From NCBI RefSeq assembly GCF_003584015.1, contig NZ_QXFM01000117.1, positions 62,001 through 126,000 on the forward strand: DNA of 64,000 bases, given 5' to 3'. Made by a program: the position numbers and the translations under genes. The stretch's first letter is position 1. Each line of letters starts with the position of its first letter. This stretch comes from Aurantiacibacter xanthus (GTDB lineage Bacteria; Pseudomonadota; Alphaproteobacteria; Sphingomonadales; Sphingomonadaceae). Below, piece after piece: positions 1-64,000 of the stretch. The notes under the pieces were generated by a model. That model did not search any database, was not told where the DNA came from, and was given only the letters and a program-made list of their open reading frames with translations.

Positions 1-2
1 GC

Positions 3-359
3 CTGACGACGAGCCTTTCCTCGATGGGCGCGGTCGGGCTGGAGATCCTGCTGGCCGCCACCTCGCTGGCGATTCCGTTCTATTTCTTCCGTCGGCGCGA
101 GATCACCTTCGGCAAGGTCTGGGCACCCCTGCTGGCCGGAATCATCATCTCCATCATCACCGCGCTTTCGCTGGCGAACTACTCCGCCCTTACCGGCACC
201 GATCTCGTGATCGTCAACAGCCTGCCGATCCTGTTCGTCTTCCTCATCGCCGCCGGCTTGCTGCACGGCGCGTGGCTGCGCCGCTCACGCCCGCAGGTCT
301 ATGCGCAGATCGGTGCGACCCATGTCGAAGGCGAACCGCCGGCCACCTCGGCAACCTAA
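3..359 (+). CDS. Amino acid/amine permease, APC superfamily (C-terminal part)
   Basis: The reading frame is open from the window edge, so only the last 118 or so residues are seen. It holds three hydrophobic spans, a basic loop (FRRRE) between the first two, and a polar cytoplasmic tail, as at the C-terminus of APC-family amino acid/amine permeases. The stop lies 27 bp before the aldehyde dehydrogenase gene on the same strand, so the two are probably co-transcribed. In this setting it would import the amine whose aldehyde product the next enzyme oxidises. The family call rests on hydrophobic pattern and context because the conserved N-terminal half is outside the window. Confidence 0.6.
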   Translation: MTTSLSSMGAVGLEILLAATSLAIPFYFFRRREITFGKVWAPLLAGIIISIITALSLANYSALTGTDLVIVNSLPILFVFLIAAGLLHGAWLRRSRPQVYAQIGATHVEGEPPATSAT

Positions 360-386
360 CCTCCAGCCTTCAGGACAAACCTCCAG

Positions 387-1910
387 ATGCTCGACACGAC
401 CCTGCCCGCCACCGCCGACCGCCCCGCAATCGTGCTGCCCGGCGGCAAGCTGCTCCTGAATGGCGAACTGGCCGAGCCGCGCCATGCCCAAGGCACCATC
501 GATGCCATCGACCCGGCCACAGGCGAGCGGATCATGGCCTTTCCCGCCTGCAGCGCCGCCGACGTAGACGTCGCGGTCAAGGCCGCCCAGTCCTGCTTCG
601 AGAGCCGCGAATGGCGCGCCATGCGCCCGCTCGACCGCGGCCGCCTGCTCGAAAACCTCGCCCTGCTGGTGGAGGAAAAGCGCGAAGAGCTGGCCGCACT
701 GGAATCGCTCGACAGCGGCAAGCTGCTGTTCGTCACGCGCAATGTCGATTTGCAGTTCACCATCGACGGCCTGCGCTATTTCGCGGGCTGGGCCTCCAAG
801 ATCAACGGCGAGTATGTGACGCACAACCCGCTGATGCCGGAGGACGCGATCTACCGCGCCTATACCCAGCGTCGGCCCATCGGCGTGATCGGCGGCATCA
901 CGCCGTGGAACTTCCCCATCGGTCAGGCGATCCAGAAGATCGCGCCTGCCATCGCCTTCGGCTGCACGGTGGTGCTCAAGCCGTCGGAAGAAAGCTCGCT
1001 CACCACCATGCGGCTGGGCGAGTTAATCGCCGAGGCCGGTTTTCCGGCAGGGGCCGTCAACATCGTGACCGGAACCGGGGCCGAGGCAGGTGCCGCGCTG
1101 GTCGACCATCCGCTGGTGCGCAAGATCGCCTTTACCGGCTCCACGGCCACCGGCCAGCACATCCTTGCAGCCTCCGCCAAAACCATGAAGCGCGTGACGC
1201 TGGAACTGGGCGGCAAGTCGCCGACCATCGTCCTCGCCGATGCCGATCTGGAACGTGCGATCCCCGGCGCTGCGGCCGCGATCTATTCCAATTCGGGCCA
1301 GATCTGCACCGCCGGTTCGCGCCTGCTGATCGAGGCGCCCGTTTACGATGCCGTCATGGAGGGCGTCGCCCAAATTGCCGACAGCATGAAGCTTGGCTCT
1401 CCCTTCGCCAGCGACACGCAGGTCGGCCCGCTGATCTCCGCCCGCCAGCACGAACGGGTCAGCTCGCTGGTCGAGGCCGGTGTGCGCGAAGGCGCGCGAA
1501 CGGTTGCCGGGGGGCAAAGGCCCGACAAAGCGGGCTGGTATTACCGCCCCACCCTGCTGGCCGATGTGGCGGACGACATGACCGTGATGCGCGAGGAAAT
1601 CTTCGGGCCGGTGGTCTGCGCCACCCGGATTGAGGATCGCGCGCAAATCGTGAAACAGGCGAACAACACGCCTTATGGGCTGGCGGCCAGCATCTGGACC
1701 ACTGACCTCGACAGTGCGCATGTTCTGGCAGAGCGTCTCGATGCGGGCACCGTCTGGCTCAACACGCACAATGTGCTCGATCTCGCGATGCCGTTTGGCG
1801 GCAGCAAGCTATCGGGTCTGGGCCGTGAATTCGGGACCGAGGCCGTCCATGCCTTTACCGAGCCCAAGGCCGTGTGCATGCGGCTCGAAGGCGTCGACCG
1901 GTTCGGCTAA
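387..1910 (+). CDS. NAD(P)-dependent aldehyde dehydrogenase
   Basis: A full-length (507 aa) ALDH-superfamily enzyme that oxidises an aldehyde to the carboxylic acid in the cytoplasm. It has the cofactor-binding stretch with TPWNFP, the general-base motif LELGGKSP (Glu273), the nucleophile motif NSGQICTAG (Cys307) and the EEIFGPV motif. It follows a permease gene by 27 bp and faces an amine-oxidase-like gene; its TAA stop directly abuts the convergent stop of that gene with no spacer. The likely substrate is the aldehyde made by oxidative deamination of an amine, but the sequence alone does not fix it; betaine-aldehyde or aromatic aldehydes are also possible. Confidence 0.9.
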   Translation: MLDTTLPATADRPAIVLPGGKLLLNGELAEPRHAQGTIDAIDPATGERIMAFPACSAADVDVAVKAAQSCFESREWRAMRPLDRGRLLENLALLVEEKREELAALESLDSGKLLFVTRNVDLQFTIDGLRYFAGWASKINGEYVTHNPLMPEDAIYRAYTQRRPIGVIGGITPWNFPIGQAIQKIAPAIAFGCTVVLKPSEESSLTTMRLGELIAEAGFPAGAVNIVTGTGAEAGAALVDHPLVRKIAFTGSTATGQHILAASAKTMKRVTLELGGKSPTIVLADADLERAIPGAAAAIYSNSGQICTAGSRLLIEAPVYDAVMEGVAQIADSMKLGSPFASDTQVGPLISARQHERVSSLVEAGVREGARTVAGGQRPDKAGWYYRPTLLADVADDMTVMREEIFGPVVCATRIEDRAQIVKQANNTPYGLAASIWTTDLDSAHVLAERLDAGTVWLNTHNVLDLAMPFGGSKLSGLGREFGTEAVHAFTEPKAVCMRLEGVDRFG

Positions 1911-3239
1911 TCAGAAGCGATCGGGGCGATAGGTCGACGGATCGATTGACGGGGTTCGCCCCGTCACCAGATCGGCGACCAGTTCGCCAGCCGCAGGCCC
2001 GGTGCCGAAGCCGTGCCCGGAAAAGCCCGTCGCCAGAATCAGGCCCGGCATGCGTGCCGCCTCACCGATGACCGGCATCGAATCCGGCGTCACGTCGATC
2101 ATACCGCCCCATTGCTGTGCGACTTTGGCCTGCGCAAAGGCGGGCCATGCCGCGATCAGGTTGCGCATCGCCTCGTCGTTCAGGCTCTGCTCGACCGGCG
2201 GGTCCATCACGCGCACCAGTTCGAATGGCGAGGTCTCGTCGGCCTTCCACCGGCGCGGCAGTTTCAGGTCGTCGAAGAACTCCCGGCCCAGCGATACGCG
2301 CAGGTTCTTCCACTGCGCGATCAGCGTGGGCAGATAGTCGAGACCGATCAGCAGGTGGTCGAGCGTCAGCGGAGCGAACAGCGCGCCGCGCTGGGTGATC
2401 GTGTAGCCGCCGTCGAGCCGCTTGCGGAACGAGAAATCGGAGCCGCCTACCGCGCAATCGGTCGGCCCTTCCATCGGCTCGGTCCGCAAGACCGAGGCCA
2501 CCAAAGGCAAGGTCAACAGCCCGATGCCGTGGTTGGCAAGGAACCGGCGCGACCACACGCCGCCCGCCAGCACCACCTGCCCGCAACGGACCTCTCCGCG
2601 CTCAGTCACCACACCGCTGACCGCGCCGCCCGCCGTTTCGAGCGTACGCACCGCGCAGTTCTCGACGATCACCGCGCCCTTCGCGATCGCCGCTCGGGCA
2701 ATGGCGCTGTTGGCGAGGGTCGGCTCTGCCCGTCCGTCCGACGGGGTCACGATCCCGCCGATCCAGCTCTGCGCGCTGCCCGGCACCATCGCCTCGATCT
2801 CGCGCGGGGAGAGCATGCGGGAATCGACGCCCGATCCCTTCACATCCTCCAGCCAGCCCGCATAATTCGCCAGCTCGTCCTCGCTGCGCGCGACATAGGT
2901 GATGCCCGCCTGCCGGAAACCGCAATCCGCGCCCACGCGCTGCGGCATGCGGGCCCACAGTTCCTCGGCCCGCTGCGCCATTGGCAGGTCGACCGGCGGC
3001 CGCATGACCTTGCGCACCCAGCCAAGGTTGCGCGACGACTGCTCGCCAGCAATCCGGCCCTTCTCGATCACCGTCACCGACAGGCCGCGCTCTGCCAGGC
3101 ACAGCGCAGTCGACAGCCCCACGATACCGCCGCCGATCACGACGACATCGACCTGCGATGGCAGAGCGGCGGACGTGTCCACCGGCTCGATCTGCGGAGC
3201 CCGATTGAGAGGCGCCGTCTGGTGCACAGCTTGGCTCAC
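1911..3239 (-). CDS. FAD-dependent oxidoreductase, DAO family (amine oxidase-like)
   Basis: A 442-aa flavoprotein of the D-amino-acid oxidase/glycine oxidase fold. The dinucleotide-binding motif GGGIVG is at residues 36-41, after an unusual polar extension of about 28 residues, and the C-terminal FAD-contact segment ATGFSGHGFGTGP is intact. Such enzymes oxidise a C-N bond of an amino acid or amine to an imine with release of H2O2 or electron transfer. It overlaps the upstream Rid gene by 4 bp, so it is translationally coupled to it and probably to the ornithine-cyclodeaminase-like gene. Together these resemble two-subunit tyramine-oxidase type systems. The substrate is inferred, not shown. 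Confidence 0.8.
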   Translation of the reverse strand: MSQAVHQTAPLNRAPQIEPVDTSAALPSQVDVVVIGGGIVGLSTALCLAERGLSVTVIEKGRIAGEQSSRNLGWVRKVMRPPVDLPMAQRAEELWARMPQRVGADCGFRQAGITYVARSEDELANYAGWLEDVKGSGVDSRMLSPREIEAMVPGSAQSWIGGIVTPSDGRAEPTLANSAIARAAIAKGAVIVENCAVRTLETAGGAVSGVVTERGEVRCGQVVLAGGVWSRRFLANHGIGLLTLPLVASVLRTEPMEGPTDCAVGGSDFSFRKRLDGGYTITQRGALFAPLTLDHLLIGLDYLPTLIAQWKNLRVSLGREFFDDLKLPRRWKADETSPFELVRVMDPPVEQSLNDEAMRNLIAAWPAFAQAKVAQQWGGMIDVTPDSMPVIGEAARMPGLILATGFSGHGFGTGPAAGELVADLVTGRTPSIDPSTYRPDRF

Positions 3240-3658
3240 AACGAGACCATCAGTTCCTCGACCTCGGCGTCACGCACCCCGCGGATCGCGACCACGTCGA
3301 TCTCGACCTTGTAGGTCGTCGACCCGAGCGCGGGGCAGGTCATGGTCAGCGCCGGATTGATGCCGCGCATCCTGTTGCCATAGGTTTCCATGATCGTTTC
3401 CACATGCTCGGGAAACTGCACGTAAACGCGCGAGGAAACGACATCCTCCAGCGTGGCATCGACCGAAGCGAGCGCCGCGGCGATGTTGTCCAGCACCTGA
3501 TGGGTCTGCTCGGCCAGATCCTCCGGGATTTCCTTCGTGCGCGGATTGCGTCCGGCGGTGTTGGACACGAAGATCATGTTGTCCACCGCCACCAGCCGCG
3601 AATAGGACCCGTGTTCCTCGAACTTGTTGCCGGTCTTGACCTTGACGACTTTGGGCAT
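3236..3658 (-). CDS. Rid (YjgF/YER057c) family protein
   Basis: A 140-aa protein of the Rid family, which in its RidA branch hydrolyses reactive enamines/imines to ketones. The fold signature is present (VDNMIFVSNTAG near the N-terminus, KVEIDVVAIRG near the C-terminus). The arginine that defines deaminase-active RidA (P-A-R) is replaced here: the matching segment reads NPALTMT, so RidA chemistry cannot be assumed. Its last 4 bp overlap the start of the FAD oxidase gene, tying it to imine-producing oxidation. It may be an accessory subunit of the oxidase or act on its product. Confidence 0.85.
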   Translation of the reverse strand: MPKVVKVKTGNKFEEHGSYSRLVAVDNMIFVSNTAGRNPRTKEIPEDLAEQTHQVLDNIAAALASVDATLEDVVSSRVYVQFPEHVETIMETYGNRMRGINPALTMTCPALGSTTYKVEIDVVAIRGVRDAEVEELMVSL

Positions 3659-3695
3659 GGTGCCTCCGTTCAGCGTAAACGGGAATGCATGGCTG

Positions 3696-4919
3696 TCACT
3701 TCAGCGCAGGCTCTTCCCACAGATTGAGTTTGACGCCGATCCCCTGTGCAACGGCGTTACGATAGACCATGGTTCCCCAGGCGACGTCTTCCACCGCCAT
3801 TCCGCCCACGGACAGGATGATGATCTCTTCATCGTTCTGGCGGCCGGGCGTATCGCCCGCCACGATCGCGCCCAGATCCTGCAGGTCGGCGCGCGAAAGG
3901 CGGCCTTCCTCGATCAGGTCGAACCAGCGCACTCCCACCGCCGGCACATGCACATGGCGCGGCGCGGGAAGTTCCTCGAGATAGGCCTCGTACATGCCGG
4001 TGAAGTCGAGCACCTTGCGGATATCATCGGCGATCATGCCTTCATCCGTGTTGCACGGAGCGGGCATGGACAGGAACGCACCGGGCTTGACCCATTCCCT
4101 GCGCACCGTGGGATAGATCGACGGATCGCCGGTCGCCACCGAGGCGCAGAAGCTGGCGATGTCGCTCCCTCTGACGGCCTCTTCCTCAGTGCCCACCACC
4201 TCGACGGCGAGCTGCGGATAGGTCTGTGCGGCCCATGCCCGGAAGGCGTCGAGATTGGCCTGCCCTCGCCCCTTGATCTTGACCGTGTCGATCAGCGGGC
4301 ATTCGTTCATGAATGCGGCCAGCGAGGTCCGCGCCATCACGCCGGGGCCAACGAGCCCGACCACGCGCGAATCCTTGCGCGCCAGATGCCGCGCGCCAAC
4401 CCCCGGCACCGCGCCGGTGCGATAGGCAGACAGCAGGTTGGCCGACATCATCGCCAGCGGCGCGCCCGTGTCCACGTCGTTGAGGACGAAGGTGAGGATC
4501 GAGCGCGGCAAGCCCTTGTCACGATTGGCGATGTTCGAGCCATACCACTTCATCCCCGCTGTGCGGAAAGACCCGCCCAGATAGGCCGGCATCGCCATGA
4601 AGCGGCGATCGACCGTGGGTTTGGGCATATCGGGAAAGGGAGAGTCTTCGGGAAAGACCACGATGGCGCCGTGCGAATTGTTGCTGCCACCCGCCATCCG
4701 GTAATCTCCGGTGTGCAGCAGGCCGAACATCTCCTCCAGCGCGTCGATGCAACGCGGCATGTCGGTGACCCCGGCGCGGATCATGTCGGGCTCCGACAGG
4801 TAGAGGAAATCGATGCGCGGCAGGTCCGCCAGCAGCCCTTCATCCTTTTTGTCATTTACGGACGCAGCGGAAGTTCGCTGCGTGGGGTGACTACCTGACA
4901 ATCTGCTCAACTCCCGCAT
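3696..4919 (-). CDS. Ornithine cyclodeaminase/mu-crystallin family; tyramine oxidase subunit B-like
   Basis: A 407-aa Rossmann-fold protein of the ornithine cyclodeaminase/mu-crystallin family. The nucleotide-binding motif GPGVMA is at 191-196, the conserved Lys at 124 (GMKWYG) and Arg at 167 (AYRTGA). From memory, long family members of this type next to a DAO-like flavoprotein are annotated as the second subunit of tyramine oxidase, which fits the flanking FAD oxidase, Rid protein, permease and aldehyde dehydrogenase. The N-terminal 35 or so residues before IDFLYLSE are longer than usual; no good alternative start was found. It is divergent from the AraC gene. Confidence 0.72.
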   Translation of the reverse strand: MRELSRLSGSHPTQRTSAASVNDKKDEGLLADLPRIDFLYLSEPDMIRAGVTDMPRCIDALEEMFGLLHTGDYRMAGGSNNSHGAIVVFPEDSPFPDMPKPTVDRRFMAMPAYLGGSFRTAGMKWYGSNIANRDKGLPRSILTFVLNDVDTGAPLAMMSANLLSAYRTGAVPGVGARHLARKDSRVVGLVGPGVMARTSLAAFMNECPLIDTVKIKGRGQANLDAFRAWAAQTYPQLAVEVVGTEEEAVRGSDIASFCASVATGDPSIYPTVRREWVKPGAFLSMPAPCNTDEGMIADDIRKVLDFTGMYEAYLEELPAPRHVHVPAVGVRWFDLIEEGRLSRADLQDLGAIVAGDTPGRQNDEEIIILSVGGMAVEDVAWGTMVYRNAVAQGIGVKLNLWEEPALK

Positions 4920-4935
4920 TTATCGAACCCGTGTG

Positions 4936-4953
4936 AAGGGTGGATTCACCCTT
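4936..4953. promoter_or_regulatory. Inverted repeat in the OCD/AraC divergent region
   Basis: AAGGGTG-4 bp-CACCCTT, a perfect 7-bp inverted repeat 16 bp upstream of the ornithine-cyclodeaminase-like start and about 100 bp upstream of the AraC start. It could be an operator or a leader hairpin; nothing links it to a specific regulator. Confidence 0.3.
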
Positions 4954-5050
4954 TCCCCTTGGGTCTGTCGGCTTTCGGGCCTGAGGGCCGAACGGTAAAT
5001 TGCAGCTAGGGATTGACTGTTTGCATGTTCGGCCAATACCTTCCTTTCAG

Positions 5051-6115
5051 ATGACCGACCCATTGCCCTCAGAAGACAAGGCACCCAAGCCGAAGAGCGA
5101 GTTTGGAACCATCCGCCTGATGTTCCTGACGCCCTTGCTCGATGTGCTCTCGGATGTCGGCAAACGGATCGATCCGCTGCTGCGCGAACACGGCATGTTC
5201 CGCTCGCAACTGGAGACGCCTTACGAGGTCGTTCCCCTGCATCGCTATGTCGCCCTGCTGGAGACCGCAGCGGCCAGGTTTGACCGGCCATATCTCGGGC
5301 TGGAGATGGGGGCATCCTTCGGCCTGACCGACCTCGGCCCGTTCTATGCGCTTCTGCGCGCCTCGGGGAACCTGCGCGGCGCGCTCGATTGCCTGGCCCT
5401 GTTCCAGTCCCGCCTGCAGAGCCGCACGCTGTTCCATAGCCGGAAAGACGCGGAGACCTCCACCTACGTCTATCGCATCGAGGAAGAGCGGGTCTGGCCG
5501 CGCACGCAGGATTCCGAATTCGCCCTTTCGGGATACGTGCACATCGCCCGCGAGCTGGTCAGCCCGAAATGGGCACCGCGCGAGGTGCATTTCGAACACG
5601 CAATCGACGGGCGCAGGGAACGGCTGGAAGACTATTTCAGGGCTCCCGTGCTCGGCAACCAGCTGACCAACGGAATAGTGATCGACAACGACGATCTCGA
5701 TGCGGGCTTCGCGACCTCCATTCCTTCGGAAGATCACAAGCTGCGCACCATTCTCGAATGGCACCTGCTCGATTTGATGGGGCCCGAAGCCGCGCCGAGC
5801 GAGAGCTTCGTATCGCTGACCCGCGACATCATCTCGCGCTGGCTGGGGCGTACCCATATCGACTGCGCCACCGTGGCGGCAGAGCTCAAACTGTCGGAGC
5901 GCTCGCTGCGCCGCCGCCTTACGGAAGAGGGCACCTCGTTCCGCGAATTGCTGCAGGATGCGCGGAAGGAACGCGCGCAGACGATCCTGTCGAAGCCCGG
6001 CATATCGCTGGCGGTCGCAGCCGAGCAGCTGGGCTATTCCGACGCCGCTGCCTTTTCCCGCGCATTCAAGGAATGGACCGGGTTTTCACCCGGCCGCTTC
6101 CCCGGAAAATCCTGA
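5051..6115 (+). CDS. AraC-family transcriptional regulator
   Basis: A 354-aa regulator with an N-terminal effector domain of the arabinose-binding type used by AraC proteins of the OruR/ArgR kind (about residues 15-200) and a C-terminal double helix-turn-helix (about 255-350; LSERSLRRRLTEEGTSF and LGYSDAAAFSRAFKEWTGFSPGRF). I chose the ATG at 5051; an upstream in-frame TTG at 5000 would add 17 residues with no family support. It is divergent from the amine-oxidation genes and probably activates them in response to the amine or amino acid. Confidence 0.88.
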   Translation: MTDPLPSEDKAPKPKSEFGTIRLMFLTPLLDVLSDVGKRIDPLLREHGMFRSQLETPYEVVPLHRYVALLETAAARFDRPYLGLEMGASFGLTDLGPFYALLRASGNLRGALDCLALFQSRLQSRTLFHSRKDAETSTYVYRIEEERVWPRTQDSEFALSGYVHIARELVSPKWAPREVHFEHAIDGRRERLEDYFRAPVLGNQLTNGIVIDNDDLDAGFATSIPSEDHKLRTILEWHLLDLMGPEAAPSESFVSLTRDIISRWLGRTHIDCATVAAELKLSERSLRRRLTEEGTSFRELLQDARKERAQTILSKPGISLAVAAEQLGYSDAAAFSRAFKEWTGFSPGRFPGKS

Positions 6116-6132
6116 TAGGGCAGGCCCGCCCT

Positions 6133-6636
6133 TTACCAGACCATTTCCAGCGTAAAGCCGATCCAGCGGCCGAGGAAGATCACCACCATCCAGGTGAGCA
6201 GCGAGGTAAAACCGGCAAAGCGCGCGGCCCGCGGCGGCGGCAAGGTCTCATCCCATTCGCTGATCCGGCGATAGGCAGTCGAATGGAACCAGGCCATATT
6301 GAGACCCGCCACCATCAGCGCCACCATCTTCAGCAGGAAATAGGTGTTCGCCGCGTAGGAAAGCGCGTTCGACATGAACATACCGATGCCGGTCAGCACC
6401 GCTAGCACGAAGGCGATCCAGGTATAGGGCAGAAGCTCGCGGATCAGCCTGCTGGCTTCACGTCGGTGCGAGGCCACGCCGACAAGGCGCAGATCAACGA
6501 TCAGGATCGTGCCGAACACAACCGCCAGCCCCACGACATGCAACGATTCCAGTAGCGGGAAAGCGTTCACGCTCTCACGAATGGACGCGGACAGGGGCAG
6601 GTCGTAGATCTGCTGCAGGGTGGTATCGATGCTCAC
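6133..6636 (-). CDS. Four-helix integral membrane protein (DUF6644-like)
   Basis: A 167-aa protein with four predicted membrane helices (about 23-50, 68-88, 98-118, 140-162). The start is GTG with a good AGGGG ribosome-binding site. It is a paralogue of the next upstream gene: both begin with a short polar stretch, then a helix with the pattern ES(L)H-V-G-x-AVVFGT(I) or T-IHII-AVVIG, and both end in an IFLGRWI/IFCGRFI helix. The His in the first helix could be a haem or quinone ligand, but that is inference. The function is unknown; the DUF assignment is from memory. Confidence 0.7.
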   Translation of the reverse strand: MSIDTTLQQIYDLPLSASIRESVNAFPLLESLHVVGLAVVFGTILIVDLRLVGVASHRREASRLIRELLPYTWIAFVLAVLTGIGMFMSNALSYAANTYFLLKMVALMVAGLNMAWFHSTAYRRISEWDETLPPPRAARFAGFTSLLTWMVVIFLGRWIGFTLEMVW

Positions 6637-6690
6637 TGGCTTTCCCCTCTGAATTGATAAGCTGACGGCGCGCGCCGCGGGCAGATGCTG

Positions 6691-7179
6691 TCAGGCGTAG
6701 GCGATGAAACGGCCGCAGAAGATGATCGCGCACCAGACCAGCAGCATCAGCCAGGACAGGCCGCGCGATGCCTCGGGCACGGTGATTGCCGACGATCCAC
6801 CAGCAGTTGCCAGCACCAGGCTTCTGCGGGCGCGCAGGGTCACGAGGCTGGCCCCTGCCACCAGCGCCATCTTGATCCAGAACAGCGTGTTGTTGAGCGT
6901 CCGGCCGGGCTCGGCAATCACCAGCAGCGCCCCCGTCAGGAGAAGCACCACAAGTGCCCATTTCATCCATGGCAAATAGCGATGAAGCACGTCGGGGAGC
7001 GGACGGTCGGTTGCGAAGATTCCGGCCATCCGCAGTTCGGTCGCGATTGCGGAACCGATCACCACCGCGATCGCGATGATGTGGATGGTCTGCAGGTTGG
7101 GAATGACCCAAGTGGTCTCGCGCAGCGCCGTCGAAAATTGCGTTGCGTACAGCCAATCGCTGAAACTTGTCATCGACAT
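6691..7179 (-). CDS. Four-helix integral membrane protein, paralogue of the downstream gene
   Basis: A 162-aa protein with the same four-helix plan as its neighbour. The ATG at 7179 is preferred over a TTG three bases upstream. Its ribosome-binding site (GAGAGGGG) forms part of a perfect 18-bp stem-loop in the leader (7190-7250), so translation may be controlled by RNA folding. It lies 54 bp upstream of its paralogue on the same strand, so they are probably one transcript, and it is divergent from a haem-binding lipoprotein gene. A role as membrane anchor in electron transfer is possible but not demonstrable from sequence. Confidence 0.7.
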   Translation of the reverse strand: MSMTSFSDWLYATQFSTALRETTWVIPNLQTIHIIAIAVVIGSAIATELRMAGIFATDRPLPDVLHRYLPWMKWALVVLLLTGALLVIAEPGRTLNNTLFWIKMALVAGASLVTLRARRSLVLATAGGSSAITVPEASRGLSWLMLLVWCAIIFCGRFIAYA

Positions 7180-7189
7180 CAATCAGTCC

Positions 7190-7250
7190 CCTCTCGCTGG
7201 GCTTTCCCCAAGGAAGCTGACCCGCATTACCCGGAAAGCCCAGCGAGAGG
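7190..7250 (-). promoter_or_regulatory. Perfect 18-bp stem-loop covering the ribosome-binding site of the membrane-protein gene
   Basis: CCTCTCGCTGGGCTTTCC at 7190-7207 pairs exactly with its complement at 7233-7250 around a 25-base loop. In the minus-strand transcript the 3' arm ends in GAGAGG, the main part of the Shine-Dalgarno sequence, only 10 bases before the ATG at 7179. No gene ends nearby, so it is not a terminator. Confidence 0.6.
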
Positions 7251-7344
7251 AGGTTACGATAGAGGTACATCGACCGAATCCCGGCAGCTTGCGCAGGGCA
7301 TTCGCAGTGCAGCGGGGCGGCACCTGCGAGACCGCTGCGAAGGG

Positions 7345-7363
7345 ATGTAACGGCGCTGTAACG
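7345..7363. promoter_or_regulatory. 11-bp-phased direct repeat TGTAACG (OmpR/PhoB-type site candidate)
   Basis: Two copies of TGTAACG start at 7346 and 7357, one helical turn apart, about 90 bp upstream of the lipoprotein gene. Phased direct repeats of this spacing are the usual layout for PhoB/OmpR-family response regulators, and CTGTAACG resembles one half of a pho box. Which of the two divergent genes it serves is not clear. Confidence 0.3.
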
Positions 7364-7453
7364 TCTCGGTCACCGCATTGCGCTACCGGTATCTGACTGG
7401 CGCCGTCAGGATGCTTTGCAACGAGAACTGCATCATCCGAAGGACACTGCCCC

Positions 7454-7954
7454 GTGACCAGATTCTACGCGAAAAGCCTTTCCCTCATCGTAGCTGCCGG
7501 GCTCGTCGGCTGTTCAGGACAGGACGCCGAGCAGCCAGCCGATGTCGATGCCGCGACCAAGTCGCTCATGATCGCGGAAGTCCAGACACAGGCCCAGATC
7601 TACTGGAACGCAGTCCAGTTCATCTCCGACGAGAACGGTCTGCGCGAGATCGTGCCGGAAACGGATGCGGATTGGGAGCGCACGGCAGAGGCGGCGAGGC
7701 AACTCAGGTCGCTTGGCGAGGAGCTGAAACGGCCAGCCTACGCAGCGGGTCGCGGTTCGGACTGGCAACAGTTTTCGCAAGGGCTGGTCGACGTCGCGGA
7801 AAAGACCGAAGCTGCCGCCCTGTCTCGCGACCCGCATCAGGTGCTTGAGGCTGGCGGCGTGCTCTACAATGTCTGCAGCGCCTGCCACGAACATTATATG
7901 GAACTGCCAGCCGGATTGTCGCCGAATGCTCCCGAAGCTGGCGATGCACAATAA
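7454..7954 (+). CDS. Cytochrome c'-like lipoprotein
   Basis: A 166-aa lipoprotein with GTG start. The signal peptide ends in the lipobox LVGC with Cys20 as the lipidation site. A single haem c site CSACH lies at 141-145, close to the C-terminus and followed by a short tail, and the rest is predicted helical: the layout of cytochrome c' four-helix bundles. It would be anchored on the periplasmic face of a membrane and carry electrons or bind a small ligand. It is divergent from the pair of four-helix membrane proteins, with which it may form a redox unit. Confidence 0.75.
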   Translation: MTRFYAKSLSLIVAAGLVGCSGQDAEQPADVDAATKSLMIAEVQTQAQIYWNAVQFISDENGLREIVPETDADWERTAEAARQLRSLGEELKRPAYAAGRGSDWQQFSQGLVDVAEKTEAAALSRDPHQVLEAGGVLYNVCSACHEHYMELPAGLSPNAPEAGDAQ

Positions 7955-7957
7955 AAA

Positions 7958-7990
7958 GGGCCGCAGCGGAGGGGAGAATTCCGCTGCGAC
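7958..7990 (-). terminator. Terminator after the TonB receptor gene
   Basis: CGCAGCGGA and its complement flank a short loop; read on the minus strand the stem is followed by CCCTTTTTATT, a Rho-independent signal for the receptor transcript that ends at 8024. Confidence 0.6.
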
Positions 7991-8023
7991 CCGTGCAGTT
8001 CTGACAAGATTTGTGCCGTCAGA

Positions 8024-10327
8024 TCAGAACGCCACCTCAGCGTTGAAGCCGATGCTGCGCGGCTGCGCGTAGGTGAACCAGTTTGCGTTGTAGCTCGTCT
8101 GGTTCCAGAATCCGCCGCCGATCACACCGTGCTTGTTGGTGAGGTTCTGAACGAAGGCGCTGAGGGTGAACCTGCCCATCGTGGCCGATGCGTAGAGGTC
8201 GAACTGGGTATAGCCGGGATAGACCTGACGCAGATCGTAGACACCTTCGAAGGGCACGAATTCGCCCAGCCGTTCGCCGACATAGGTCGCCGATCCGCCG
8301 ATCCTCGCGTCGACCGTTGCGCTCGGGGAGAACGCATAGTCGATCGAGAGCCGTCCCGAATGCTCGCTGGAGAACGGGAGCCTGTCGCCTTCGCGGGCGA
8401 AGAAGTTGGCGTCGACCACCGCTTCGCGCAGTGTCGCATCGATATAGGAATACCAGCCGGACAAGGTCAGCCCGTCCGTCGGCCGGGCGGTAAGCGACAG
8501 CTCCAGCCCGCGACTGCGCGCCTTACCCGCATTCCCGTTGTAGACGAAGACGTCGAGCACCTGGACGATCTGGATGTCCTTCCAGTCGATGGTGAACAGC
8601 GAGACCTCGTATGACAGCGCGCCGTTCGCCAGGTCGCCCTTCGCGCCCAGTTCGTAGTTGACCGTCTTGTCGGGCTTGAACTCGCAGGGCACCTCGGACG
8701 GTAGCGCAAGCGGGCCGCAGATCGCATTGGGCCCGCCCGGACGATAGCCCGATGCGACCCGCGCATAGATCATGTGATCGGGCGACGGCTTGAACCGCGG
8801 CGAGACCTGATAGGTAAAGGCGCTGCCGCTCGCTTCGGGCTGATTGGTCGAGGGAAATGCGGGTGCCGGATAGGGATCGACCTGGAACCAGTCGTTGTGG
8901 TCCATGCTCTGATCGTTGCGACTGTAGCGTCCGCCCAGCTGAATATCGAACTGCTCCGACAGGCGCAGGTCGATATTGGCGAAGGCTGCATATTCCTCGA
9001 ACTTGATGGTATCGCGCCAGACAATGATGGTGCCGAGCTGCGGCCCGGTTCCATCATCGATGGGCACACCCTGAGGCTGTCCGCTAACCGGGTCGATGGC
9101 GGCATTGTCCAGCGAATAGTCGCCATCCTCATTGGTGTAGAACCCGCCCACGATCCAGTCGATGCTCTCGCCGACGGTTCCGGCAAGGCGGGTCTCGTGG
9201 GTCCACTTGCCGACATTGTATTCCTGATAGAACAGGTCGCCGAGATCGGTCTGCCCCGGGAACAACGTCGGGAAGACCGGCGCTGCAACCACCAGCGGAG
9301 AGGCGCTGAAATCGAGATTATCGAAGCTGTTCGCACGCGAATAGGAGGTGATCGAGGTCAGGTCGACAGCGCCAAGATCGGCATTGATCGTCGCGGTGTA
9401 CAACTGCGTCTCGGAGCGGCTGCGGCCGGTGCCGGGCATGTCCGTCTGCTGGTAGAAGGAGCCGGTCGTGGTGTCGACGTTCGAGGAGCCATAGATGTTG
9501 CGCAGCTGATAAAGCGCGCTGAGGTCGAGCGAGAACGACGCGGTCGGCTCCCACCGGGCCGCCAGCCGCCCGCCCGAGACGCGCGAAGAATTGACGTCGC
9601 TCTCGCCCGTTCGCACGTTGTCGATATAGCCCGCTTCCTTGCGGGTGAAGCCGCTCGCCCGCACGGCGAAGGTGTCGCTCACCGGCACGTTGAGCGCGCC
9701 GCGCAGGTTATAGCCAACCTCGCCGCTTTCCTTGATCCACGACAGGCCACCCGCGAGCGAGCCACCCAGCGCATCCAGATCCGGTTTCACGGTCACGTAT
9801 TTAACGAGGCCGCCCATGCTGGCTGCGCCATAGAGCGTGCCCTGCGGCCCGCGCAGCACCTCGACCCGCGCCAGTTCGGACGGGTCCAGATCAGGGGCCG
9901 ATCCGAACAGGCCGCCCTGGCTGGTGGCACCGCCAAACGGGGCATCGTCGATCGTATAGCCAACCACCGGGTTGCCGCTGACCGGCCCGGTGGTGATGCC
10001 GCGGATCGCCAGTTGCGAGCGGTTGTTCTGGAATTGCAGGTTTACGCCTGGAACGGTCGCAAAGAACTCCTGCAGCTTGGTCTGGTTCTGCGTGATCAGG
10101 TCACCGCCGCCGACGGCGGAAACGGGCAAAGGCACGTCGCTCAGCAGTTCTTCTCGCTTTTGTGCCGTCACGACGATCTCGCCTGGCTTTTCGTTCAGCC
10201 GCGCCTGATCCTGCGCCCAGGCAATTCCGGGTGTCCCGACCAGACAAAGCAGCACAGACCCGGACATCGCCAGCTTTGGCCATCGATCACCACGCGTAGT
10301 GTTCATTCGCATTTTGATTTCCCCCAT
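8024..10327 (-). CDS. TonB-dependent outer-membrane receptor
   Basis: About 767 aa: a signal peptide ending near GIAWAQD, a TonB box-like EIVVTAQKREE, the plug domain (VEVLRGPQGTLYGA) and a 22-strand barrel ending in aromatic Phe (NAEVAF). I chose the ATG at 10327 (MGEIKMRMN), preceded by AGGGGGG; the frame is open further upstream but that would run into the PepSY gene. It overlaps the end of the PepSY gene by 25 bp, so the two are coupled. That pairing usually indicates uptake of a metal-chelate with reductive release at the inner membrane. The ligand is unknown. Confidence 0.88.
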   Translation of the reverse strand: MGEIKMRMNTTRGDRWPKLAMSGSVLLCLVGTPGIAWAQDQARLNEKPGEIVVTAQKREELLSDVPLPVSAVGGGDLITQNQTKLQEFFATVPGVNLQFQNNRSQLAIRGITTGPVSGNPVVGYTIDDAPFGGATSQGGLFGSAPDLDPSELARVEVLRGPQGTLYGAASMGGLVKYVTVKPDLDALGGSLAGGLSWIKESGEVGYNLRGALNVPVSDTFAVRASGFTRKEAGYIDNVRTGESDVNSSRVSGGRLAARWEPTASFSLDLSALYQLRNIYGSSNVDTTTGSFYQQTDMPGTGRSRSETQLYTATINADLGAVDLTSITSYSRANSFDNLDFSASPLVVAAPVFPTLFPGQTDLGDLFYQEYNVGKWTHETRLAGTVGESIDWIVGGFYTNEDGDYSLDNAAIDPVSGQPQGVPIDDGTGPQLGTIIVWRDTIKFEEYAAFANIDLRLSEQFDIQLGGRYSRNDQSMDHNDWFQVDPYPAPAFPSTNQPEASGSAFTYQVSPRFKPSPDHMIYARVASGYRPGGPNAICGPLALPSEVPCEFKPDKTVNYELGAKGDLANGALSYEVSLFTIDWKDIQIVQVLDVFVYNGNAGKARSRGLELSLTARPTDGLTLSGWYSYIDATLREAVVDANFFAREGDRLPFSSEHSGRLSIDYAFSPSATVDARIGGSATYVGERLGEFVPFEGVYDLRQVYPGYTQFDLYASATMGRFTLSAFVQNLTNKHGVIGGGFWNQTSYNANWFTYAQPRSIGFNAEVAF

Positions 10328-11787
10328 TGCAATTCCCCCCTGGAATTGACTGTCTGCCCGGACCGCCCGGAAGCATTCGCAATATCTCGGATTTTCGGCT
10401 GACCTTTGGCCCGTTGCGCAGCGAGCCTCGCCTGACGGCGGCGCCACCACAGCAGCACGCCGGTCGCGGAAATGAGCACCACCGCCATCCCGAACAGCGA
10501 AACGGCGATCTGCCAGACGCGCCCTCCGATCGCGGTGACATGCAGCGCAATCAGCCAGCTCGTGATCGTGTTGCCCGCCCGCTGTCCGCGCGGCAGCTGG
10601 AGGCCAAGGAAGCGCCCATCGCGCGCGTCGATGGCGATGGTGGCGGCGGTGGCCGGCGAATTGGTCTCGGTGGGATTGCCCTGCGCGTCGAGCAGGTCGC
10701 GCGAGGTGTGCATCGAGAAGAAGTAGAGCCCGAGGTCGCGCCGGTATTCGATCGCCGCAGGCTTGCCGATGTCGAAGCCTTCGCGCTGCGCCTGCTCGGC
10801 AAAATAGCGCTGGCCCAGTTCGGCGGCCCGGTACCAGTCGACCGGCGGGTCAAGCAGGGGCTCGGCCAGCGGCTCGACCGGCGGATGCTCCTGAAAATGC
10901 GCGTATTCTGCGAAATTTTCTATGAAGCGGGCGTAGGGCCCACCCTGATTCAGGACATAGCCCGTCAGCGCAAACAGTATCAGCAGCGGCCACAGCCACA
11001 GGCCAGCCGAACGATGAAGGTCAAGCAGCCGGCGGTTCGCCGGAGCACCGGGCGCGATCTTCCAGGCGGTAGACCAGCGCTTCAGGAAGGGGCGGGGCTT
11101 TTTGCCGGACCTGCCCGGCTTCGGGCGGGCAGGAAAGGTGAGGTAGCCACCAAGGATCGCTTCCAAGGCAAAGGCAAGAGCGAGGATCCCGAAGATGACA
11201 ATGCCGATCTCCAGCGGGAAGATCAGCGAATAATGGAGATAATAGAGGAAGGACGGGATCCCTTCCGGGCGCAGCGTGGCCGCCCCGATAATCCGCTGAC
11301 CGAGCCTTTCACCGGTATAGGGGTTGGCAAAAACCTCGTCATAATCGATGTCCGCGACCTGCCCGGTGCGCGGATCGATTGCTGGCATGACCCGGGAAAA
11401 CAGCGTTTCGTCAGGCTGTTGCGGGAACTGCAGCGAGAACACATGCGCGCGCGGGTCCTCACGTTCCAGCTGCTCGCGGATGCGCAGAGCGTCCGTGATC
11501 GTCCAGCCGTGGTCCTGCGGCTCGACGACCCGCATGCGGGTGTTCAGCGAACGCTCCAGATCGTCGTAAAAAGCGATGATGCTGCCGGTGCCGGCAATAA
11601 TCACAAGGAACAGCGCAAGACACAGGCCGAGATAGCGGTGGGCCTTTACAATAACGGTCTTGAAGGTCGTCTCACCGTTCAAACCATGTCTCCACCGGAG
11701 GGCCCTCGCACCTGCAAGAGCGCCGATCGCCTGCGTCAGCTCGAGACAAGCAGGCTCAGGCAAATACGCATGGCGCTTCGACCTCAA
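10303..11787 (-). CDS. PepSY-domain membrane protein (ferric reductase-like, PiuB type)
   Basis: A PepSY-associated transmembrane protein (494 aa from the ATG at 11787). The first helix follows the conserved KAHRYLGL motif, with further helices near the middle (LHRSAGLWLWPLLILFALTG) and C-terminus and large periplasmic loops between. Conserved His residues sit in the helices (AHRYLG, LHYSLIF, DLHRSAG, ALHVT), fitting haem coordination and transmembrane electron transfer to an imported ferric chelate. A TTG at 11682 with the ribosome site GGTGGAG would give a 459-aa protein whose N-terminus matches the family better, so the true start may be there. Confidence 0.82.
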   Translation of the reverse strand: MRSKRHAYLPEPACLELTQAIGALAGARALRWRHGLNGETTFKTVIVKAHRYLGLCLALFLVIIAGTGSIIAFYDDLERSLNTRMRVVEPQDHGWTITDALRIREQLEREDPRAHVFSLQFPQQPDETLFSRVMPAIDPRTGQVADIDYDEVFANPYTGERLGQRIIGAATLRPEGIPSFLYYLHYSLIFPLEIGIVIFGILALAFALEAILGGYLTFPARPKPGRSGKKPRPFLKRWSTAWKIAPGAPANRRLLDLHRSAGLWLWPLLILFALTGYVLNQGGPYARFIENFAEYAHFQEHPPVEPLAEPLLDPPVDWYRAAELGQRYFAEQAQREGFDIGKPAAIEYRRDLGLYFFSMHTSRDLLDAQGNPTETNSPATAATIAIDARDGRFLGLQLPRGQRAGNTITSWLIALHVTAIGGRVWQIAVSLFGMAVVLISATGVLLWWRRRQARLAAQRAKGQPKIRDIANASGRSGQTVNSRGELQWGKSKCE

Positions 11788-11811
11788 CCCCCACCACTAC
11801 GGACTGACACA

Positions 11812-11830
11812 ATGATGAAATGAGAATGAC
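11812..11830. promoter_or_regulatory. Fur-box-like sequence upstream of the PepSY/TonB receptor unit
   Basis: ATGATGAAATGAGAATGAC contains the AATGAGAAT core common in Fur boxes and lies 25 bp upstream of the longest PepSY start. The match is partial, but it fits an iron-repressed receptor/reductase pair. Confidence 0.25.
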
Positions 11831-12103
11831 ACACGGTCCCGAATGGCGAATTGCCTTAGCGCTCCGATACGCTGCAATTCCGGCCAGACGCTATATTGAC
11901 GATGTCGGGATGGCTTTGGGGAATGCGGCCCGAGAGGCATAAAGGTGAGCCATCACACTGGCGGCAGGCCAGATCAGGCCGAAACAACCGCTATTTGGCC
12001 GAAACTGGAATGGACGCAGAGCCGCCGCCTCATCAATCTGCTGCGAAGCTTCGGCGAGCCGTTCGCCGGACCATGATCCAGATTGCAACGGGGAAGAAAC
12101 GCC

Positions 12104-12667
12104 ATGATCGCATCGCTTCGCAATGTCCTGCTCTCGTCCGCCCCGCCCCTGCCCGGGCATGATGACGAAGAGAGCAAAGGCCAGTTTTCGTTGAGCCGTA
12201 ACGACTTCCTGCGGATGGCGGCAGCTGGCGCGGTGGCGGCCGGGATGTCCGGAAAGGCGATGGCGGCTGGCGCAACAGGGGCTGTACCCCCAGTCACCGA
12301 TATTGACCTGTTGTACGATGCCTGGCAGCAGCGCTTCAACGACGCCGATCTCGATGGCCTGGTCGACCTTTACATGGAGGATGTGGCCTACATCAATTCG
12401 GACGGTGTGCTGATGACCGGCAGGGACAAGGTGCGCGAGGATTTTGCCGGACTGCTCTCGATCAAGCCGACCATCGTGCTCGGTAACCGCAAGCACTATG
12501 TCTACCGCGACGTGGCCCTGACCACCAACCACTGGCGGATGAACTTCACCAATCCCGATGGCGCGATGCAGGAAATGACCGGCGGCGGTATCGAGGTGAT
12601 GACCAGAGACCCGCGCGATGGCGGATGGCGCTATATCATCGACGACGCCTCGCGCTCGGCTTCCTGA
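12104..12667 (+). CDS. SnoaL-like/NTF2-fold protein with exported N-terminus
   Basis: A 187-aa protein whose C-terminal two thirds (about residues 64-185) match the SnoaL/NTF2-like fold used by ketosteroid isomerase-type and polyketide enzymes (YDAWQQRFNDADLDGLVDLYMEDVAYI...). The N-terminus has SRNDFLRMAAAGAVAAGM followed by Ala-rich sequence, like a Tat or secretion signal but with Asn in place of the second Arg. The ATG at 12104 has the site GGGAAG. The upstream 316 bp hold only the promoter region shared with the PepSY gene. The substrate is unknown. Confidence 0.7.
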   Translation: MIASLRNVLLSSAPPLPGHDDEESKGQFSLSRNDFLRMAAAGAVAAGMSGKAMAAGATGAVPPVTDIDLLYDAWQQRFNDADLDGLVDLYMEDVAYINSDGVLMTGRDKVREDFAGLLSIKPTIVLGNRKHYVYRDVALTTNHWRMNFTNPDGAMQEMTGGGIEVMTRDPRDGGWRYIIDDASRSAS

Positions 12668-12691
12668 ACGAAAATTCCAGCCGACAGGAAA

Positions 12692-12728
12692 GGGGCCGGA
12701 AGCCGGCATATCACCGGCTTCCCGCCCC
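12692..12728. terminator. Bidirectional terminator
   Basis: A 15-bp, nearly perfect GC-rich stem with a 7-base loop between the convergent SnoaL-like and FAH-family genes; T-rich sequence follows on one side only. Confidence 0.55.
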
Positions 12729-12767
12729 TCTTCTTATGGTCCCTGAAAGACGGCGGCGCCGACCAGG

Positions 12768-13679
12768 TCAGCCCGCCACGATCGGATGGCGCAGCTTGCC
12801 GATGCCGACCACCTCGGCCTCGATCACGTCACCGGGCGACAGGAATTCCTGCGGATCGCGCCCCGCGCCCACACCTTCGGGCGTCCCGGTGGCAATGATA
12901 TCGCCCGGATCGAGCGTGATGCCCTGGCTGATGTCGGCGATGAGCTCATCGACCTTGAACAGCATGTGGCTGGTGTTGTTGCGCTGCTTTTCCACGCCAT
13001 TGACCGTCAGCCACAGATCGAGCGTCTGCGGGTCGGGAATCTCGTCGGCAGTGACGATGCACGGGCCCATCGGGCAATAGCTGTCCTGCCCCTTGGAATA
13101 GATCCACTGCCCGGCACGGCGGCAATCGCGCGCGCTCATGTCGATCAGCGTGGTATAGCCGAAGACATAAGCCAGCGCCTCCTCGCGCGATACGCGCTGC
13201 GCCCGCGTGCCGATGATCGCGCCCAGTTCCACTTCCCAGTCGAGTTGCTGCGTGATGTCGGCCCGGTGCACGATGGGGTCGCCCGGCGCGATGACCGTGG
13301 TCGGCGGCTTGGAGAAGATCACCGGCTGCTTCGGCAGCTCGGGCGAGGTATCGAGCGCGCGCGAGCTTTCCGCGACATGGTCGATGTAGTTGAGGCCGAT
13401 CCCGAACACGTTCTTTTCCGGGCGCGGAATCGGCGCGAGCAGAATGACCGAAGGGAGCGGCAGCGCCCCATCGACCGGCCAGCGGCCTTTCGCCTCCTCG
13501 ATCAGGTGGCCAAGTTCCGTCACGGCAACCGGGCCAAGGCGGATGAAGTCGAGCATCCGCGAAGGTAGCGGAACGCCGGCGCGGGCACCGATACGGGCAA
13601 CGTCGACAACCGTACCGTCCACCAGCACGCCGAGGCGCGCCTCCGCTTCGACGGTCGCACGGTAAGTCACTAGGCGCAT
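12768..13679 (-). CDS. Fumarylacetoacetate hydrolase-family enzyme (probable acylpyruvate/maleylpyruvate hydrolase)
   Basis: A 303-aa FAH-superfamily hydrolase. Motifs are GIGLNYIDH (94-101), the metal-binding DWEVELG (Glu149, Glu151) and SHMLFKVDELIADISQ...GDIIATGTPEGVGAG. Members hydrolyse C-C bonds in acylpyruvates such as maleylpyruvate or fumarylpyruvate, or act on homoprotocatechuate intermediates. It lies 51 bp downstream of a gentisate-type dioxygenase on the same strand, and a maleate isomerase gene is close by, which favours cleavage of maleylpyruvate or an analogue to pyruvate and maleate. The exact substrate is inference. Confidence 0.85.
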   Translation of the reverse strand: MRLVTYRATVEAEARLGVLVDGTVVDVARIGARAGVPLPSRMLDFIRLGPVAVTELGHLIEEAKGRWPVDGALPLPSVILLAPIPRPEKNVFGIGLNYIDHVAESSRALDTSPELPKQPVIFSKPPTTVIAPGDPIVHRADITQQLDWEVELGAIIGTRAQRVSREEALAYVFGYTTLIDMSARDCRRAGQWIYSKGQDSYCPMGPCIVTADEIPDPQTLDLWLTVNGVEKQRNNTSHMLFKVDELIADISQGITLDPGDIIATGTPEGVGAGRDPQEFLSPGDVIEAEVVGIGKLRHPIVAG

Positions 13680-13730
13680 GGAAATTCCTTCTCAGTCAGA
13701 TGTTCGGGTTGGCCCAAGAGGGGGCAGCTA

Positions 13731-14861
13731 TCAGGATGCGAGCGGCTGGTATCCGTCATTCTCGGCCAAGCCTTCCACCCGGTATAGTCCGAGCGCGCGC
13801 ATGGTCGGCAAATCGTGGAAGGAGAACAGGCAGGCATCTTCGCTGCCCGAGCCGTTAACGTGTTCGTGCCACATCCATGAGGGGACGACAAAGATGTCCT
13901 TCTCCTTCCAGTCGAAGCGCTTGCCGCCGATGATGGAATGACCATGCCCCTTGGCGCACTGGTAGACGAAACTGCCGACTTCGCGGTGCGCCTTAGTGTG
14001 CTCGCCCGGTCGCAGGAGTTGCATGGACGCCCCCATCGTCGACATCGGCGGGCCGCCGGTGAAAGGGTTCACATAGTCCATATGAATGCCATCGTAGGGT
14101 GAGCCGTCGGAGACCTTCTCCAACCGGCACAGCGCTTCGTAAGTCGGCTCCCACTCATACTTCAGCAGCGGGGAATAGCGCTTCGACCAGGTTTCCCCGG
14201 CGGGCTTCAGGCCGGGACTACCCCAGGTCGAGGTCGAGTCGTCGATGGGGAAGCTGACGGCCTGCTGGAGGTCCGGGTGAACTTCGTAGAAATTGGCTTC
14301 GAGCGCGTTCATCAGCGGAATGTCGAGCCCGTCCTGCCAGATGCACACCGAGCCGTCTTCCGCCACCCCGTGTTCATGCCAGGTGCCGTTGGGCGTGAGC
14401 ACGAAATCGTTGCGGCCGAGCGTCATCTTGTGCCCGTCGACATTGGTGAAAGCGCCGCTGCCCTCCATGATGAAGCGCAGCGCGGAGGCTGAGTGGCGAT
14501 GGCTCGACGCGACCTCGCCCGGCCCCATGACCTGCAAACCGGTGTAGAGCCAGCCGACTGCGGCGGTGACATCTGTCCGCCCCGGATTGGCAAGGTAAAC
14601 CACACGGCGGCCAGCCTGTTCGGGACTGACCAGCTTCAAAGCGCGCAGAACATGGTCGCGCAGCCGGTCATATTCCCACAGCACCGGCACCGAGTCCGAT
14701 TCCGGTTCCCACGGCTCAATCTTGTTGGCGACGGTCCACAGCGCGCCCGCATGCTGCGATTCCAGGTCGTGGTAGAAATCCACCAGTTCCGGCGTGTCGG
14801 CCACGTTGGCGCGGCCGAGCATGTCCTCGCGGAATTGATCGTATGTGTCTGTCGCCATCAC
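13731..14861 (-). CDS. Gentisate 1,2-dioxygenase-like bicupin ring-cleavage dioxygenase
   Basis: A 376-aa bicupin dioxygenase, the size of gentisate 1,2-dioxygenases. The N-terminal cupin carries the Fe(II) ligands in SSHRHSASALRFIMEG (His121, His123) and WHEHG (His162); the second cupin (about 285-350) has SIIGGKRFDWKEKDIFVVP and WMWHEHV. Relatives cleave gentisate, 1-hydroxy-2-naphthoate or salicylate between the carboxyl- and hydroxyl-bearing carbons. It is divergent from the nitrilase gene and followed by the FAH-family hydrolase, together forming a ring-cleavage module. Substituted gentisate or salicylate substrates cannot be excluded. Confidence 0.85.
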   Translation of the reverse strand: MMATDTYDQFREDMLGRANVADTPELVDFYHDLESQHAGALWTVANKIEPWEPESDSVPVLWEYDRLRDHVLRALKLVSPEQAGRRVVYLANPGRTDVTAAVGWLYTGLQVMGPGEVASSHRHSASALRFIMEGSGAFTNVDGHKMTLGRNDFVLTPNGTWHEHGVAEDGSVCIWQDGLDIPLMNALEANFYEVHPDLQQAVSFPIDDSTSTWGSPGLKPAGETWSKRYSPLLKYEWEPTYEALCRLEKVSDGSPYDGIHMDYVNPFTGGPPMSTMGASMQLLRPGEHTKAHREVGSFVYQCAKGHGHSIIGGKRFDWKEKDIFVVPSWMWHEHVNGSGSEDACLFSFHDLPTMRALGLYRVEGLAENDGYQPLAS

Positions 14862-14903
14862 CGTGCGCCTTTCAAGCCTGCCCCGAGCATCCTATCGAAT
14901 TTC

Positions 14904-14942
14904 TTTAAGCTTAAAATATCTTGCGTCACCATGTCAACATGG
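14904..14942. promoter_or_regulatory. Two palindromes in the dioxygenase/nitrilase divergent promoter
   Basis: TTTAAGCTTAAA (14904-14915) and CCATGTCAACATGG (14929-14942) are perfect palindromes whose centres are about 26 bp apart in the only non-coding gap of this cluster. They are operator candidates, but no regulator gene is adjacent. Confidence 0.35.
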
Positions 14943-15002
14943 GGCAAGGAGCGCGGGCGATGTTCGAGGGGGCCGGATGCCCCGCAGCGAGGGAACGCGA
15001 GG

Positions 15003-16004
15003 ATGCAGCTTTCGCAATTCAAGGCCGCAACGGTCCAGACCAGCCCGGTTTTTCTCGATGCCCAGGCAACCTGCGCCAAGGCCGCCGCGCTGGTGCGCAA
15101 AGCCGCCGACAACGGCGCGGCGCTGGTGGTCTTCCCCGAGGTGTTCGTGGCGGCCTACCCCTACTGGAGCTGGATCACCGATCCGGTCTCATGCAGTCCG
15201 TGGTTCGAAAAGCTGGTGCGCGCCTCGATCCTCCTGCCCGGACCGGAAATCGAGACCGTGTGCGAAGCGGCGCGCGCGTGCGGCGTGCATGTGATCATCG
15301 GCGTCAACGAACGCAGCCCGGTCTCGCTGGGCACGCTGTACAATACGATGGTCTTCATCGGACCGGACGGCGCCATCATGGGCCGTCATCGCAAGCTGGT
15401 GCCGACCTGGGCGGAGAAGCTGACCTGGGCGCCGGGCGACGGATCGGGACTGGTCGTCTACGACACCGCGATCGGCCCCCTTGGCGGGCTGGCTTGCGGC
15501 GAGAACACCAACACGCTGGCGCGTTTCTCGCTGCTGGCGCAAGGCGAACTGGTGCATGCGGCGAGCTATATCTCGCTGCCGGTTGCTCCGCCCGATTATG
15601 ACATGGCCGAAGCAATCAAGGTGCGCGCGATGGCGCATTCGTTCGAAGGCAAGGTGTTCACGGTCGTATCGTGTTCGACCATTTCGGAAGAGATCATCGC
15701 CGCGATGGAAGGCCTGGTGCCCGATGCGCGCGAGAAGCTGCAACGCAAGAACAGCGCCTACTCCGGCGTGATCGGCCCCGATGGCCGCGAAGTGTGTGCT
15801 CCGCTGATCGACGAGGAAGGCATCGCCTATGCCGACATCGACCTGTCGCGCTGCATCCAGCCCAAGCAGATGCACGACATCATCGGCCACTATAACCGCT
15901 TCGACATCTTCGACCTGACGGTGGACCGCACCCCGCGTGCGCCCGTCACCCTGTTCGATCCGGCCCCGGAGAGCGAGGCCGAACCCGCGTCCGACGCCGA
16001 CTGA
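15003..16004 (+). CDS. Nitrilase (aliphatic/aromatic nitrilase branch)
   Basis: A 333-aa nitrilase with the complete catalytic triad: Glu46 in FPEVF, Lys131 in GRHRKLVPTW and Cys165 in GGLACGENTNTLARF. The CGEN(T/H)NTLAR signature marks true nitrilases (nitrile to carboxylate plus ammonia) rather than amidases. The ATG at 15003 follows a GAGG site; the frame is open for 510 bp upstream but that lies inside the oppositely oriented dioxygenase gene. It precedes maleate isomerase by 31 bp and so probably shares its transcript. It may produce the acid that the pathway degrades, or release nitrogen from a nitrile side group. Confidence 0.88.
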   Translation: MQLSQFKAATVQTSPVFLDAQATCAKAAALVRKAADNGAALVVFPEVFVAAYPYWSWITDPVSCSPWFEKLVRASILLPGPEIETVCEAARACGVHVIIGVNERSPVSLGTLYNTMVFIGPDGAIMGRHRKLVPTWAEKLTWAPGDGSGLVVYDTAIGPLGGLACGENTNTLARFSLLAQGELVHAASYISLPVAPPDYDMAEAIKVRAMAHSFEGKVFTVVSCSTISEEIIAAMEGLVPDAREKLQRKNSAYSGVIGPDGREVCAPLIDEEGIAYADIDLSRCIQPKQMHDIIGHYNRFDIFDLTVDRTPRAPVTLFDPAPESEAEPASDAD

Positions 16005-16035
16005 CGCCCCGCCCTTTCGCCAACGAGGATTTGCC

Positions 16036-16794
16036 ATGAGCCAGAAGCTCCACTTTCGCGTGGGACAGATCGTCCCTTCGTCCAATACCACGATGGAGAC
16101 CGAAATCCCCGCCATGCTGCGGGCGCGCGAGGCGATCCTGCCCGAGCGCTTCACCTTCCATTCCAGCCGTATGCGGATGAAAAAGGTGGTGAAGGAAGAG
16201 CTGGAGGCGATGGACCGCGATTCGGACCGCTGCGCGATGGAACTGTCCGACGCGCGGGTGGACGTGCTGGGCTATGCATGCCTCGTGGCGATCATGAGCA
16301 TGGGCAAAGGCTATCACCGCGTCTCCGAAAAGCGCTTGCACGAGCGCACGGTTGAGAACGATGGCCCCGCCCCGGTGGTGACGAGTGCCGGCGCGCTGGT
16401 GGAAGGGCTGCACCGGCTGGGGGCGAAGACCATCTCCGTCATCTGCCCCTATATGAAGCCGCTGACGCAATTGGTGGTCGACTATATTGAGAGCGAAGGC
16501 ATCACCGTACGCGATTTCACCGCGCTGGAAATCCCCGACAACCTCGATGTGGGCCGCCACGATCCGCAGCGCCTGCTGGAGATCTACAAGCAGGTCGACA
16601 TCACCGGCATCGACGCCTTCGTGGCCTCCGCCTGCGTGCAGATGCCCTCGCTGCCGATCATCCAGCCGTTGCAGGACCGCATCGGCATTCCGGTGGTGTC
16701 CGCAGCAGTGTGCACGACCCACCAGATGCTCGACAAGCTGGGGCTGGAGCGGCGTGTGCCCGATGCGGGTGCCCTGCTGGGGGGAGGCTACTAA
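16036..16794 (+). CDS. Maleate cis-trans isomerase (Asp/Glu racemase superfamily)
   Basis: A 252-aa enzyme of the Asp/Glu racemase superfamily. The N-terminus GQIVPSSNTTMETEIPAML and the two catalytic Cys residues, Cys82 (GYACLVAIM) and Cys200 (ASACVQMPS), match maleate isomerases that convert maleate to fumarate by thiol addition. It sits behind the nitrilase and next to a gentisate-type ring-cleavage module. Fumarate would enter the TCA cycle. The related arylmalonate decarboxylases have a different active-site pattern, so maleate is the best call. Confidence 0.85.
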   Translation: MSQKLHFRVGQIVPSSNTTMETEIPAMLRAREAILPERFTFHSSRMRMKKVVKEELEAMDRDSDRCAMELSDARVDVLGYACLVAIMSMGKGYHRVSEKRLHERTVENDGPAPVVTSAGALVEGLHRLGAKTISVICPYMKPLTQLVVDYIESEGITVRDFTALEIPDNLDVGRHDPQRLLEIYKQVDITGIDAFVASACVQMPSLPIIQPLQDRIGIPVVSAAVCTTHQMLDKLGLERRVPDAGALLGGGY

Positions 16795-16893
16795 GCCTCG
16801 AGCTGACAAAGACGACAAGTCCCCTCAGCCTCGCCGAACCTGGCAGCGAGCCGCGCCTGCGCGCTCGCCACCGTCGATGGAGAAGAAAGCGCC

Positions 16894-17694
16894 ATGAGCC
16901 TGGATTTGCGCCTCACTGATCGCGTGGCCATCGTTTCGGGAGGAGGAAGCGGGATTGGCAAGGCCGTCGCGCGCAAGCTGCTGCTGGCCGGTGCCAGAGT
17001 CGTCATTGTTTCGCGAAATACCGAGCGGCTGAGCGCAACTGCGGTGGACCTTGGCGACGAAACCGGCGGCGCGATCACGGGCATAGCGGCAGACTGTCGC
17101 CAAGAAACCGACCTTGCGGCCATGATTGCACAGGTGGAAGAGACAGTCGGCGCGCCGCAAATGCTCGTCAATTGCGCGGCTGCACCGGGCGGGCTGGTGG
17201 GCAATGCGATCGCCGAGGCCAGCCCCGAAAGAATGAAAGAGGATATCGACACCAAGCTGCTGGGGGCCATGCGGCTGGCCCAGTTGTGTGCGCCCTCCAT
17301 GCGCCAGAGCGGCTGGGGCCGCATCGTCAACATCGGGGGCTTCACCGCCCGCTGCACCGAAGTTCTGAGCGGGATGCGCAATGCCGCCATGGTGCATTTC
17401 ACGAAGACGCTATCCGACGAACTGGGGCGGGACGGCATCACCGTAAACATCGTTCACCCCGGCGTGACACGGACGGAAAAGGTGATGCAATCGTTCGCCC
17501 GGCGCGCAGAATGGGCCGGGACCAGCTATGCCGCCATCAATGCGCTTGAAGGAGAGCCAGCGGCGTTGAAGCGCACCTTGTCTCCGGACGAAGTGGCCAA
17601 CTTGGTCCTGTTCCTGGTCTCCCCTGCGGCAAGCGGCATCACCGGCGAGTCCATCGCGGTTGATGCTGGTCTCTCCCGCGCGGTTTATCTCTGA
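16894..17694 (+). CDS. Short-chain dehydrogenase/reductase family protein with altered active site
   Basis: A 266-aa protein with the SDR fold: GGGSGIG nucleotide motif at 16-22 and DCRQETD acidic turn. The usual catalytic YxxxK aligns with S159-G-M-R-N163, and the region of the catalytic Ser reads NIGGF, so the standard Ser-Tyr-Lys triad is missing. It may belong to an SDR subgroup using other chemistry, or be a binding protein. It follows maleate isomerase by 99 bp on the same strand and is convergent with an MFS gene. Confidence 0.78.
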   Translation: MSLDLRLTDRVAIVSGGGSGIGKAVARKLLLAGARVVIVSRNTERLSATAVDLGDETGGAITGIAADCRQETDLAAMIAQVEETVGAPQMLVNCAAAPGGLVGNAIAEASPERMKEDIDTKLLGAMRLAQLCAPSMRQSGWGRIVNIGGFTARCTEVLSGMRNAAMVHFTKTLSDELGRDGITVNIVHPGVTRTEKVMQSFARRAEWAGTSYAAINALEGEPAALKRTLSPDEVANLVLFLVSPAASGITGESIAVDAGLSRAVYL

Positions 17695-17718
17695 CGGGCG
17701 GCTTACTGCCGCGCCCGA

Positions 17719-19098
17719 TCAGGCCGCCACTGCGATCCCGCCGTCGAGCAGCCTTTTGCGCTGCACTTCCTCGCCATAAGGGCGCAAGCCCAGCGCGATG
17801 CAGAGGACCGCGAAGGGCACCAGCAGCGTCGCGGTGATGGCGAGCGCTTCCCATAAACGGCTTTCATCCCCGACCACATACTTGGTGATGAGAGCGATAC
17901 CCAGCGTACCCAGAGCGCCAGTCACCGTGAACAGGAAGACATAGATCGCCGTCACCTGCCCTCGCATTTCGTTGGGGGTGATGAGCTGAAACGCCGCGTT
18001 CTGCGGCACTCCGGCAGCAAGCGCGAACATCGCGCTCAGCGCCATCATGATCAGCGCCAGCTCTCCGTTGGGCATAATCGTCGAGAGGATTGCCGCAGGC
18101 GCGGCCAGAGCAAACAGTATGCCCATCGCGCGGACATGCGCGTCGGCATATTTGCGGCTCAGCCATTCGGTGAGCCGCATGCCGATAAAGGCACCCGCAA
18201 TTGATGTTACGAACAGGATAGGCGCGAGGAATGCGCCGATCTCGGCCTCGCTCCAGCCATAGGTGCGGATCATGAAGGGCGAGCGCCAGTTGTGCAGACT
18301 GAGCGATTCCAGCGCACAGAACACCACCCCCAGCAGCAACGGAAAGTAGACCCGGCGGCGATGCCACATCTCCTTTACCACCTCGATCAAGGTTGGGGCG
18401 GCATGGCTCTCCACCTCACCCTTGCGCGCCGGTTCACGGATGGCGAGCAACCCGATGGCAATCGGCAACCCCGGTGCTGCAGCGATGATCATCGCCCATT
18501 GCCATGCCCTTATCTCCAGCCCGAAAAAGCTGATCGGCCCCCAATCGAGGGCGACGGCGAGCAGATAGCCGCCCGCGGCCAGCCCCAGCGTTGTCCCTGC
18601 AACGAAGCCGATCTGGAAGAACGCAATCGCGCGCGGCACCAGCCGGGGCGGGAACAGGTCAGCAATCAGCGAGTAGGAGCCCGGCGCATGGGCCGAGGTT
18701 CCCACCCCCACCAGCATCCGCGTGGCAAACAGCGCCGAGAAACTCTGCGCCAGCCCCCCGAGCGCCGATGTGACGCTGCTGAACAGCAACCCGTATGCCA
18801 GCACATGCTTGCGCGAATAGAGGTCGACCAGCCGCGCGAGGGGGATGCCGACCAGCACATAGATCAGGATCGTGCCCGGACCGATCAGCCAGCCAAGCTG
18901 CTCATCGGTCAGTTCCAGATCGATCTTGATCCTTTCGGTAACCACCGAGAATACCGATGCGTTGAGGAAGTTGAGCGCAGTGGCCGCAACGATCATCGCA
19001 AGCGCAAAGTAGGCTGCCCCGCGCGAGGGCCAGTCCGCTCCGTTATCCTCCGCCCGATCGTGAGGAGATGCCGACATGAGGAACGGTTCGGCGGGCAT
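17719..19098 (-). CDS. MFS transporter (spinster-like)
   Basis: A 459-aa twelve-helix major facilitator with the inter-helix motif ARLVDLYSRKHVL between helices 2 and 3. I chose the ATG at 19098, with an AGGA site 8 bp upstream; starting at 19218 would overlap the azoreductase gene. Such carriers in sphingomonad catabolic clusters move aromatic or organic acids. It lies 85 bp downstream of the azoreductase gene on the same strand. Confidence 0.85.
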   Translation of the reverse strand: MPAEPFLMSASPHDRAEDNGADWPSRGAAYFALAMIVAATALNFLNASVFSVVTERIKIDLELTDEQLGWLIGPGTILIYVLVGIPLARLVDLYSRKHVLAYGLLFSSVTSALGGLAQSFSALFATRMLVGVGTSAHAPGSYSLIADLFPPRLVPRAIAFFQIGFVAGTTLGLAAGGYLLAVALDWGPISFFGLEIRAWQWAMIIAAAPGLPIAIGLLAIREPARKGEVESHAAPTLIEVVKEMWHRRRVYFPLLLGVVFCALESLSLHNWRSPFMIRTYGWSEAEIGAFLAPILFVTSIAGAFIGMRLTEWLSRKYADAHVRAMGILFALAAPAAILSTIMPNGELALIMMALSAMFALAAGVPQNAAFQLITPNEMRGQVTAIYVFLFTVTGALGTLGIALITKYVVGDESRLWEALAITATLLVPFAVLCIALGLRPYGEEVQRKRLLDGGIAVAA

Positions 19099-19183
19099 GG
19101 CGGTATCCTGCACAGTCGGGGGCATGCACCGCGCCCACCCCTGCTCGAAGAGCGAAGCGCGGTGCCAATCCGGATGGGGTCGA

Positions 19184-19780
19184 TCAGAGTTTGGCGATCT
19201 CCGCCTTGGCCTCGGCAATCGCGGCCTCGCGCATTTCCGGGCCGAAGCCGGTCTTGTCCGCGCGGATGATTTCGATGTCGGGAATGCCGATCAGTGCGAA
19301 GAACACCTTCAGCATGCTCTCCTGATGCTCCGCGGGATCGCCCGCTTCGTACATGCCGCCCTGAGCCGAAACCACGATCACGCGGCGGCCACCAGCCAGC
19401 CCCTGCGGGCCCGCTTCGGAATAGCTGAACGACAAGCCGGGGATCGCCAACCGGTCGAGCCAGGCCTTGAGCTGCGAGGGGACGGAGAAATTGTACATCG
19501 GCGCGCCGATCACAACGATGTCGGATGAGGTGAACTCGTCGAACACTTCCCGTTCCGCCGGCACCGCAGCCTTCATGTCATCCGTCTGCATTTCGGGCGG
19601 TGCGCGCAAGGCGCCGGTGGCAACCTCGTCCATATGCGGCAGAGGAGCCACCGCAAGGTCGCGATAGACCACCCTGGCCTCGGGATGCTTGGCCCGGAAA
19701 TGCTCGACCGCTGCTTCGGTCAGTTCGCGGCTTACCGAAGCCGGGCCGGACGTAGAGCTATCGATCTTGAGAATTTGCAT
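19184..19780 (-). CDS. azoR: FMN-dependent NADH-azoreductase
   Basis: A 198-aa flavodoxin-fold quinone/azo reductase. The FMN-binding start (KIDSSTSGPASVSRELT) and the characteristic APMYNFSVPSQLKAWLDR motif (about 93-110) identify the AzoR family, which reduces quinones and azo compounds with NADH. It follows the class III PLP enzyme by 61 bp on the same strand. A role in quinone detoxification during aromatic breakdown is likely. Confidence 0.92.
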   Translation of the reverse strand: MQILKIDSSTSGPASVSRELTEAAVEHFRAKHPEARVVYRDLAVAPLPHMDEVATGALRAPPEMQTDDMKAAVPAEREVFDEFTSSDIVVIGAPMYNFSVPSQLKAWLDRLAIPGLSFSYSEAGPQGLAGGRRVIVVSAQGGMYEAGDPAEHQESMLKVFFALIGIPDIEIIRADKTGFGPEMREAAIAEAKAEIAKL

Positions 19781-19841
19781 GAACTTTCCTTCTGTTTGAA
19801 TTGTGAATTCTGGTTGGCAGGAAGCCGCGTAGAATGGCGCG

Positions 19842-21089
19842 TCAGCGGCCTGCTTCGGAGCGCAGAACCTGCGCGAGGACGTCCAACAGGAAATCCACTT
19901 CGCTGCGCTTCACCGGCAGCGGCGGACGGACCTTGAGCGCAGCATTGCCCCGTCCGGCAGCGCCGATCAGAACACCCTTATCGCGCATCGCGTTGACGAT
20001 GCGCGCGGCGACCTCTCCCGACGGGGTCTGGACGCCCTGAAACAGGCCGCTGCCGCGCAGTGCTGTGATGCTGTCGTGGTCCCGGGCCAGCGCCTCCAGC
20101 CCGAGACGCAGGTAGGCCCCGGTCTCGCGGGCATTCTGCACCAGCCCTTCCTGCTCGATGACATCCAGTGTGGCGAGCGCGGCAGCGGACGAAACAGTGT
20201 TTCCGCCGAAAGTGTTGAAATAGCGCTGGTGACTGCGGAATGCCTCGGCAATCGAACGCTTGGTGACGAGCGCGGCGACCGGGTGGCCGTTGCCCATCGG
20301 CTTACCCATCGTCACGAAGTCGGGAACGATGCCGTGGCGCGAAAAGCCCCACATCCCGCCGCCGGTGCGCCCAAAGCCCGGCTGCACCTCGTCGGCGATG
20401 AACATTGCGCCCGCGGCATGAATTTCTTCCAGGGCAGGCTTGAGGAAGCCCGCCGGATCAGAAATCGCTCCGTCGCTGCCGAAGATCGTGTCGACCAGCA
20501 AGGCCGCCGGCTTCACGCCTTGCGCCTGCATCCGATCGAGGCATTCGCGCACCAGCCGGCCAAATTCCTGCTCGTCCTGCATCTCCAGCGGCACCTGGAT
20601 GGTGAAGACGTCACGCCCGGTCGGCAAGCCGGTGACTGGCGACATGCCTTGCAGCAGATCGGTCGTGCCGTGATAGGCACAGTCGGTCACGATCACGCCC
20701 GTGCCGCCGGTCAGCATCCGGGCAATGCGGATCGCCAGATCGTTGGCCTCGCTGCCCGAATTGGTCAGGATCACCGACCCCATATCCGAGGGCATGGTAG
20801 CAAGCAGCCGTTCGGCAAGCTCGACCGGCTTGTCGGTCAGATAGCGGGTGTGGGTGTTCAGCTTGCGCGCCTGCTCTACGGTGCGTTCGACGATATAGGG
20901 GTGGCAGTGTCCCGCCACCGGCACGTTATTGTAGGCATCCAGATATTTGCGCCCCTGCGCATCGTGGAGCCACACGCCCTCGCCCCGCACGACATGGATG
21001 GGATGTTCGTAAAACAGGCGGTAGCTGGGCGAAAGCACCGCGTCGCGCCGTGCCTGCAACAGTTCGCTATCGGTTATCTCGTTTTGCAA
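19842..21089 (-). CDS. Class III PLP enzyme, aminotransferase/phospho-lyase type
   Basis: A 415-aa fold-type I PLP enzyme. The PLP lysine is K263 in VTMGKPMGNGHPVA, with Asp233 in FIADEVQPGFGRTG binding the ring nitrogen. Motifs YNNVPVAGHCHP, LNTHTRYL, TNSGSEANDLA and YFNTFGGN resemble, from memory, the ethanolamine-phosphate and phosphohydroxylysine phospho-lyases more than ordinary transaminases. These enzymes eliminate phosphate and ammonia from a phosphorylated amino alcohol, giving an aldehyde or ketone. A kinase of the matching type is encoded 2.8 kb upstream. An ordinary omega-transaminase remains possible. Confidence 0.8.
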   Translation of the reverse strand: MQNEITDSELLQARRDAVLSPSYRLFYEHPIHVVRGEGVWLHDAQGRKYLDAYNNVPVAGHCHPYIVERTVEQARKLNTHTRYLTDKPVELAERLLATMPSDMGSVILTNSGSEANDLAIRIARMLTGGTGVIVTDCAYHGTTDLLQGMSPVTGLPTGRDVFTIQVPLEMQDEQEFGRLVRECLDRMQAQGVKPAALLVDTIFGSDGAISDPAGFLKPALEEIHAAGAMFIADEVQPGFGRTGGGMWGFSRHGIVPDFVTMGKPMGNGHPVAALVTKRSIAEAFRSHQRYFNTFGGNTVSSAAALATLDVIEQEGLVQNARETGAYLRLGLEALARDHDSITALRGSGLFQGVQTPSGEVAARIVNAMRDKGVLIGAAGRGNAALKVRPPLPVKRSEVDFLLDVLAQVLRSEAGR

Positions 21090-21147
21090 AACTCATCTCC
21101 GCACATGCTGGTGACGCACCGGATGCCTTCGGCGGCCTCCGGGAAGA

Positions 21148-21180
21148 GCACTCCACCCACTTGCGCCGTGGGTGGAGTGC
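21148..21180 (-). terminator. Hairpin after the TonB receptor gene
   Basis: A perfect 13-bp stem (GCACTCCACCCAC and its complement) with a 7-base loop begins 6 bp past the receptor stop codon. No T-run follows, so it may instead be an mRNA-stabilising or processing hairpin. Confidence 0.5.
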
Positions 21181-21186
21181 ATGGGC

Positions 21187-23679
21187 TCAGAACTCGCGGT
21201 TCAGCGTGACCGCCCATTGCCGCGGCGCGCCCGGGCTGACGGAAACCGTGCCCGACTGCATCGACTGGTCGAAACGCGTGTTCTCGTAGTATTTGTCGCC
21301 GAGGTTGGTGACCTCCAGCGAGACCTTCCAATCCCGAGCAGCACTGGCCCAGGTCAGCCGCGCGTTGGCGAGGAAGTACTCGTCGATCCGGTTGTTGGGC
21401 CCGTTGACCGCCTCGGTGTAAACCTCGCTTTGATAGGAACCGTCCAACCGCAGGCTCAGCAGACCGGCATCGCCATCGAAGACATCGTACTGGAGCCCGG
21501 CGCTCGCCTTCCATTCAGGCGTAAACGGGGTGACCATATCCAGCGTAATGCCAGACCCCGGAGCGACATTCCGGTACTTGAAATCGAGATAGCTGCCGGA
21601 AAAGTCGACCGACAGACTGTCTGCCGGGAAAATGAACAGTTCCGCTTCCAATCCGCGCACCCTCGCCGTGCCGCCGTTATTCGGTTGAAAACAGGGTGTG
21701 ATCGGACAGGCAAGCAAGTTTACAATGATGTCTTTATAATCATTGGCGAATGCAGCGAGATTGACCCGCAACCTCCTGTCGAGAAGATCGGTTTTCAGCC
21801 CCACTTCGTAGGACGTGATGGTCTCCGGTGCGAAGGAGGACAGCTGCCCGACATCCTGCGGAACACCGTTGACCGGGTCGATCTGGCCATTCGCCACCGG
21901 CAGGACCGTTCCGGGGGCGAAGAAGGGGCGAGGGTTCACCCCACCCGCACGATACCCCGTACCGATCTGGCCATAGGCGAGCACTGCATCGGAGAAGCGG
22001 TAATCGACAGCCACACGCCAGTCGAACCGGTCCCCTTTGTACTGGTCGGTCAAGCCATTGAGACCGACCTGCGAACAGTTGGGTGCGTTTGCGGGATCGA
22101 ACGGCGCGAGGCCCGGCAGGCAGGGCGTGCCGGGCACCGTACCATCCGGATTGCGGCGGAAATACTCCTGCCCCTTCTCGTCCCATGACTGGCGGACACC
22201 GGCTGAAACACGCAAACTTTCGGTAAGCTTGAAATCACCGTTCAGGAACAGCGCTTTGGAGTTGCTGTCGCTATCTTCCGGGCCGTGCAGGAAATTCAGA
22301 CCGGCATAGGTCAGATCGAAGCGGCCGGAGAAGGTGGTCGTGCCTTTGAAGTAAAATCCGCCAGCCGTGAGGTTGAGCCGCTGGTCGAGAAACGATGCGC
22401 TGGCCCGCAGTTCCTGTGTGAACTGCCAGTTGTCCATGGTCTGCAACGCAATCTGGTTCTGGATCGGTGAGCCGTCGGCATCTTCTGCAAAGCTCGCCTT
22501 GTACGCGCGGTATGCGGTAACCGATTTCAGCTCCAGATTCTCGTTAGCCCGCCAGGTAATATTACCCGACAACCCGTAGGAATCGAGGTGCGAAATAATC
22601 GGAATGCTGAACGGTGTGAAGGGATCTTGCGCAGTGGGCTGACGCGTATCGCTGAAGGTCGAGTAGGTCCAGTACGGCTGCGGCCCGGCGCTGTCGCAGG
22701 AGTTCACGCCATAGGGCACGAAGCGGCAGTCATAGGGCACGGGCGCCGTTGCCGGGTTGCCATCGTCGATCGTCAGCCGCGGGTTGTTGGCATAGCGCAG
22801 CACGTCCCCGCCAGCTTCCGACTTGTCGCGGGTGATGTCGCCAATCAGGCCGATCTCAAGGTCCGAGGCCGGCTCCCAGTTGAGATAGAGCCGCCCCGCA
22901 ACTAGCGACTTGCCGCCCAGTGTGCCCAGCTCGCACCCACCGTTCAGCGTGGCGCTGGCGGGCACGCCCGACCCCGGATGGGTGCAGGCATAGTCCATCC
23001 GCTTGATAAAACCGTCGCTGTTCTTCGAGACGACAGACACACGTGCCGCCAGCGCGTCGGTGACGGCGAAGTCGGCCATCGCCCTGCCGTCAAGCCGGTT
23101 CTGCGAGCCGACCGTGACCGATACCAGCCCGGACCCGTCGCCTGTCGGCTTGTTCGAGAATATCTTGACCGCACCGCCGATAGAGTTGCGTCCGGCCAGC
23201 GTCCCTTGTGGGCCCCGCAGCACTTCGACACGGCCAATATCCAGCAAATCCACCAGCGAGCCGGTAATGGTCGAATAATACACGTCGTCGACGTAGATGC
23301 CGACACCGGGCTCCAGCGCGGGAATGAAGTCCGACTGGCCCACGCCGCGGATGAAGGCGAGCATGGTCGAACCATAGCCCTGACCTTGCGGGGCCAATGT
23401 CACGTTCGGAGCCTGACGGGCGATCTCGTAAACGCTGGTCTGACTGCGTGCCTCAAGCATTTCGCCGGTCACTGCAGTGATGGCGATCGGCGTGTCCTGC
23501 AAATTTTCGCTGCGCATCGTGGCGGTAACGATGATGGTGCTGGCCTGATTGTCTGCCGACGCACTCTGCGCGCTGTCCTGCGCCAAGACCTGGCCGCTGC
23601 ACAACACCGACGAAATCGCCGTGGCCAGAGCAAGATTGTTACGGGATAAGCGAAAGCCCTTATGCTGAAAATGGAACAT
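21187..23679 (-). CDS. TonB-dependent outer-membrane receptor
   Basis: An 830-aa receptor. The signal peptide ends near GQVLAQD, followed by a TonB-box-like STIIVTATMRSENLQDTPIAITAV, plug motifs (VEVLRGPQGTLAGRNSIGGAV) and a barrel ending in NREF. The ATG at 23679 has an ideal AGGGGGG site; an ATG 27 bp further up lacks one. The palindrome GTTATCAACGATAAC lies 70 bp upstream of the start. It stands between the kinase operon and the PLP enzyme gene, so it is likely the uptake route for the substrate of that pathway. Confidence 0.9.
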   Translation of the reverse strand: MFHFQHKGFRLSRNNLALATAISSVLCSGQVLAQDSAQSASADNQASTIIVTATMRSENLQDTPIAITAVTGEMLEARSQTSVYEIARQAPNVTLAPQGQGYGSTMLAFIRGVGQSDFIPALEPGVGIYVDDVYYSTITGSLVDLLDIGRVEVLRGPQGTLAGRNSIGGAVKIFSNKPTGDGSGLVSVTVGSQNRLDGRAMADFAVTDALAARVSVVSKNSDGFIKRMDYACTHPGSGVPASATLNGGCELGTLGGKSLVAGRLYLNWEPASDLEIGLIGDITRDKSEAGGDVLRYANNPRLTIDDGNPATAPVPYDCRFVPYGVNSCDSAGPQPYWTYSTFSDTRQPTAQDPFTPFSIPIISHLDSYGLSGNITWRANENLELKSVTAYRAYKASFAEDADGSPIQNQIALQTMDNWQFTQELRASASFLDQRLNLTAGGFYFKGTTTFSGRFDLTYAGLNFLHGPEDSDSNSKALFLNGDFKLTESLRVSAGVRQSWDEKGQEYFRRNPDGTVPGTPCLPGLAPFDPANAPNCSQVGLNGLTDQYKGDRFDWRVAVDYRFSDAVLAYGQIGTGYRAGGVNPRPFFAPGTVLPVANGQIDPVNGVPQDVGQLSSFAPETITSYEVGLKTDLLDRRLRVNLAAFANDYKDIIVNLLACPITPCFQPNNGGTARVRGLEAELFIFPADSLSVDFSGSYLDFKYRNVAPGSGITLDMVTPFTPEWKASAGLQYDVFDGDAGLLSLRLDGSYQSEVYTEAVNGPNNRIDEYFLANARLTWASAARDWKVSLEVTNLGDKYYENTRFDQSMQSGTVSVSPGAPRQWAVTLNREF

Positions 23680-23748
23680 GAACCCCCCTTTAGGTCGCTG
23701 GGTCAACTATCGCGGAACGGCTGGCCCAACCCGGCTCATCCCGTGCGA

Positions 23749-23763
23749 GTTATCAACGATAAC
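23749..23763. promoter_or_regulatory. Tetracycline-operator-like site 1
   Basis: GTTATCAACGATAAC is a 6-3-6 perfect inverted repeat in the AT-rich gap upstream of the TonB receptor gene. It is identical over all 15 bp to the site at 30010-30024. It shares the TATCnnnGATA core of the tetracycline operator (TATCATTGATA), and a TetR-like gene is nearby. Confidence 0.65.
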
Positions 23764-23859
23764 GCGTATTTTTTTGGCAACAAGACACTAATTTGACCAT
23801 CAGTGTTTATTTTCTGCAACAGACGTATTTTCTCGAAAAATTAGCTATACGATTGATTT

Positions 23860-24921
23860 TTAAATCAAAAAATCACCATCAGCCTGCAAGGCAAGGCCTT
23901 GCGCGAAGACGATTCGCCATTCGAAGAATTCTCGCCCGAATGCCGCGAAGTGGGCTCCATCGGGATTCTGCTGGCGATACCAGCTGGTCAGGATCAGATT
24001 TTGCACGATTCGCCCCGCGACCAACCACGGCAGGAGCGCAACTTCGTGCTCGTCGAGCGGATTTTTCTTCCTGTATGCCGTAACAAATTCATGCATGGCG
24101 TCAGGCGCGGACTCGGCCGTAGAGAGCTGTCCGACTACGCCAACCGCAACGTCGGCGATCCGATAGGTGTGGATGGCATCGCCAAAGTCGATGATACCAG
24201 TGATCCGCGCCGGATCGTCCGGGTCGACAATGATGTTCCCGCCATTCATGTCGTTGTGCACAAAGCGTCGGGGCAACTGTGCCAGACGCGGCGACACGCT
24301 CCTGGAATAGCGCTCCAGAAAGCTCTCGACGAAATCGGCAAAATGCAGCGTCTGGATCTGCGGCATCAGCAACCGAAGCTCCAGCAGATGCCGCAGGTCC
24401 CAGATCAGCGGGCGATGCATGTAAGGGTGCGAGAAGCCCTCCAGAGCAATGGCCAGCTCCCCCAACAAAGTGCCACAATGGCGATGCTGGCGCGGGCTGC
24501 GCTCGGCACTGAAGGCCGGCACGCCGTCCAGGAAGCTATAGGCGATGGCCGCCCGCTCCCGCCCCGCCTCGTCGACGAAATGCGTGATCGCTTGACCTGC
24601 CGCATTGGCCGCCAACCGCGGCACCGGCAGGCCCGGCGCGCGCTGCTCCAGATAGGCAAGCACCGCAGCCAGCAACTCGGCTTCTTGGGGCGGCTGCGCG
24701 GCACCGAAGATTTTAAAGACCAGCGACTTTCCAGCGGTGTCGCTGACCCGATAGTTCTGGTCACGCTCTGCACTAAGAGCGCTAAAGGCTCCGCCGAACC
24801 CGAACCGGCTGCGCAGCACGTCACGCACCAGGTCTTCGCCGACAATGTGACTGTCTGCCTTGCCCAAGGCGGGCAACAATGCCTCCAGCGAAGAAGACGT
24901 TTGCAGAGCCCCTGTGCTCAC
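23860..24921 (-). CDS. Aminoglycoside-phosphotransferase-fold kinase (amino alcohol/hydroxylysine kinase-like)
   Basis: A 353-aa kinase of the APH/choline-kinase fold. The catalytic loop is HNDMNGGN (His222, Asp224) and the metal-binding motif is IIDFGD (Asp245), both complete; the Lys of the N-lobe is in LVFKIFG. Its start is GTG and overlaps the upstream SDR stop by 4 bp (GTGA), so translation is coupled. With a phospho-lyase-type PLP enzyme close by, phosphorylation of a hydroxyl on an amino alcohol or hydroxylated amine is the best guess. Antibiotic resistance is unlikely in this setting. Confidence 0.82.
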   Translation of the reverse strand: MSTGALQTSSSLEALLPALGKADSHIVGEDLVRDVLRSRFGFGGAFSALSAERDQNYRVSDTAGKSLVFKIFGAAQPPQEAELLAAVLAYLEQRAPGLPVPRLAANAAGQAITHFVDEAGRERAAIAYSFLDGVPAFSAERSPRQHRHCGTLLGELAIALEGFSHPYMHRPLIWDLRHLLELRLLMPQIQTLHFADFVESFLERYSRSVSPRLAQLPRRFVHNDMNGGNIIVDPDDPARITGIIDFGDAIHTYRIADVAVGVVGQLSTAESAPDAMHEFVTAYRKKNPLDEHEVALLPWLVAGRIVQNLILTSWYRQQNPDGAHFAAFGREFFEWRIVFAQGLALQADGDFLI

Positions 24922-25754
24922 TGTGCCGCCTCGCCTGCAAAACTGCTGCGCATCCAGGCGAAGAACGCATCCTCCGGCAGGCTGCGCCGCTTGGCGAGAA
25001 TGGCCTGCGTATCACCGCCGATGGGGTAGCGCAGGCGATCACTCGTGTCGCATGCCGCCGCCAAGGTGGCCTCGGCAGTTTCCTCGATGGTGGTAAGGTC
25101 GGACGGATAGTTGGCCCGCATGGATGCCTGAAAGGCCGCCACTCCCTTGTCGTAGGGCGCGGGCGTCAGACCGCCGGCACGATCCTGCGCGCTCTCGCCG
25201 AAGCGGGTATCGGGCGCGAGGCCCGGCTCCAGCAACCGCACTGTGATGCCGAACGGCCGCACCTCATAGGCCAGCGCTTCGGAAAAGCCCTCGATCGCCC
25301 ACTTGCTCGCGCCATAGACCGACATGAACGGCATCGGCGCAATCGCCATGCTCGATGTCATATTGAGGATCGCGCCCCCGCCGCTTTCCCTCATCACGGG
25401 AATGACGGCACGGCACATGGCCATGGTGCCGAACAGATTGGCCGAGAAGATGTCGTGTATCAGCGCGTCGGGGGTAAACTCGATAGCCGACATGGCCCCG
25501 ATCCCGGCGTTGTTCACCAGCACATCGATGCCGCCGAAGGCCTGCTGCGCCTGCACCACCGCAGTGTCGATGCTGGCCTGATCGGTCACGTCGAGTTGCA
25601 CCAGCCGCAAACGCGCATGCGCTTCGAACAGCGCCGGGTCAGGGCGGCGCATGCTCGCCACCACGTTCCAGCCCGCAGCGAGAAACCTCTGGGCAATTGC
25701 CTTGCCAAATCCTGACGATGCGCCGGTGACGAGTACCGTTTTGGCCATGCTCAT
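24918..25754 (-). CDS. Classical short-chain dehydrogenase/reductase
   Basis: A 278-aa SDR with all standard features: TGASSGFG (10-17), NNAG (81-84), Ser134/135, and Tyr147-x3-Lys151 (YGASK). It would oxidise an alcohol or reduce a carbonyl with NAD(P)H. The first ATG is very close to the AGGAG site; the second Met (residue 3) is better spaced, so the protein may start at 25748. It sits 36 bp below an oxygenase gene and overlaps the kinase gene, in one operon. Confidence 0.88.
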   Translation of the reverse strand: MSMAKTVLVTGASSGFGKAIAQRFLAAGWNVVASMRRPDPALFEAHARLRLVQLDVTDQASIDTAVVQAQQAFGGIDVLVNNAGIGAMSAIEFTPDALIHDIFSANLFGTMAMCRAVIPVMRESGGGAILNMTSSMAIAPMPFMSVYGASKWAIEGFSEALAYEVRPFGITVRLLEPGLAPDTRFGESAQDRAGGLTPAPYDKGVAAFQASMRANYPSDLTTIEETAEATLAAACDTSDRLRYPIGGDTQAILAKRRSLPEDAFFAWMRSSFAGEAAQ

Positions 25755-25790
25755 ATCTCCTGCAGAGGGGCTGGGGCGTTGCTGGCGAGA

Positions 25791-27020
25791 TCAGCCGTTC
25801 TGGAAGGCCGCCATGGCGGCAGCGACACTGCCCTGCTCGCTTTGCAGGACAGGATGGGTCCGCAGCACGGCGACGTTGCGCAGGAAACGGCCCATGGGCG
25901 TGCCCGCCTTGGCCGATGCCGACGTGCCGGCGGCACGGAACAGCAGGTCGATTGCCTCCCACGCCATTTGCACGCAGCGCTGCGCAATCTGGTTGAGCCG
26001 CATGCGTTTCACATCGTCGAAGGGGATGCCCTCCTCCTTCCACTGCCTTGCATAGCCCATGTACTCTTCGCCCGAGCGCACGAGAGCCGCTTCGGCGGTG
26101 GAGATCAGTGACAGCGCCTGCCCGTATTGCAGTTGCGCCACCGGGTCGTGGCACATCTGCCTGAATGGCGGCGCTTTCGACTTCTTGCTGCGAAGGATCT
26201 CCTCGAACAGATCGAGCGCACCGCGCGCCGCGCCCACTGCCACGGCAGCGGTTTCCCCGATCAGGAACGGGCCGATAAGCCCCCAGTACATCGGGTTCTC
26301 ATGCAAGGGAACTTCGGTCACGAGCGGCTCGGCGCCGCGCTCCATGCCGGACACGCGAAGCACGCGCTCGCTCGGCACGAAGACATCTTCGACATCGACG
26401 CGCTTGGACCCGGTGCCCCGCATCCCCATCACGGACCAGTCGTCCACGATCGTGCAGTCCTTCATGTCGACGATGGCCTGGATCAACCCGCCATCCTCAC
26501 CTTCGACCCTCGCCAGCCCCATGAAGTGGGTGCCAATGTCGATGCCGGAAGCGGAAACCCAGTGGTTCGATACCCGGTATCCCCCCTCAACGGGGACCGC
26601 CGTGCCCAGCGGGGTCAAGGCGCCGGGGCAGCGGAAGTCGCCCGCTTCCCCGAAGACTTCGATCTGCGTCGAAGCCGGATAGCGCGCCAGCACCACCGGA
26701 TGCCCGCCAACGAGCGACGTCACCCAGCCCGTTTCGCTACAGCCCCGCGCGATCTCGATGATGACCTTGTAGAAGTCGTCGATACCGAATTCGTAGCCAC
26801 CGAAAATGCGCGGCTGCACCATCCGGAAGAACCCTCCGGCAATCAGCTCCGCGGCGATTTCCGGCGTAACGCATCCACCCGCCTCGCAGTCGGCCTGGGC
26901 CGCGCGCAACTTCGGCCGCATCGCCCTTGCCCGCTCCAGCAGAATTTCCGGCGTCAGACCGGGTTCCGGCTGCGGTATCGCCTTTGGTTTCCTCACAGGC
27001 TCCATCAGCTTCGTCGCCAT
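25791..27020 (-). CDS. Flavin-dependent monooxygenase, acyl-CoA dehydrogenase fold (HpaB/HsaA/DszC-like), copy B
   Basis: A 409-aa protein of the acyl-CoA dehydrogenase superfamily with the C-terminal domain seen in two-component flavin monooxygenases. A helical N-domain (PEILLERARAMRPKLR), the central beta-domain with DDWSVMGMRGTGSK (about 207-220) and a helical C-domain are present. It is a paralogue of the gene at 28648-29898; both start with a PQPEPGLTP/AQPEPGLTP segment. These enzymes use reduced flavin from a separate reductase to hydroxylate aromatics or oxidise N- or S-containing substrates. No reductase gene is adjacent, so it must be supplied elsewhere. Confidence 0.82.
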   Translation of the reverse strand: MATKLMEPVRKPKAIPQPEPGLTPEILLERARAMRPKLRAAQADCEAGGCVTPEIAAELIAGGFFRMVQPRIFGGYEFGIDDFYKVIIEIARGCSETGWVTSLVGGHPVVLARYPASTQIEVFGEAGDFRCPGALTPLGTAVPVEGGYRVSNHWVSASGIDIGTHFMGLARVEGEDGGLIQAIVDMKDCTIVDDWSVMGMRGTGSKRVDVEDVFVPSERVLRVSGMERGAEPLVTEVPLHENPMYWGLIGPFLIGETAAVAVGAARGALDLFEEILRSKKSKAPPFRQMCHDPVAQLQYGQALSLISTAEAALVRSGEEYMGYARQWKEEGIPFDDVKRMRLNQIAQRCVQMAWEAIDLLFRAAGTSASAKAGTPMGRFLRNVAVLRTHPVLQSEQGSVAAAMAAFQNG

Positions 27021-27086
27021 CAGAACAGTCCTTCCATTCGTTCAAAGCGCTGCCACGGCCGCAACCGCGCAAGGCGCTGCAGAGGT

Positions 27087-28595
27087 TCACCCAAGTGTCT
27101 TTTCGAGAGGCGGACGCGCCGCCACATAGCCCAGCCGCCGTTCGATCAGCGCCGCGAGCCGGATGGTGGTGCGATCCTCCATCGCCGGGCCGATAAGTTG
27201 CAGGCCCAGCGGCACCTGCCCTTCCCGGCGCGGCGCGGGAATCACCGTCGAGGGCAGGTTCGCGACAGTGGCAAGGCCGGGCCAAGACAGCTGCGAGAGA
27301 TAGACCACGTCGCGATCATCCACCTGACGGCGACGATAGAGCTGGGCCTTCATGCCCTCGCCCGAGAGGTCGTGCGGGAAAGCTGCCGAGGGGAAGACCG
27401 GGCAGACCATGGCATCCCATTCGCGGAAAAAACGCGCCCAGCCGTCGCAGAGCCTGGCCCGCGCTTCTTCCAGCCTGCCCCACCTGAGCGGATCGGGTTT
27501 CGCACAGCCTTCGAGAATTCTGCCGAACGTCAGGGCGTCTTCCGGCAGGTTGGCAAGATCTTCTGCCGTAAGCTCGAAGTCCTGCCCCCCGAGAACGATC
27601 GAGAACAGCATGTTCACATAGGTTTCGAGCGCAGCCTGCGGATCGAAGTCGGGCCTCGCGGTCTCGCTGACCTTGGCCCCTTGCGCGCGCAGCTCGCCGG
27701 CGAGCCGGGCGATTGCCTCCTGCGTTTCGGACGTGGCCGCATAGGGCAGATCCTCGCTCCACAGTGCGACGCGGAAGTCGGACAGCTTTTCATGCCGCGA
27801 CGGTGCCACGGTGGTGGAAAAGGCAGGCACCCTTTCCGGACCCGGCGCGGTCAGGATATCGAGCGCCAGCTCCAGATCGCAAGCGCTGCGTGCCATCGGA
27901 CCGGCAACGGCCAGCTGCGGCTCTTCCATCACTCCCGGCATCGGCGGCACGTGCCCTCGGGTGGGCACAAGGCCGTAGCTCGACTTGTGCCCGAATACGC
28001 CGCACATATGCGCCGGGATGCGGATCGACCCTCCTATGTCGCTGCCCAGTTCCAGCGGGGTTAGGCCCGCACTAAGCGCCGCCGCCGCCCCGCCCGAGGA
28101 GCCGCCCACGGTGAGGTCCAGCGACCACGGGTTGCGCGTCAGGCCATAGATCGGATTGTCGGTCTGGTGATCGGCACCGGCGATGGGGATATTGGTCTTG
28201 CCGAAGATGACCCCGCCCGCCGCACGCAATCGCCCGACCGCAACAGCATCTTCGGACGAAATGTTGTCGGCAAGCGGCGGCAACCCGCAGCTGGTGCGCA
28301 TTCCGATTGCGCTGTAGGTTTCCTTTACCGTGAAAGGCAAACCCGCAAGGGCCCCTGCCGAACCACCGCTGGATAGAGCCTTGTCAGCAGCACGGGCAGC
28401 ATCGAAGGCCCGGTCGAGATCAAGCGCGACGATGGCATTGATCGGCGCATTCAGCCTCTCATATCGGTCCAAAAACAGCTGGAGCAGCTCCTCCGAACCG
28501 ATCTTGCGCGTGCCCAGCATGGCAATGAGGTCGCCTGCGGTCGCATAGGCCAGATCATCAGCGGATGCAGCGGCCCTCATGTCTAAATCACTCAT
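27087..28595 (-). CDS. Amidase (amidase signature family)
   Basis: A 502-aa amidase-signature hydrolase. The Ser-cisSer-Lys triad is visible as Lys91 (FTVKET), Ser166 in GGSSGGAAAALSAG and nucleophile Ser190 in LGSDIGGSIRIPA. I chose the ATG at 28595, which has a GGGGGGAG site; the longer frame to 28628 lacks one. It cleaves a carboxamide to acid and amine. It lies between two paralogous flavin monooxygenase genes in one operon, suggesting that an amide is hydrolysed before or after oxidation. Confidence 0.9.
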   Translation of the reverse strand: MSDLDMRAAASADDLAYATAGDLIAMLGTRKIGSEELLQLFLDRYERLNAPINAIVALDLDRAFDAARAADKALSSGGSAGALAGLPFTVKETYSAIGMRTSCGLPPLADNISSEDAVAVGRLRAAGGVIFGKTNIPIAGADHQTDNPIYGLTRNPWSLDLTVGGSSGGAAAALSAGLTPLELGSDIGGSIRIPAHMCGVFGHKSSYGLVPTRGHVPPMPGVMEEPQLAVAGPMARSACDLELALDILTAPGPERVPAFSTTVAPSRHEKLSDFRVALWSEDLPYAATSETQEAIARLAGELRAQGAKVSETARPDFDPQAALETYVNMLFSIVLGGQDFELTAEDLANLPEDALTFGRILEGCAKPDPLRWGRLEEARARLCDGWARFFREWDAMVCPVFPSAAFPHDLSGEGMKAQLYRRRQVDDRDVVYLSQLSWPGLATVANLPSTVIPAPRREGQVPLGLQLIGPAMEDRTTIRLAALIERRLGYVAARPPLEKTLG

Positions 28596-28647
28596 AGCTG
28601 CGAACTCCCCCCGCCAACCCGCGCGCAAACGCTGACTGATCTCGCGA

Positions 28648-29898
28648 TCAACGTCCGAGTCCGAACTGAACCCGGCCCATCACGCCCGCCGCGTCTTCGA
28701 GCTGAAGCACGGCATGCGTTTTCAGCACCGCGAAATTGCGCAGGATGCGGGTCAGCGGATGCCCCTCTCGCGCAGCTGTCGAGGTTCCGCCGGCGTGGAA
28801 GATCATCTGGAACGCCTCCCAGCCGAGCTGCGCGCTCTGCACGGCGATGGCACGCAGGCGGATCGAGCGGGCATCGTCGAAGGGAATACCCTCCTCCTGC
28901 TCCTGGCGGGCATATTCCATGAACTCGTGCCCGGCGCCGATCAGGGCAGATTCCGCCATGGCCACCAGACGCGCCGCAGTGCCGTAGTTGCGCTGATGGA
29001 TCGGGTCGTTGAACTTCTCGAGATAGGGCGGATAGGACGCCTTCTTGTGCCAGAGAATGTCCTCGTAATGGTCGAGCGCGGCGCGCGCCGTCCCCACCGC
29101 CACCGAGGCCGTCTGGCTGATCAGGAACGGTGAAATCGCGGTGGAGTACATAGGGTTATCCGAAGTCGTGCACTTCAGGCTCAAGGGCTCCGCGCCGCGC
29201 GCCATGCCGTGACAACGCATGACCCGGTGCTCGGGCACGAAGATATCCTCGGCCACCACCTTCTTTGAGCCGGTGCCGCGCATGCCGATAACGTCCCAGT
29301 CATCGACGATTTCGTATTGGCTGCGATCCACCAGGATCTGGGCAGGCACCGGTTCCCCCTCGCCCTGTATCATCACCAGCGGCATGAAGTGGGTGGCGAT
29401 ATCCACGCCCGACCCGTTGCGCCATCCGGCGGTGACACGGTAGCCGCCCGGCACCGGAATGGCCTTGCCCGGCGGCGCAAAAGACCCCGCCGCACGAAAC
29501 TCGCCAGTCGCGCCATAGGCTTCACGCTGCGCCTGTTCGGAAAACTTCCCAAGAACAACGGGTTGCCCCGCCACGAGAGCAAGAACCCAGCCGATTTCCG
29601 TGCTGCCGCGCGCCAGCTCCATCATCACGCGATAGTAGGTCGCCACATCGAACTCGTAGCCGCCAAACCGCTCCAGCTGGATGATCCGATAGAAGCCGGC
29701 AGCAACGAGTTCGTCGTTGATGTCCTGCGGAACGCGCCCCTGCCGCTCGCAGTCCTCTTCCGCAGCGCGTAGCCGGGGGCGAAGGTCCTGCGCTCGTCGT
29801 AGCAGGTCAGACGGCGTCAGGCCCGGCTCGGGCTGCGCGATTGCGTCCGTCACCTGCGCATCCGGCACGTGTTCGATTGCGGAAATGTCTGTTGCCAA
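28648..29898 (-). CDS. Flavin-dependent monooxygenase, acyl-CoA dehydrogenase fold, copy A
   Basis: A 416-aa paralogue of the monooxygenase at 25791-27020, with the same PEPGLTPSDLLRRA start segment and DDWDVIGMRGTGSK core. The start is TTG, supported by a strong GGGAGGT ribosome site 7 bp upstream. It is the first gene of the operon that continues with the amidase, the second monooxygenase, SDR and kinase. Two phased tetO-like sites lie 90-126 bp upstream. The reaction is not predictable beyond flavin-dependent oxygenation or dehydrogenation. Confidence 0.82.
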   Translation of the reverse strand: MATDISAIEHVPDAQVTDAIAQPEPGLTPSDLLRRAQDLRPRLRAAEEDCERQGRVPQDINDELVAAGFYRIIQLERFGGYEFDVATYYRVMMELARGSTEIGWVLALVAGQPVVLGKFSEQAQREAYGATGEFRAAGSFAPPGKAIPVPGGYRVTAGWRNGSGVDIATHFMPLVMIQGEGEPVPAQILVDRSQYEIVDDWDVIGMRGTGSKKVVAEDIFVPEHRVMRCHGMARGAEPLSLKCTTSDNPMYSTAISPFLISQTASVAVGTARAALDHYEDILWHKKASYPPYLEKFNDPIHQRNYGTAARLVAMAESALIGAGHEFMEYARQEQEEGIPFDDARSIRLRAIAVQSAQLGWEAFQMIFHAGGTSTAAREGHPLTRILRNFAVLKTHAVLQLEDAAGVMGRVQFGLGR

Positions 29899-29988
29899 GA
29901 CGATACCTCCCGATGGCAGCCCACCTCATGCTCCGGCGCCCCAGACGAGCCACCAGCTCCCCGCCAGCCACACCTGTCATGCATCTGT

Positions 29989-30003
29989 GTTAGCAGCGAT
30001 AAC
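29989..30003. promoter_or_regulatory. Tetracycline-operator-like site 2 (one mismatch)
   Basis: GTTAGCAGCGATAAC differs from the perfect 15-bp repeat at one arm position (G for T) plus one spacer base. It starts 21 bp from the next site, two helical turns, so two dimers could bind the same face of the DNA. Confidence 0.5.
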
Positions 30004-30009
30004 AATAGA

Positions 30010-30024
30010 GTTATCAACGATAAC
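30010..30024. promoter_or_regulatory. Tetracycline-operator-like site 3
   Basis: GTTATCAACGATAAC, identical to the site at 23749-23763, lies in the AT-rich gap between the TetR gene and the monooxygenase-amidase operon. It is followed by ATGT, giving a 19-bp stretch that is partly repeated at 46911-46929. Confidence 0.65.
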
Positions 30025-30193
30025 ATGTCTGTCAAACGGAATTTTTCTCCACATGGCACAGCCATGCAGATGACCCACAATAACCCTTGTTTTTCAGAAT
30101 ATTACCGCATTACAAAAATAGCTGCGGCGCGTCAGAACGCCACGCTATAGCGGTGTCGTCAGCGATTTTGGCAGGGCAGATATGCCCGGGGAC

Positions 30194-30811
30194 TCAGGCG
30201 TCGGCGCTGCTGTCCTGATTGAGCTTCAGCCGCAAGCCTTCGATCATTACGTCGAGCGCGAATTCAAATGCTTCACAGCGATTGTAATCTTCGGGCGAGC
30301 GGTCATCACGCTGCCGCTCGCTTTCCTCGTGCAGCTGCCAGCCAACCATCAGGCGGGTGATGAACTTCGATGCGAAGACCGCCCGATCATGGGTGAAGCC
30401 GGCATCCTGCAGCGGCTTCGAGATCAGATCCAGCGGCTCGATCGGCAGCGATGCCGCAATAAGCCGGGCGCCATCGCGATGGCTCATCACAGCGGCAAAG
30501 GAAGCCCGCGCGGTCGCCCGCAACCACTCATCCCACTGCTCATCGGCTCGCGGTTGACGGATAACCGGCAGCAACAGAGCCGCTGCCATGTGATCGAGCA
30601 GCGCCGCCTTGCTGGGGAAGTGCCGGTAGAGAGCAGGCCCTTCGACCCCGAGCTGATCGCCAATGCGCCGCGTCGTCAACTTGTCGAAGCCAACCTCGTC
30701 CAGCAAGTCCAGCGCCGCCTTGACGATGATCGGGCGAGTCAGCGGCCCACGGTCCTGCGTCGCGTTCGATCGCCCCACGGGCCCTGGCAAAACTGTCGCA
30801 TCCTCGCTCAT
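30194..30811 (-). CDS. TetR-family repressor resembling the tetracycline repressor subgroup
   Basis: A 205-aa repressor. The N-terminal helix-turn-helix (about 25-71) reads LTTRRIGDQLGVEGPALYRHF, close to the DNA-recognition helix of TetR, and the effector domain keeps SHRDGAR (near 115) and FEFALDVMIEGLRLKL near the C-terminus, also as in TetR. It lies upstream of the oxygenase-amidase operon on the same strand, with two tetO-like palindromes in the gap. It therefore probably represses this operon and the TonB receptor and responds to the pathway substrate. No tetA-like pump is next to it. Confidence 0.85.
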   Translation of the reverse strand: MSEDATVLPGPVGRSNATQDRGPLTRPIIVKAALDLLDEVGFDKLTTRRIGDQLGVEGPALYRHFPSKAALLDHMAAALLLPVIRQPRADEQWDEWLRATARASFAAVMSHRDGARLIAASLPIEPLDLISKPLQDAGFTHDRAVFASKFITRLMVGWQLHEESERQRDDRSPEDYNRCEAFEFALDVMIEGLRLKLNQDSSADA

Positions 30812-31100
30812 AGGGGCAGCCTGATAGAGCCAAGGTTACGAATAGCAAGCATGGCATCCATCATCCCATTTTACCCAGTATTGAGTGCAAGATAGCAGGA
30901 TAAGCGCCCCACGCCTTGATGTATGGCAAAGCCGCCAATAAGTACTTGTTGCCAGTGCGCCCGATAGGTCCGGTTGCGCTGCACCGGCGCAATATCCCCG
31001 CCCGGGGCCTGTTCAACGGTCGGCGAATGCGACAGACTATCCGAGCAAATCGCCCCATATGTGCGCCTGGAAGCACCCGTAGGCCAAAGCAGGACCAGAG

Positions 31101-32039
31101 ATGAAGGAACGGCTGCGCGAACTCGACCTCAACCTCCTGGTGATCCTCGATGCCTTGTTTCGCTGCGCCAATGTGTCGCGCGCGGCGGAGGAATTGCAGA
31201 TGTCGCAGAGCGCGGTCAGCCACGCGCTCAAGCGGCTGCGCGTCCTGTTCGATGACGAGCTGTTCATCCGCGCGCGTGAGGGCATGGCCCCTACTCCGAA
31301 GGCCTCGCAACTCTCGGGCTACGTGGCCGAGATCGTGCGCCTCGCGCGGCTCACCATGCTTTCGGGGCAAACCTTCGATCCTGCCGCCTCCGACCGCACG
31401 CTGAGCGTCGCGCTCGGCGATGCCGGCGACATGGTGATGCTGCCCGATCTGGCGCGGCATATCCGCGATGCTGGATCACACCTGCGCATCTCCTCGATCT
31501 CGTGCTCCGCCGAGGAAGCCGTGCCGCTGCTCGCTTCGGGCAAGCTCGATGTCTACGTCGGCAACATGCAGGGCTCGACGTCGGATATCCTGTGCCAGCG
31601 GCTCTACGAAGATCGCCTCGTCATCATCGCCTCCAGCAAGCACAGGGTGCGCAAGCGGATGAACTTCGAGCAGTATCAGCAGAGCGAGCACATCGCGGTG
31701 CAAATGCGGACCAAGCCAAGCGCGCGCAACGTGGTGACCAATCTGTTCGAAGGCCAGGGCGTGATCCGCAAGGCCACCATCGAAACGCCGCACCTCGCCT
31801 CGGTGCCGCTGGTGCTCGAACGCAACGATCACCTGATCTCGACCGTGCCGATCTCGCTCGCCGAGTATTTCCAGAAGACAGCCAAACTGAAGATCATCGA
31901 GCCCGACTTCTACCTGCCCAATATCGAAATCAGCCAGTACTGGCACCGGCGCTACAACAACGATTCCTTCGTCACCTGGGCACGCCACGCCATCCGCGAC
32001 CTGTTCCAGAACCGCCCGGTCAAATTCGGGCTCGGCTGA
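31101..32039 (+). CDS. LysR-family transcriptional regulator (NodD/PcpR-like branch)
   Basis: A 312-aa LysR regulator. The N-terminus RELDLNLLVILDALFRCANVSRAAEELQMSQSAVSHALKRLR is the typical winged HTH (about 4-65), followed by a periplasmic-binding-like effector domain. It is divergent from TetR across 289 bp of non-coding DNA and precedes the MalY/PatB-type gene on the same strand by 203 bp. Its target could be that gene or the nearby transferase operon. Confidence 0.88.
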   Translation: MKERLRELDLNLLVILDALFRCANVSRAAEELQMSQSAVSHALKRLRVLFDDELFIRAREGMAPTPKASQLSGYVAEIVRLARLTMLSGQTFDPAASDRTLSVALGDAGDMVMLPDLARHIRDAGSHLRISSISCSAEEAVPLLASGKLDVYVGNMQGSTSDILCQRLYEDRLVIIASSKHRVRKRMNFEQYQQSEHIAVQMRTKPSARNVVTNLFEGQGVIRKATIETPHLASVPLVLERNDHLISTVPISLAEYFQKTAKLKIIEPDFYLPNIEISQYWHRRYNNDSFVTWARHAIRDLFQNRPVKFGLG

Positions 32040-32242
32040 TCGCTTCGAAGCCGCCTCTTATGTGAAGACGCTCGATAGAGGTTATCAGGTTGATGCATGC
32101 CGTAAATCTGGCAATCGCTCCCTCCCCAACCTATCCCTGCCCCATCATTCCATGACGTCATGGCCGTGGCGCCCGCGCGCCGACCGCCAGATGCGGGCCA
32201 GCATGAGGCCCAGCCGACGACAAGGGCAAGGGACGCGATACA

Positions 32243-33415
32243 TTGACCAATTTCACGACCGCTATCGACGCCATCGCATTGACCGAGCTGCACCGGAGCG
32301 GAGCGACCAAGTGGTGCGGCGATGACGAGACCATTGGCGCTTTCGTCGCCGAGATGGACTTCAACACCGCCCCGGAAATCAAGGCCGCCCTGCATGCAGC
32401 GGTCGACGAAGGCGCGTTCGGCTATCTTCCTGGCCGGCTGCGCGACGAGCTTCAGAACGCCACCGCCGAATTCTACGCGCGCCGCTTCGGCTGGTCGTTC
32501 GCAGCCTCGGATGTCCACCATGTGCCCGACGTGATCAAGGCGCTGCAACTCGCGATCGAGCATCATAGCGCGCCCGATAGCCCGGTAATCGTCCCGACCC
32601 CGGCCTATATGCCGTTCCTCGTGATCCCGCCGATGCAGGGCCGCAAGGTCATTCAGGTGCCGATGGCGGTGCATGACGACGGATATGCCACCTTCGATCT
32701 CGACGGCTTGCAAAAGGCTTTCGATCAGGGTGCGAACCTGCTGGCGCTGTGCAACCCTTACAACCCGCTCGGCCGGGTATTCTCGCGCGAGGAGCTGGTT
32801 GCGGTCAGCGAGGTGGTCGCACGCAACAATGGCCGGGTGTTCGCCGACGAGATCTGGGCACCGCTGGTCTACGATGGTCATGCCCATATCCCCTATGCCT
32901 CGGTCAACGATACCGCAGCCGGCCATACGATCACGGCGGCCTCAGCCTCGAAGGCGTGGAACCTGCCCGGTCTGAAGTGCGCGCAGGTCATCACCAGCAA
33001 CGATGCCGACCGCGAAATCTGGAGCCGCATCGGCTTCTTCGCCGGGCATGGCACCTCGAACCTTGGTGCGGTGTCCAATATCGCCGCCTATCGCGACGGA
33101 GAGCGCTGGCTGGGCGAAGTGCTGGCCTATCTCGACCGTAACCGCGCCGCGATCAGCGACCTTGTCGCGCAGCATCTGCCCGGTGTCCGCTACCGCCAGC
33201 CCGAGGGCACCTACGTTGCCTGGCTCGACATGCGCGGGCTGGACGGGATCGACAACCCGGCCGAATTCTTCAAGGAACACGCACAGGTCCATCTGACCGA
33301 CGGAGCCTCGTGCGGCAAAGGGTTCGAGGGCTTCGCAAGGTTCATTTTCGCTACCCCGCTGCCGATCCTTCGCGAAGCTTTCGAACGCATGGGCAAGGCG
33401 CTGCGCGAGCGCTGA
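32243..33415 (+). CDS. MalY/PatB-type PLP enzyme (C-S lyase or aminotransferase)
   Basis: A 390-aa fold-type I PLP enzyme. The PLP lysine is K237 in TAASASKAWNLPGLKCA and the ring-nitrogen Asp is in VFADEIWAPLVYDGH (Asp202), as in cystathionine beta-lyases of the MalY/PatB group. The start is TTG with an AAGGGA site; the first ATG is 37 codons in and would delete the conserved N-terminus. It may cleave cysteine conjugates, which fits the glutathione transferase and sulfurtransferase genes next door on the other strand. Confidence 0.82.
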   Translation: MTNFTTAIDAIALTELHRSGATKWCGDDETIGAFVAEMDFNTAPEIKAALHAAVDEGAFGYLPGRLRDELQNATAEFYARRFGWSFAASDVHHVPDVIKALQLAIEHHSAPDSPVIVPTPAYMPFLVIPPMQGRKVIQVPMAVHDDGYATFDLDGLQKAFDQGANLLALCNPYNPLGRVFSREELVAVSEVVARNNGRVFADEIWAPLVYDGHAHIPYASVNDTAAGHTITAASASKAWNLPGLKCAQVITSNDADREIWSRIGFFAGHGTSNLGAVSNIAAYRDGERWLGEVLAYLDRNRAAISDLVAQHLPGVRYRQPEGTYVAWLDMRGLDGIDNPAEFFKEHAQVHLTDGASCGKGFEGFARFIFATPLPILREAFERMGKALRER

Positions 33416-33437
33416 CGCGCCGCCCTTGTCACACTGT

Positions 33438-33471
33438 AAGGCCGCTCCCGATCGCGATCGGGAGCGGCCTT
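33438..33471. terminator. Bidirectional terminator, perfect 34-bp palindrome
   Basis: AAGGCCGCTCCCGATCG followed by its exact complement lies between the convergent MalY/PatB-type and glutathione transferase genes, with T-rich sequence on the plus side. Confidence 0.7.
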
Positions 33472-33484
33472 GCTGTTTTGGAGG

Positions 33485-34258
33485 TCAGCCGCCGATGAAC
33501 AGCGGGGGATCGCCTTCGCGCCGTTCGAGCCCGAACAGCGGCTTCAGACCCGGATGGCGGCCGAGCCCGCCGAACAGATCGAAGCCGCGCTCGATCCAGT
33601 CGCGCAGCGGGTCGTTTTCGGCCAGCGGCGGGGTGCCGACCAGCGAGGCCGCCCACAGGAAGATCGACAGCGGCGCATAGTCGGCAAAGTCCGGCGCGTC
33701 GCCGCCCAGCCAGCGCTGACCGCTCAGCACTTCGCGCAGCGGCTCCAGCGCCACCGAGACGCCCGGCAACCGATCCTCGCGCCCGGCCTGCACCTCTTCC
33801 ATCGTCTTGCCGCCCAGCTGCACCTGCTCGCGCGCCTGGCGGACATAGGCCCGGTCTTCTGGCAGGCAGGCATCGTGATAGTCGAGGATGAAGCACTCGA
33901 ACCACGGGCGTACGATCGCCAGCCACATCCAGGTATCGCAGAATTTCACGCTGTTGTGGTGGATCTGCCCCTGAAACAGCGCGGGCAGCTCGGGATAGGT
34001 CTGGTCGAGATAGTCGGCCACCACGAAGTCACCGCCGCGCAGGCTTTCGAACACCCAGTTGTCGCCATCGCGGATGCAGGGGTTGTGATCGGTCCGGCCG
34101 CCGCTGCGCTCCTTGATGGTGGTAAAGCCGCCGGTGATGACCTTGTGATCGAGCCCCTTGTGGGCGAGCGCATATTTCTGCTGCCAGGTAAAAGGGCTCA
34201 TCGAGGTGCCCGAGTTGACGGTGGTGTCGATGATCTCGATCGGTTCGCGCTGAGACAT
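33485..34258 (-). CDS. Glutathione S-transferase, LigE-like beta-etherase candidate
   Basis: A 257-aa glutathione transferase. The N-terminal thioredoxin-like domain has VNSGTSMSPFTWQQKYALAHKG, and the C-domain has ILDYHDACLPEDRAYVR, VQAGREDRLPG and RGFDLFGGLGRHPG, segments I associate with LigE, the beta-etherase that splits aryl-glycerol-beta-aryl ethers of lignin with glutathione. The ATG at 34258 is used because the longer frame would overlap the sulfurtransferase gene. It lies 53 bp below that gene on the same strand. Exact ether specificity cannot be read from sequence. Confidence 0.8.
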   Translation of the reverse strand: MSQREPIEIIDTTVNSGTSMSPFTWQQKYALAHKGLDHKVITGGFTTIKERSGGRTDHNPCIRDGDNWVFESLRGGDFVVADYLDQTYPELPALFQGQIHHNSVKFCDTWMWLAIVRPWFECFILDYHDACLPEDRAYVRQAREQVQLGGKTMEEVQAGREDRLPGVSVALEPLREVLSGQRWLGGDAPDFADYAPLSIFLWAASLVGTPPLAENDPLRDWIERGFDLFGGLGRHPGLKPLFGLERREGDPPLFIGG

Positions 34259-34311
34259 GATGGAGGTCCGTTTGCTGTCGTGAGGAAAGGGGAGCGGCAG
34301 GCGCGCCCGCG

Positions 34312-35154
34312 TCAGTTGGTGCCGAGCGCCTTGGGCAGCGCCGGGTCTGCGCCCCATTCGGTCCAGCTGCCATCGTAGAGCGCGACCTCGTCATTACCCA
34401 GTCGGCGCAGCGCCAGTGCAAGCGCGCAGGCGACCACGCCGCCGCCGCAGCTGACCACCGCGGGCCGCGCCGTATCGACGCCATGCCCGGCAAACAACGC
34501 GCGCAGTTCGTCGTCCGATTTCATCAGCCCTTCTGGCGTGAACAGATCCCAGAACGGAACGTTGATCGAGCCGGGGACATGGCCGGGCGCAATGCCGGGC
34601 GTGGGGTCGTCGTCCTGCCCGGTGAAATGCTGCGAGCCGCGCCCGTCGAGGTGCAGGCGTTCGCGCGTCTCGATATTGGCGAGCACATCGCCCTTGGCAT
34701 AGAGCCGCGAGGGATCGAAGCTGGCGACATAACTGCTGGCCGGACGCGAAACCTCACCGCTTTCGAGCGGACGGCCTTCGGCCTTCCAGCGCGCCAGCCC
34801 GCCATCGAGCACGTAGACCTGCTCCAGCCCGAACAGGCGGAACATGAACCAGGCGCGCATGGCGGTCTTCACCACGCTGTCGTCATAGATGACGATGCGC
34901 TGCGAATTGTCGATGCCGAGCTGGCGCATCCGCTGCTCGAACCGGGCCTTGGTCGGCAGCGTGTTGTCGGTTGCGGCATCCGGGTCGACCAGCGTCAGCA
35001 GGTCGAGGAACACCGCGCCGGGAATGTGCCCGGCTGCATATTCAGCCGCAGAGTCGCGCTCGGGCTCGAAATGGTGGCGGGTGGCATCGACGATGCAGAT
35101 GTCGGGCGCATCAAGCTGCCCGGCAAGCCAGTCGGTCGAGACAAGATCGGTCAT
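34312..35154 (-). CDS. sseA: Two-domain rhodanese (3-mercaptopyruvate/thiosulfate sulfurtransferase)
   Basis: A 280-aa tandem rhodanese. The first, inactive domain ends with VYVLDGGLARWKAEGRP; the second carries the persulfide Cys236 in the loop SCGGGVVAC, where SseA proteins usually have CGSGVTA, and ends with YDGSWTEWG. It transfers sulfane sulfur from mercaptopyruvate or thiosulfate. Co-location with a glutathione transferase and an MFS gene suggests a role in thiol handling of that operon; it lies 59 bp below the MFS gene. Confidence 0.88.
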   Translation of the reverse strand: MTDLVSTDWLAGQLDAPDICIVDATRHHFEPERDSAAEYAAGHIPGAVFLDLLTLVDPDAATDNTLPTKARFEQRMRQLGIDNSQRIVIYDDSVVKTAMRAWFMFRLFGLEQVYVLDGGLARWKAEGRPLESGEVSRPASSYVASFDPSRLYAKGDVLANIETRERLHLDGRGSQHFTGQDDDPTPGIAPGHVPGSINVPFWDLFTPEGLMKSDDELRALFAGHGVDTARPAVVSCGGGVVACALALALRRLGNDEVALYDGSWTEWGADPALPKALGTN

Positions 35155-35213
35155 TGCGAAACTCTCCCAAGGTCTGTCCGGCGGCAGCTGACCTGCGATC
35201 CGGACCGGTTAGT

Positions 35214-36566
35214 CTAACGCCGCCAGTTGCGGGCGGTCTCGGCGTCGGCCTCCAGATAGCGGCCCGCCAGCAGCATGAACGGTCCCGCCACCACCGCCAC
35301 CGCGGCGGTAATGCTCATCGAATAGCGGATTGCCTCATCGCCCCAGATCGCACCGAAACTGTCGTTCATCAGACCGACTGCAAGCGGCCCCATGATGTCG
35401 CCCAGCATCGAGTTCGCGAGCAGGTAAAAGGCCATGCCGAAGGTGCGGATCTCGGGCGGCATGACCTGCACCAGCAGCAGCGAGATCAGCGGCACGGCCA
35501 TGGTCACGGCAAAGCTGTCGATCCCCGCGCCGATGGCGATGACCCACAGGTCGGAGGAATAGAGGAACAGATACTGGGCAAGGCCGACGATCACGAAGCA
35601 GATGGTCGGCAACCAGAACTGCCAGCGCGTGTCGCGCCGCATCAGCCGGGCCAGCACCACGCCGCCAGTCAGACCGCCAGCCAGCCCGCAAATCCCGCGC
35701 ACCGGCCCCAGCACGCTGGCGCTCTCGCCCACGCTGATCTGGTGGACGCGCACCAGGAAAGTGGTGCCCCACACGGTGTAGGCATAGAACGAGATGATCA
35801 GCAGCGACGCCGACAGCGTGATGAAGATGAAGGTGCGCTGGCGCAGCATGAAGGCCAGCGATTCCCGGAACGCGGGCTTTTCCAGCTCCGCCATCGGCTG
35901 CTCGGCCTCGTCGCGTTTGTCGAACTGGCCGCGCAGCGGTTCCTTCACTGTCGTCAGCAGCAACAGCCCGAGCACCATGCCGATGGATCCCGCCAGCCAG
36001 TAAACGGTGCGCCAGCCATGGATTTCGGCGATCCAGCCCGCCGCCGGGGTCAGCACCAGGCTGGAGAGCGAGGTGCCCGAGACCATGATCGAAAAGGCGA
36101 TCGGCCGCTTCATCGGGTTGAACAGGTCGGACAGCATCGAGGTGCTCGATGGCGTACCCGCCGCCTCCCCCGCACCCATCAGGAAGCGGGTGGCCGCAAG
36201 ATGCCAGAAGTTCTGCGCAAAGCCGGTGAGGACCGTCATCAGGCTCCAGAACGAGAAGCCCAGTCCGATGATCACCTTGCGGCTCTTGCGGTCGGCGATC
36301 CGGGCGATGGGGATGCCCATGAACGAATAGACCAGCACGAAGATCAGGCCGGTCAGCAGACCAAGCTGGGTATCGGTGAGATCGAGGTCTTTCTGGATGA
36401 ACGGAAACAGCAGCGAAATCAGCAGCCGGTCGAAATAGTTGAAGGCATAGACCAGCGTGAGCATGCCCAGCGCATAGATCGACCCGAGGGTCCAGCCTCC
36501 GGGGGCGCGGGCGCTCAGACCGGCGGCGGCCCCGTTCCCTTCCTGCGCGCGAGAATCAACCGGCAT
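35214..36566 (-). CDS. MFS transporter (spinster-like)
   Basis: A 450-aa twelve-helix major facilitator with ARIADRKSRKVIIG between helices 2 and 3 and FLMGAGEAAGTPSS in helix 5. It lies 92 bp below a TonB receptor gene and 59 bp above the sulfurtransferase gene, all on the minus strand, consistent with a receptor-importer-enzyme operon for one substrate. Confidence 0.87.
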   Translation of the reverse strand: MPVDSRAQEGNGAAAGLSARAPGGWTLGSIYALGMLTLVYAFNYFDRLLISLLFPFIQKDLDLTDTQLGLLTGLIFVLVYSFMGIPIARIADRKSRKVIIGLGFSFWSLMTVLTGFAQNFWHLAATRFLMGAGEAAGTPSSTSMLSDLFNPMKRPIAFSIMVSGTSLSSLVLTPAAGWIAEIHGWRTVYWLAGSIGMVLGLLLLTTVKEPLRGQFDKRDEAEQPMAELEKPAFRESLAFMLRQRTFIFITLSASLLIISFYAYTVWGTTFLVRVHQISVGESASVLGPVRGICGLAGGLTGGVVLARLMRRDTRWQFWLPTICFVIVGLAQYLFLYSSDLWVIAIGAGIDSFAVTMAVPLISLLLVQVMPPEIRTFGMAFYLLANSMLGDIMGPLAVGLMNDSFGAIWGDEAIRYSMSITAAVAVVAGPFMLLAGRYLEADAETARNWRR

Positions 36567-36658
36567 CGTTCATCCTGTCCGTCTGGTGCTGCAAGAAAAG
36601 GGCGTTCCCCGGCATGCTACCTGCTGGTGACACACCGGGAGACGATTTGCCAACGAGG

Positions 36659-39163
36659 TCAGAAGTTCACCCGCAGCTTGGCATAGTAGTAGCCGCCATT
36701 GATGCCGAACGGCGAAGCCAGCATCGGCATGTTGTAGACATAGGTGCCGTCTGCCGGACGCAGCACGCCGCCATCGTTGATGGTGGGCGCGGTATCGGGC
36801 CGCTTGTCGAACAGGTTGTTCGCCCCGATCCCGAAGGTCATGCCGTCAGCGAATTCATACTGGATGTCGATGTCGGTAACGGCGGTGGTGCCCATCGTCT
36901 GGCGGGTGCCGCCAACGCCTGTGCCGTTAAGGCTCAGGATGCGGGAGACTTCGCCGTAGATGCTTTCGCGCAGGGTCGCGCTGAACGCACCCCTGCGGTA
37001 GGTCAGCGAGGGCAGCAGGCGCCACTTCGGCGTCGCATCCTCAAGGATCGTCATCGCCGACGGCCCCAGCAGCGCAACCTGCCCGAAGGCCTCCGACGTC
37101 ACCGCCGCTGGCAGCGCAGCCTGACGGCGCACTTCGGTGTCGTTGATGTTGAAGCCGACATAGGCGTTGACGCGCGACTGGTCGTCGAGGTCGAAATCGT
37201 AGCTCACTGTGGCGTCGATGCCGCGGGTGCGGGTGTCGGCGGCATTGGTGAAGATCTGCATCGCGACATAGCCCTGCGTGCCGTCGAGCGTGTTGCCACG
37301 GTCGGCAATCGCATCGAGCACACCCTGCGAGACCACGTTCGGTCCCAGCTTGCCGAGCAGGAAGCCCGAGGACAGGATGCGGTCATCGATATCGGTCTGA
37401 TAGGCGTCGATAGTCATCTGCAGGCCGGGTGCCGGGTTCAGCACCAGACCAAGGCTGAGGTTGACCGATTCCTCGGGGCTCAGTGCACTGAAGCCAGCGG
37501 TGGCAGCGCCTGCCGAGTTGGCCGGAACCAGCACGATGGCATAGGTCGGCGTCAGCGTGGTCGAGGAGTAGAACTCCTGCTGCAGGGTCGGCGCGCGGAA
37601 GCCGGTGCTGACCGTGCCGCGCACGGCGATGGCGTCCGACAGGTCATAGCGCGCGGTCAGCTTGCCGATCGTGGTATCGCCGAAGTCGGTGTAGTGCTCG
37701 AAGCGACCGGCCAGATCGACCTGGAAGCCTTCGAAAAGATCGACCGACAGATCGACATAGGCCGCAACGTTCGAACGCGAGTGATCCCCGGCGTCGGTCT
37801 CCTGGAAACCCGGATAGCCCTGCCCGCCTTCCTTGTAGGTCGAGTTTGCATCGCCCTGCCTGATCTTGAAGGTCTCGCGCCGGTGCTCGGCGCCGAAGGC
37901 GACGTTCAACGGAGTGGCAAGGCCGACCTCGAACTCGCGGCTGATGTCGAGGTTGTTGGTCCACTGGGTGGAGACAAAGCCGCCGTTGTAGAACTCGGTC
38001 GGGGTCGCGCCGGTTTCGGCATAGAGCGAAGCGTTGGCGCTATGGTCGAGCCACAGGGCCTGGGTATCGTGGCCATAGGTCGAGGACAGATCCCAGCGCC
38101 AGCCCGAAGCTTCACCGCGCAGGCCGAAGGTGAAGGCCAAGTCATCCTCGCGGAACACCTGCCGCGGGCTGAACCCGGTGGGATAGAGCGCCACGGTTTC
38201 CCCATCGACCTGAGTGGTGACGGCGCTGGCAAGGCGGTAGTTCTGGAACGCCCCGGCATAGCGGTGGCTGTAGGTGCCGAAACTATACAGCTCGGTATCG
38301 CCCCCCAGCTCGTAACCCGCATTGTAGGCGAAGTTGTAGAGCCGGTACATGGCATCGCCCTGGGCGATGTTCACATAGGGATAGTGCTCGTTGGTGGCCA
38401 CGCCAATCGCATCGAGGTCGCTCAGATCGTCGCGTACGCTGCCGTCGGGGTTCTGCGCGCGGTAGTCGATCCCGCCGACCTGGCTGCGCTCGTGAATGCG
38501 CGCTTCGCCGGTCAGGTTGAGATAGCCGCTGCTGCCGAGCGGCAGGCCAAGGTTGACCTGCGCATTGCCGGTTTCGCCGTCGCCCTTGAAATACTGGCCG
38601 CCGGTGAGGCTGACGCTGCGGCTGGTGGCCGAATCCTTGAGGATGATGTTGATCACACCGGCAATCGCATCGGTGCCATACTGTGCCGCCGCGCCGTCCT
38701 GCAGCACTTCGACGCGGGCGATTGCATCAACCGGGATCAGATTGAGGTCAGCCGCCGCAGCGCCCTGATAGGCGCCCGAGCCGGGGGAAACCTGGAAGTT
38801 CGCACTGGGATGGCGACGCTTGCCGTTGATCAGGACCAGCGTGTGGTTCGGGTTGAGACCGCGCAGCGCTGCTGAAAGGGTGAAGTTGCCGGTGTCTCCG
38901 CCCAGCGACTGCGCAGTGATCGAGGGCAGGTTCTGTTGCAGGCCCTGCGTCAGGTCCGGCTGACCGACCCGCTCGAAGGCGTCGGCACCGACGATCTGGA
39001 TCGGCGCGGCGCTGTCGGAGGCGGCAACGCCCTGCGCGCGGGTGCCTGTGACGATGATGGTCGACGACGAGCTGCCAGCATCGTCCGCCTGCGCCGCTGC
39101 CTGTGTCGACAAAGCAGCCGCAACGCATGCGACCAGACTGGTGCTCCAGTAAAGATGCGTCAT
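36659..39163 (-). CDS. TonB-dependent outer-membrane receptor
   Basis: An 834-aa receptor. The signal peptide ends at STQAAAQ, followed by STIIVTGTRAQG, plug domain (VEVLQDGAAAQYGTDAIAGVINIIL) and a barrel ending YAKLRVNF. The ATG at 39163 has a GGAGGAACGGGG site; the reading frame upstream to 39445 has no signal-peptide character. It belongs to the branch with long plug domains typical for aromatic or plant-polymer uptake in sphingomonads. It is first in the putative operon with MFS, sulfurtransferase and LigE-like genes. Confidence 0.9.
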   Translation of the reverse strand: MTHLYWSTSLVACVAAALSTQAAAQADDAGSSSSTIIVTGTRAQGVAASDSAAPIQIVGADAFERVGQPDLTQGLQQNLPSITAQSLGGDTGNFTLSAALRGLNPNHTLVLINGKRRHPSANFQVSPGSGAYQGAAAADLNLIPVDAIARVEVLQDGAAAQYGTDAIAGVINIILKDSATSRSVSLTGGQYFKGDGETGNAQVNLGLPLGSSGYLNLTGEARIHERSQVGGIDYRAQNPDGSVRDDLSDLDAIGVATNEHYPYVNIAQGDAMYRLYNFAYNAGYELGGDTELYSFGTYSHRYAGAFQNYRLASAVTTQVDGETVALYPTGFSPRQVFREDDLAFTFGLRGEASGWRWDLSSTYGHDTQALWLDHSANASLYAETGATPTEFYNGGFVSTQWTNNLDISREFEVGLATPLNVAFGAEHRRETFKIRQGDANSTYKEGGQGYPGFQETDAGDHSRSNVAAYVDLSVDLFEGFQVDLAGRFEHYTDFGDTTIGKLTARYDLSDAIAVRGTVSTGFRAPTLQQEFYSSTTLTPTYAIVLVPANSAGAATAGFSALSPEESVNLSLGLVLNPAPGLQMTIDAYQTDIDDRILSSGFLLGKLGPNVVSQGVLDAIADRGNTLDGTQGYVAMQIFTNAADTRTRGIDATVSYDFDLDDQSRVNAYVGFNINDTEVRRQAALPAAVTSEAFGQVALLGPSAMTILEDATPKWRLLPSLTYRRGAFSATLRESIYGEVSRILSLNGTGVGGTRQTMGTTAVTDIDIQYEFADGMTFGIGANNLFDKRPDTAPTINDGGVLRPADGTYVYNMPMLASPFGINGGYYYAKLRVNF

Positions 39164-39304
39164 TTCCCCGTTCCTCCCGAATTTTGGACTCTGTCGGTCG
39201 CGAGCCCGAAGCTCGCTGGCGGCCCGTAGACCGGTGACAGCCGGCTCCTTTTCCGCGCCCTGCCTATCGGATATGTCGAAGCGCTCTCGCAAGCACATCG
39301 GGTA

Positions 39305-39317
39305 GATAGTCACTATC
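39305..39317. promoter_or_regulatory. Palindrome in the receptor/MFS divergent region
   Basis: GATAGTCACTATC, a perfect 6-1-6 repeat, lies 142 bp upstream of the receptor start in the 367-bp AT-rich gap that also holds the promoter of the MFS gene at 39531. It is an operator candidate of unknown regulator. Confidence 0.3.
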
Positions 39318-39530
39318 GACAATGTGCATATTTGGCATTGGATCAGCCAACCCTCCGCCCTACTGCGATCTCTCCGGTCCGAGGGAGCATACGGGATCAA
39401 AACTTCATTGCCAAAAGCATCATTTTCATTTGCTTTGACAACCATTTTGGGCGTAGCTTTGCTTTCATAGAGAAAGAGTCGCGCGCCGCAAAACTAGGCT
39501 GAAAACAGCTGGGGCGCGCCGGGAGAAGGT

Positions 39531-40835
39531 ATGTTTAGACTAGACGCTGCATTCCGTGCGGAATTGCGGCAGAATTGGCCCATTCTGCTGATCGCCTTTG
39601 TTTGCTTCCTGTTCGGCTTTGCCGCGCCGGCCTACGCCCTGCCATTCATTTTCCCCGAAGCTATCAAGGAATTTGGCTGGAACCGGGAGGAGGTGACACT
39701 GCTCGCTTCGTCGAAATACGCCGTGGGCGCGATTGCGGCGATTGCCGTCGGTCGCGTGGTCGACTGGACCGGGGCCTGGCTCTCGCTGATCGTCACCGTC
39801 TCGATGGGTGGAGCGGCGCTGATCAGCTTCCTGTGGATCGACAATCTGACCCAGTACTACATGTCAGGCGTTCTGCTCGGCTTTGCCTCAGGCGGAACCA
39901 TGGTCGCGCTCAAGGTGCTCATTTCCCGCAGTTTTCATGCCTCGCAGGGAACGGCCATGGGCATGGCCCTGCTGGGCACGGTGGCCGGGTCTATCATCCT
40001 ACCCTTTATCATCACCGTCACCATCGCCGCCTTTGGCTGGCGGATGGGCATTGCCACAATATCGGCAGGCATCTGGATCGTAGCCCTTCCCCTGCTGGTG
40101 TTCGGACTGTTTTCCCGGCGCATGTCGTTCGGCCACCGCATCACGCGCGAAGACCGGCTGGCCGCGGCCAGCAAGGGCGACACCCTCCCCCTGCGAACCA
40201 TCATCAGGGAACCACGCTTCTGGCTGATCGGCATCGCGGTGTTTCTGGTCGGCGGCGTGGACATGGCCTTCACCCAGCATCAGGTGCTGATCTTCAACGA
40301 TTTCGGCATGGCGCCGGAGTGGGTTGCGCTGGCGGTCAGTGGCCTTGGCGTCATGGGCATCGCAACCCGGCTGATCGTCGGCAACATCCTCGACCGTTCG
40401 TCGAACAAGGGACTGGCCGCTTGCTGGGTGATGCTGAGCATTTCGGTGGTTCTGGCTTTCGGTCTGGCCAGCCCGCTGATCGTGATGGCCTTCATCGTCA
40501 CCCGCGCCATCGGCCACTCCGCCGTGATGCTCGACACCGGGGTGATGACCAAGCATGTCTACGGCCCGAGCCAGCTCGGCACCATGCTCGGGATTTACAC
40601 CGCGATGGTCAGCACGGGCTTTGCTATTGGCCCGTGGCTGATGGGCAAGCTCTATGATGTCTACGGCAACTACGGCGTGGCCTTTGTCGTGTTTGCCATT
40701 CTGCCGCTGGTTTCCTCAGCGCTGATCTGGCGCGTCAGGCCGGTCTTCTGGGAAAAGATGAAGCAGGCAAATCGGGCGCGGGAGGACAAGGAACCCATCC
40801 CTCTCACCGCGCCCACCATGGTGGGCCGCAGCTAA
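39531..40835 (+). CDS. MFS transporter (oxalate/formate antiporter-like, monocarboxylate type)
   Basis: A 434-aa twelve-helix major facilitator of the monocarboxylate/OFA-like group (FGFAAPAYALPFIFPEAIKEFGWNREE at helix 1-2, GRVVDWTGAW between helices 2 and 3, STGFAIGPWLMGKLYDVYGNY near helix 11). It probably carries an aromatic or short organic acid. It is divergent from the TonB receptor gene and convergent with the CoA-ligase operon, so it may import the hydroxycinnamate that operon degrades. Confidence 0.85.
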   Translation: MFRLDAAFRAELRQNWPILLIAFVCFLFGFAAPAYALPFIFPEAIKEFGWNREEVTLLASSKYAVGAIAAIAVGRVVDWTGAWLSLIVTVSMGGAALISFLWIDNLTQYYMSGVLLGFASGGTMVALKVLISRSFHASQGTAMGMALLGTVAGSIILPFIITVTIAAFGWRMGIATISAGIWIVALPLLVFGLFSRRMSFGHRITREDRLAAASKGDTLPLRTIIREPRFWLIGIAVFLVGGVDMAFTQHQVLIFNDFGMAPEWVALAVSGLGVMGIATRLIVGNILDRSSNKGLAACWVMLSISVVLAFGLASPLIVMAFIVTRAIGHSAVMLDTGVMTKHVYGPSQLGTMLGIYTAMVSTGFAIGPWLMGKLYDVYGNYGVAFVVFAILPLVSSALIWRVRPVFWEKMKQANRAREDKEPIPLTAPTMVGRS

Positions 40836-40851
40836 GCTCATACAACTCAAA

Positions 40852-40897
40852 AAGGGAGGGCGGGATTGCCGATAGTGGCAAATCCCGCCCCCTTTTT
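40852..40897. terminator. Bidirectional terminator
   Basis: A GC-rich stem (GGGCGGGATT pairing with AATCCCGCCC) flanked by AAAAAGGG on one side and CCCTTTTT on the other serves the convergent MFS and CoA-ligase genes. Confidence 0.75.
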
Positions 40898-40924
40898 CCT
40901 GTGCCCGGAACGGGCCGGGCCGCG

Positions 40925-43066
40925 TCAGGAGTGGAAACTGGCCAAGGCGTCGAGCGCCATGCACCCCTTCCCCTGTTCGTAGACCCGCAAGGGATTGATC
41001 TCGATCTCGCGCAGTGACGGCTCTGCCCGCAAGGCAGCCCCCACCAGCGCAGCCACCTCGACCAGCGCATCGAGATCGCAGGCAGGGCGGCCACGTCCGC
41101 CCGTCAGCACCGGAGCTGCACGCAACCGGCGTAGCTCAGCCTTGATATCCTGCTCGGCCAGATCGGCGGGGAACAGGCAGAAATCGCGCATCGCTTCGGC
41201 CCAGATGCCCCCCATGCCGACCATGACCACAACACCCCAATCCGGGTCGCGACGCGCCGCCACGATCATCTCGACACCGGCAGGCGCCATCTGCTCGATC
41301 AGAATACCATCCAGCGCCGCGCCGTTCAGGGCCCTGCCGACAGAGGCGCTCATCCGGTCCCACGCAGCGCGAAGAGCTGCCTCGTCAGCGAGCATCAGTT
41401 CGACACCGCCCGCCTCGGTCTTGTGCAGCAGATGTTCTGCCTGTGCTTTCAGCGCGACCGGGTAGCCGATGGCCGCTGCAATCGCGGTCGCCTCTTCAAT
41501 TGTGCGAGCCAGCCCCGATTGCGGAACCGGCACCCCGATATCATGCAGAAGCGCCTTGGCCCGGTGTTCCGGCAGGTTGCCGCCCGGCGCGCCATCGAGG
41601 CTCAGCGAAAGCCGGGTGGCGGCGCTGCGCCCGGCGCGCTCCAGGTTGCGACCATAGCGGGTGATGGCCGCCATCGTTCGCAGCGAGCGTTCGGGCGAGC
41701 GTGTGAAATGGACATTGCCCTCCGCCAGCTTGTCGTGAAAAGTCTGCGGCAGCTGCGATCCATCGCCCATCAGCGAAAGCGAGACCGGCTTCTGCGCGTT
41801 CGACAAGGCTGGCTGCAACCCCTCGAAATAGCGCAGCGACTGCATCCCCCCGCCCGGCGTGATGGCGACGACGACGCTGCCGATCTCGGGATCGTCGAGC
41901 AAGGCTTGCAGCCCTTTGCCGAGCAGATCCGGCTGCTGCATCGGCTGCGTGGTCAGATCCAGCGGATTGCCCGCATGAGCGAAGCTCGGCAACACGTTAT
42001 CGAGCACCGCCATGGTCTGCGGCGACAGCGCCGGGACATCCAGCCCCAGCCTGTCGCAATAGTCCAGCGATGACCCGCAGAAGGCGCCCGACGTGGTCAT
42101 GATGCCCAGCCCCTTGTGCGGAGCCTTCCCGCTGCGCGCGAGAATTTCGGCCACGTCGACGAACTCCTCCAGCGTTTCCACCATCACGGCCCCGGCGCGG
42201 CTGACCAGCTCACGCATGGCGGCATAGTCGCCCGCCATGGCTCCGCTGTGCGACTGCGCCGCTTCCTGCGCCCGCGCGCTGCGCCCCGGATGCATCAGCA
42301 CCACGGATTTGCCGCGCTCATTACAGGCCCGCACCGCCGCCAGAAAATCCTGCGGCCGGCGCACCTGCTCGGCATAGACCATCACCGATTGGGTGTGCCG
42401 ATCCTGCGCGAAATCGCTCAGAAAGTCCTCGATCCCCAGCATCGCCTCATTGCCAGTCGCTACCGAGTAGGACAGCGGCAGGCCCCGCGCCGTCAGCGCA
42501 AGGCAGCAATGGGCCATCATGCCGCCGCTTTGCGAAAGCACAGCCACGGCCGAACGGCTACCCGGACGATCCGCTTCGATGCCTCCGCGGCCAAAGCTGA
42601 CCGCCAGCGGCGCGACATAGTTGCGGTATCCGAGACAGTTGGGGCCGACGAGCCCCATGCCTGCCTGCTCCGCAATCTGCCGCAGCCGTTCCTGCGCCGC
42701 GCGGCCTTCTTCGCCCTGCTCGGCAAAACCGGAAGCGAAAACCGTCGCCGCGCCCATGCCGTGGCTGGCGCAGGCTTTCAGCGTATCCTCGATGGCCGGG
42801 CCGGGCACGGCGAGAATGGCCAGATCGATCCCCCACGGCAGATCCGCGACATCGGGCACACTGGTAAGGCCGTCCAGCTCGACCCCGCTGCGGCTGACAA
42901 GGTGGATTTCCCCACCAAAGCCGCTGCGCAGCAGGTTCGCCACGGCATTGCGTCCGGCGCTGCTTTCCTTGGCGGACACGCCGATGATGGCGACAGACCG
43001 GGGCCGAAGCACCCGGTCCATCATGGGACGAACAACGGTGCCCGCCATCTCCCCCGCATCAGTCAC
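40925..43066 (-). CDS. NDP-forming acyl-CoA synthetase (feruloyl-CoA synthetase candidate)
   Basis: A 713-aa CoA ligase of the NDP-forming type: CoA-binding Rossmann domain (about 20-110), succinyl-CoA-ligase-like domains with a SHSGAMAGD motif (His about 273), and a C-terminal ATP-grasp domain (about 480-713; GYPVALKAQAEHLLHKTEAGGV). I prefer the GTG at 43066, with GGAGG 7 bp upstream and 8 bp overlap with the upstream hydratase gene; a TTG 15 bp higher is possible. Next to a feruloyl-CoA hydratase/lyase it should activate ferulate or related hydroxycinnamates, as FerA does in Sphingobium. The acid specificity is inference. Confidence 0.82.
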   Translation of the reverse strand: MTDAGEMAGTVVRPMMDRVLRPRSVAIIGVSAKESSAGRNAVANLLRSGFGGEIHLVSRSGVELDGLTSVPDVADLPWGIDLAILAVPGPAIEDTLKACASHGMGAATVFASGFAEQGEEGRAAQERLRQIAEQAGMGLVGPNCLGYRNYVAPLAVSFGRGGIEADRPGSRSAVAVLSQSGGMMAHCCLALTARGLPLSYSVATGNEAMLGIEDFLSDFAQDRHTQSVMVYAEQVRRPQDFLAAVRACNERGKSVVLMHPGRSARAQEAAQSHSGAMAGDYAAMRELVSRAGAVMVETLEEFVDVAEILARSGKAPHKGLGIMTTSGAFCGSSLDYCDRLGLDVPALSPQTMAVLDNVLPSFAHAGNPLDLTTQPMQQPDLLGKGLQALLDDPEIGSVVVAITPGGGMQSLRYFEGLQPALSNAQKPVSLSLMGDGSQLPQTFHDKLAEGNVHFTRSPERSLRTMAAITRYGRNLERAGRSAATRLSLSLDGAPGGNLPEHRAKALLHDIGVPVPQSGLARTIEEATAIAAAIGYPVALKAQAEHLLHKTEAGGVELMLADEAALRAAWDRMSASVGRALNGAALDGILIEQMAPAGVEMIVAARRDPDWGVVVMVGMGGIWAEAMRDFCLFPADLAEQDIKAELRRLRAAPVLTGGRGRPACDLDALVEVAALVGAALRAEPSLREIEINPLRVYEQGKGCMALDALASFHS

Positions 43067-43901
43067 GCTTGTATCCTCCAAGCCCCGGCTTGTAGGTCTT
43101 GTCGTCCAGAAACTGCGCCATGCCCTTGCGGCGGCCTTTTTCCGGGTCCGATGCGGCAGTGGCAGCGGCCATGCTGCCGAGCACGGCTTCTGCCGTGCTC
43201 CAGTCCATCGATTCTACATATTTGAAGGCGGACTTCGCGTTGCGCAGAACCGTGGGGTTCTTGGTCAGCAGATTGCGCGCCACCTGCTCGACATGATCGC
43301 GCAGCTCGGCAAGCGGCACAGAGCGGTTGACCAGCCGCATCCGCGCGGCCTCCTGCCCGTCGAAGGGTTCACCGGTCATGATGTAATAGAGCGCATCGCG
43401 GTCGGTCATTACCTGAGCGACCGCACGGGTCACATTGCCCGCCGGGATGATGCCCCAGTTGATTTCCGACAGGCCGAACTGCGCCTCGTCCGCCGCAAAG
43501 GCCAGATCGCACGCCACCAGCGGTGTGAAGGCTCCGCCAAAGCACCAGCCGTTGACCATCGCGATAGTGGGCTTGGCGTAGTGCATCAGCTTGCGCCACA
43601 TCCAGTCGGTGGCCATGCGCCGGACCCGCGCCTGCACCACAGGGGATTCGCCTTCCACCTCGCGGAAGTACTCCTTCAGATCCATCCCTGCCGAAAACGA
43701 CTCCCCGGCCCCGGTCAGGACTACCACGCCAATATCGTCGCGCAGTTCGATCTCATCGAGCAAAGAGATCATTTCGCGATTGAGCGTCGGGCTCATCGCA
43801 TTGCGCTTTTCCGGGCGGTTCAGCGTGACCCAGCCGATCCCGTCGTCCACATCGAGTTTGACGGTGGTGTAGGCCTGCGGTTGCGCAGTGGTTTCAGACA
43901 T
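43059..43901 (-). CDS. ech: Feruloyl/p-hydroxycinnamoyl-CoA hydratase-lyase
   Basis: A 280-aa crotonase-family enzyme that hydrates the side-chain double bond of hydroxycinnamoyl-CoA and splits it by retro-aldol reaction to an aromatic aldehyde (vanillin, 4-hydroxybenzaldehyde) and acetyl-CoA. Signature segments match HCHL/Ech: RPEKRNAMSPTLNREM, AGMDLKEYFREV, AMVNGWCFGGAF, FGLSEINWG with catalytic Glu146, and KPGLGGYKR at the C-terminus. The position of HCHL Ser123 is Thr126 here. It lies 21 bp below the MarR gene and overlaps the CoA ligase gene, matching the fer gene set of Sphingobium. Confidence 0.92.
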   Translation of the reverse strand: MSETTAQPQAYTTVKLDVDDGIGWVTLNRPEKRNAMSPTLNREMISLLDEIELRDDIGVVVLTGAGESFSAGMDLKEYFREVEGESPVVQARVRRMATDWMWRKLMHYAKPTIAMVNGWCFGGAFTPLVACDLAFAADEAQFGLSEINWGIIPAGNVTRAVAQVMTDRDALYYIMTGEPFDGQEAARMRLVNRSVPLAELRDHVEQVARNLLTKNPTVLRNAKSAFKYVESMDWSTAEAVLGSMAAATAASDPEKGRRKGMAQFLDDKTYKPGLGGYKRD

Positions 43902-43922
43902 ACTCTTTCCCTTTTCTTGTTA

Positions 43923-44375
43923 TCAGGTGATGGCCTGCGACAGGAAAGCCCGGATGACTGCCTGCTCGGGCTCTCCGAAAGCGGCGAGGAATTCCTGCTC
44001 CAGCCTGTCGGCCTGCTGGTTGATGGCGCTCAGGCCGGTGCGCCCTTCGCTCGTGGCCTCGATCAGGTTGATCCGGCGGTTCGACGGGTTCTCCCGACGC
44101 AACAGCAGGCCTTTGCCCTCAAGCTGATTGATCTGCTGGGTGACTGCCTGCGGGGTGATGCTGGCTCGGCGTGCTATCTCGGCGCTCGAACAGGGGCCGA
44201 TGCCAGCGACCAGCGACAGCATGGTGAATTCCGCCGGCGTCATGTCATAGGCGCGCGTGATGCTCTCCAGCCGGGCGTGGGCCAGCGCATGGAACCGCCG
44301 CACCAGATAGAGAATGCGCGCAGGACGCCGCCCCGCTGAAAGCCCGTTCGTTGTGTCCGCTTCATCCATCTGCAT
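43923..44375 (-). CDS. MarR-family regulator (FerC/CouR-like)
   Basis: A 150-aa winged-helix MarR regulator (AEIARRASITPQAVTQQINQLEGKGLLLRRENPSNRRINLIEATSEG in summary form, residues about 60-110, recognition helix TPQAVTQQINQLE). In related operons such proteins repress hydroxycinnamate genes and are released by the CoA thioester. Here it is inside the operon, 18 bp below the second acyl-CoA dehydrogenase gene and 21 bp above the hydratase-lyase gene, so it is likely autoregulated. A second in-frame ATG two codons on has the better-spaced AGGAA site. Confidence 0.85.
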   Translation of the reverse strand: MQMDEADTTNGLSAGRRPARILYLVRRFHALAHARLESITRAYDMTPAEFTMLSLVAGIGPCSSAEIARRASITPQAVTQQINQLEGKGLLLRRENPSNRRINLIEATSEGRTGLSAINQQADRLEQEFLAAFGEPEQAVIRAFLSQAIT

Positions 44376-44393
44376 TTCCTCGCTGTGTGCCGC

Positions 44394-45500
44394 TCACGCC
44401 GCCGCTTCCAGCGGAGCGAGGCGAGAGAAACGCTCGGTCCATTCCTCCGCCGGATAGAGCAGCTCAAAACTGGTCAGCCGAGCGAAACAGTGCGCCGCCG
44501 GATATTCCTCGGTCAGCCCCATGCCGCCGTGCATCTGGACCGTTTCCTCAGCCACTTGCCGGGCAGACAGGGCCGTGCGCACCAGCGCGCCGCAAGCCAG
44601 CCGCCAGGCCGCCGGATTGGCCCCGTGGCATGACGCGGCCACGGCTTGCTCCACCAGCGCATCGGCCAGTTCGAACACCAGGCTCATCTCCACCATCCGG
44701 TGCTGCAAGGCCTGGAACGCCCCGATCGGGCGGCCGAATTGCTGGCGCGTCTGCAACTGCTCCAGCGTCAGCGTATTGGCCGCACGCATCGCACCAATGG
44801 CATCGCAGGCATGCAAGAGGCCTGCCTCCAACGCGATCCGCTCGATGGCAGCGGCCAGTACATCACCTTCGGCCACCAAGGCCGCATCCCGCACCACCAC
44901 ACCATCGAGCGCGACATCGGCGGCCCCGCGTCCGTCAAAGAGCTGGAAGGGGCTGACAGTGACACCGGGATGATCGACCGCGACCGCAAACAGCCGCAAG
45001 GTGCCCCGCGCATCGGCGGCCTGCACCAGCACTATCTGCGCGTCGTTACCGCCGAGCCACAGATCCTCGTGCCCGGACAGCCGCCAGCCGCCGTCCTCTG
45101 CCTGCGCCAAGAAGCCGCTGTCGCTTCCATACAGAAGCGACGGTGCCGCCACGCTGCGCTGCCCATCGGCCAGCACCCCGCCGATCCCGCACAACGCCGC
45201 CAGCCGCGCCCCCAGCAGCGCCGGCACGACAGGCTCTATTGCAAGGCTGCGCCCCATGGCTTCGGCAACAACCGACAGGTGGCCCAGCGTGGCAGGCGCC
45301 TGCGCGCCGTCCTCGTCTGCCGCCAGTGCAAAGATGCCCAGCTCTTCGAGGTGCGGCCACATCACCGATGCCTCCAGCCCCTGCCCCGCCGCCACGGCCC
45401 TACGCATGGCCTCGCGCTGATCGAAACGGTATTCCCGCTCCAGCAAACGACCGATGCCCTCTGCCAGCATGCGCCGCACATCGTCCTGCATATCGGTCAT
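44394..45500 (-). CDS. Acyl-CoA dehydrogenase, subunit 2 of a probable heteromer
   Basis: A 368-aa acyl-CoA dehydrogenase-fold protein. Its flavin-binding middle domain is degenerate (SGHEDLWLGGNDAQIVLVQA), while the C-domain keeps QQFGRPIGAFQALQHRMVEM and QMHGGMGLTEEYPA. Shorter, diverged members next to a standard one form alpha2beta2 dehydrogenases for bulky CoA esters, as known for sterol side-chain FadE pairs. It overlaps the upstream dehydrogenase gene by 4 bp and heads into the MarR-hydratase-ligase genes, suggesting desaturation of dihydrocinnamoyl-type CoA esters. Confidence 0.85.
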   Translation of the reverse strand: MTDMQDDVRRMLAEGIGRLLEREYRFDQREAMRRAVAAGQGLEASVMWPHLEELGIFALAADEDGAQAPATLGHLSVVAEAMGRSLAIEPVVPALLGARLAALCGIGGVLADGQRSVAAPSLLYGSDSGFLAQAEDGGWRLSGHEDLWLGGNDAQIVLVQAADARGTLRLFAVAVDHPGVTVSPFQLFDGRGAADVALDGVVVRDAALVAEGDVLAAAIERIALEAGLLHACDAIGAMRAANTLTLEQLQTRQQFGRPIGAFQALQHRMVEMSLVFELADALVEQAVAASCHGANPAAWRLACGALVRTALSARQVAEETVQMHGGMGLTEEYPAAHCFARLTSFELLYPAEEWTERFSRLAPLEAAA

Positions 45501-46696
45501 GCGCTCAGTCCTTTTCCGGAAGTGGCAGTCTGCCTGCCCAGACCAAGCATGCCCTTGGCCACGATGTTGCGCTGAACCTCGCTGGAGCCGCCGTAGATCG
45601 TGACCACGCGCGTATCAAAATGGCTCTTCAGCAGGCAGGAATGGGCGCCATCAGCCCCCAGTCGCAGTGCAGCCGGGCCCCTTGCCTCGACCAGCAGGCG
45701 GGTAAGGCGCTGTTGCAGTTCTGCCCCTTTCAGCTTCAGGAAATTCGCCTCAAAGCCGGGAGCCTCGCCAAGCTGATAGCGGCCCAGCATCCGCAGGCTG
45801 AGCGCTTCCACGCCCATCAGATCCAGCTCGACCGCGGCGATCTTCTGGCGCAGGCGCTCAAGCCCGCCGCCGACATGGCCGCCTTGGCGTACCATGTCCT
45901 TCAGGTGGCGCAGCTGCCGCTTGCACAGGCCCACACGGGCAATGTTCAGCCGCTCATTGCCCAGCACCACCCGGGTATAATTCCAGCCCTTGTTGACCTC
46001 GCCCACCAGATTTCCGGCTGGTACGCGGGCATTGTCGAAATAGACCTCGTTCGTGGTCCGCTCGCCGTTCAGCAGCATGATCGGGCGCACATCCACGCCG
46101 GACGTGGCCTTCATGTCGACGATTAGCATCGAAATGCCCATCTGCGGTTTGGGGGCAACCGGATCGGTGCGGACCAGACAGAACATCATGTCGGCGGCAT
46201 GGGCGACAGTGGTCCACATCTTCTGCCCGTTGATGATCCACTCATCACCGTCGAGCACCGCGCGGGTTTTCAGGCTGGCGAGATCGGACCCTGCACCGGG
46301 CTCGCTAAAGCCCTGACACCAGCGATGCTCGCCCGACAGAATTTTGGGCAAGTAGGTGCGCTTCTGCTCCTCGGTGCCATACCGGATCAGCACCGGCGCC
46401 AGCAGTTGCAGGCCGAAGGGACTGAGTTCGGGTGCCCCTTCTTCCGCCAATGTCTCGACAAAGAGGTAGTTTTTTGCCGGGCTCCAGCCGGTGCCGCCCC
46501 ATTCCACCGGCCAATGCGGAGCCGCCCACCCCTGCCGCGCCAAAGTGGCATGCCAGACGCGCTTTTCTTCCAGGCTGACCGGCTGGGCACAGATCACCCT
46601 GCGCCTGACATCGGGATCAAGATTGGCGCGAACGAAGTCGCGAACCTCTTGCGCGAAGGCGGTTTCCTCGTCGGTAAAAATGGCTCTCTCCCGCAC
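45497..46696 (-). CDS. Acyl-CoA dehydrogenase, subunit 1 of a probable heteromer
   Basis: A 399-aa acyl-CoA dehydrogenase with the standard domains: helical N-domain, beta-domain with WCQGFSEPGAGSDLASLKTRA (about 128-148 region) and INGQKMWTTVAHAADMMF, and C-domain ending TIYGGSSEVQRNIVAKGMLGLGR. It starts with GTG; an SD-like GGGAGAG lies just inside the frame, so the start is a little uncertain. It is first gene of the five-gene hydroxycinnamate operon and would pass electrons to ETF. Its likely substrate is a saturated phenylpropanoyl-CoA, giving the cinnamoyl-CoA for the hydratase-lyase. Confidence 0.88.
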   Translation of the reverse strand: MRERAIFTDEETAFAQEVRDFVRANLDPDVRRRVICAQPVSLEEKRVWHATLARQGWAAPHWPVEWGGTGWSPAKNYLFVETLAEEGAPELSPFGLQLLAPVLIRYGTEEQKRTYLPKILSGEHRWCQGFSEPGAGSDLASLKTRAVLDGDEWIINGQKMWTTVAHAADMMFCLVRTDPVAPKPQMGISMLIVDMKATSGVDVRPIMLLNGERTTNEVYFDNARVPAGNLVGEVNKGWNYTRVVLGNERLNIARVGLCKRQLRHLKDMVRQGGHVGGGLERLRQKIAAVELDLMGVEALSLRMLGRYQLGEAPGFEANFLKLKGAELQQRLTRLLVEARGPAALRLGADGAHSCLLKSHFDTRVVTIYGGSSEVQRNIVAKGMLGLGRQTATSGKGLSA

Positions 46697-46718
46697 CTGA
46701 CGAATCGAACTTAGGTGA

Positions 46719-46730
46719 CTTTATATAAAG
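46719..46730. promoter_or_regulatory. Palindrome CTTTATATAAAG near the operon start
   Basis: A perfect 12-bp palindrome 23 bp upstream of the GTG of the acyl-CoA dehydrogenase operon, a good position for the MarR protein encoded in the operon to bind. The TATATAA core could also be a -10 element. Confidence 0.4.
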
Positions 46731-46889
46731 CCGCTTAATAAGAGAGGACTGGCTGCCTGACAAGGGGGCCAAAGGAGCTTCATTGCACTGCACATAAATC
46801 ATGAGGTTATTTCACTATACAATTGTTTTTATGTCATTTTTATTCCTGTCAAATGCCTCAACGACACCATAATGCAGCCCCTCAATATA

Positions 46890-46925
46890 GTTATCATAAA
46901 CAATAGTCTTGTTATCTTGAACAAC
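46890..46925. promoter_or_regulatory. Degenerate phased pair of tetO-like sites
   Basis: GTTATC occurs at 46890 and 46911, spaced 21 bp as in the pair at 29989/30010. Right arms are degenerate (AACAAT and AACAAC against GATAAC). AACAATAG lies between the sites in both regions, and both downstream sites end in AACATGT. It stands about 75 bp upstream of the TonB receptor ATG and about 195 bp from the divergent operon start. Confidence 0.38.
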
Positions 46926-47001
46926 ATGTTTCATGAAATCAGGACAAGATCAGATCGCACAATAAGAACCGTGCGATGCACATTGGGAGAAGAGACAAGC
47001 T

Positions 47002-49707
47002 ATGCGCAGACTGTCGCAGGCCGAGGCGCGCGCGCCGGCCGCTCACCGTTCCATCGTTCGCAAAAGTCTGGTGCTGGGGACAGCGCTCACCTTGCTTGCC
47101 GCCCCCTCGCTTACCCATGCCCAGGAGGAGGATGACAGCTCGGTCATCATCGTAACCGGTTCCTATCTCGGCGATCAGGGCGTCACGCCCACGCAGATCC
47201 TCTCGCGCGAGGATCTGACCACCGCCCCCCGCGCATCTGTGGGCGAATTGCTCACGCTATCGCCCGAGTTCAGCGGCAATGCCGTCTATGGCGATGTGGG
47301 CAACAACAACCAGTCGCCCGGCGCTTACGTCAACCTGCGCGGGCTTGGCCCCAGCGGCACCCTCGTGTTGCTGAATGGCAACCGGATCGCGCCCACCTCC
47401 GAACCCGACCGTAACGGCAATTTCGGCGTCGACGTGAACACGCTGGCCCCATCGATCATGATCGAGCGTGTCGAGGTGCTGAAAGGTGGCGCTACGGGCC
47501 TTTATGGCAGCGATGCGGTGGCCGGCGTGGTCAACTTCGTCACCCGCGACCGGTTCGAAGGACTGGAGGTCGATGCCAGCTATCAGGCCACGGATCATGG
47601 TGGGCACAACGAACTGGTGCTCGGCGCGATCATGGGCGTGCAGAGCGAGCGCGGCTCGCTGGTGGCAGCGATCGAATATATGGATCGCAACGAATACGAC
47701 TTCCAAAGTCAGCCCAAGGCGCGCGACTTTGTGGCGGCCAACCCTTCGCTGTCCACATTCGGCAACCCTGGCAGCTTCCAGTTGCTGCCGGGGCAGAGCT
47801 ATAACGCCACCGTCAGCCCCGGCCCCCTGCCCCGTTTTGTGGCCGACCCGAATTGCACCACTGCCGAAGTTGAGGGCGGCGGCAATCTCACCGGCCTTGG
47901 CGCACCCTACAACCAGATCTGTGGCACCGAACAGCGCGCCGGACGCGAGGCCGTCACGCCGCAGGAACGCCTGGTGGCGTCGATCCGCGGCAGCTTCGAC
48001 CTTTCGGAAGCGCTGGAGATCGGGGCAGCGCTGGGCTTCGCCAAGACCAGCATGTATTTCGATCCGAGCACGGGCTTTCCCATCACCAGCCAGCCCTTCG
48101 TGCCCGCAGCCAATCCCTACAATCCCTTTGGCGGCGATGTGCGCTTCCGCGGCCGGTTCGAAGTCGATGGCTTCTACATCGACGGCCAGTGGTGGAACGC
48201 CTCTACCTACGCCAAGGGCGATCTGGGTGACGGCTGGGGCTATCAGGCCAGCTTCACCTGGTCGGAGAACCGGGTCGACGCCCGCCAGCAGGACCTGGTG
48301 CGCACCCACTTCATCAACGCCCTGAACGGACTGGGCGGTGCCAATTGCGATCCGGCCACCGGCACGCCGGGCGTCGGCCCCTGCCAGTATCTCAACGTCT
48401 TCGCCTCACGCTATCTCGACCGGCCGAATGACCCGGAACTGGTCAACTATGTGCGCGCCACCCAGTTGAAGCAGAACAAGGCACAGCTGATGACCTGGCA
48501 GGGCGTGGTCACCGGCGACCTTACCGGCAAGATCGACCTGCCCGGCGGCGGCGTGCAGGTGGCGTTGGGCTACGAACGTCGGCACGAGAAGCTGTCCAAG
48601 GATGTCGACCCGCTGACCGAAGGCGGCGACTGGCTGTTCGTGGTCGCCGAGACGGACTTTGCCGCCAGCCGGAATTTCGATGCCGTCTTCGGCGAAATCC
48701 AGATCCCGCTCCTGCCCGAGATCGACATTCAGGCCGCCGGCCGCTTCACCTCGTTCGAAGGCCACGAAAGCTTCGATCCGCAGGTGGGCGTCCGTGTGCG
48801 CCCCAACCCGCAGGTGGAGCTGACCGGCACCTACAGCACATCCTTCCGCGCGCCCGACCTGCGCCGCATCTATGGCGTGGGGGAAACCGATGCGACCGGC
48901 ATCAACGTTCCGGGCATCAATGCGCCCGCCACCAATGGCATTGTCATTCCCAACGCTGACCTTGGCCCAGAGGAAGCCGAAAGCTGGACCGCCGGCATTA
49001 CCGCCAACCCGATCGACGGGCTGCAACTGAGCGCCACCTACTGGACCTATAACTTCAACGGCATCGCCGTGCAGGAAAGCCCACAGTCCGTGGTGCAGGC
49101 CTATGCCGACAGTGGCGGGACAGAATTTGCCGACCGACTGGTCTTCGATCCGGTCAGCCAGGAACTGGTGCAATTGTACCTGCAATCGATCAACGCTGCC
49201 GAAATGACCACCAGCGGCATCGACATGTCGGCTGACTATTCGTTCGATGTGGGAAGCGCCGGTGTTATCTCGCTGACGGCCAATGCCACCGTCACCACCA
49301 AGTACAGCTATCGCGAGACCGACGATGGCCCGGTGATCGATGCACTGGGCAGGAACAATGCAGCGACGCTGGCCTCTGCCATGCCCGAATGGCGCGCCAA
49401 CGCAGGGATCAACTGGAGCCTTGACGGGCACTTCGCGCAGGCGACCCTGCGTTACATCGACGGTCTGATCGCCACCGAATATGCCGAGGACGATCCGAAG
49501 CAGAACACAGACGGCCAGACCGTACTCGACCTGTTCTACAGCTATACCTTCGACCTGCGAGGCAAAACCACAGTGCGGCTCGGGGTCAACAACGTGTTCA
49601 ACGAGTTGCCTGCCTTCCAGGGAGCCTCGCTGTTCGCGCCCTATGTGGCCGGGGTCTATAACCCGCGCGGGCGGCAATTCGTGCTCGGCGTGAACAAGGC
49701 CTTCTAG
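47002..49707 (+). CDS. TonB-dependent outer-membrane receptor
   Basis: A 901-aa receptor. Signal peptide ends at LTHAQE, then VIIVTGSYLGDQG, plug domain (RVEVLKGGATGLYGSDAVAGVVNFV) and a barrel ending FVLGVNKAF. It is divergent from the acyl-CoA dehydrogenase/hydratase-lyase operon across a 305-bp AT-rich region with several operator candidates, so it is probably the outer-membrane route for the phenylpropanoid used by that operon. The ligand assignment is contextual. Confidence 0.9.
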   Translation: MRRLSQAEARAPAAHRSIVRKSLVLGTALTLLAAPSLTHAQEEDDSSVIIVTGSYLGDQGVTPTQILSREDLTTAPRASVGELLTLSPEFSGNAVYGDVGNNNQSPGAYVNLRGLGPSGTLVLLNGNRIAPTSEPDRNGNFGVDVNTLAPSIMIERVEVLKGGATGLYGSDAVAGVVNFVTRDRFEGLEVDASYQATDHGGHNELVLGAIMGVQSERGSLVAAIEYMDRNEYDFQSQPKARDFVAANPSLSTFGNPGSFQLLPGQSYNATVSPGPLPRFVADPNCTTAEVEGGGNLTGLGAPYNQICGTEQRAGREAVTPQERLVASIRGSFDLSEALEIGAALGFAKTSMYFDPSTGFPITSQPFVPAANPYNPFGGDVRFRGRFEVDGFYIDGQWWNASTYAKGDLGDGWGYQASFTWSENRVDARQQDLVRTHFINALNGLGGANCDPATGTPGVGPCQYLNVFASRYLDRPNDPELVNYVRATQLKQNKAQLMTWQGVVTGDLTGKIDLPGGGVQVALGYERRHEKLSKDVDPLTEGGDWLFVVAETDFAASRNFDAVFGEIQIPLLPEIDIQAAGRFTSFEGHESFDPQVGVRVRPNPQVELTGTYSTSFRAPDLRRIYGVGETDATGINVPGINAPATNGIVIPNADLGPEEAESWTAGITANPIDGLQLSATYWTYNFNGIAVQESPQSVVQAYADSGGTEFADRLVFDPVSQELVQLYLQSINAAEMTTSGIDMSADYSFDVGSAGVISLTANATVTTKYSYRETDDGPVIDALGRNNAATLASAMPEWRANAGINWSLDGHFAQATLRYIDGLIATEYAEDDPKQNTDGQTVLDLFYSYTFDLRGKTTVRLGVNNVFNELPAFQGASLFAPYVAGVYNPRGRQFVLGVNKAF

Positions 49708-49750
49708 GCCGCGGTCAACTGCCTCGGGAAACTCCCGGCCCTGCACAAGC

Positions 49751-49789
49751 GAAACCCGGCGAGGCCATGGCTGCGCCGGGTTTCCTTTT
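49751..49789 (+). terminator. Rho-independent terminator
   Basis: GAAACCCGGCG and its exact complement, 12-base loop, followed by CTTTTT, 43 bp after the TonB receptor stop and before the convergent aldehyde dehydrogenase gene. Confidence 0.8.
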
Positions 49790-49804
49790 TCTGCCTTTGC
49801 CAGC

Positions 49805-51262
49805 TCAGCCGGAGGGCGGAACGGCGTTGATCGCCTGCATCTCCATGTAGGAATGCAGGCCCATCACGCCATGTTCACGGCCATAACCGGATTCCTTCAT
49901 CCCGCCGAACGGCACATCGCTCTCGTTCACTCCGTGCCGGTTAATCCAGGCCGTGCCGCAATCCAGCCTGCGGGCCACAGCCGCGCAACGCGCGCCATCG
50001 CGGCCCCAGACCGACCCGCCCAGCCCCAGAGTCCCGGCATTGGCGCGGACAATCGCGTCGTCCTCGTCGGGAACGGATATGATCGGAATGACGGGGCCGA
50101 ACTGCTCCTCGGCAACCAGCCGGGCGCTATCGTCGAGGCCGGTGATGACCGTCGGCGCAATGAAATAACCGGGCCTGTCGAGCGCAGCACCGCCCGCCAG
50201 GACCATCGCTCCCGGCTGCGATCTCGCATCGTCCACCAGCGACAGCACCTTTTCGTACTGCATGCGGTTCTGCACCGGGCCCATCTCCACCCCCTCTTCA
50301 AAAGCCGAACCCACTTTCAGGGCCTGCGCCTTTTCCGCGATCCGGGCCGCGAGTTCGTCGTGCACCGCGTGGTGGGCATAGATGCGCTTCACCGCCATGC
50401 ATATCTGGCCGCAATTGTAGAATGCGCTGCGCGCCAATCCTGCGGCGGCAGCCTCAATGTCGGCATCGTCCAGCACAATGGCCGCGTCGTTGCCGCCCAG
50501 CTCCAGCGTTATGCGCTTCAAACTCGCCGACGCGCTTTGCATCACCTGCTTGCCGGTGGCGACCGAGCCGGTGAAGCTGATCTTGTCGATGCCCGGATGC
50601 GCCGTCATCCCGGCCCCGAACGCATTGCCTCCTGCCAGAATGTTGAGCACGCCCGGCGGGAAAATGCCCTGCGCCAGCTCGGCAACGGCCAGCGTCGCCA
50701 GAGGGGTGTAAGGCGACGGCTTCAGCACCAGCGTGTTGCCAGTGTAGAGCGCCTGAGCAACCTTGTGCATCGCCAGCGCCACCGGGAAATTCCATGGTGC
50801 AATACCCCCGACCACACCAAGCGGACGCCAGTTCAGCACCACCGCGCCGCGGTCATCGGCCCGCAGCGTCTGATCTGCGAGCGGCAGACTGGACAGGTGG
50901 CGAATATGAATGGCCGAAACCTTCAGCTCCACTTCCGCTTGCGGCAGAGGCTTGCCCTGCTCTCGCGACAGCAGCGGCGCGATCAGCGGCGCGGCCTGTT
51001 CCAGCACGGCCGCAAAGTCGTGCAGCACGGCGCGGCGCTGCTCAAGCGACCGAGCCTTCCATGCCGGCCAGGCCGCACGGGCGGCCGCAACAGCACGCTC
51101 CAGTTCTTCCACCCCGGCTTCCGGACATTCGGCAAACACCTTGCCGCTGGATGGGTCGGTCACCCCGAACGGCGCCCCCGCAGCGAGCAACTCCCCGCCC
51201 ACAAGATGGCGTGGCTGCCAATGCTGCAAAGCCTCATCCTGTCTGAAATCCGTTGCGGGCAT
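49805..51262 (-). CDS. Aldehyde dehydrogenase (aromatic aldehyde dehydrogenase candidate)
   Basis: A 485-aa ALDH with GIAPWNFP (153-160), base Glu254 in LELGGND and nucleophile Cys288 in NCGQICMAVKR. The ATG at 51262 has an AAGGAGAAGG site; the 15-bp longer start is unlikely. Placed between the hydratase-lyase operon with its receptor and the ring-cleavage genes, it is the natural candidate to oxidise vanillin-type aldehydes to the acids, though the sequence would equally allow a succinate-semialdehyde-type role. Confidence 0.85.
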   Translation of the reverse strand: MPATDFRQDEALQHWQPRHLVGGELLAAGAPFGVTDPSSGKVFAECPEAGVEELERAVAAARAAWPAWKARSLEQRRAVLHDFAAVLEQAAPLIAPLLSREQGKPLPQAEVELKVSAIHIRHLSSLPLADQTLRADDRGAVVLNWRPLGVVGGIAPWNFPVALAMHKVAQALYTGNTLVLKPSPYTPLATLAVAELAQGIFPPGVLNILAGGNAFGAGMTAHPGIDKISFTGSVATGKQVMQSASASLKRITLELGGNDAAIVLDDADIEAAAAGLARSAFYNCGQICMAVKRIYAHHAVHDELAARIAEKAQALKVGSAFEEGVEMGPVQNRMQYEKVLSLVDDARSQPGAMVLAGGAALDRPGYFIAPTVITGLDDSARLVAEEQFGPVIPIISVPDEDDAIVRANAGTLGLGGSVWGRDGARCAAVARRLDCGTAWINRHGVNESDVPFGGMKESGYGREHGVMGLHSYMEMQAINAVPPSG

Positions 51263-51343
51263 GCCTTCTCCTTCCATGTTCTCGTTGCGAGAACGGGATA
51301 AGAGAGAATGTTGCCTCAGTCTACAATATCCACACCGAACGCT

Positions 51344-51964
51344 TTAGCTGGAGCGCATCAACTGCCCGAGCATGTCGTGCAACTGGCGCACCGCCTCACG
51401 ATCGATCGCCACCTTCTGCGAACGCCCCGAGCGAGAGGCCGCGACGGGCTTCTCCTTGTATTTGCGCCACTCCGCTTCCGGCCCGTCGCCGTCGGCCTCC
51501 ATTACGTTCAGATGGTCGTGCAGCAGATCGAGACAGGCGATGAACGAGTCCCGCTGCTCGGGGGAGAGGACCGACAACAGACTGGCGTTGAGGACGTCGG
51601 ACGCTGCGTGCAGTTGGCTGTGCAATTCGCGCCCGCTCTCGGTCAAGGAAATGATAATAGACCTTTGATCTTTCTCATTTTCCTTCTTTTCAATCAGGCC
51701 AGCTTCCACCAGCCGGTTGATGATCCGGCTGGCGTAGCTCTTCTCCAGATGCGCCATCGAGCACACGTCCTTGAAGGTCACCACATCAAGGCTGCCGGTA
51801 ATGCCGATGATCCGGCATTCGGTCAGGCTCAGTCCGAACAGATTGCGGTAGTAGCGCTCGGCAAAACGCTCTGAATGGCCGCCAAGCATATGCAGCTTGA
51901 AGGTCATGAAATTACGGAATGACTTCAGACGCTGAACTCCGCCCTGCTGGCTATCATCGGTCAA
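51344..51964 (-). CDS. MarR-family transcriptional regulator
   Basis: A 206-aa winged-helix regulator with the HTH around VVTFKDVCSMAHLEKSYASRIINRLVEAGLIEKKENEKDQRS as described, residues about 60-105, and a long C-terminal tail. I use the TTG at 51964, which has AGGAG six bases upstream; the frame is open to 52063 but that segment is Cys-rich and unlike the family. It is divergent from the Rieske oxygenase gene and probably controls it, and perhaps the aldehyde dehydrogenase gene downstream. Confidence 0.78.
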   Translation of the reverse strand: MTDDSQQGGVQRLKSFRNFMTFKLHMLGGHSERFAERYYRNLFGLSLTECRIIGITGSLDVVTFKDVCSMAHLEKSYASRIINRLVEAGLIEKKENEKDQRSIIISLTESGRELHSQLHAASDVLNASLLSVLSPEQRDSFIACLDLLHDHLNVMEADGDGPEAEWRKYKEKPVAASRSGRSQKVAIDREAVRQLHDMLGQLMRSS

Positions 51965-52060
51965 AGGTCGCTCCTGGCAAAGGCAGCAAGCATAACCCCT
52001 GCCCGCCGCAGCGCAAAGAGGTCGCAGGCACATTCGCTTGACAATTTTTGTTGCCTTAGA

Positions 52061-52071
52061 CAATCAGATTG
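52061..52071. promoter_or_regulatory. Operator candidate in the MarR/Rieske divergent promoter
   Basis: CAATCAGATTG is a perfect 5-1-5 palindrome, 33 bp upstream of the Rieske ATG and just after a TTGACA (52038-52043) that could be its -35 element, so MarR binding here would block transcription. Confidence 0.35.
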
Positions 52072-52103
52072 CGGTAAATAATCATAGATACAGGAACCGA
52101 GAG

Positions 52104-53384
52104 ATGCTGACCGAAGAGCAAAACCGCCTGCTGACAGAGGTCGGGCCGGGCAAACCCATGGGCGAATTGCTGCGCCGCTACTGGCATCCGATCGGCGGTG
52201 TATCCGAGCTTGAAGACACGCCCACCAAGCCCGTGCGGCTGATGGGGGAAGACCTTGTCCTGTATAAGGATCTGGACGGCAACTATGGCCTGATCGACAA
52301 GCATTGCCCGCACCGCCGGGCGGATATGGCGATGGGCTACGTGGAGAACTGCGGCCTGCGCTGCAGCTATCACGGCTGGCTGTTCGACCATAAAGGTGAC
52401 TGCCTGGAACAGCCCTACGAAGACACCGCCAACCCTGGCGGACGCTATCGCGACAAGGTGAAGATCAAGGCCTATCCGGTCAAGGCCAAGGCAGGCCTGC
52501 TGTGGGCCTATCTCGGCCCCGCGCCCGCGCCCGAACTGCCCGACTGGGCCCCGTTCAACTGGAAGAACGGCTTTGTCCAGATCGTCCTGTCCGAAGTGCC
52601 GTGCAACTGGTTGCAGGGTCAGGAAAACTCCATCGATCCGGTCCATTTCGAATGGATGCACGCCAACTGGACCGTGCGCCTGCGGGGGCAGGAAGGCCCC
52701 TATGGCCCCAAGCATCTGAAGGTCGACTTTCGCGAGAAGGACTTTGGCTACACCTACAATCGCATCCGCGAGGATACCGACGAGAACCATCCGTTCTGGG
52801 AAGTCGGCCGCGCCTGCCTGTGGCCGAACGGCATCTTCACCGGCGACCATTTTGAGTTCCGCGTCCCGATCGACGATGAAAACATGCTGTCGGTCGGCTG
52901 GTTCTTCAGCCGCGTCCCGCGCGAGCAGGAGCCGTTCGAGCAGAAGACCATTCCAACCTGGCATGGTCCGGTCAAAGACCCGGAAACCGGCCACTGGATC
53001 ACCAGCCATGTGATGAATCAGGACTTTGTCGCCTGGGCCGGCCAGGGGCGCATCTCCGACCGTACCAAGGAAAACCTCGGGCTCAGCGACAAGGGCATCG
53101 CCATGCTGCGGCGCCAGTTCCTGCGCGATCTCGACGTGATCGAGAACGGCGACGGCGATCCCAAGGGGATCATCCGTGACCCGGCCCGAAACCACAATCT
53201 GGAATTGCCGGTGTTCGATCTGGCAGCCATCGAAAAAGGCTTCACCAAGGAAGAGATCAGGAAACGCGGCCTGCTGCATCACACCCGCTTCATCTTCCAG
53301 GCCGGTCAGCCGGAATATGTGCGCAAGATGCAGGAAGAGGCCATGGGCATCGACATCGAGGCCAAAGGCTACGTCGACGGGTAA
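52104..53384 (+). CDS. Rieske non-haem iron oxygenase, alpha subunit (O-demethylase/phthalate dioxygenase-like)
   Basis: A 426-aa oxygenase component. The Rieske cluster ligands are C68-x-H70 and C87-x2-H90 (CPHRRADM, CSYHGW); the catalytic iron motif is D178-x2-H181-x4-H186 (SIDPVHFEWMH). Its size and motifs fit the phthalate-4,5-dioxygenase/vanillate demethylase group, which needs a separate reductase; none is adjacent. The ATG at 52104 is chosen over a TTG at 52038. In this island O-demethylation or hydroxylation of a methoxylated benzoate is the likely step. Confidence 0.88.
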   Translation: MLTEEQNRLLTEVGPGKPMGELLRRYWHPIGGVSELEDTPTKPVRLMGEDLVLYKDLDGNYGLIDKHCPHRRADMAMGYVENCGLRCSYHGWLFDHKGDCLEQPYEDTANPGGRYRDKVKIKAYPVKAKAGLLWAYLGPAPAPELPDWAPFNWKNGFVQIVLSEVPCNWLQGQENSIDPVHFEWMHANWTVRLRGQEGPYGPKHLKVDFREKDFGYTYNRIREDTDENHPFWEVGRACLWPNGIFTGDHFEFRVPIDDENMLSVGWFFSRVPREQEPFEQKTIPTWHGPVKDPETGHWITSHVMNQDFVAWAGQGRISDRTKENLGLSDKGIAMLRRQFLRDLDVIENGDGDPKGIIRDPARNHNLELPVFDLAAIEKGFTKEEIRKRGLLHHTRFIFQAGQPEYVRKMQEEAMGIDIEAKGYVDG

Positions 53385-53398
53385 TCGGACAACTCAGC

Positions 53399-53427
53399 GG
53401 CCTGCCTTCGATCTGCGAAGACAGGCC
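53399..53427. terminator. Hairpin between convergent Rieske and LigJ-like genes
   Basis: GGCCTG-x-CTTCG and its complement form an almost perfect 12-bp stem with a short loop 15 bp after the Rieske stop; it serves either strand. Confidence 0.55.
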
Positions 53428-53436
53428 GTTTCGCGA

Positions 53437-54435
53437 TCACAGGTCGAGATTGAACACCTTGCGGGCGTTGTCCTCGAAGATCATCTTCTTCTCCGCCGCG
53501 CTCAGCCAGTCGAAGCTCTCGATGCAGGGGGCGATGTGATCCATCATCACGCCCGTATCCGGGTTGATCGACGAGCCCACACCCGGACATTCGCTGCCGA
53601 ACAGACACCGCTCCGGCCCCACCGTTTCGATCAGCAGACGCAGCGCGCCCTCGGTGTAGAGCACGGTGTCGAAATAGAGCTTGCGCATCTGCTCCGAAAA
53701 GCGGCGCGGACCGCGCAAGGACTGCGATTCAAACCGCCCGAACTGATAGGGCATGGCCCCGCCGCCATGGCTGACCACAATCTTCAGATCCGGGAAATCC
53801 TCGAAGACGGAGGAATTGCACAGCGTGTAGACCGCGATGGATTCCTCGTTGATGAAATGAAGCGAATAGGGCGTGCGTTCCGAGACCGAACTGGTCGCAT
53901 GAATATGCGCGGGCATGTCCAGCTCGCACAGTTTCTCATAGAGTGGATACCAGTAGCGATCGCCCATGCCCGGTGCCTCTTCAGGGCCGTTTTCATAGGG
54001 GTCCGGGTTGAGCAGGAAGCCCTTGAAACCGAGGCTGACGCAGCGATCCATCTCCGCAAAAACATTCTCGATCGGTTCGCCTGCCACCTGCGGCAAGCCT
54101 GCCACGGGAATGAAGGTGTCGGGGATCAGCGTGCATTGGCGGTGAATGATGGTGTTCACTTCCTCGCAGAACCAGTGGACCAGACGGCCCGGCTGCACGG
54201 AGTTCATCATCTGGAACGGTCGCGGCGAAATCAGCTGCCTGTCCGTGCCGTGATCGTGCAGCAGTTGCAGGTGCCCGTCAGGCCAGGCCTCCTTCTTGCT
54301 GGCCGCGGCGATGATCTGTTCGTCGGTGACATTCACCTTGCCGCGCCCATGAGAACCGCGGTGGGCCAGAATGCTGGCCTTGTAAGCCCACAGCTCAACC
54401 GGGGCGCTCACGTGGCCATGGCAGTCGATAATCAT
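53437..54435 (-). CDS. LigJ-like amidohydrolase (4-oxalomesaconate hydratase candidate)
   Basis: A 332-aa amidohydrolase-superfamily protein starting MIIDCHGH, with zinc ligands His6 and His8, HIHA (177-180), His223 (VSHGGG) and Glu282 (GSECPG), in the spacing I recall for LigJ. LigJ hydrates 4-oxalomesaconate to 4-carboxy-4-hydroxy-2-oxoadipate in the protocatechuate/gallate meta-cleavage route. It overlaps the first RraA-like gene by 4 bp, and a LigB-like dioxygenase starts the operon. A decarboxylase of the same superfamily is the main alternative. Confidence 0.8.
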   Translation of the reverse strand: MIIDCHGHVSAPVELWAYKASILAHRGSHGRGKVNVTDEQIIAAASKKEAWPDGHLQLLHDHGTDRQLISPRPFQMMNSVQPGRLVHWFCEEVNTIIHRQCTLIPDTFIPVAGLPQVAGEPIENVFAEMDRCVSLGFKGFLLNPDPYENGPEEAPGMGDRYWYPLYEKLCELDMPAHIHATSSVSERTPYSLHFINEESIAVYTLCNSSVFEDFPDLKIVVSHGGGAMPYQFGRFESQSLRGPRRFSEQMRKLYFDTVLYTEGALRLLIETVGPERCLFGSECPGVGSSINPDTGVMMDHIAPCIESFDWLSAAEKKMIFEDNARKVFNLDL

Positions 54436-55097
54436 TCGGCATCCTTCCTGGTCTGTAGACTATGGTATTTGAACTGGCGGCGCGCCTCATCGAGACGCAT
54501 TCCGCCGCGCACGGCGGCCCGAATGCTGTCTTCCGCAGCCTCGATTTCCTCGGCAGCTGCCAGCACGGCCTCTTCGTGCTCATGCGGGATCACGATCACA
54601 CCGTCGGGATCGCCCACGAGTATATCGCCCGGACCGACCCGAGCGCCGCCAATGGCGACAACGCAGTTCATCTCCTCGACCTGCACCCGGTCCTTGCCGG
54701 TGCGCATCCAGTGGTCGAGCGAGAAGATGGGATAGCCAAGGGTGCGGCACAGATGGACATCGCGGCTGACGCCATCGATCACCGTACCCGCCAGCCGGCG
54801 GCGATGGGCAATCTCTGTCAGAATATCACCCCAGATGGTGGCGTCGGTCCGACCATGATTGTCGATCACCACCACCGCCCCTTCGGGCACATCGTCGATA
54901 TAGTCGCCCACGGTGCCGGGTGGGGTAGAATTGGGGCCGCAGCGCATGGTGAAAGCGCGTCCGGCCATGCGAAAGTCCGGATCGCGCCCCTTGATGCCAT
55001 AGCACTGGCCAACAATGCCCAGCCGATCCAGCGCATCGCTGATGGTTGCGGTTTCGAGCTTGACAGCCCGTGCGACATTGCCATCCGGATCAGCCAT
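54432..55097 (-). CDS. RraA/LigK-family aldolase-like protein, copy 1
   Basis: A 221-aa RraA-fold protein. The metal and substrate motif DGVSRD (Arg112, Asp113) and the GD(x)n loop with GAVVVIDNHGR are those of 4-hydroxy-4-methyl-2-oxoglutarate/4-carboxy-4-hydroxy-2-oxoadipate aldolase (LigK), which yields pyruvate plus pyruvate or oxaloacetate. It overlaps both neighbouring genes (4 and 8 bp). With a second family member adjacent, one may be the aldolase and the other a decarboxylase or a partner subunit. Confidence 0.8.
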   Translation of the reverse strand: MADPDGNVARAVKLETATISDALDRLGIVGQCYGIKGRDPDFRMAGRAFTMRCGPNSTPPGTVGDYIDDVPEGAVVVIDNHGRTDATIWGDILTEIAHRRRLAGTVIDGVSRDVHLCRTLGYPIFSLDHWMRTGKDRVQVEEMNCVVAIGGARVGPGDILVGDPDGVIVIPHEHEEAVLAAAEEIEAAEDSIRAAVRGGMRLDEARRQFKYHSLQTRKDAE

Positions 55098-55761
55098 CGT
55101 TGCGCGCCTCCAGCATATATTCGTAGTTGGCGCCGAGCACCTCGCTGGCGCTTTCGCCCCGCGCCAGCCGACACGTCATTTCTGCCTCGCGCGCGGCAAT
55201 CATCTCGGCGGTTGCGATAATGTCGGCGGCTTGCCCCGCGGGCAGGAAGATCGCCGCGCTGCTGTCGGCAAAGGCAAGGTCGCCCGGCCTTACCGTGACA
55301 TCGCCGACAATCACCGGCACGTCGGTCGCCTCTTCATGCACGCGGGCCCGCGCCGTTCGGGCGGTGAACCCGCGGCTGAAGACGGCGAAACCGATCTCGC
55401 GAGCTTCGTCGATATCGCGCACCAGCCCCTCGGCAATCACGCCGCAGACCCCGCGATGCTGAGCCGCGCGGCTGAGGATACCGCCCCACGACCCAGCCTC
55501 TATCCCGGTGCGCTGCTCCATGACGATAATGTCGCCCGCGTCGCTGGCATCGATGGCGGCAGCCCCGAGATGGCGCGGCCTGGTGCCGTTCGGCGGGGGC
55601 CCGGCGGCCAGCCTCACGGTGCGGACGCGGCCGGCAATCTTCACTCCGGGGGCAGAGGCTGTCAGCCCGGTGACGCACCCACCCAGCCCGAGCCGGTCCA
55701 GGGCATCGGACAGGGCGCAGGCATCCAGATCGCGCAATCGGGCGATCAGATCATCATCCAT
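55090..55761 (-). CDS. RraA/LigK-family aldolase-like protein, copy 2
   Basis: A 223-aa RraA-fold protein diverged from its neighbour but keeping EGLVRD (Arg115, Asp116) and a GDLAFADSSAAIFLPAG segment near the C-terminus, as in aldolases of this fold. It overlaps copy 1 by 8 bp and lies 29 bp below the LigB-like gene. Which copy acts on the ring-cleavage product cannot be told from the sequence. Confidence 0.8.
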   Translation of the reverse strand: MDDDLIARLRDLDACALSDALDRLGLGGCVTGLTASAPGVKIAGRVRTVRLAAGPPPNGTRPRHLGAAAIDASDAGDIIVMEQRTGIEAGSWGGILSRAAQHRGVCGVIAEGLVRDIDEAREIGFAVFSRGFTARTARARVHEEATDVPVIVGDVTVRPGDLAFADSSAAIFLPAGQAADIIATAEMIAAREAEMTCRLARGESASEVLGANYEYMLEARNDG

Positions 55762-55790
55762 TTCGGTTCTCTCTCTCGGTCGGGGTTGTG

Positions 55791-56801
55791 CTATTGCCAG
55801 GCCACGAAGCCGTTGGCCGTGCCGGTGCCCGCTTCCGATCGGTAACAGGTCTCATAGCCGACCACGTCGCCGGTCAGGTCGCTGTCGAACAGCACGCCCG
55901 CTGCCGCGATCCATGTCTTCAACTCGGAAGAGCCGGACTGCAGCAGGGCTTCGTCGATGGAGGCCAGGGCCATCTGGTCGCGGGTGCGCAGGGCCTCGAA
56001 AATGCGGCGATCCAGTTGCTCGTCGATCACGAAATGGCTCATGCCACCAGAGCCGAACACCGCGATCCGCTTGCCTGCAAAGGCGGTTTTCAGCGCCCGC
56101 CCCACCGCCTGCCCAAAGGCAAAACAGCGCGCCGCGGTCGGCTGATTGGGCGGGAAGAACGTGTTAAAAATGACCGGGACATTGGGAATGACCTTGTCGC
56201 GCATAATCTGGCGATAGATAAACCCAAAGGCATGCGGAACACCGCTCGACCAGTGCCCCGGCGGCTCGGGTAACTGGCGCGATACGGCCACGTCGAACCC
56301 CTCGGCAATCACGCTTTTCACCAGATGCTCGGCCACTTGCGGACAGGCCGGATATTCACGGCGTTCGGGCGGGCTGTGCCCCCACTCGGCATCGTGAATG
56401 CCCGGCGGCATACGCGCCGCCTGCTCTGGCGATGCCGGCTGATCCCACAGGGTCTCGCCCATGAACACGGTGATGGCAGGCGTCAGATCATCCAGAAACA
56501 GCTCGCGCTGATCATTGCCCATGATAATGGCGACATCCGGCTTTGCCGCTGCAAACCGCGCGGCCATTTCGGCAATGGCGGCCTCACACCCCGCATGACG
56601 CTGCTTGCGCGCTGCAAGCGAGCACTTGTCGGCCAGCCCCTCATGCGCGCGCAACCGGACCAGAGCGTCAAAGTCGTAGGTTTGCCCGCGAAAGGGATGC
56701 TGGCGCTTCTTGTCTGCGACCACCCGCAGCGTCCATTGCTCAGGGTCGGTGGACAGGGTCGGGCCATGCGAGGTCCACATGCCCAAGACGATTTCACCCA
56801 T
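55791..56801 (-). CDS. LigB-type extradiol dioxygenase (3-O-methylgallate/gallate dioxygenase-like)
   Basis: A 336-aa class III extradiol dioxygenase of the LigB superfamily in single-chain form. His12 (SHGPTLS), the catalytic His190 (VPHAFGFIY) and His256 (GSGGMSHFVID) are present. The start MGEIVLGMWTSHGP and overall length recall DesZ, the 3-O-methylgallate 3,4-dioxygenase of Sphingobium. It heads the operon with two RraA-like and one LigJ-like genes, so its product is expected to be an oxalomesaconate-type dicarboxylate. Confidence 0.83.
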   Translation of the reverse strand: MGEIVLGMWTSHGPTLSTDPEQWTLRVVADKKRQHPFRGQTYDFDALVRLRAHEGLADKCSLAARKQRHAGCEAAIAEMAARFAAAKPDVAIIMGNDQRELFLDDLTPAITVFMGETLWDQPASPEQAARMPPGIHDAEWGHSPPERREYPACPQVAEHLVKSVIAEGFDVAVSRQLPEPPGHWSSGVPHAFGFIYRQIMRDKVIPNVPVIFNTFFPPNQPTAARCFAFGQAVGRALKTAFAGKRIAVFGSGGMSHFVIDEQLDRRIFEALRTRDQMALASIDEALLQSGSSELKTWIAAAGVLFDSDLTGDVVGYETCYRSEAGTGTANGFVAWQ

Positions 56802-57278
56802 TTCTCTCTCCCAACGCCCATTTTTTGGGCCGCTTGATGCTCCAGTGCCGCCAAAGCGGCCAACCGGGTCCTATCGGTGCTGCTCGTGTTCGCTAGCAAT
56901 CGTGCCGCCGCCGCTTCTGCCGGAGAAAGTGCATGGAAAACGTACCAGACTGCTCACGCAACCTGCACCGCACGAAGCACGCGCATCCGCCATTCAGACC
57001 TCTCTTTTTGTAGCTTTAGGCATCTTTTATGTAGTCAATGACAACTATCTACACCTACGGCGGCCTCCGGGTCAACCGTTGGCTGTGCTGCCCGGTGCTC
57101 GCTGGCTCGGCGCAGGATCAGGCCAACCCTCACGCAGGCATGACGAATGATCAGATTCTGCGCGAACCCCTCTGCGAACAGGATGACCGGATACCCCACA
57201 AAGGCGGCAATGGGCGCCCCGCTGCCACCGGATGTTCCTTCGCAACGGTCGCGACGATGCTGCGGTGAGCCACGGTTC
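56802..57278. other. Non-coding gap upstream of the LigB-like operon
   Basis: 477 bp with no gene I can support. The left part should carry the promoter of the LigB-like operon; 57001-57053 is AT-rich. Short open frames on both strands in the GC-rich right part have no recognisable family. Confidence 0.5.
57030..57053. promoter_or_regulatory. Inverted repeat TGTAG-14 bp-CTACA
   Basis: A 5-bp inverted repeat within an AT-rich patch 229 bp upstream of the LigB-like operon start; a weak operator candidate. Confidence 0.2.
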
Positions 57279-58463
57279 TCACCCTTCCGTGCATTCGTAT
57301 CGCGGCGGCTCCCCACCGGCCCGTTGCGACCGGGTCATCGCCAGCACTGCGACAAGCCCGAGCGCGGCCATGATCGCCCCGGCAAGCGAGACGGCGGGAT
57401 AGCCCCACCCAGCCGCGATAACGCCGCCGCCCAGCGCCGCGCCGAAGGCATTGCCCAGGTTGAACGCCCCGACATTGACTGCCGAGGCCAGATTGGGAGC
57501 ATCGCCCGCCGCGTTCATCACGCGCACCTGCAACGGCGGCACCAAAGCAAAGCTGGCCACGCCCCACAGGAAAATCAGGATTGCCGCCGGTGTCCTGAAC
57601 GGCATCAGCAGGGCGAAAGCGGCCAGCACCACGACCAATCCGCTCAGCGTCACGATCAGCGTGCGATCCACCGAGCGGTCAGCAAACCGTCCGCCCAGCC
57701 AGTTGCCCACGGTCAGCCCCATGCCATAGACGACCAGCATCGCCGTAACGAAGCCGATCGACGCATGGGTCTCCTGTTGCAGGATCGGCGCGATATAGGT
57801 GTAGACGGTGAACATCGCGCTCGCCCCCAGCACGGTGAGCCCAAGCGCGCTCAGCACCGCGCCCCGCGTCAGCACGCGCAACTCGTCGATCATGCTGGCG
57901 CCCTGCGGCGCGGGCCGGTCCGGCAGGGTCAGGCGCAGCGCCGCCATGGTGACCACGCCCAGAACGGCTATGCCCCAGAAGGCCGCGCGCCAGCCCAGCA
58001 CGTCCCCCACCCAGGTGGCCAGCGGCACACCCACCACATTGGCGATGGTCAGCCCCATGAACATAGCCGCTACCGCGCTCGCGCCGCGCCCCGGTGGGAC
58101 CACGCTGGCCGCGACCACCGAGCCAACGCCGAAGAAGGCGCCATGATTGAGTGAGGTGATGACGCGCGCAGCCAGCAGCAGGCCATAGCTGTGCGACATG
58201 GCCGCAACGAGATTGCCCAGCGTGAAGATCGCAGCGAGGCTAATCAGCAAGGTGCGCCGCGGCACCCTCCCGGTGGTGAGTGTCATCAGCGGCGCGCCCA
58301 GCATCACACCGATAGCATAGGCACTGATGAGCAGCCCGGCGGTGGGAATGGAAACCCCCAGATCGGTCGCGATCGCAGGCAGAAGGCCCATAGGAGAGAA
58401 TTCCGTGACGCCGATTCCGAAAGCACCCGTCGCCAGCGCGAGAAGCGGAGGATTGAGTTTCAT
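57279..58463 (-). CDS. MFS efflux transporter (AraJ-like, DHA1 family)
   Basis: A 394-aa twelve-helix drug/sugar-type efflux carrier: GVTEFSPMGLLPAIATDLGVSIPTAG at helix 1, GRVPRRTLLI between helices 2 and 3, and SLNHGAFFGVGSVVAASVV at helix 4-5. It follows a decayed aldo/keto reductase fragment and faces a LysR gene, a common arrangement for regulated efflux pumps. Confidence 0.88.
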   Translation of the reverse strand: MKLNPPLLALATGAFGIGVTEFSPMGLLPAIATDLGVSIPTAGLLISAYAIGVMLGAPLMTLTTGRVPRRTLLISLAAIFTLGNLVAAMSHSYGLLLAARVITSLNHGAFFGVGSVVAASVVPPGRGASAVAAMFMGLTIANVVGVPLATWVGDVLGWRAAFWGIAVLGVVTMAALRLTLPDRPAPQGASMIDELRVLTRGAVLSALGLTVLGASAMFTVYTYIAPILQQETHASIGFVTAMLVVYGMGLTVGNWLGGRFADRSVDRTLIVTLSGLVVVLAAFALLMPFRTPAAILIFLWGVASFALVPPLQVRVMNAAGDAPNLASAVNVGAFNLGNAFGAALGGGVIAAGWGYPAVSLAGAIMAALGLVAVLAMTRSQRAGGEPPRYECTEG

Positions 58464-58479
58464 GGGGAGGTCTCCTTGC

Positions 58480-58635
58480 TCAGACCATTACCGGGTTCAG
58501 GCGGGTGAATTCTTCCTGACAGCGATAGGGCGCGTTCGGATAGGGCAGCGCGCTACCGGGCCGCCCCTCGATGGCGGCGCCGAAACACAGCAGCGGTACA
58601 CGCAGCCCCTCTGCACTCCACTGGCGATAATCCAT
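58480..58635 (-). pseudogene. Aldo/keto reductase N-terminal remnant
   Basis: A 51-codon frame starting MDYRQWSAEGLRVPLLCFG with a good AAGGGA site. The first 19 residues match the conserved start of aldo/keto reductases (MxYRxLGxSGLxVPxLxFG), but the barrel is missing and the rest matches nothing I know. It lies between a LysR regulator and an MFS gene, the usual place for such a reductase, so it looks like the stub left by a deletion. Confidence 0.45.
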
Positions 58636-58721
58636 GACCATTCCCTTTGATTGCGTTTGAAGCAAAGATAGGAGACAGTCACCGGCACGTTTAGCCGATA
58701 GACAGTCGAAACAGCTTTGAT

Positions 58722-59696
58722 ATGAACGCAAAGATACTGCCCCCAACCGACCGTGCCCGTGCGCTCGAAGTGTTCGCTGCGGTAGCGGCGGAAGGCAGTT
58801 TTTCGGCGGCGGGACGCAAACTCGGGCTCACTGCATCAGCGGTCAGCCGGACGGTGGACCGGATCGAAGAGCGGCTGGGTGTGCGGCTGCTCTTGCGCAC
58901 GACCCGTGCGCTGAGCCTCACCACCGAAGGGCAAAGCTACCTGTGTGCCGCACGGCGCATCCTCACCGATCTCAACGATGCCGAACAGGCAGTTGCCGAC
59001 CTGGGGGCTCCGCGCGGGCGATTGCGGGTGAGCGCGGCCTTGTCGCATGGGCGCCTGTGCATCGTGCCGCTGCTGGGTGCATTCGCTGCGCGCTATCCGC
59101 ATATTCTGATCGACATCAACCTCACCGACGCGCTCGTCGATATTGCCGGCGGACAGGCCGATATCGGCATTCGCTTCGGCCCGCTCGCCGACAGTGCATT
59201 GACGGCGCGCAGGCTGGGTGAAAGTCGCCGCGTGATCGTCGCCGCGCCCGACTATCTCGCTCGCCACGGGACGCCGCGCGTTCCGGAGGACTTGCACGAG
59301 CACAATTGCCTCAATTTCAATTTCCGCCGCGCCGAGCCGACCTGGCCCTTTCGCAAGGACGGGCGCGACTATGTCTTGAGCGTGCGCGGCTCGATCGAAG
59401 CGAACAACGGCGAGACGCTGGGCCAGCTTGCCATCGCAGGCGTTGGCGTGACACGGGTCGGCGCGTTCAGCGTCACAGCGGAAATAGCGGACGGACGGCT
59501 TGTGCCGCTGCTGGAAGACTACAACCCCGGCGACATCGAGGAAATTCACGCAGTTTTCGCAGGCGGAGCCAACATGCCCGCCCGCCTGCGCGTTTTCATC
59601 GACTATCTGGCCGAAGCGCTGAAGGAGCCTGCCGGAAGCGTGAACGCAGCCCGCGCCCGTTCCACCTCACCCCGCGTCACACACCCTTCGGCATGA
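58722..59696 (+). CDS. LysR-family transcriptional regulator
   Basis: A 324-aa LysR regulator with HTH in the first 65 residues (FAAVAAEGSFSAAGRKLGLTASAVSRTVDRIEERLG as summary of 18-52) and the effector domain of the group that controls short-chain reductase or efflux genes. It is divergent from the reductase remnant and the MFS gene. Its last 94 bp overlap the convergent DNA glycosylase gene, so its C-terminal tail (rich in Arg, Ser and Ala) may be an extension created by loss of an earlier stop. Confidence 0.88.
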   Translation: MNAKILPPTDRARALEVFAAVAAEGSFSAAGRKLGLTASAVSRTVDRIEERLGVRLLLRTTRALSLTTEGQSYLCAARRILTDLNDAEQAVADLGAPRGRLRVSAALSHGRLCIVPLLGAFAARYPHILIDINLTDALVDIAGGQADIGIRFGPLADSALTARRLGESRRVIVAAPDYLARHGTPRVPEDLHEHNCLNFNFRRAEPTWPFRKDGRDYVLSVRGSIEANNGETLGQLAIAGVGVTRVGAFSVTAEIADGRLVPLLEDYNPGDIEEIHAVFAGGANMPARLRVFIDYLAEALKEPAGSVNAARARSTSPRVTHPSA

Positions 59697-60229
59697 TCGT
59701 TGATCAGCCCCATCGCCTGCATGAAGGCATGGACCGTGGTTGGGCCGACGAACTTCCAGCCGCGTTTCTTCAAATCCTTCGACATCGCAATCGAGGCCGG
59801 TGACGTCGAAGCGAGGTAAGGCACATCCTCCCCGCGCGGCTCGAAGCTCCAGACATAGGCTGCGAGCGATCCCGCTTCGCGCACCAGTTCGCGGGCGCGG
59901 GCGGCATTGTTGATGACGGCCTCGATCTTGCCACGATGCCGCACGATCCCGGCATCCTGCAGCAGCCGCTCCACATCCGCCTCGCCGAATGCCGCGATCC
60001 GGTCGATATCGAAACCGGCGAAGGCCGCGCGAAAATTCTCGCGCTTGGTGAGAATGGTCCGCCAGGACAGGCCGGACTGGAAGCCTTCGAGGCTCAGCTT
60101 CTCGAACAGGCGCCGATCGTCATCGACCGGGAAACCCCATTCGGTGTCATGATAGGCGATATAGTCCGGCGTGGCCGCACACCAGCGACAGCGCGGCTGC
60201 CCGTCCGGGCCTTCGAACAGGGCGCTCAT
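59603..60229 (-). CDS. tag: DNA-3-methyladenine glycosylase I
   Basis: A 208-aa base-excision repair enzyme removing 3-methyladenine from DNA. Segments RCRWCAATPDYIAYHDTEWG, LEGFQSGLSW and RHRGKIEAVINNA are diagnostic of Tag, and the zinc ligands Cys14, His27 and the C-terminal H-x4-C (NDHAEGC) are all present. A tail of about 25 residues after the zinc motif overlaps the convergent LysR gene. Confidence 0.94.
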   Translation of the reverse strand: MSALFEGPDGQPRCRWCAATPDYIAYHDTEWGFPVDDDRRLFEKLSLEGFQSGLSWRTILTKRENFRAAFAGFDIDRIAAFGEADVERLLQDAGIVRHRGKIEAVINNAARARELVREAGSLAAYVWSFEPRGEDVPYLASTSPASIAMSKDLKKRGWKFVGPTTVHAFMQAMGLINDHAEGCVTRGEVERARAAFTLPAGSFSASAR

Positions 60230-60541
60230 GACCTATGCCACCGCGGTGCCGTGACATGATGACAGGCCAGATTGCCGAGCCCGCGCCACAAAGACCCCGC
60301 CTTCGCTGGGCCGCTATTCAATTCCGGCATTTCGCGCCCCTTCCCCATAGTAAGCTCGTCCGCATAGAGACCAAATCCGCATTTGATCGGTTCAAAACGA
60401 ACTCAAAGATATTCCCGTTTTGTTCTTACGGCAACCGTTCATTTCCTCTCCGGCCGCCAATGTCCTGTACACACCACCCGGCACAGGAAGAATGCAATCG
60501 AATGGGGGCCGGATTCGACGTTGGAGCCGGTGATCCGGGCG
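60230..60541. other. Non-coding gap with no recognised feature
   Basis: 312 bp upstream of tag. It should hold the tag promoter. Lower GC in 60360-60440; a short GTTC/GAAC repeat near 60390. No gene or RNA supported. Confidence 0.4.
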
Positions 60542-61138
60542 TTATGCTATCGCACCAAACTGCATGCTGACGGGCTCGATCATTGCAAGAAACGCCTCGC
60601 AATCCTCATTCCCGCTCCAACTGGCGCATATGGCTTCTGCAACCTCCTTCGATTGGGCAAACGCCAGGTCGGCCCAAATTCCATCCTTGAGCTTGGCCAG
60701 CCTCTGACCCCGCCAGCCAGATTGCCGGGAGAGATGACGGTCTACCATGTGCGCATGCGCGGAACGCAAGTCCTCTTCGGAAATGCCCGGCTTCAGGCGA
60801 AACAGGCCAAGTTCAATGCCATCGCCTGGCTGCATGAACGGCAGGCCCCCGACTTCCAGCGTAAAATGCCCCATGCCGTTGAACGTGTCGATCGAGCGAC
60901 GAAATGGCGCAAATTCCTCCGCTGTGCCGACCTGTTTCCCTGCATCATGGGCAGCTTCCAGGCTGGTCCACCCGACCACATCTGCGCGGTCGGTCGCGTT
61001 TGTACTACCGCTCAGCGGCAACCAACCGGCGAAACCCGGCAATTTCGCAGCCATGCCGGCCGCAAGCTGGCGCTGGCGATCCGCTTCTACGGGTTCGATG
61101 GATGTGTAGGTGGCAATTTCAAGGCAGGGTTTTGACAT
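60542..61138 (-). CDS. Dimeric alpha/beta-barrel (ABM-like) protein of unknown function
   Basis: A 198-aa protein. Two halves (about 5-95 and 100-195) each look like a ferredoxin-like antibiotic-biosynthesis-monooxygenase/stress-response barrel unit (EIATYTSIEP... GFAGWLPL... VVGWTSLEAAHDAG; then FTLEVGG... ELGLFRLKPGIS... GWRGQRLAKL). The ATG at 61138 has an AAAGGA site. It is divergent from a YafY-type regulator with a perfect palindrome between them, so it is probably that regulator's target. No enzyme activity can be named. Confidence 0.7.
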   Translation of the reverse strand: MSKPCLEIATYTSIEPVEADRQRQLAAGMAAKLPGFAGWLPLSGSTNATDRADVVGWTSLEAAHDAGKQVGTAEEFAPFRRSIDTFNGMGHFTLEVGGLPFMQPGDGIELGLFRLKPGISEEDLRSAHAHMVDRHLSRQSGWRGQRLAKLKDGIWADLAFAQSKEVAEAICASWSGNEDCEAFLAMIEPVSMQFGAIA

Positions 61139-61176
61139 AGCGAACGTCCTTTCTGGATGCCGCTGAATATCGCCTG

Positions 61177-61199
61177 CCCCTGACATTTTTTGTCAGGGG
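61177..61199. promoter_or_regulatory. Perfect 9-5-9 operator for the YafY-type regulator
   Basis: CCCCTGACA and its complement TGTCAGGGG around TTTTT, centred between the divergent ABM-like and YafY-type genes and 17 bp upstream of the latter's ATG. TGACA/TGTCA arms are common for regulators of this family. Confidence 0.6.
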
Positions 61200-61216
61200 T
61201 ATGATATGACGTCGCC

Positions 61217-61894
61217 ATGAAATCACTTCGTCTCTTTTCTCTCCTGGATGAACTGCGCGCGGCAAAGCATCCTGTCTCATCCGCAGTTCTTGCCGAGCGG
61301 TTGGGCGTGTCGGTTCGAACCATCTACCGTGACATCGCGAGCTTGCAGTCCATAGGCGCTCCTATCCGTGGCGAATCCGGCCTTGGTTTCCAGCTGGAGG
61401 CGGGCTACTTCCTGCCCCCGCTGCACTTTACAGCCGACGAGCTTGAGGCCGTCATGCTGGGGATGCGTTTGCTCAGTGCCCGAAATGCCGGGGCCCTCCA
61501 CGATGCGGCGTCACGCGCGCAAGGCAAGCTTGGAGCAACACTGGGAGATGCCGGGCGTGAGTTGCTGAGGCACATGCCCATGATGGCAGTGCGGCGTGAT
61601 AACGACACGGACAAACGCGCTGAAGAATGGGAAAAGCTGATCAGGCTGGCCATCAGGGAGCGCCGCATCCTGGACATTGCCTACAACAGTTTGAACCAGA
61701 CGCGTACACGCAGACGGATCCACCCTGTGGGCATGACGATCTTCGATGACGCCTGGCTACTGACAGCCTGGTGTGAAGTTGCTGAAGACTTCCGGAATTT
61801 CAGACTCGACAGGATCGACGCCGCTGAGGACACCGGGGAACATTTTCGGCCAATGAAAAGCCGGAGTTTTAAGGCCTATGTCGCGAGCCTTTGA
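61217..61894 (+). CDS. YafY-family transcriptional regulator (HTH_11 and WYL domains)
   Basis: A 225-aa regulator: DeoR-like HTH in residues 5-60 (SSAVLAERLGVSVRTIYRDIASLQSIGAPI), helical linker, and a WYL ligand-binding domain (about 135-215; RILDIAYNSLNQTRTRRRIHPVGMTIFDDAWLLTAWCE in summary). It is divergent from the ABM-like gene and probably autoregulated through the palindrome at 61177-61199. Confidence 0.88.
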   Translation: MKSLRLFSLLDELRAAKHPVSSAVLAERLGVSVRTIYRDIASLQSIGAPIRGESGLGFQLEAGYFLPPLHFTADELEAVMLGMRLLSARNAGALHDAASRAQGKLGATLGDAGRELLRHMPMMAVRRDNDTDKRAEEWEKLIRLAIRERRILDIAYNSLNQTRTRRRIHPVGMTIFDDAWLLTAWCEVAEDFRNFRLDRIDAAEDTGEHFRPMKSRSFKAYVASL

Positions 61895-61960
61895 CGCACT
61901 GTGCCTGCTCGGCCGGCTGACGTGTGACCATCGTAAGCTATCGGACCGCGCTATTGACGT

Positions 61961-62295
61961 CTATTTCGACTGATCGAAGGGATGTCGTGAATGAAAGCCC
62001 GCGGCAAAGCGGTTCCAGGCAGTTATCGTTGTGATGACGAGGGTACGTTCTACCCGTTCACACTCGTCGAAGGCACGCCGCCAATGTTTCGTAATCGGAA
62101 TTCGGGGCGCCGGTCGTCGCGAACCATGTAAGCGGCTCGGCCCATGCAAGTGCAGCCCGCTCCTGTGCATCGAAAGCCGGACTCTCCCGCCACGCAGACA
62201 AAACATCCAGCTTCTGCTGCGAGATTCCGACCGCTCGCGCCTTCCAAATCCATCATGGCCTGCATAGCCTTGGGCGCCGCGCGACAATAATCCAT
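61961..62295 (-). pseudogene. Decayed AhpD/carboxymuconolactone decarboxylase-family gene
   Basis: The start MDYCRAAPKAMQAMMDLEGA at 62295 and the end ERTLVITTITAWNRFAAGFHSRHP (reading to the stop at 61961) match opposite ends of AhpD-like peroxidase-associated proteins, with LDVLSAWRESPAFDAQERAALAW in between. The parts lie in different frames, and the segment with the CxxC active site is missing between the first two. At least one deletion and two frame changes are needed, so the gene is inactive. Confidence 0.6.
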
Positions 62296-62473
62296 CCTGC
62301 CGGACAAGATTTGCACTCCACATCAGGCTCTTACGAGCCGTGTTAGCATGCGGAAACTGTCCACTAAAGGCTGACACTCCTGCCTTGCTGTACCAGACCA
62401 AACGACGGCCCGGTAGGATGGGCAGATCCTGGATATCGCTTGATCGAGCCGATTGCCAACACGCCAAAGAGCA

Positions 62474-63352
62474 TCAGTGGCTCATCCGCGTGCCAAGGAA
62501 ATCGATCAACACGCGTGCCGCCGTCGGCAGATGGTGCCGCGAAACGTATAGGGCGTGAATGCCCATGCTCTCGGGTTGCCATTCCTCCAGCACCCTTCGC
62601 AACCGACCCTCAGCAACATCGGCTTCGGCCGAGAAGCGCGGTAGCATGGCAATGCCCATTGCCGAGATCGCGGCGCGGCGAAGCGTGAGAGCGTCATTGG
62701 TCTGGAAGCTGCCGCTGACCTGTATCACGGACCTGGTTCGGCCATTCCCCAGCACCCATTCGCCCCCACCCAGATTGGCATAGGTCAGGCATTGGTGGCC
62801 CTTGAGGTCGTCGACATCGCCGGGCTGACCATGCGCCGTCAGGTAGGTGGGCGCGGCGTAAAGCCCGGATGGGCATGATCCCAGGCGTTTGGCTATCAGA
62901 GAGGGGTCGAGGCTGTTGGCGATCCTGATGGCGACATCGATGCGGTCCTGTACGAGGTCGACAGGGCGGTCGGAGATCAGAAGATCAATCTTGATATGCT
63001 GATACGCCTTGGCGAAATCCGCCAGCAGCGGGATGAGCAAAGCCTCCGCGAGAATGCTCGGAGCCGTCACCCGTAACCGGCCTCTCGGCGTGGCGGCATC
63101 CGCCGCAACGTCGCTGACGGCGTCAGCTATTCGCACCATGTCCTTGCACAGCTCGAGGACGCGCTCACCCGCCGAGGTCAGGCTGAGCCGGCGGGTCGTG
63201 CGGTGCAGGAGCCGGGTGCCTGACCAATCCTCGATCGAAGCGATGTAACGCGACGCCATGGCCCGCGACATGTCCAGCGCCTCGGCCGCCGCCGTTGCGC
63301 TTCCCCGCTCCACAGTTTCGATCAACACCTTCGCTGCCGTAATCCGGTCCAT
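62474..63352 (-). CDS. LysR-family transcriptional regulator
   Basis: A 292-aa LysR regulator with MDRITAAKVLIETVERGSATAAAEALDMSRAMASRYIASIED as its HTH segment in residues 1-42 and an effector domain in the rest. I chose the ATG at 63352; the frame is open to 63973 but that stretch is antisense to the DsbA-family gene. It is divergent from that gene across an AT-rich 99-bp gap and probably regulates it. Confidence 0.87.
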   Translation of the reverse strand: MDRITAAKVLIETVERGSATAAAEALDMSRAMASRYIASIEDWSGTRLLHRTTRRLSLTSAGERVLELCKDMVRIADAVSDVAADAATPRGRLRVTAPSILAEALLIPLLADFAKAYQHIKIDLLISDRPVDLVQDRIDVAIRIANSLDPSLIAKRLGSCPSGLYAAPTYLTAHGQPGDVDDLKGHQCLTYANLGGGEWVLGNGRTRSVIQVSGSFQTNDALTLRRAAISAMGIAMLPRFSAEADVAEGRLRRVLEEWQPESMGIHALYVSRHHLPTAARVLIDFLGTRMSH

Positions 63353-63451
63353 CTCAATTCGCTCGAATGATGCAACATTGTGTCGATCATTGTTATATTT
63401 ATCTGCGAGATACGCAACAATATATATGTCCTCAGCAGTAAGGACATCGTT

Positions 63452-64000
63452 ATGACCCAGACCATAGAACTCCAGTACTTCTTCGACCCCCTGTGCGGCT
63501 GGTGCTATGCAAGCGCCCCCGCGCTCGAAGGCCTCGCCAACAGGTTTCCGGCGCAGCTGCGCATGATGCCCTCGGGCCTCTTCTTCGGCACCCGGCCGGT
63601 CTCTTCGATAGCCGACCATGCCTGGCACAACGACCAGCGCATCCAGTCGCTCACCGGCCAGCGGTTTTCCGAGGACTATCACCAGAACGTCCTCCTCGCT
63701 CCCGATGGCGTGTTTACCTCTGCGCCGGCCACACTCGCCTTGCAGCTCCTCGGCGAAATCGATGCGAAGCTTGAGCCGGCATTCCTCCATGCCGCGCAGA
63801 TTGCCCGCTATGTCGACGGGCGCGAAACATCGGGCGAAGAGGAAGTGGCCAGAGTGGCCGTGGCGGTCGCTGGCGAACACGGCTTCGACCTGACCGTTGA
63901 GGAGGTCATCGACCGGCTTCGGAACGATACCGCGCTGCGCGAACGCACGCTTGAGCGCATGGAAGCCTCGCAAACCCGTATGGATGAACTCGGCATTCGC
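63452..64000 (+). CDS. DsbA-family thioredoxin-fold oxidoreductase (cut by window end)
   Basis: The first 183 residues of a DsbA/FrnE-like cytoplasmic protein: beta-strand IELQYFFDPLC followed by the redox motif CGWC (residues 15-18) and the helical insert with GLFFGTRPVSS. The AGGA site lies 9 bp before the ATG. The frame continues beyond the window. Such proteins act as thiol oxidoreductases or, when the second Cys is lost, isomerases; here both Cys are present. Confidence 0.85.
   Translation, partial: MTQTIELQYFFDPLCGWCYASAPALEGLANRFPAQLRMMPSGLFFGTRPVSSIADHAWHNDQRIQSLTGQRFSEDYHQNVLLAPDGVFTSAPATLALQLLGEIDAKLEPAFLHAAQIARYVDGRETSGEEEVARVAVAVAGEHGFDLTVEEVIDRLRNDTALRERTLERMEASQTRMDELGIR

Follow-up and report, generated by a model that had tools for sequence, protein, structure and literature searches.

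The window analysed here, a stretch of 64,000 nucleotides from Aurantiacibacter xanthus, contains a catabolic gene cluster bordered by a gene for a TetR-type repressor (Table 1). The catabolic genes lie on one side of the repressor gene, and a LysR-type gene (31101-32039) is divergent from it on the other side. The kinase of the cluster gave no solved-structure match at E <= 1e-5, and the cluster itself did not appear among the papers listed in the literature searches. Two promoter regions contain three palindromes, which we treat as candidate operators.

Table 1. Genes and candidate regulatory sites of the cluster, numbered from the first letter of the window.
Feature	Position	Strand	Remarks
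TetR-type repressor	30194..30811	-	TetR_N + TetR_C_1; Gly/Ala/Arg at TetR positions 38/40/43
TTGACA	30030..30035	-	possible -35 hexamer of operon promoter
Operator 1, monooxygenase operon	30010..30024	.	GTTATCAACGATAAC; starts 5 nt downstream of TTGACA hexamer; candidate site
Operator 2	29989..30003	.	GTTAGCAGCGATAAC; 21 bp start-to-start from operator 1; candidate site
Flavin-dependent monooxygenase 1	28648..29898	-	acyl-CoA-dehydrogenase fold, HsaA-like; TTG start
Amidase	27087..28628	-	longest ORF; scanned as 27087-28568
Flavin-dependent monooxygenase 2	25791..27020	-	HsaA-like
Short-chain dehydrogenase	24918..25754	-	not found between corresponding genes of orthologous loci
APH-fold kinase	23860..24921	-	matches N-terminal part of PRK06148
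TonB-receptor operator	23749..23763	.	same letters as operator 1; candidate site
TonB-dependent receptor	21187..23679	-	
Class-III aminotransferase-fold enzyme	19842..21089	-	closest solved structures are phospho-lyases
FMN-dependent NADH-azoreductase / flavin reductase-like protein	19184..19780	-	below NCBIfam cut-offs

An earlier note on this DNA, made from the sequence alone, described a perfect 15-mer occurring exactly twice and a one-mismatch copy 21 bp from the second occurrence, and both observations were confirmed, the third copy (operator 2, at 29989) having a GTTAGC half. The sites were also correctly placed in the promoters of the TonB receptor and the oxygenase-amidase operon: the site at 23749 lies 70 bp 5' of the receptor ATG (23679), and the first monooxygenase gene has its TTG start (29898) 91 bp beyond the site at 29989 and 112 bp beyond that at 30010. 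The genome-wide search proposed in the note recovered the perfect pattern exactly twice among 4,377,143 bases, both times within the window, and the relaxed form GTTANCNNNGNTAAC three times over the whole 4.38 Mb. Each of these three copies is located in a promoter of the catabolic cluster, and the many intragenic copies that would have spoken against a regulon were absent. A reversed-pattern control was about as frequent as GTTANCNNNGNTAAC, with two copies versus three in the own genome and 0, 2, 2, 4 and 3 versus 3, 2, 2, 4 and 2 in the genomes of the relatives; it is thus the placement of the copies that is informative, and not their number.

We also considered whether the palindromes might recur by chance or stem from a small mobile repeat without a regulatory role. 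The perfect pattern is present in 52 of 397 family genomes, nearly all of which lack the catabolic cluster, as would be expected from this explanation. However, it mostly occurs there as a single copy, so that two copies 6 kb apart are far from chance, in agreement with what the note had argued. Furthermore, a search for GTTATCNNNGATAAC with at most two mismatches gave five matches in the window against 0.41 expected, a number reached in 0 of 100 shuffles, even if two of the five (2658 and 46911) have two mismatches each and are background-like. Given also that every genomic copy falls in one of two promoters of a single cluster and that the operator columns are better conserved than their surroundings, a chance or mobile origin is scarcely credible.

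Five loci in Novosphingobium contain the corresponding cluster with a TetR protein that is 61-62% identical to that in the window. These loci are co-linear, with identities of 62-74% for the enzymes and the receptor and 42-46% for the kinase; since L053 and L054 are near-copies, they amount to fewer than five independent cases. Paired palindromes precede the first monooxygenase gene in all five, at a spacing of 24 bp as compared to 21 bp in the window, and the fractions of GTTANCNNNGNTAAC copies that fall inside the cluster in these genomes are 2/2, 2/2, 2/2, 2/3 and 2/4. Among the 397 family genomes, the paired palindrome was identified in two, and these are the same two that encode a TetR orthologue of at least 60% identity. 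In a plasmid search with the TetR protein, all of the records listed (at least 5000) were below 60% identity.

The 13 sites of these promoters have GTTANC in 26 of 26 half-sites and vary at base pair 3 only; two extra one-mismatch sites (L056:44 and L052:4899) deviate at base pair 6, not 3. In the aligned promoters, invariant columns account for 22 of 30 within the operators versus 13 of 80 elsewhere (Fisher 3e-8, for six rows including two near-copies). The site ahead of the TonB-receptor gene in Novosphingobium is degenerate (GATACCACTGCTAAC type, three mismatches) and lies about 100 bp before the gene, compared to 70 bp in the window, and its matrix scores of 14.7-16.7 exceed only modestly the 12.2 and 12.4 of the top-scoring unrelated hits in these scans. 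Another conserved candidate, GTTTCTGGTGCTAAC just 5' of the repressor gene in L052, L053, L055 and L056, scored 9.1, whereas unrelated hits reached 10.0 to 12.4, and it is not claimed as an operator.

The repressor belongs to the TetR family, with an N-terminal helix-turn-helix (PF00440, TetR_N; E 6.8e-15), and to the TetR_C_1 subgroup (PF02909, 39.7 bits with a cut-off of 21). A palindrome with a TAnCNNNGnTA core is present at the promoter beside its gene, a trait of the subgroup that was found in this analysis and is not taken from a published definition. No other protein in its own genome matched its profile at E <= 1e-12 (7 of 13 first-look candidates scored). In TetR, Arg28 contacts G+2, Gln38 contacts A+3 and Tyr42 contacts T+4, and tetO binding is abolished by R28A or Y42A and reduced 8.5-fold by Q38A (PMC7102968). 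The equivalents of Arg28, Pro39, Tyr42 and His44 are invariant in the six repressors, all of which have a Gly at TetR position 38.

His64, Asn82, Phe86, His100 and Arg104 of TetR bind tetracycline. In the window repressor, His64 is deleted and the other four are replaced (class A alignment), and the score against the tetracycline repressor equivalog PRK13756 is 124 bits, under the cut-off of 265. Tetracycline was therefore rejected as the ligand, and the loss of the contact residues points to another compound, perhaps from an aromatic-amide pathway. A chloramphenicol-type substrate found no useful support among the papers listed in a literature search.

A comparison of 60 TetR homologues revealed how operator and repressor vary together. 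The TAnCNNNGnTA core is located just upstream in 38 of them, versus 1.0 expected, and is missing in 22; it was found in 0/60 inside the genes and in 1/60 downstream. The window repressor gene, by contrast, shows no such operator at its own promoter. The 38 homologues with an upstream core all belong to the 52 that have Tyr42, and none to the eight without it. Residue 38 varies with base pair 3, residue 40 with base pair 6 and residue 43 with base pair 7. When the homologues were merged to 29 rows, Ala40 was paired with TTAnC (24/24) and Ser or Thr40 with CTAnC (5/5), while Ala, Thr or Pro38 was paired with TTAAC (19/19) and Gln or Ser38 with TTATC (4/5, the fifth being mixed); an outer G accompanied Lys43 in 2/2 rows versus 0/27. 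The Gly, Ala and Arg of the window repressor agree with GTTANC. A paper from 1988 reportedly described a shift in base-pair-6 recognition from GC to AT upon the exchange Thr40Ala.

Taken with the co-occurrence of tandem site and orthologue, the invariance of the operator columns and the retention of the residues corresponding to Arg28 and Tyr42, this agreement makes the regulation by the neighbouring TetR-like protein suggested in the earlier note a well supported prediction from sequence. This protein very probably docks at the three palindromes. Binding by another regulator, such as the LysR-type protein or a distant one, might be considered, since the LysR and repressor genes are divergently oriented and the palindrome is also compatible with the generic LysR box, T-N11-A, which fits TTATCAACGATAA. 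However, no relative of the window LysR gene was identified within the five orthologous loci (about 20.5 kb) or the 18-kb stretch of L050, all of which retain the palindromes together with the TetR gene, and the operator letters obey the TetR residue rule. Because the LysR gene was not found alongside the cluster in the stretches compared, we regard another binder as very unlikely.

The promoters offer some clues to how the TetR-type repressor may act. A TTGAC hexamer is found 5-7 nt before operator 1 in all six loci including the window, and it takes the form TTGAC[CG] 6-7 nt ahead of the first palindrome in the five orthologous ones. A sigma-70 promoter scan detected no full promoter at the operon or TonB-receptor site in the window, where the spacing from TTGACA to the putative GATAAC -10 is only 14. 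Operator 1 stands close behind TTGACA yet with no good -10 hexamer, and the repressor might serve mainly as a roadblock or an activator at these sites. In four of the five Novosphingobium loci (two being near-copies), however, the right half-site GATAAC is positioned 16 nt behind TTGAC[CG], and 15 nt in L052, so that it overlaps the -10 position, and we consider a roadblock or activator role unlikely.

We hypothesize instead, with considerable confidence, that the repressor acts through the three operators and covers both promoters until a ligand releases it. At the operon promoter, a dimer bound to operator 1 would hide the spacer and the -10 region, and another bound to operator 2 would hide the start region, thereby excluding RNA polymerase; a third dimer would likewise block the TonB-receptor promoter. 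The computation establishes the sites, where they lie, their conservation with the cluster and the repressor, and the match between repressor residues and operator letters, while binding, and repression rather than activation, are inferences. The binding of a pathway compound, and not of tetracycline, to the C-terminal domain would release the repressor, whereupon uptake through the TonB receptor could come on together with breakdown by the two flavin monooxygenases, the amidase, the kinase, the phospho-lyase-like enzyme and the flavin reductase-like protein, in a predicted pathway. A probable regulator, operator and set of target genes can thereby be assigned to the catabolic cluster, and the repressor is a candidate sensor, perhaps for an aromatic amide compound.

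The system resembles TetR/tetO (classes A, B, D and G) in the TetR_N and TetR_C_1 domains, with TetR classes A and G as the best solved relatives, in the retained Arg28, Pro39, Tyr42 and His44, and in paired operators at a promoter, as in the Tn10 tet promoter. The core TATCnnnGATA is shared, as the earlier note had stated; the flanks differ, being TTATC..GATAA here and CTATC..GATAG in Tn10 tetO. Unlike TetR, with Gln38, Thr40 and Trp43, the window repressor has Gly38, Ala40 (also found in classes A and G) and Arg43, and its GTTANC operators are relaxed at base pair 3. It adjoins a catabolic cluster rather than an efflux pump, and has no divergent tetA neighbour. PheR of Sphingobium sp. SHPJ-2, a local repressor of phenanthrene uptake and catabolism, likewise makes a catabolic operon of a sphingomonad, along with TonB-linked uptake, respond to the substrate, but it is of the IclR type with a GCAACG motif, and its effects on TonB genes are reported from transcriptomics and not from an identical operator at the receptor promoter (PMC13273656).

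A further site, inside the kinase gene, occupies the same codons in all four Novosphingobium loci tested and appeared in 0 of 200 synonymous shuffles, a comparison that ignores shared ancestry. Since 14 of 1063 15-nt windows of the gene are as conserved and a codon-run test gave P = 0.09, it is only a lead, but may be an auxiliary operator. We are inclined to a joint reading in which this site is combined with a three-residue operator code: residue 38 would set base pair 3 (T with Gln or Ser, A with Ala, Thr or Pro, any with Gly), residue 40 would set base pair 6 (T with Ala, C with Ser or Thr), and Lys43, or Arg43 in the group of the window repressor, would call for an outer G, at base pair 7. 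On this reading, the window repressor would represent a naturally occurring Gly38 variant, with operators that are free to drift at base pair 3. The rule suggests that the operators of many TetR-type repressors in this family can be read from three residues, and local regulons predicted from them. The base pair that varies among the sites, pair 3, is the one read in TetR by Gln38, a position occupied by Gly in all six repressors.

The two identical 15-bp palindromes claimed in the earlier note, at 23749 and 30010, are borne out, and a third copy with one base changed lies at 29989. The gene block is all on the minus strand, in the order repressor, operators, catabolic genes, operator, TonB receptor and last two enzymes. 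Five matches to the 15-mer with at most two mismatches were found in the window, against 0.41 expected, of which those at 2658 and 46911, with two mismatches each, are background-like. A genome-wide search, as the note had suggested, recovered the perfect 15-mer twice in the 4.38-Mb genome and the relaxed pattern GTTANCNNNGNTAAC three times, in both cases exclusively within the cluster. The backward-read relaxed pattern, used as a control, gave two copies versus three forward, so that copy number by itself is not large and it is the placement that counts: the relaxed-pattern copies (3/3) are in the cluster's two promoters, 6 kb apart.

Features of the gene block, in order from the repressor gene
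Feature	Position in window	Strand	Basis
TetR-type repressor	30194-30811	-	
Palindrome, identical 15-mer	30010-30024		pattern search of window
Palindrome, one base changed	29989-30003		pattern search of window
Monooxygenase 1		-	
Amidase		-	
Monooxygenase 2		-	
Short-chain dehydrogenase		-	
APH-fold kinase		-	
Palindrome, identical 15-mer	23749-23763		pattern search of window
TonB receptor		-	
Class-III aminotransferase-fold enzyme		-	
Azoreductase-like protein		-	

The palindrome finding is real, and its interpretation, regulation by the neighbouring TetR-like protein, is judged right in substance from site placement, conservation and the fit between residues and bases. The most likely mechanism would be steric repression at two promoters, through which one local repressor would govern the TonB receptor and its catabolic operon. 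Systems of this kind are known; new are the variant of the operator, a regulon that is conserved and the rule linking residues to bases. A search of the open-licence literature gave no report of the cluster or the rule among the matches listed.

A short-peptide-pattern scan of species genomes yielded at least 44 stretches and at least eight relatives, both lower bounds, including five Novosphingobium loci (L052-L056). The comparison excludes three matches at 29-31% identity, two in Nocardia and one in Companilactobacillus. The Novosphingobium repressors are 64-65% identical to that of the window over the best segments and 61-62% over the full alignment. Monooxygenase 1, amidase, monooxygenase 2, kinase and TonB receptor are co-linear in 5/5 loci, followed by the phospho-lyase-like enzyme, the azoreductase-like protein and the repressor; a short-chain dehydrogenase amid these genes is found in the window only. 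Because the repressor gene closes the order in the Novosphingobium loci and opens it in the window, the repressor may regulate itself as an operon member in Novosphingobium, and probably does not in the window.

The best model scores of both monooxygenases were to HsaA and p-hydroxyphenylacetate-hydroxylase, each under the cut-offs, and the nearest solved structure to monooxygenase 1 is 3-HSA hydroxylase. Phospho-lyases (5g4i, 6tor) are the closest solved structures to the aminotransferase-fold enzyme, and the kinase and this enzyme match the two ends of the fused NCBIfam model PRK06148. A reasonable but unproven pathway is that an aromatic amide would be hydroxylated and its amide split, and that the freed amino alcohol would be phosphorylated and the phosphate eliminated. 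Elsewhere in the window, a carbon-nitrogen hydrolase gene (14493-16004) and a fumarylacetoacetate-hydrolase-type gene (12768-13679) may be part of this catabolic route or of a neighbouring one. Adjoining the cluster, N. hassiacum has another TonB receptor and a gene of the tryptophan-halogenase family (10999-15598 of L050, the neighbourhood of L055, itself a contig of genome G361), and N. jiangmenense has an intradiol dioxygenase and a gene of muconate-cycloisomerase type (L052, 11346-13786).

The operators before monooxygenase 1 are likewise conserved. Paired palindromes are present in 5/5 Novosphingobium loci, 24 bp apart as against 21 bp in the window, and TTGAC[ACG] precedes the first palindrome by 5-7 nt in 6/6 loci. 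Among the gap-free columns of a six-row alignment of the promoters, 22/30 operator columns are invariant versus 13/80 others (Fisher 3e-8). With a weight matrix built from ten operon-promoter sites (L054 omitted as a near-copy of L053), the three window sites score 22.1-24.1 and all else at most 10.0. Scanning L052, L053, L055 and L056 gave a lower-scoring site upstream of the TonB gene in each (14.7-16.7) and one more site at position 44 of L056 (18.3); apart from these and the kinase-gene sites described next, the best scores are 12.4 (L056:4567) and 12.2 (L049:1577). L054, covered by a mismatch-count scan only, shows this TonB-gene site, with 3 mismatches, as well. A palindrome of operator type also occurs within the kinase gene, each time at the same codons (L053 4915, L055 4916, L056 4912, L052 4899; matrix 15.2-18.3), some 455 bp upstream of the site in the TonB promoter; it is a possible, statistically uncertain, auxiliary operator.

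The tandem pattern occurs in 2/397 family genomes, the same two that hold a 60%-plus TetR orthologue; two others have 39-41% TetR homologues at E <= 1e-30. Of 385 genomes sampled across the class, one had a match at E <= 1e-40, namely the window's own. The relaxed pattern counts in five relatives' whole genomes (G361, G777, G778, G779, G780) are 3, 2, 2, 4 and 2, versus 0, 2, 2, 4 and 3 for the backward control. Copies outside the cluster are each single: one in G361, within a 256-aa open frame, and two in G779, the first within a 170-aa frame and the second outside any frame of 120 aa or more.

According to a TetR study (PMC7102968), Arg28 bonds G+2, Gln38 bonds A+3 and Tyr42 packs on T+4, binding to tetO is abolished by R28A and Y42A and 8.5-fold weaker with Q38A, and Thr40 and Trp43 are also named. 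The six repressors here retain the equivalents of Arg28, Pro39, Tyr42 and His44, and carry Gly, Ala and Arg where TetR has Gln38, Thr40 and Trp43. Gathering sites at one mismatch or less per 15-mer gave 15 from the window and five loci. Thirteen of these (paired promoters and the window's TonB promoter, L054 included) carry GTTANC in 26/26 half-sites, the free place, base pair 3, being T in 18, C in 5, G in 2 and A in 1. The two left out, L056:44 (upstream of the pair) and L052:4899 (in the kinase gene), each deviate at base pair 6. Over all 15 sites, 8/10 departures fall at base pair 3, several of them shared by descent, and 2/10 at base pair 6.

We then considered 60 homologues matching a six-repressor profile at E <= 1e-12 in 38/397 genomes, a lower bound because at most seven first-look candidates per genome were scored among the matches listed; 30 loci came from the profile or earlier search (the window's and G361's own included) and 30 were fetched additionally. 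The motif TAnCNNNGnTA, which leaves base pairs 3, 6 and 7 free, lies within 330 nt before the helix codon in 38/60 homologues, where first-order Markov shuffles predict 1.0; controls as long as this stretch, or shorter if the locus ended first, gave 0/60 inside the gene and 1/60 downstream. The motif is present upstream in 38/52 homologues with Tyr42 versus 0/8 without.

Merging rows with equal residues and operators left 29, a row counting if any of its sites carries the base in both halves; the residue-base rule was both derived and tested on this one table, and the tests ignore the family tree. Place 2 (base pair 6) is T with Ala40 (24/24) and C with Ser/Thr40 (5/5; P 8e-6), place 5 (base pair 3) is A with Ala/Thr/Pro38 (19/19) and T with Gln/Ser38 (4/5; P 1e-4), and an outer G (base pair 7) in both halves accompanies Lys43 in 2/2 versus 0/27 others (P 2.5e-3). 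By half-site, Ala38 has 36 A, 1 G and 1 T, and Ser40 9 C and 1 G, exceptions from one asymmetrical site (L122, first match) that look like chance; Ser38 has 7 T and 1 G, and His43 one outer G of 8. The residue-40 rule agrees with a 1988 study in which Thr40Ala reportedly moves base-pair-6 recognition of the Tet repressor from GC to AT. The half-site observed in the window, G-T-T-A-N-C, fits its residues Gly, Ala and Arg. Sites of the window and of G361 are absent from the table because neither repressor gene has a directly upstream site.

Other homologues have palindromes of their own. In L077, of which L018 is nearly the same stretch, a 39%-identity homologue is accompanied by three similar sites at 1470, 2764 and 2913: GTTTTCACGGATAAC before its own gene, and GATATCAATGATAAC and GTTTGCATTGATAAC close to where a 248-aa frame on the minus strand and the next gene on the plus strand begin. 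Together they may mark a second local regulon. A repressor resembling TetR proper (helix VQQPALYWHF) is encoded in three genomes of different genera (L083, L084, L085), accompanied by identical tandem palindromes TTTATCAACGATAAG / CTTATCGGTGATAAA 30 bp apart, a likeness suggestive of a common mobile tetracycline-type determinant. Finally, many proteins with Ala38 and Trp43 (e.g., L090, L092, L095, L098, L099, L118) have a palindrome of great regularity, [CT]TTAACnnnGTTAA[AG], some 120-140 nt upstream of the helix codon, and are apparently a self-regulated repressor group.
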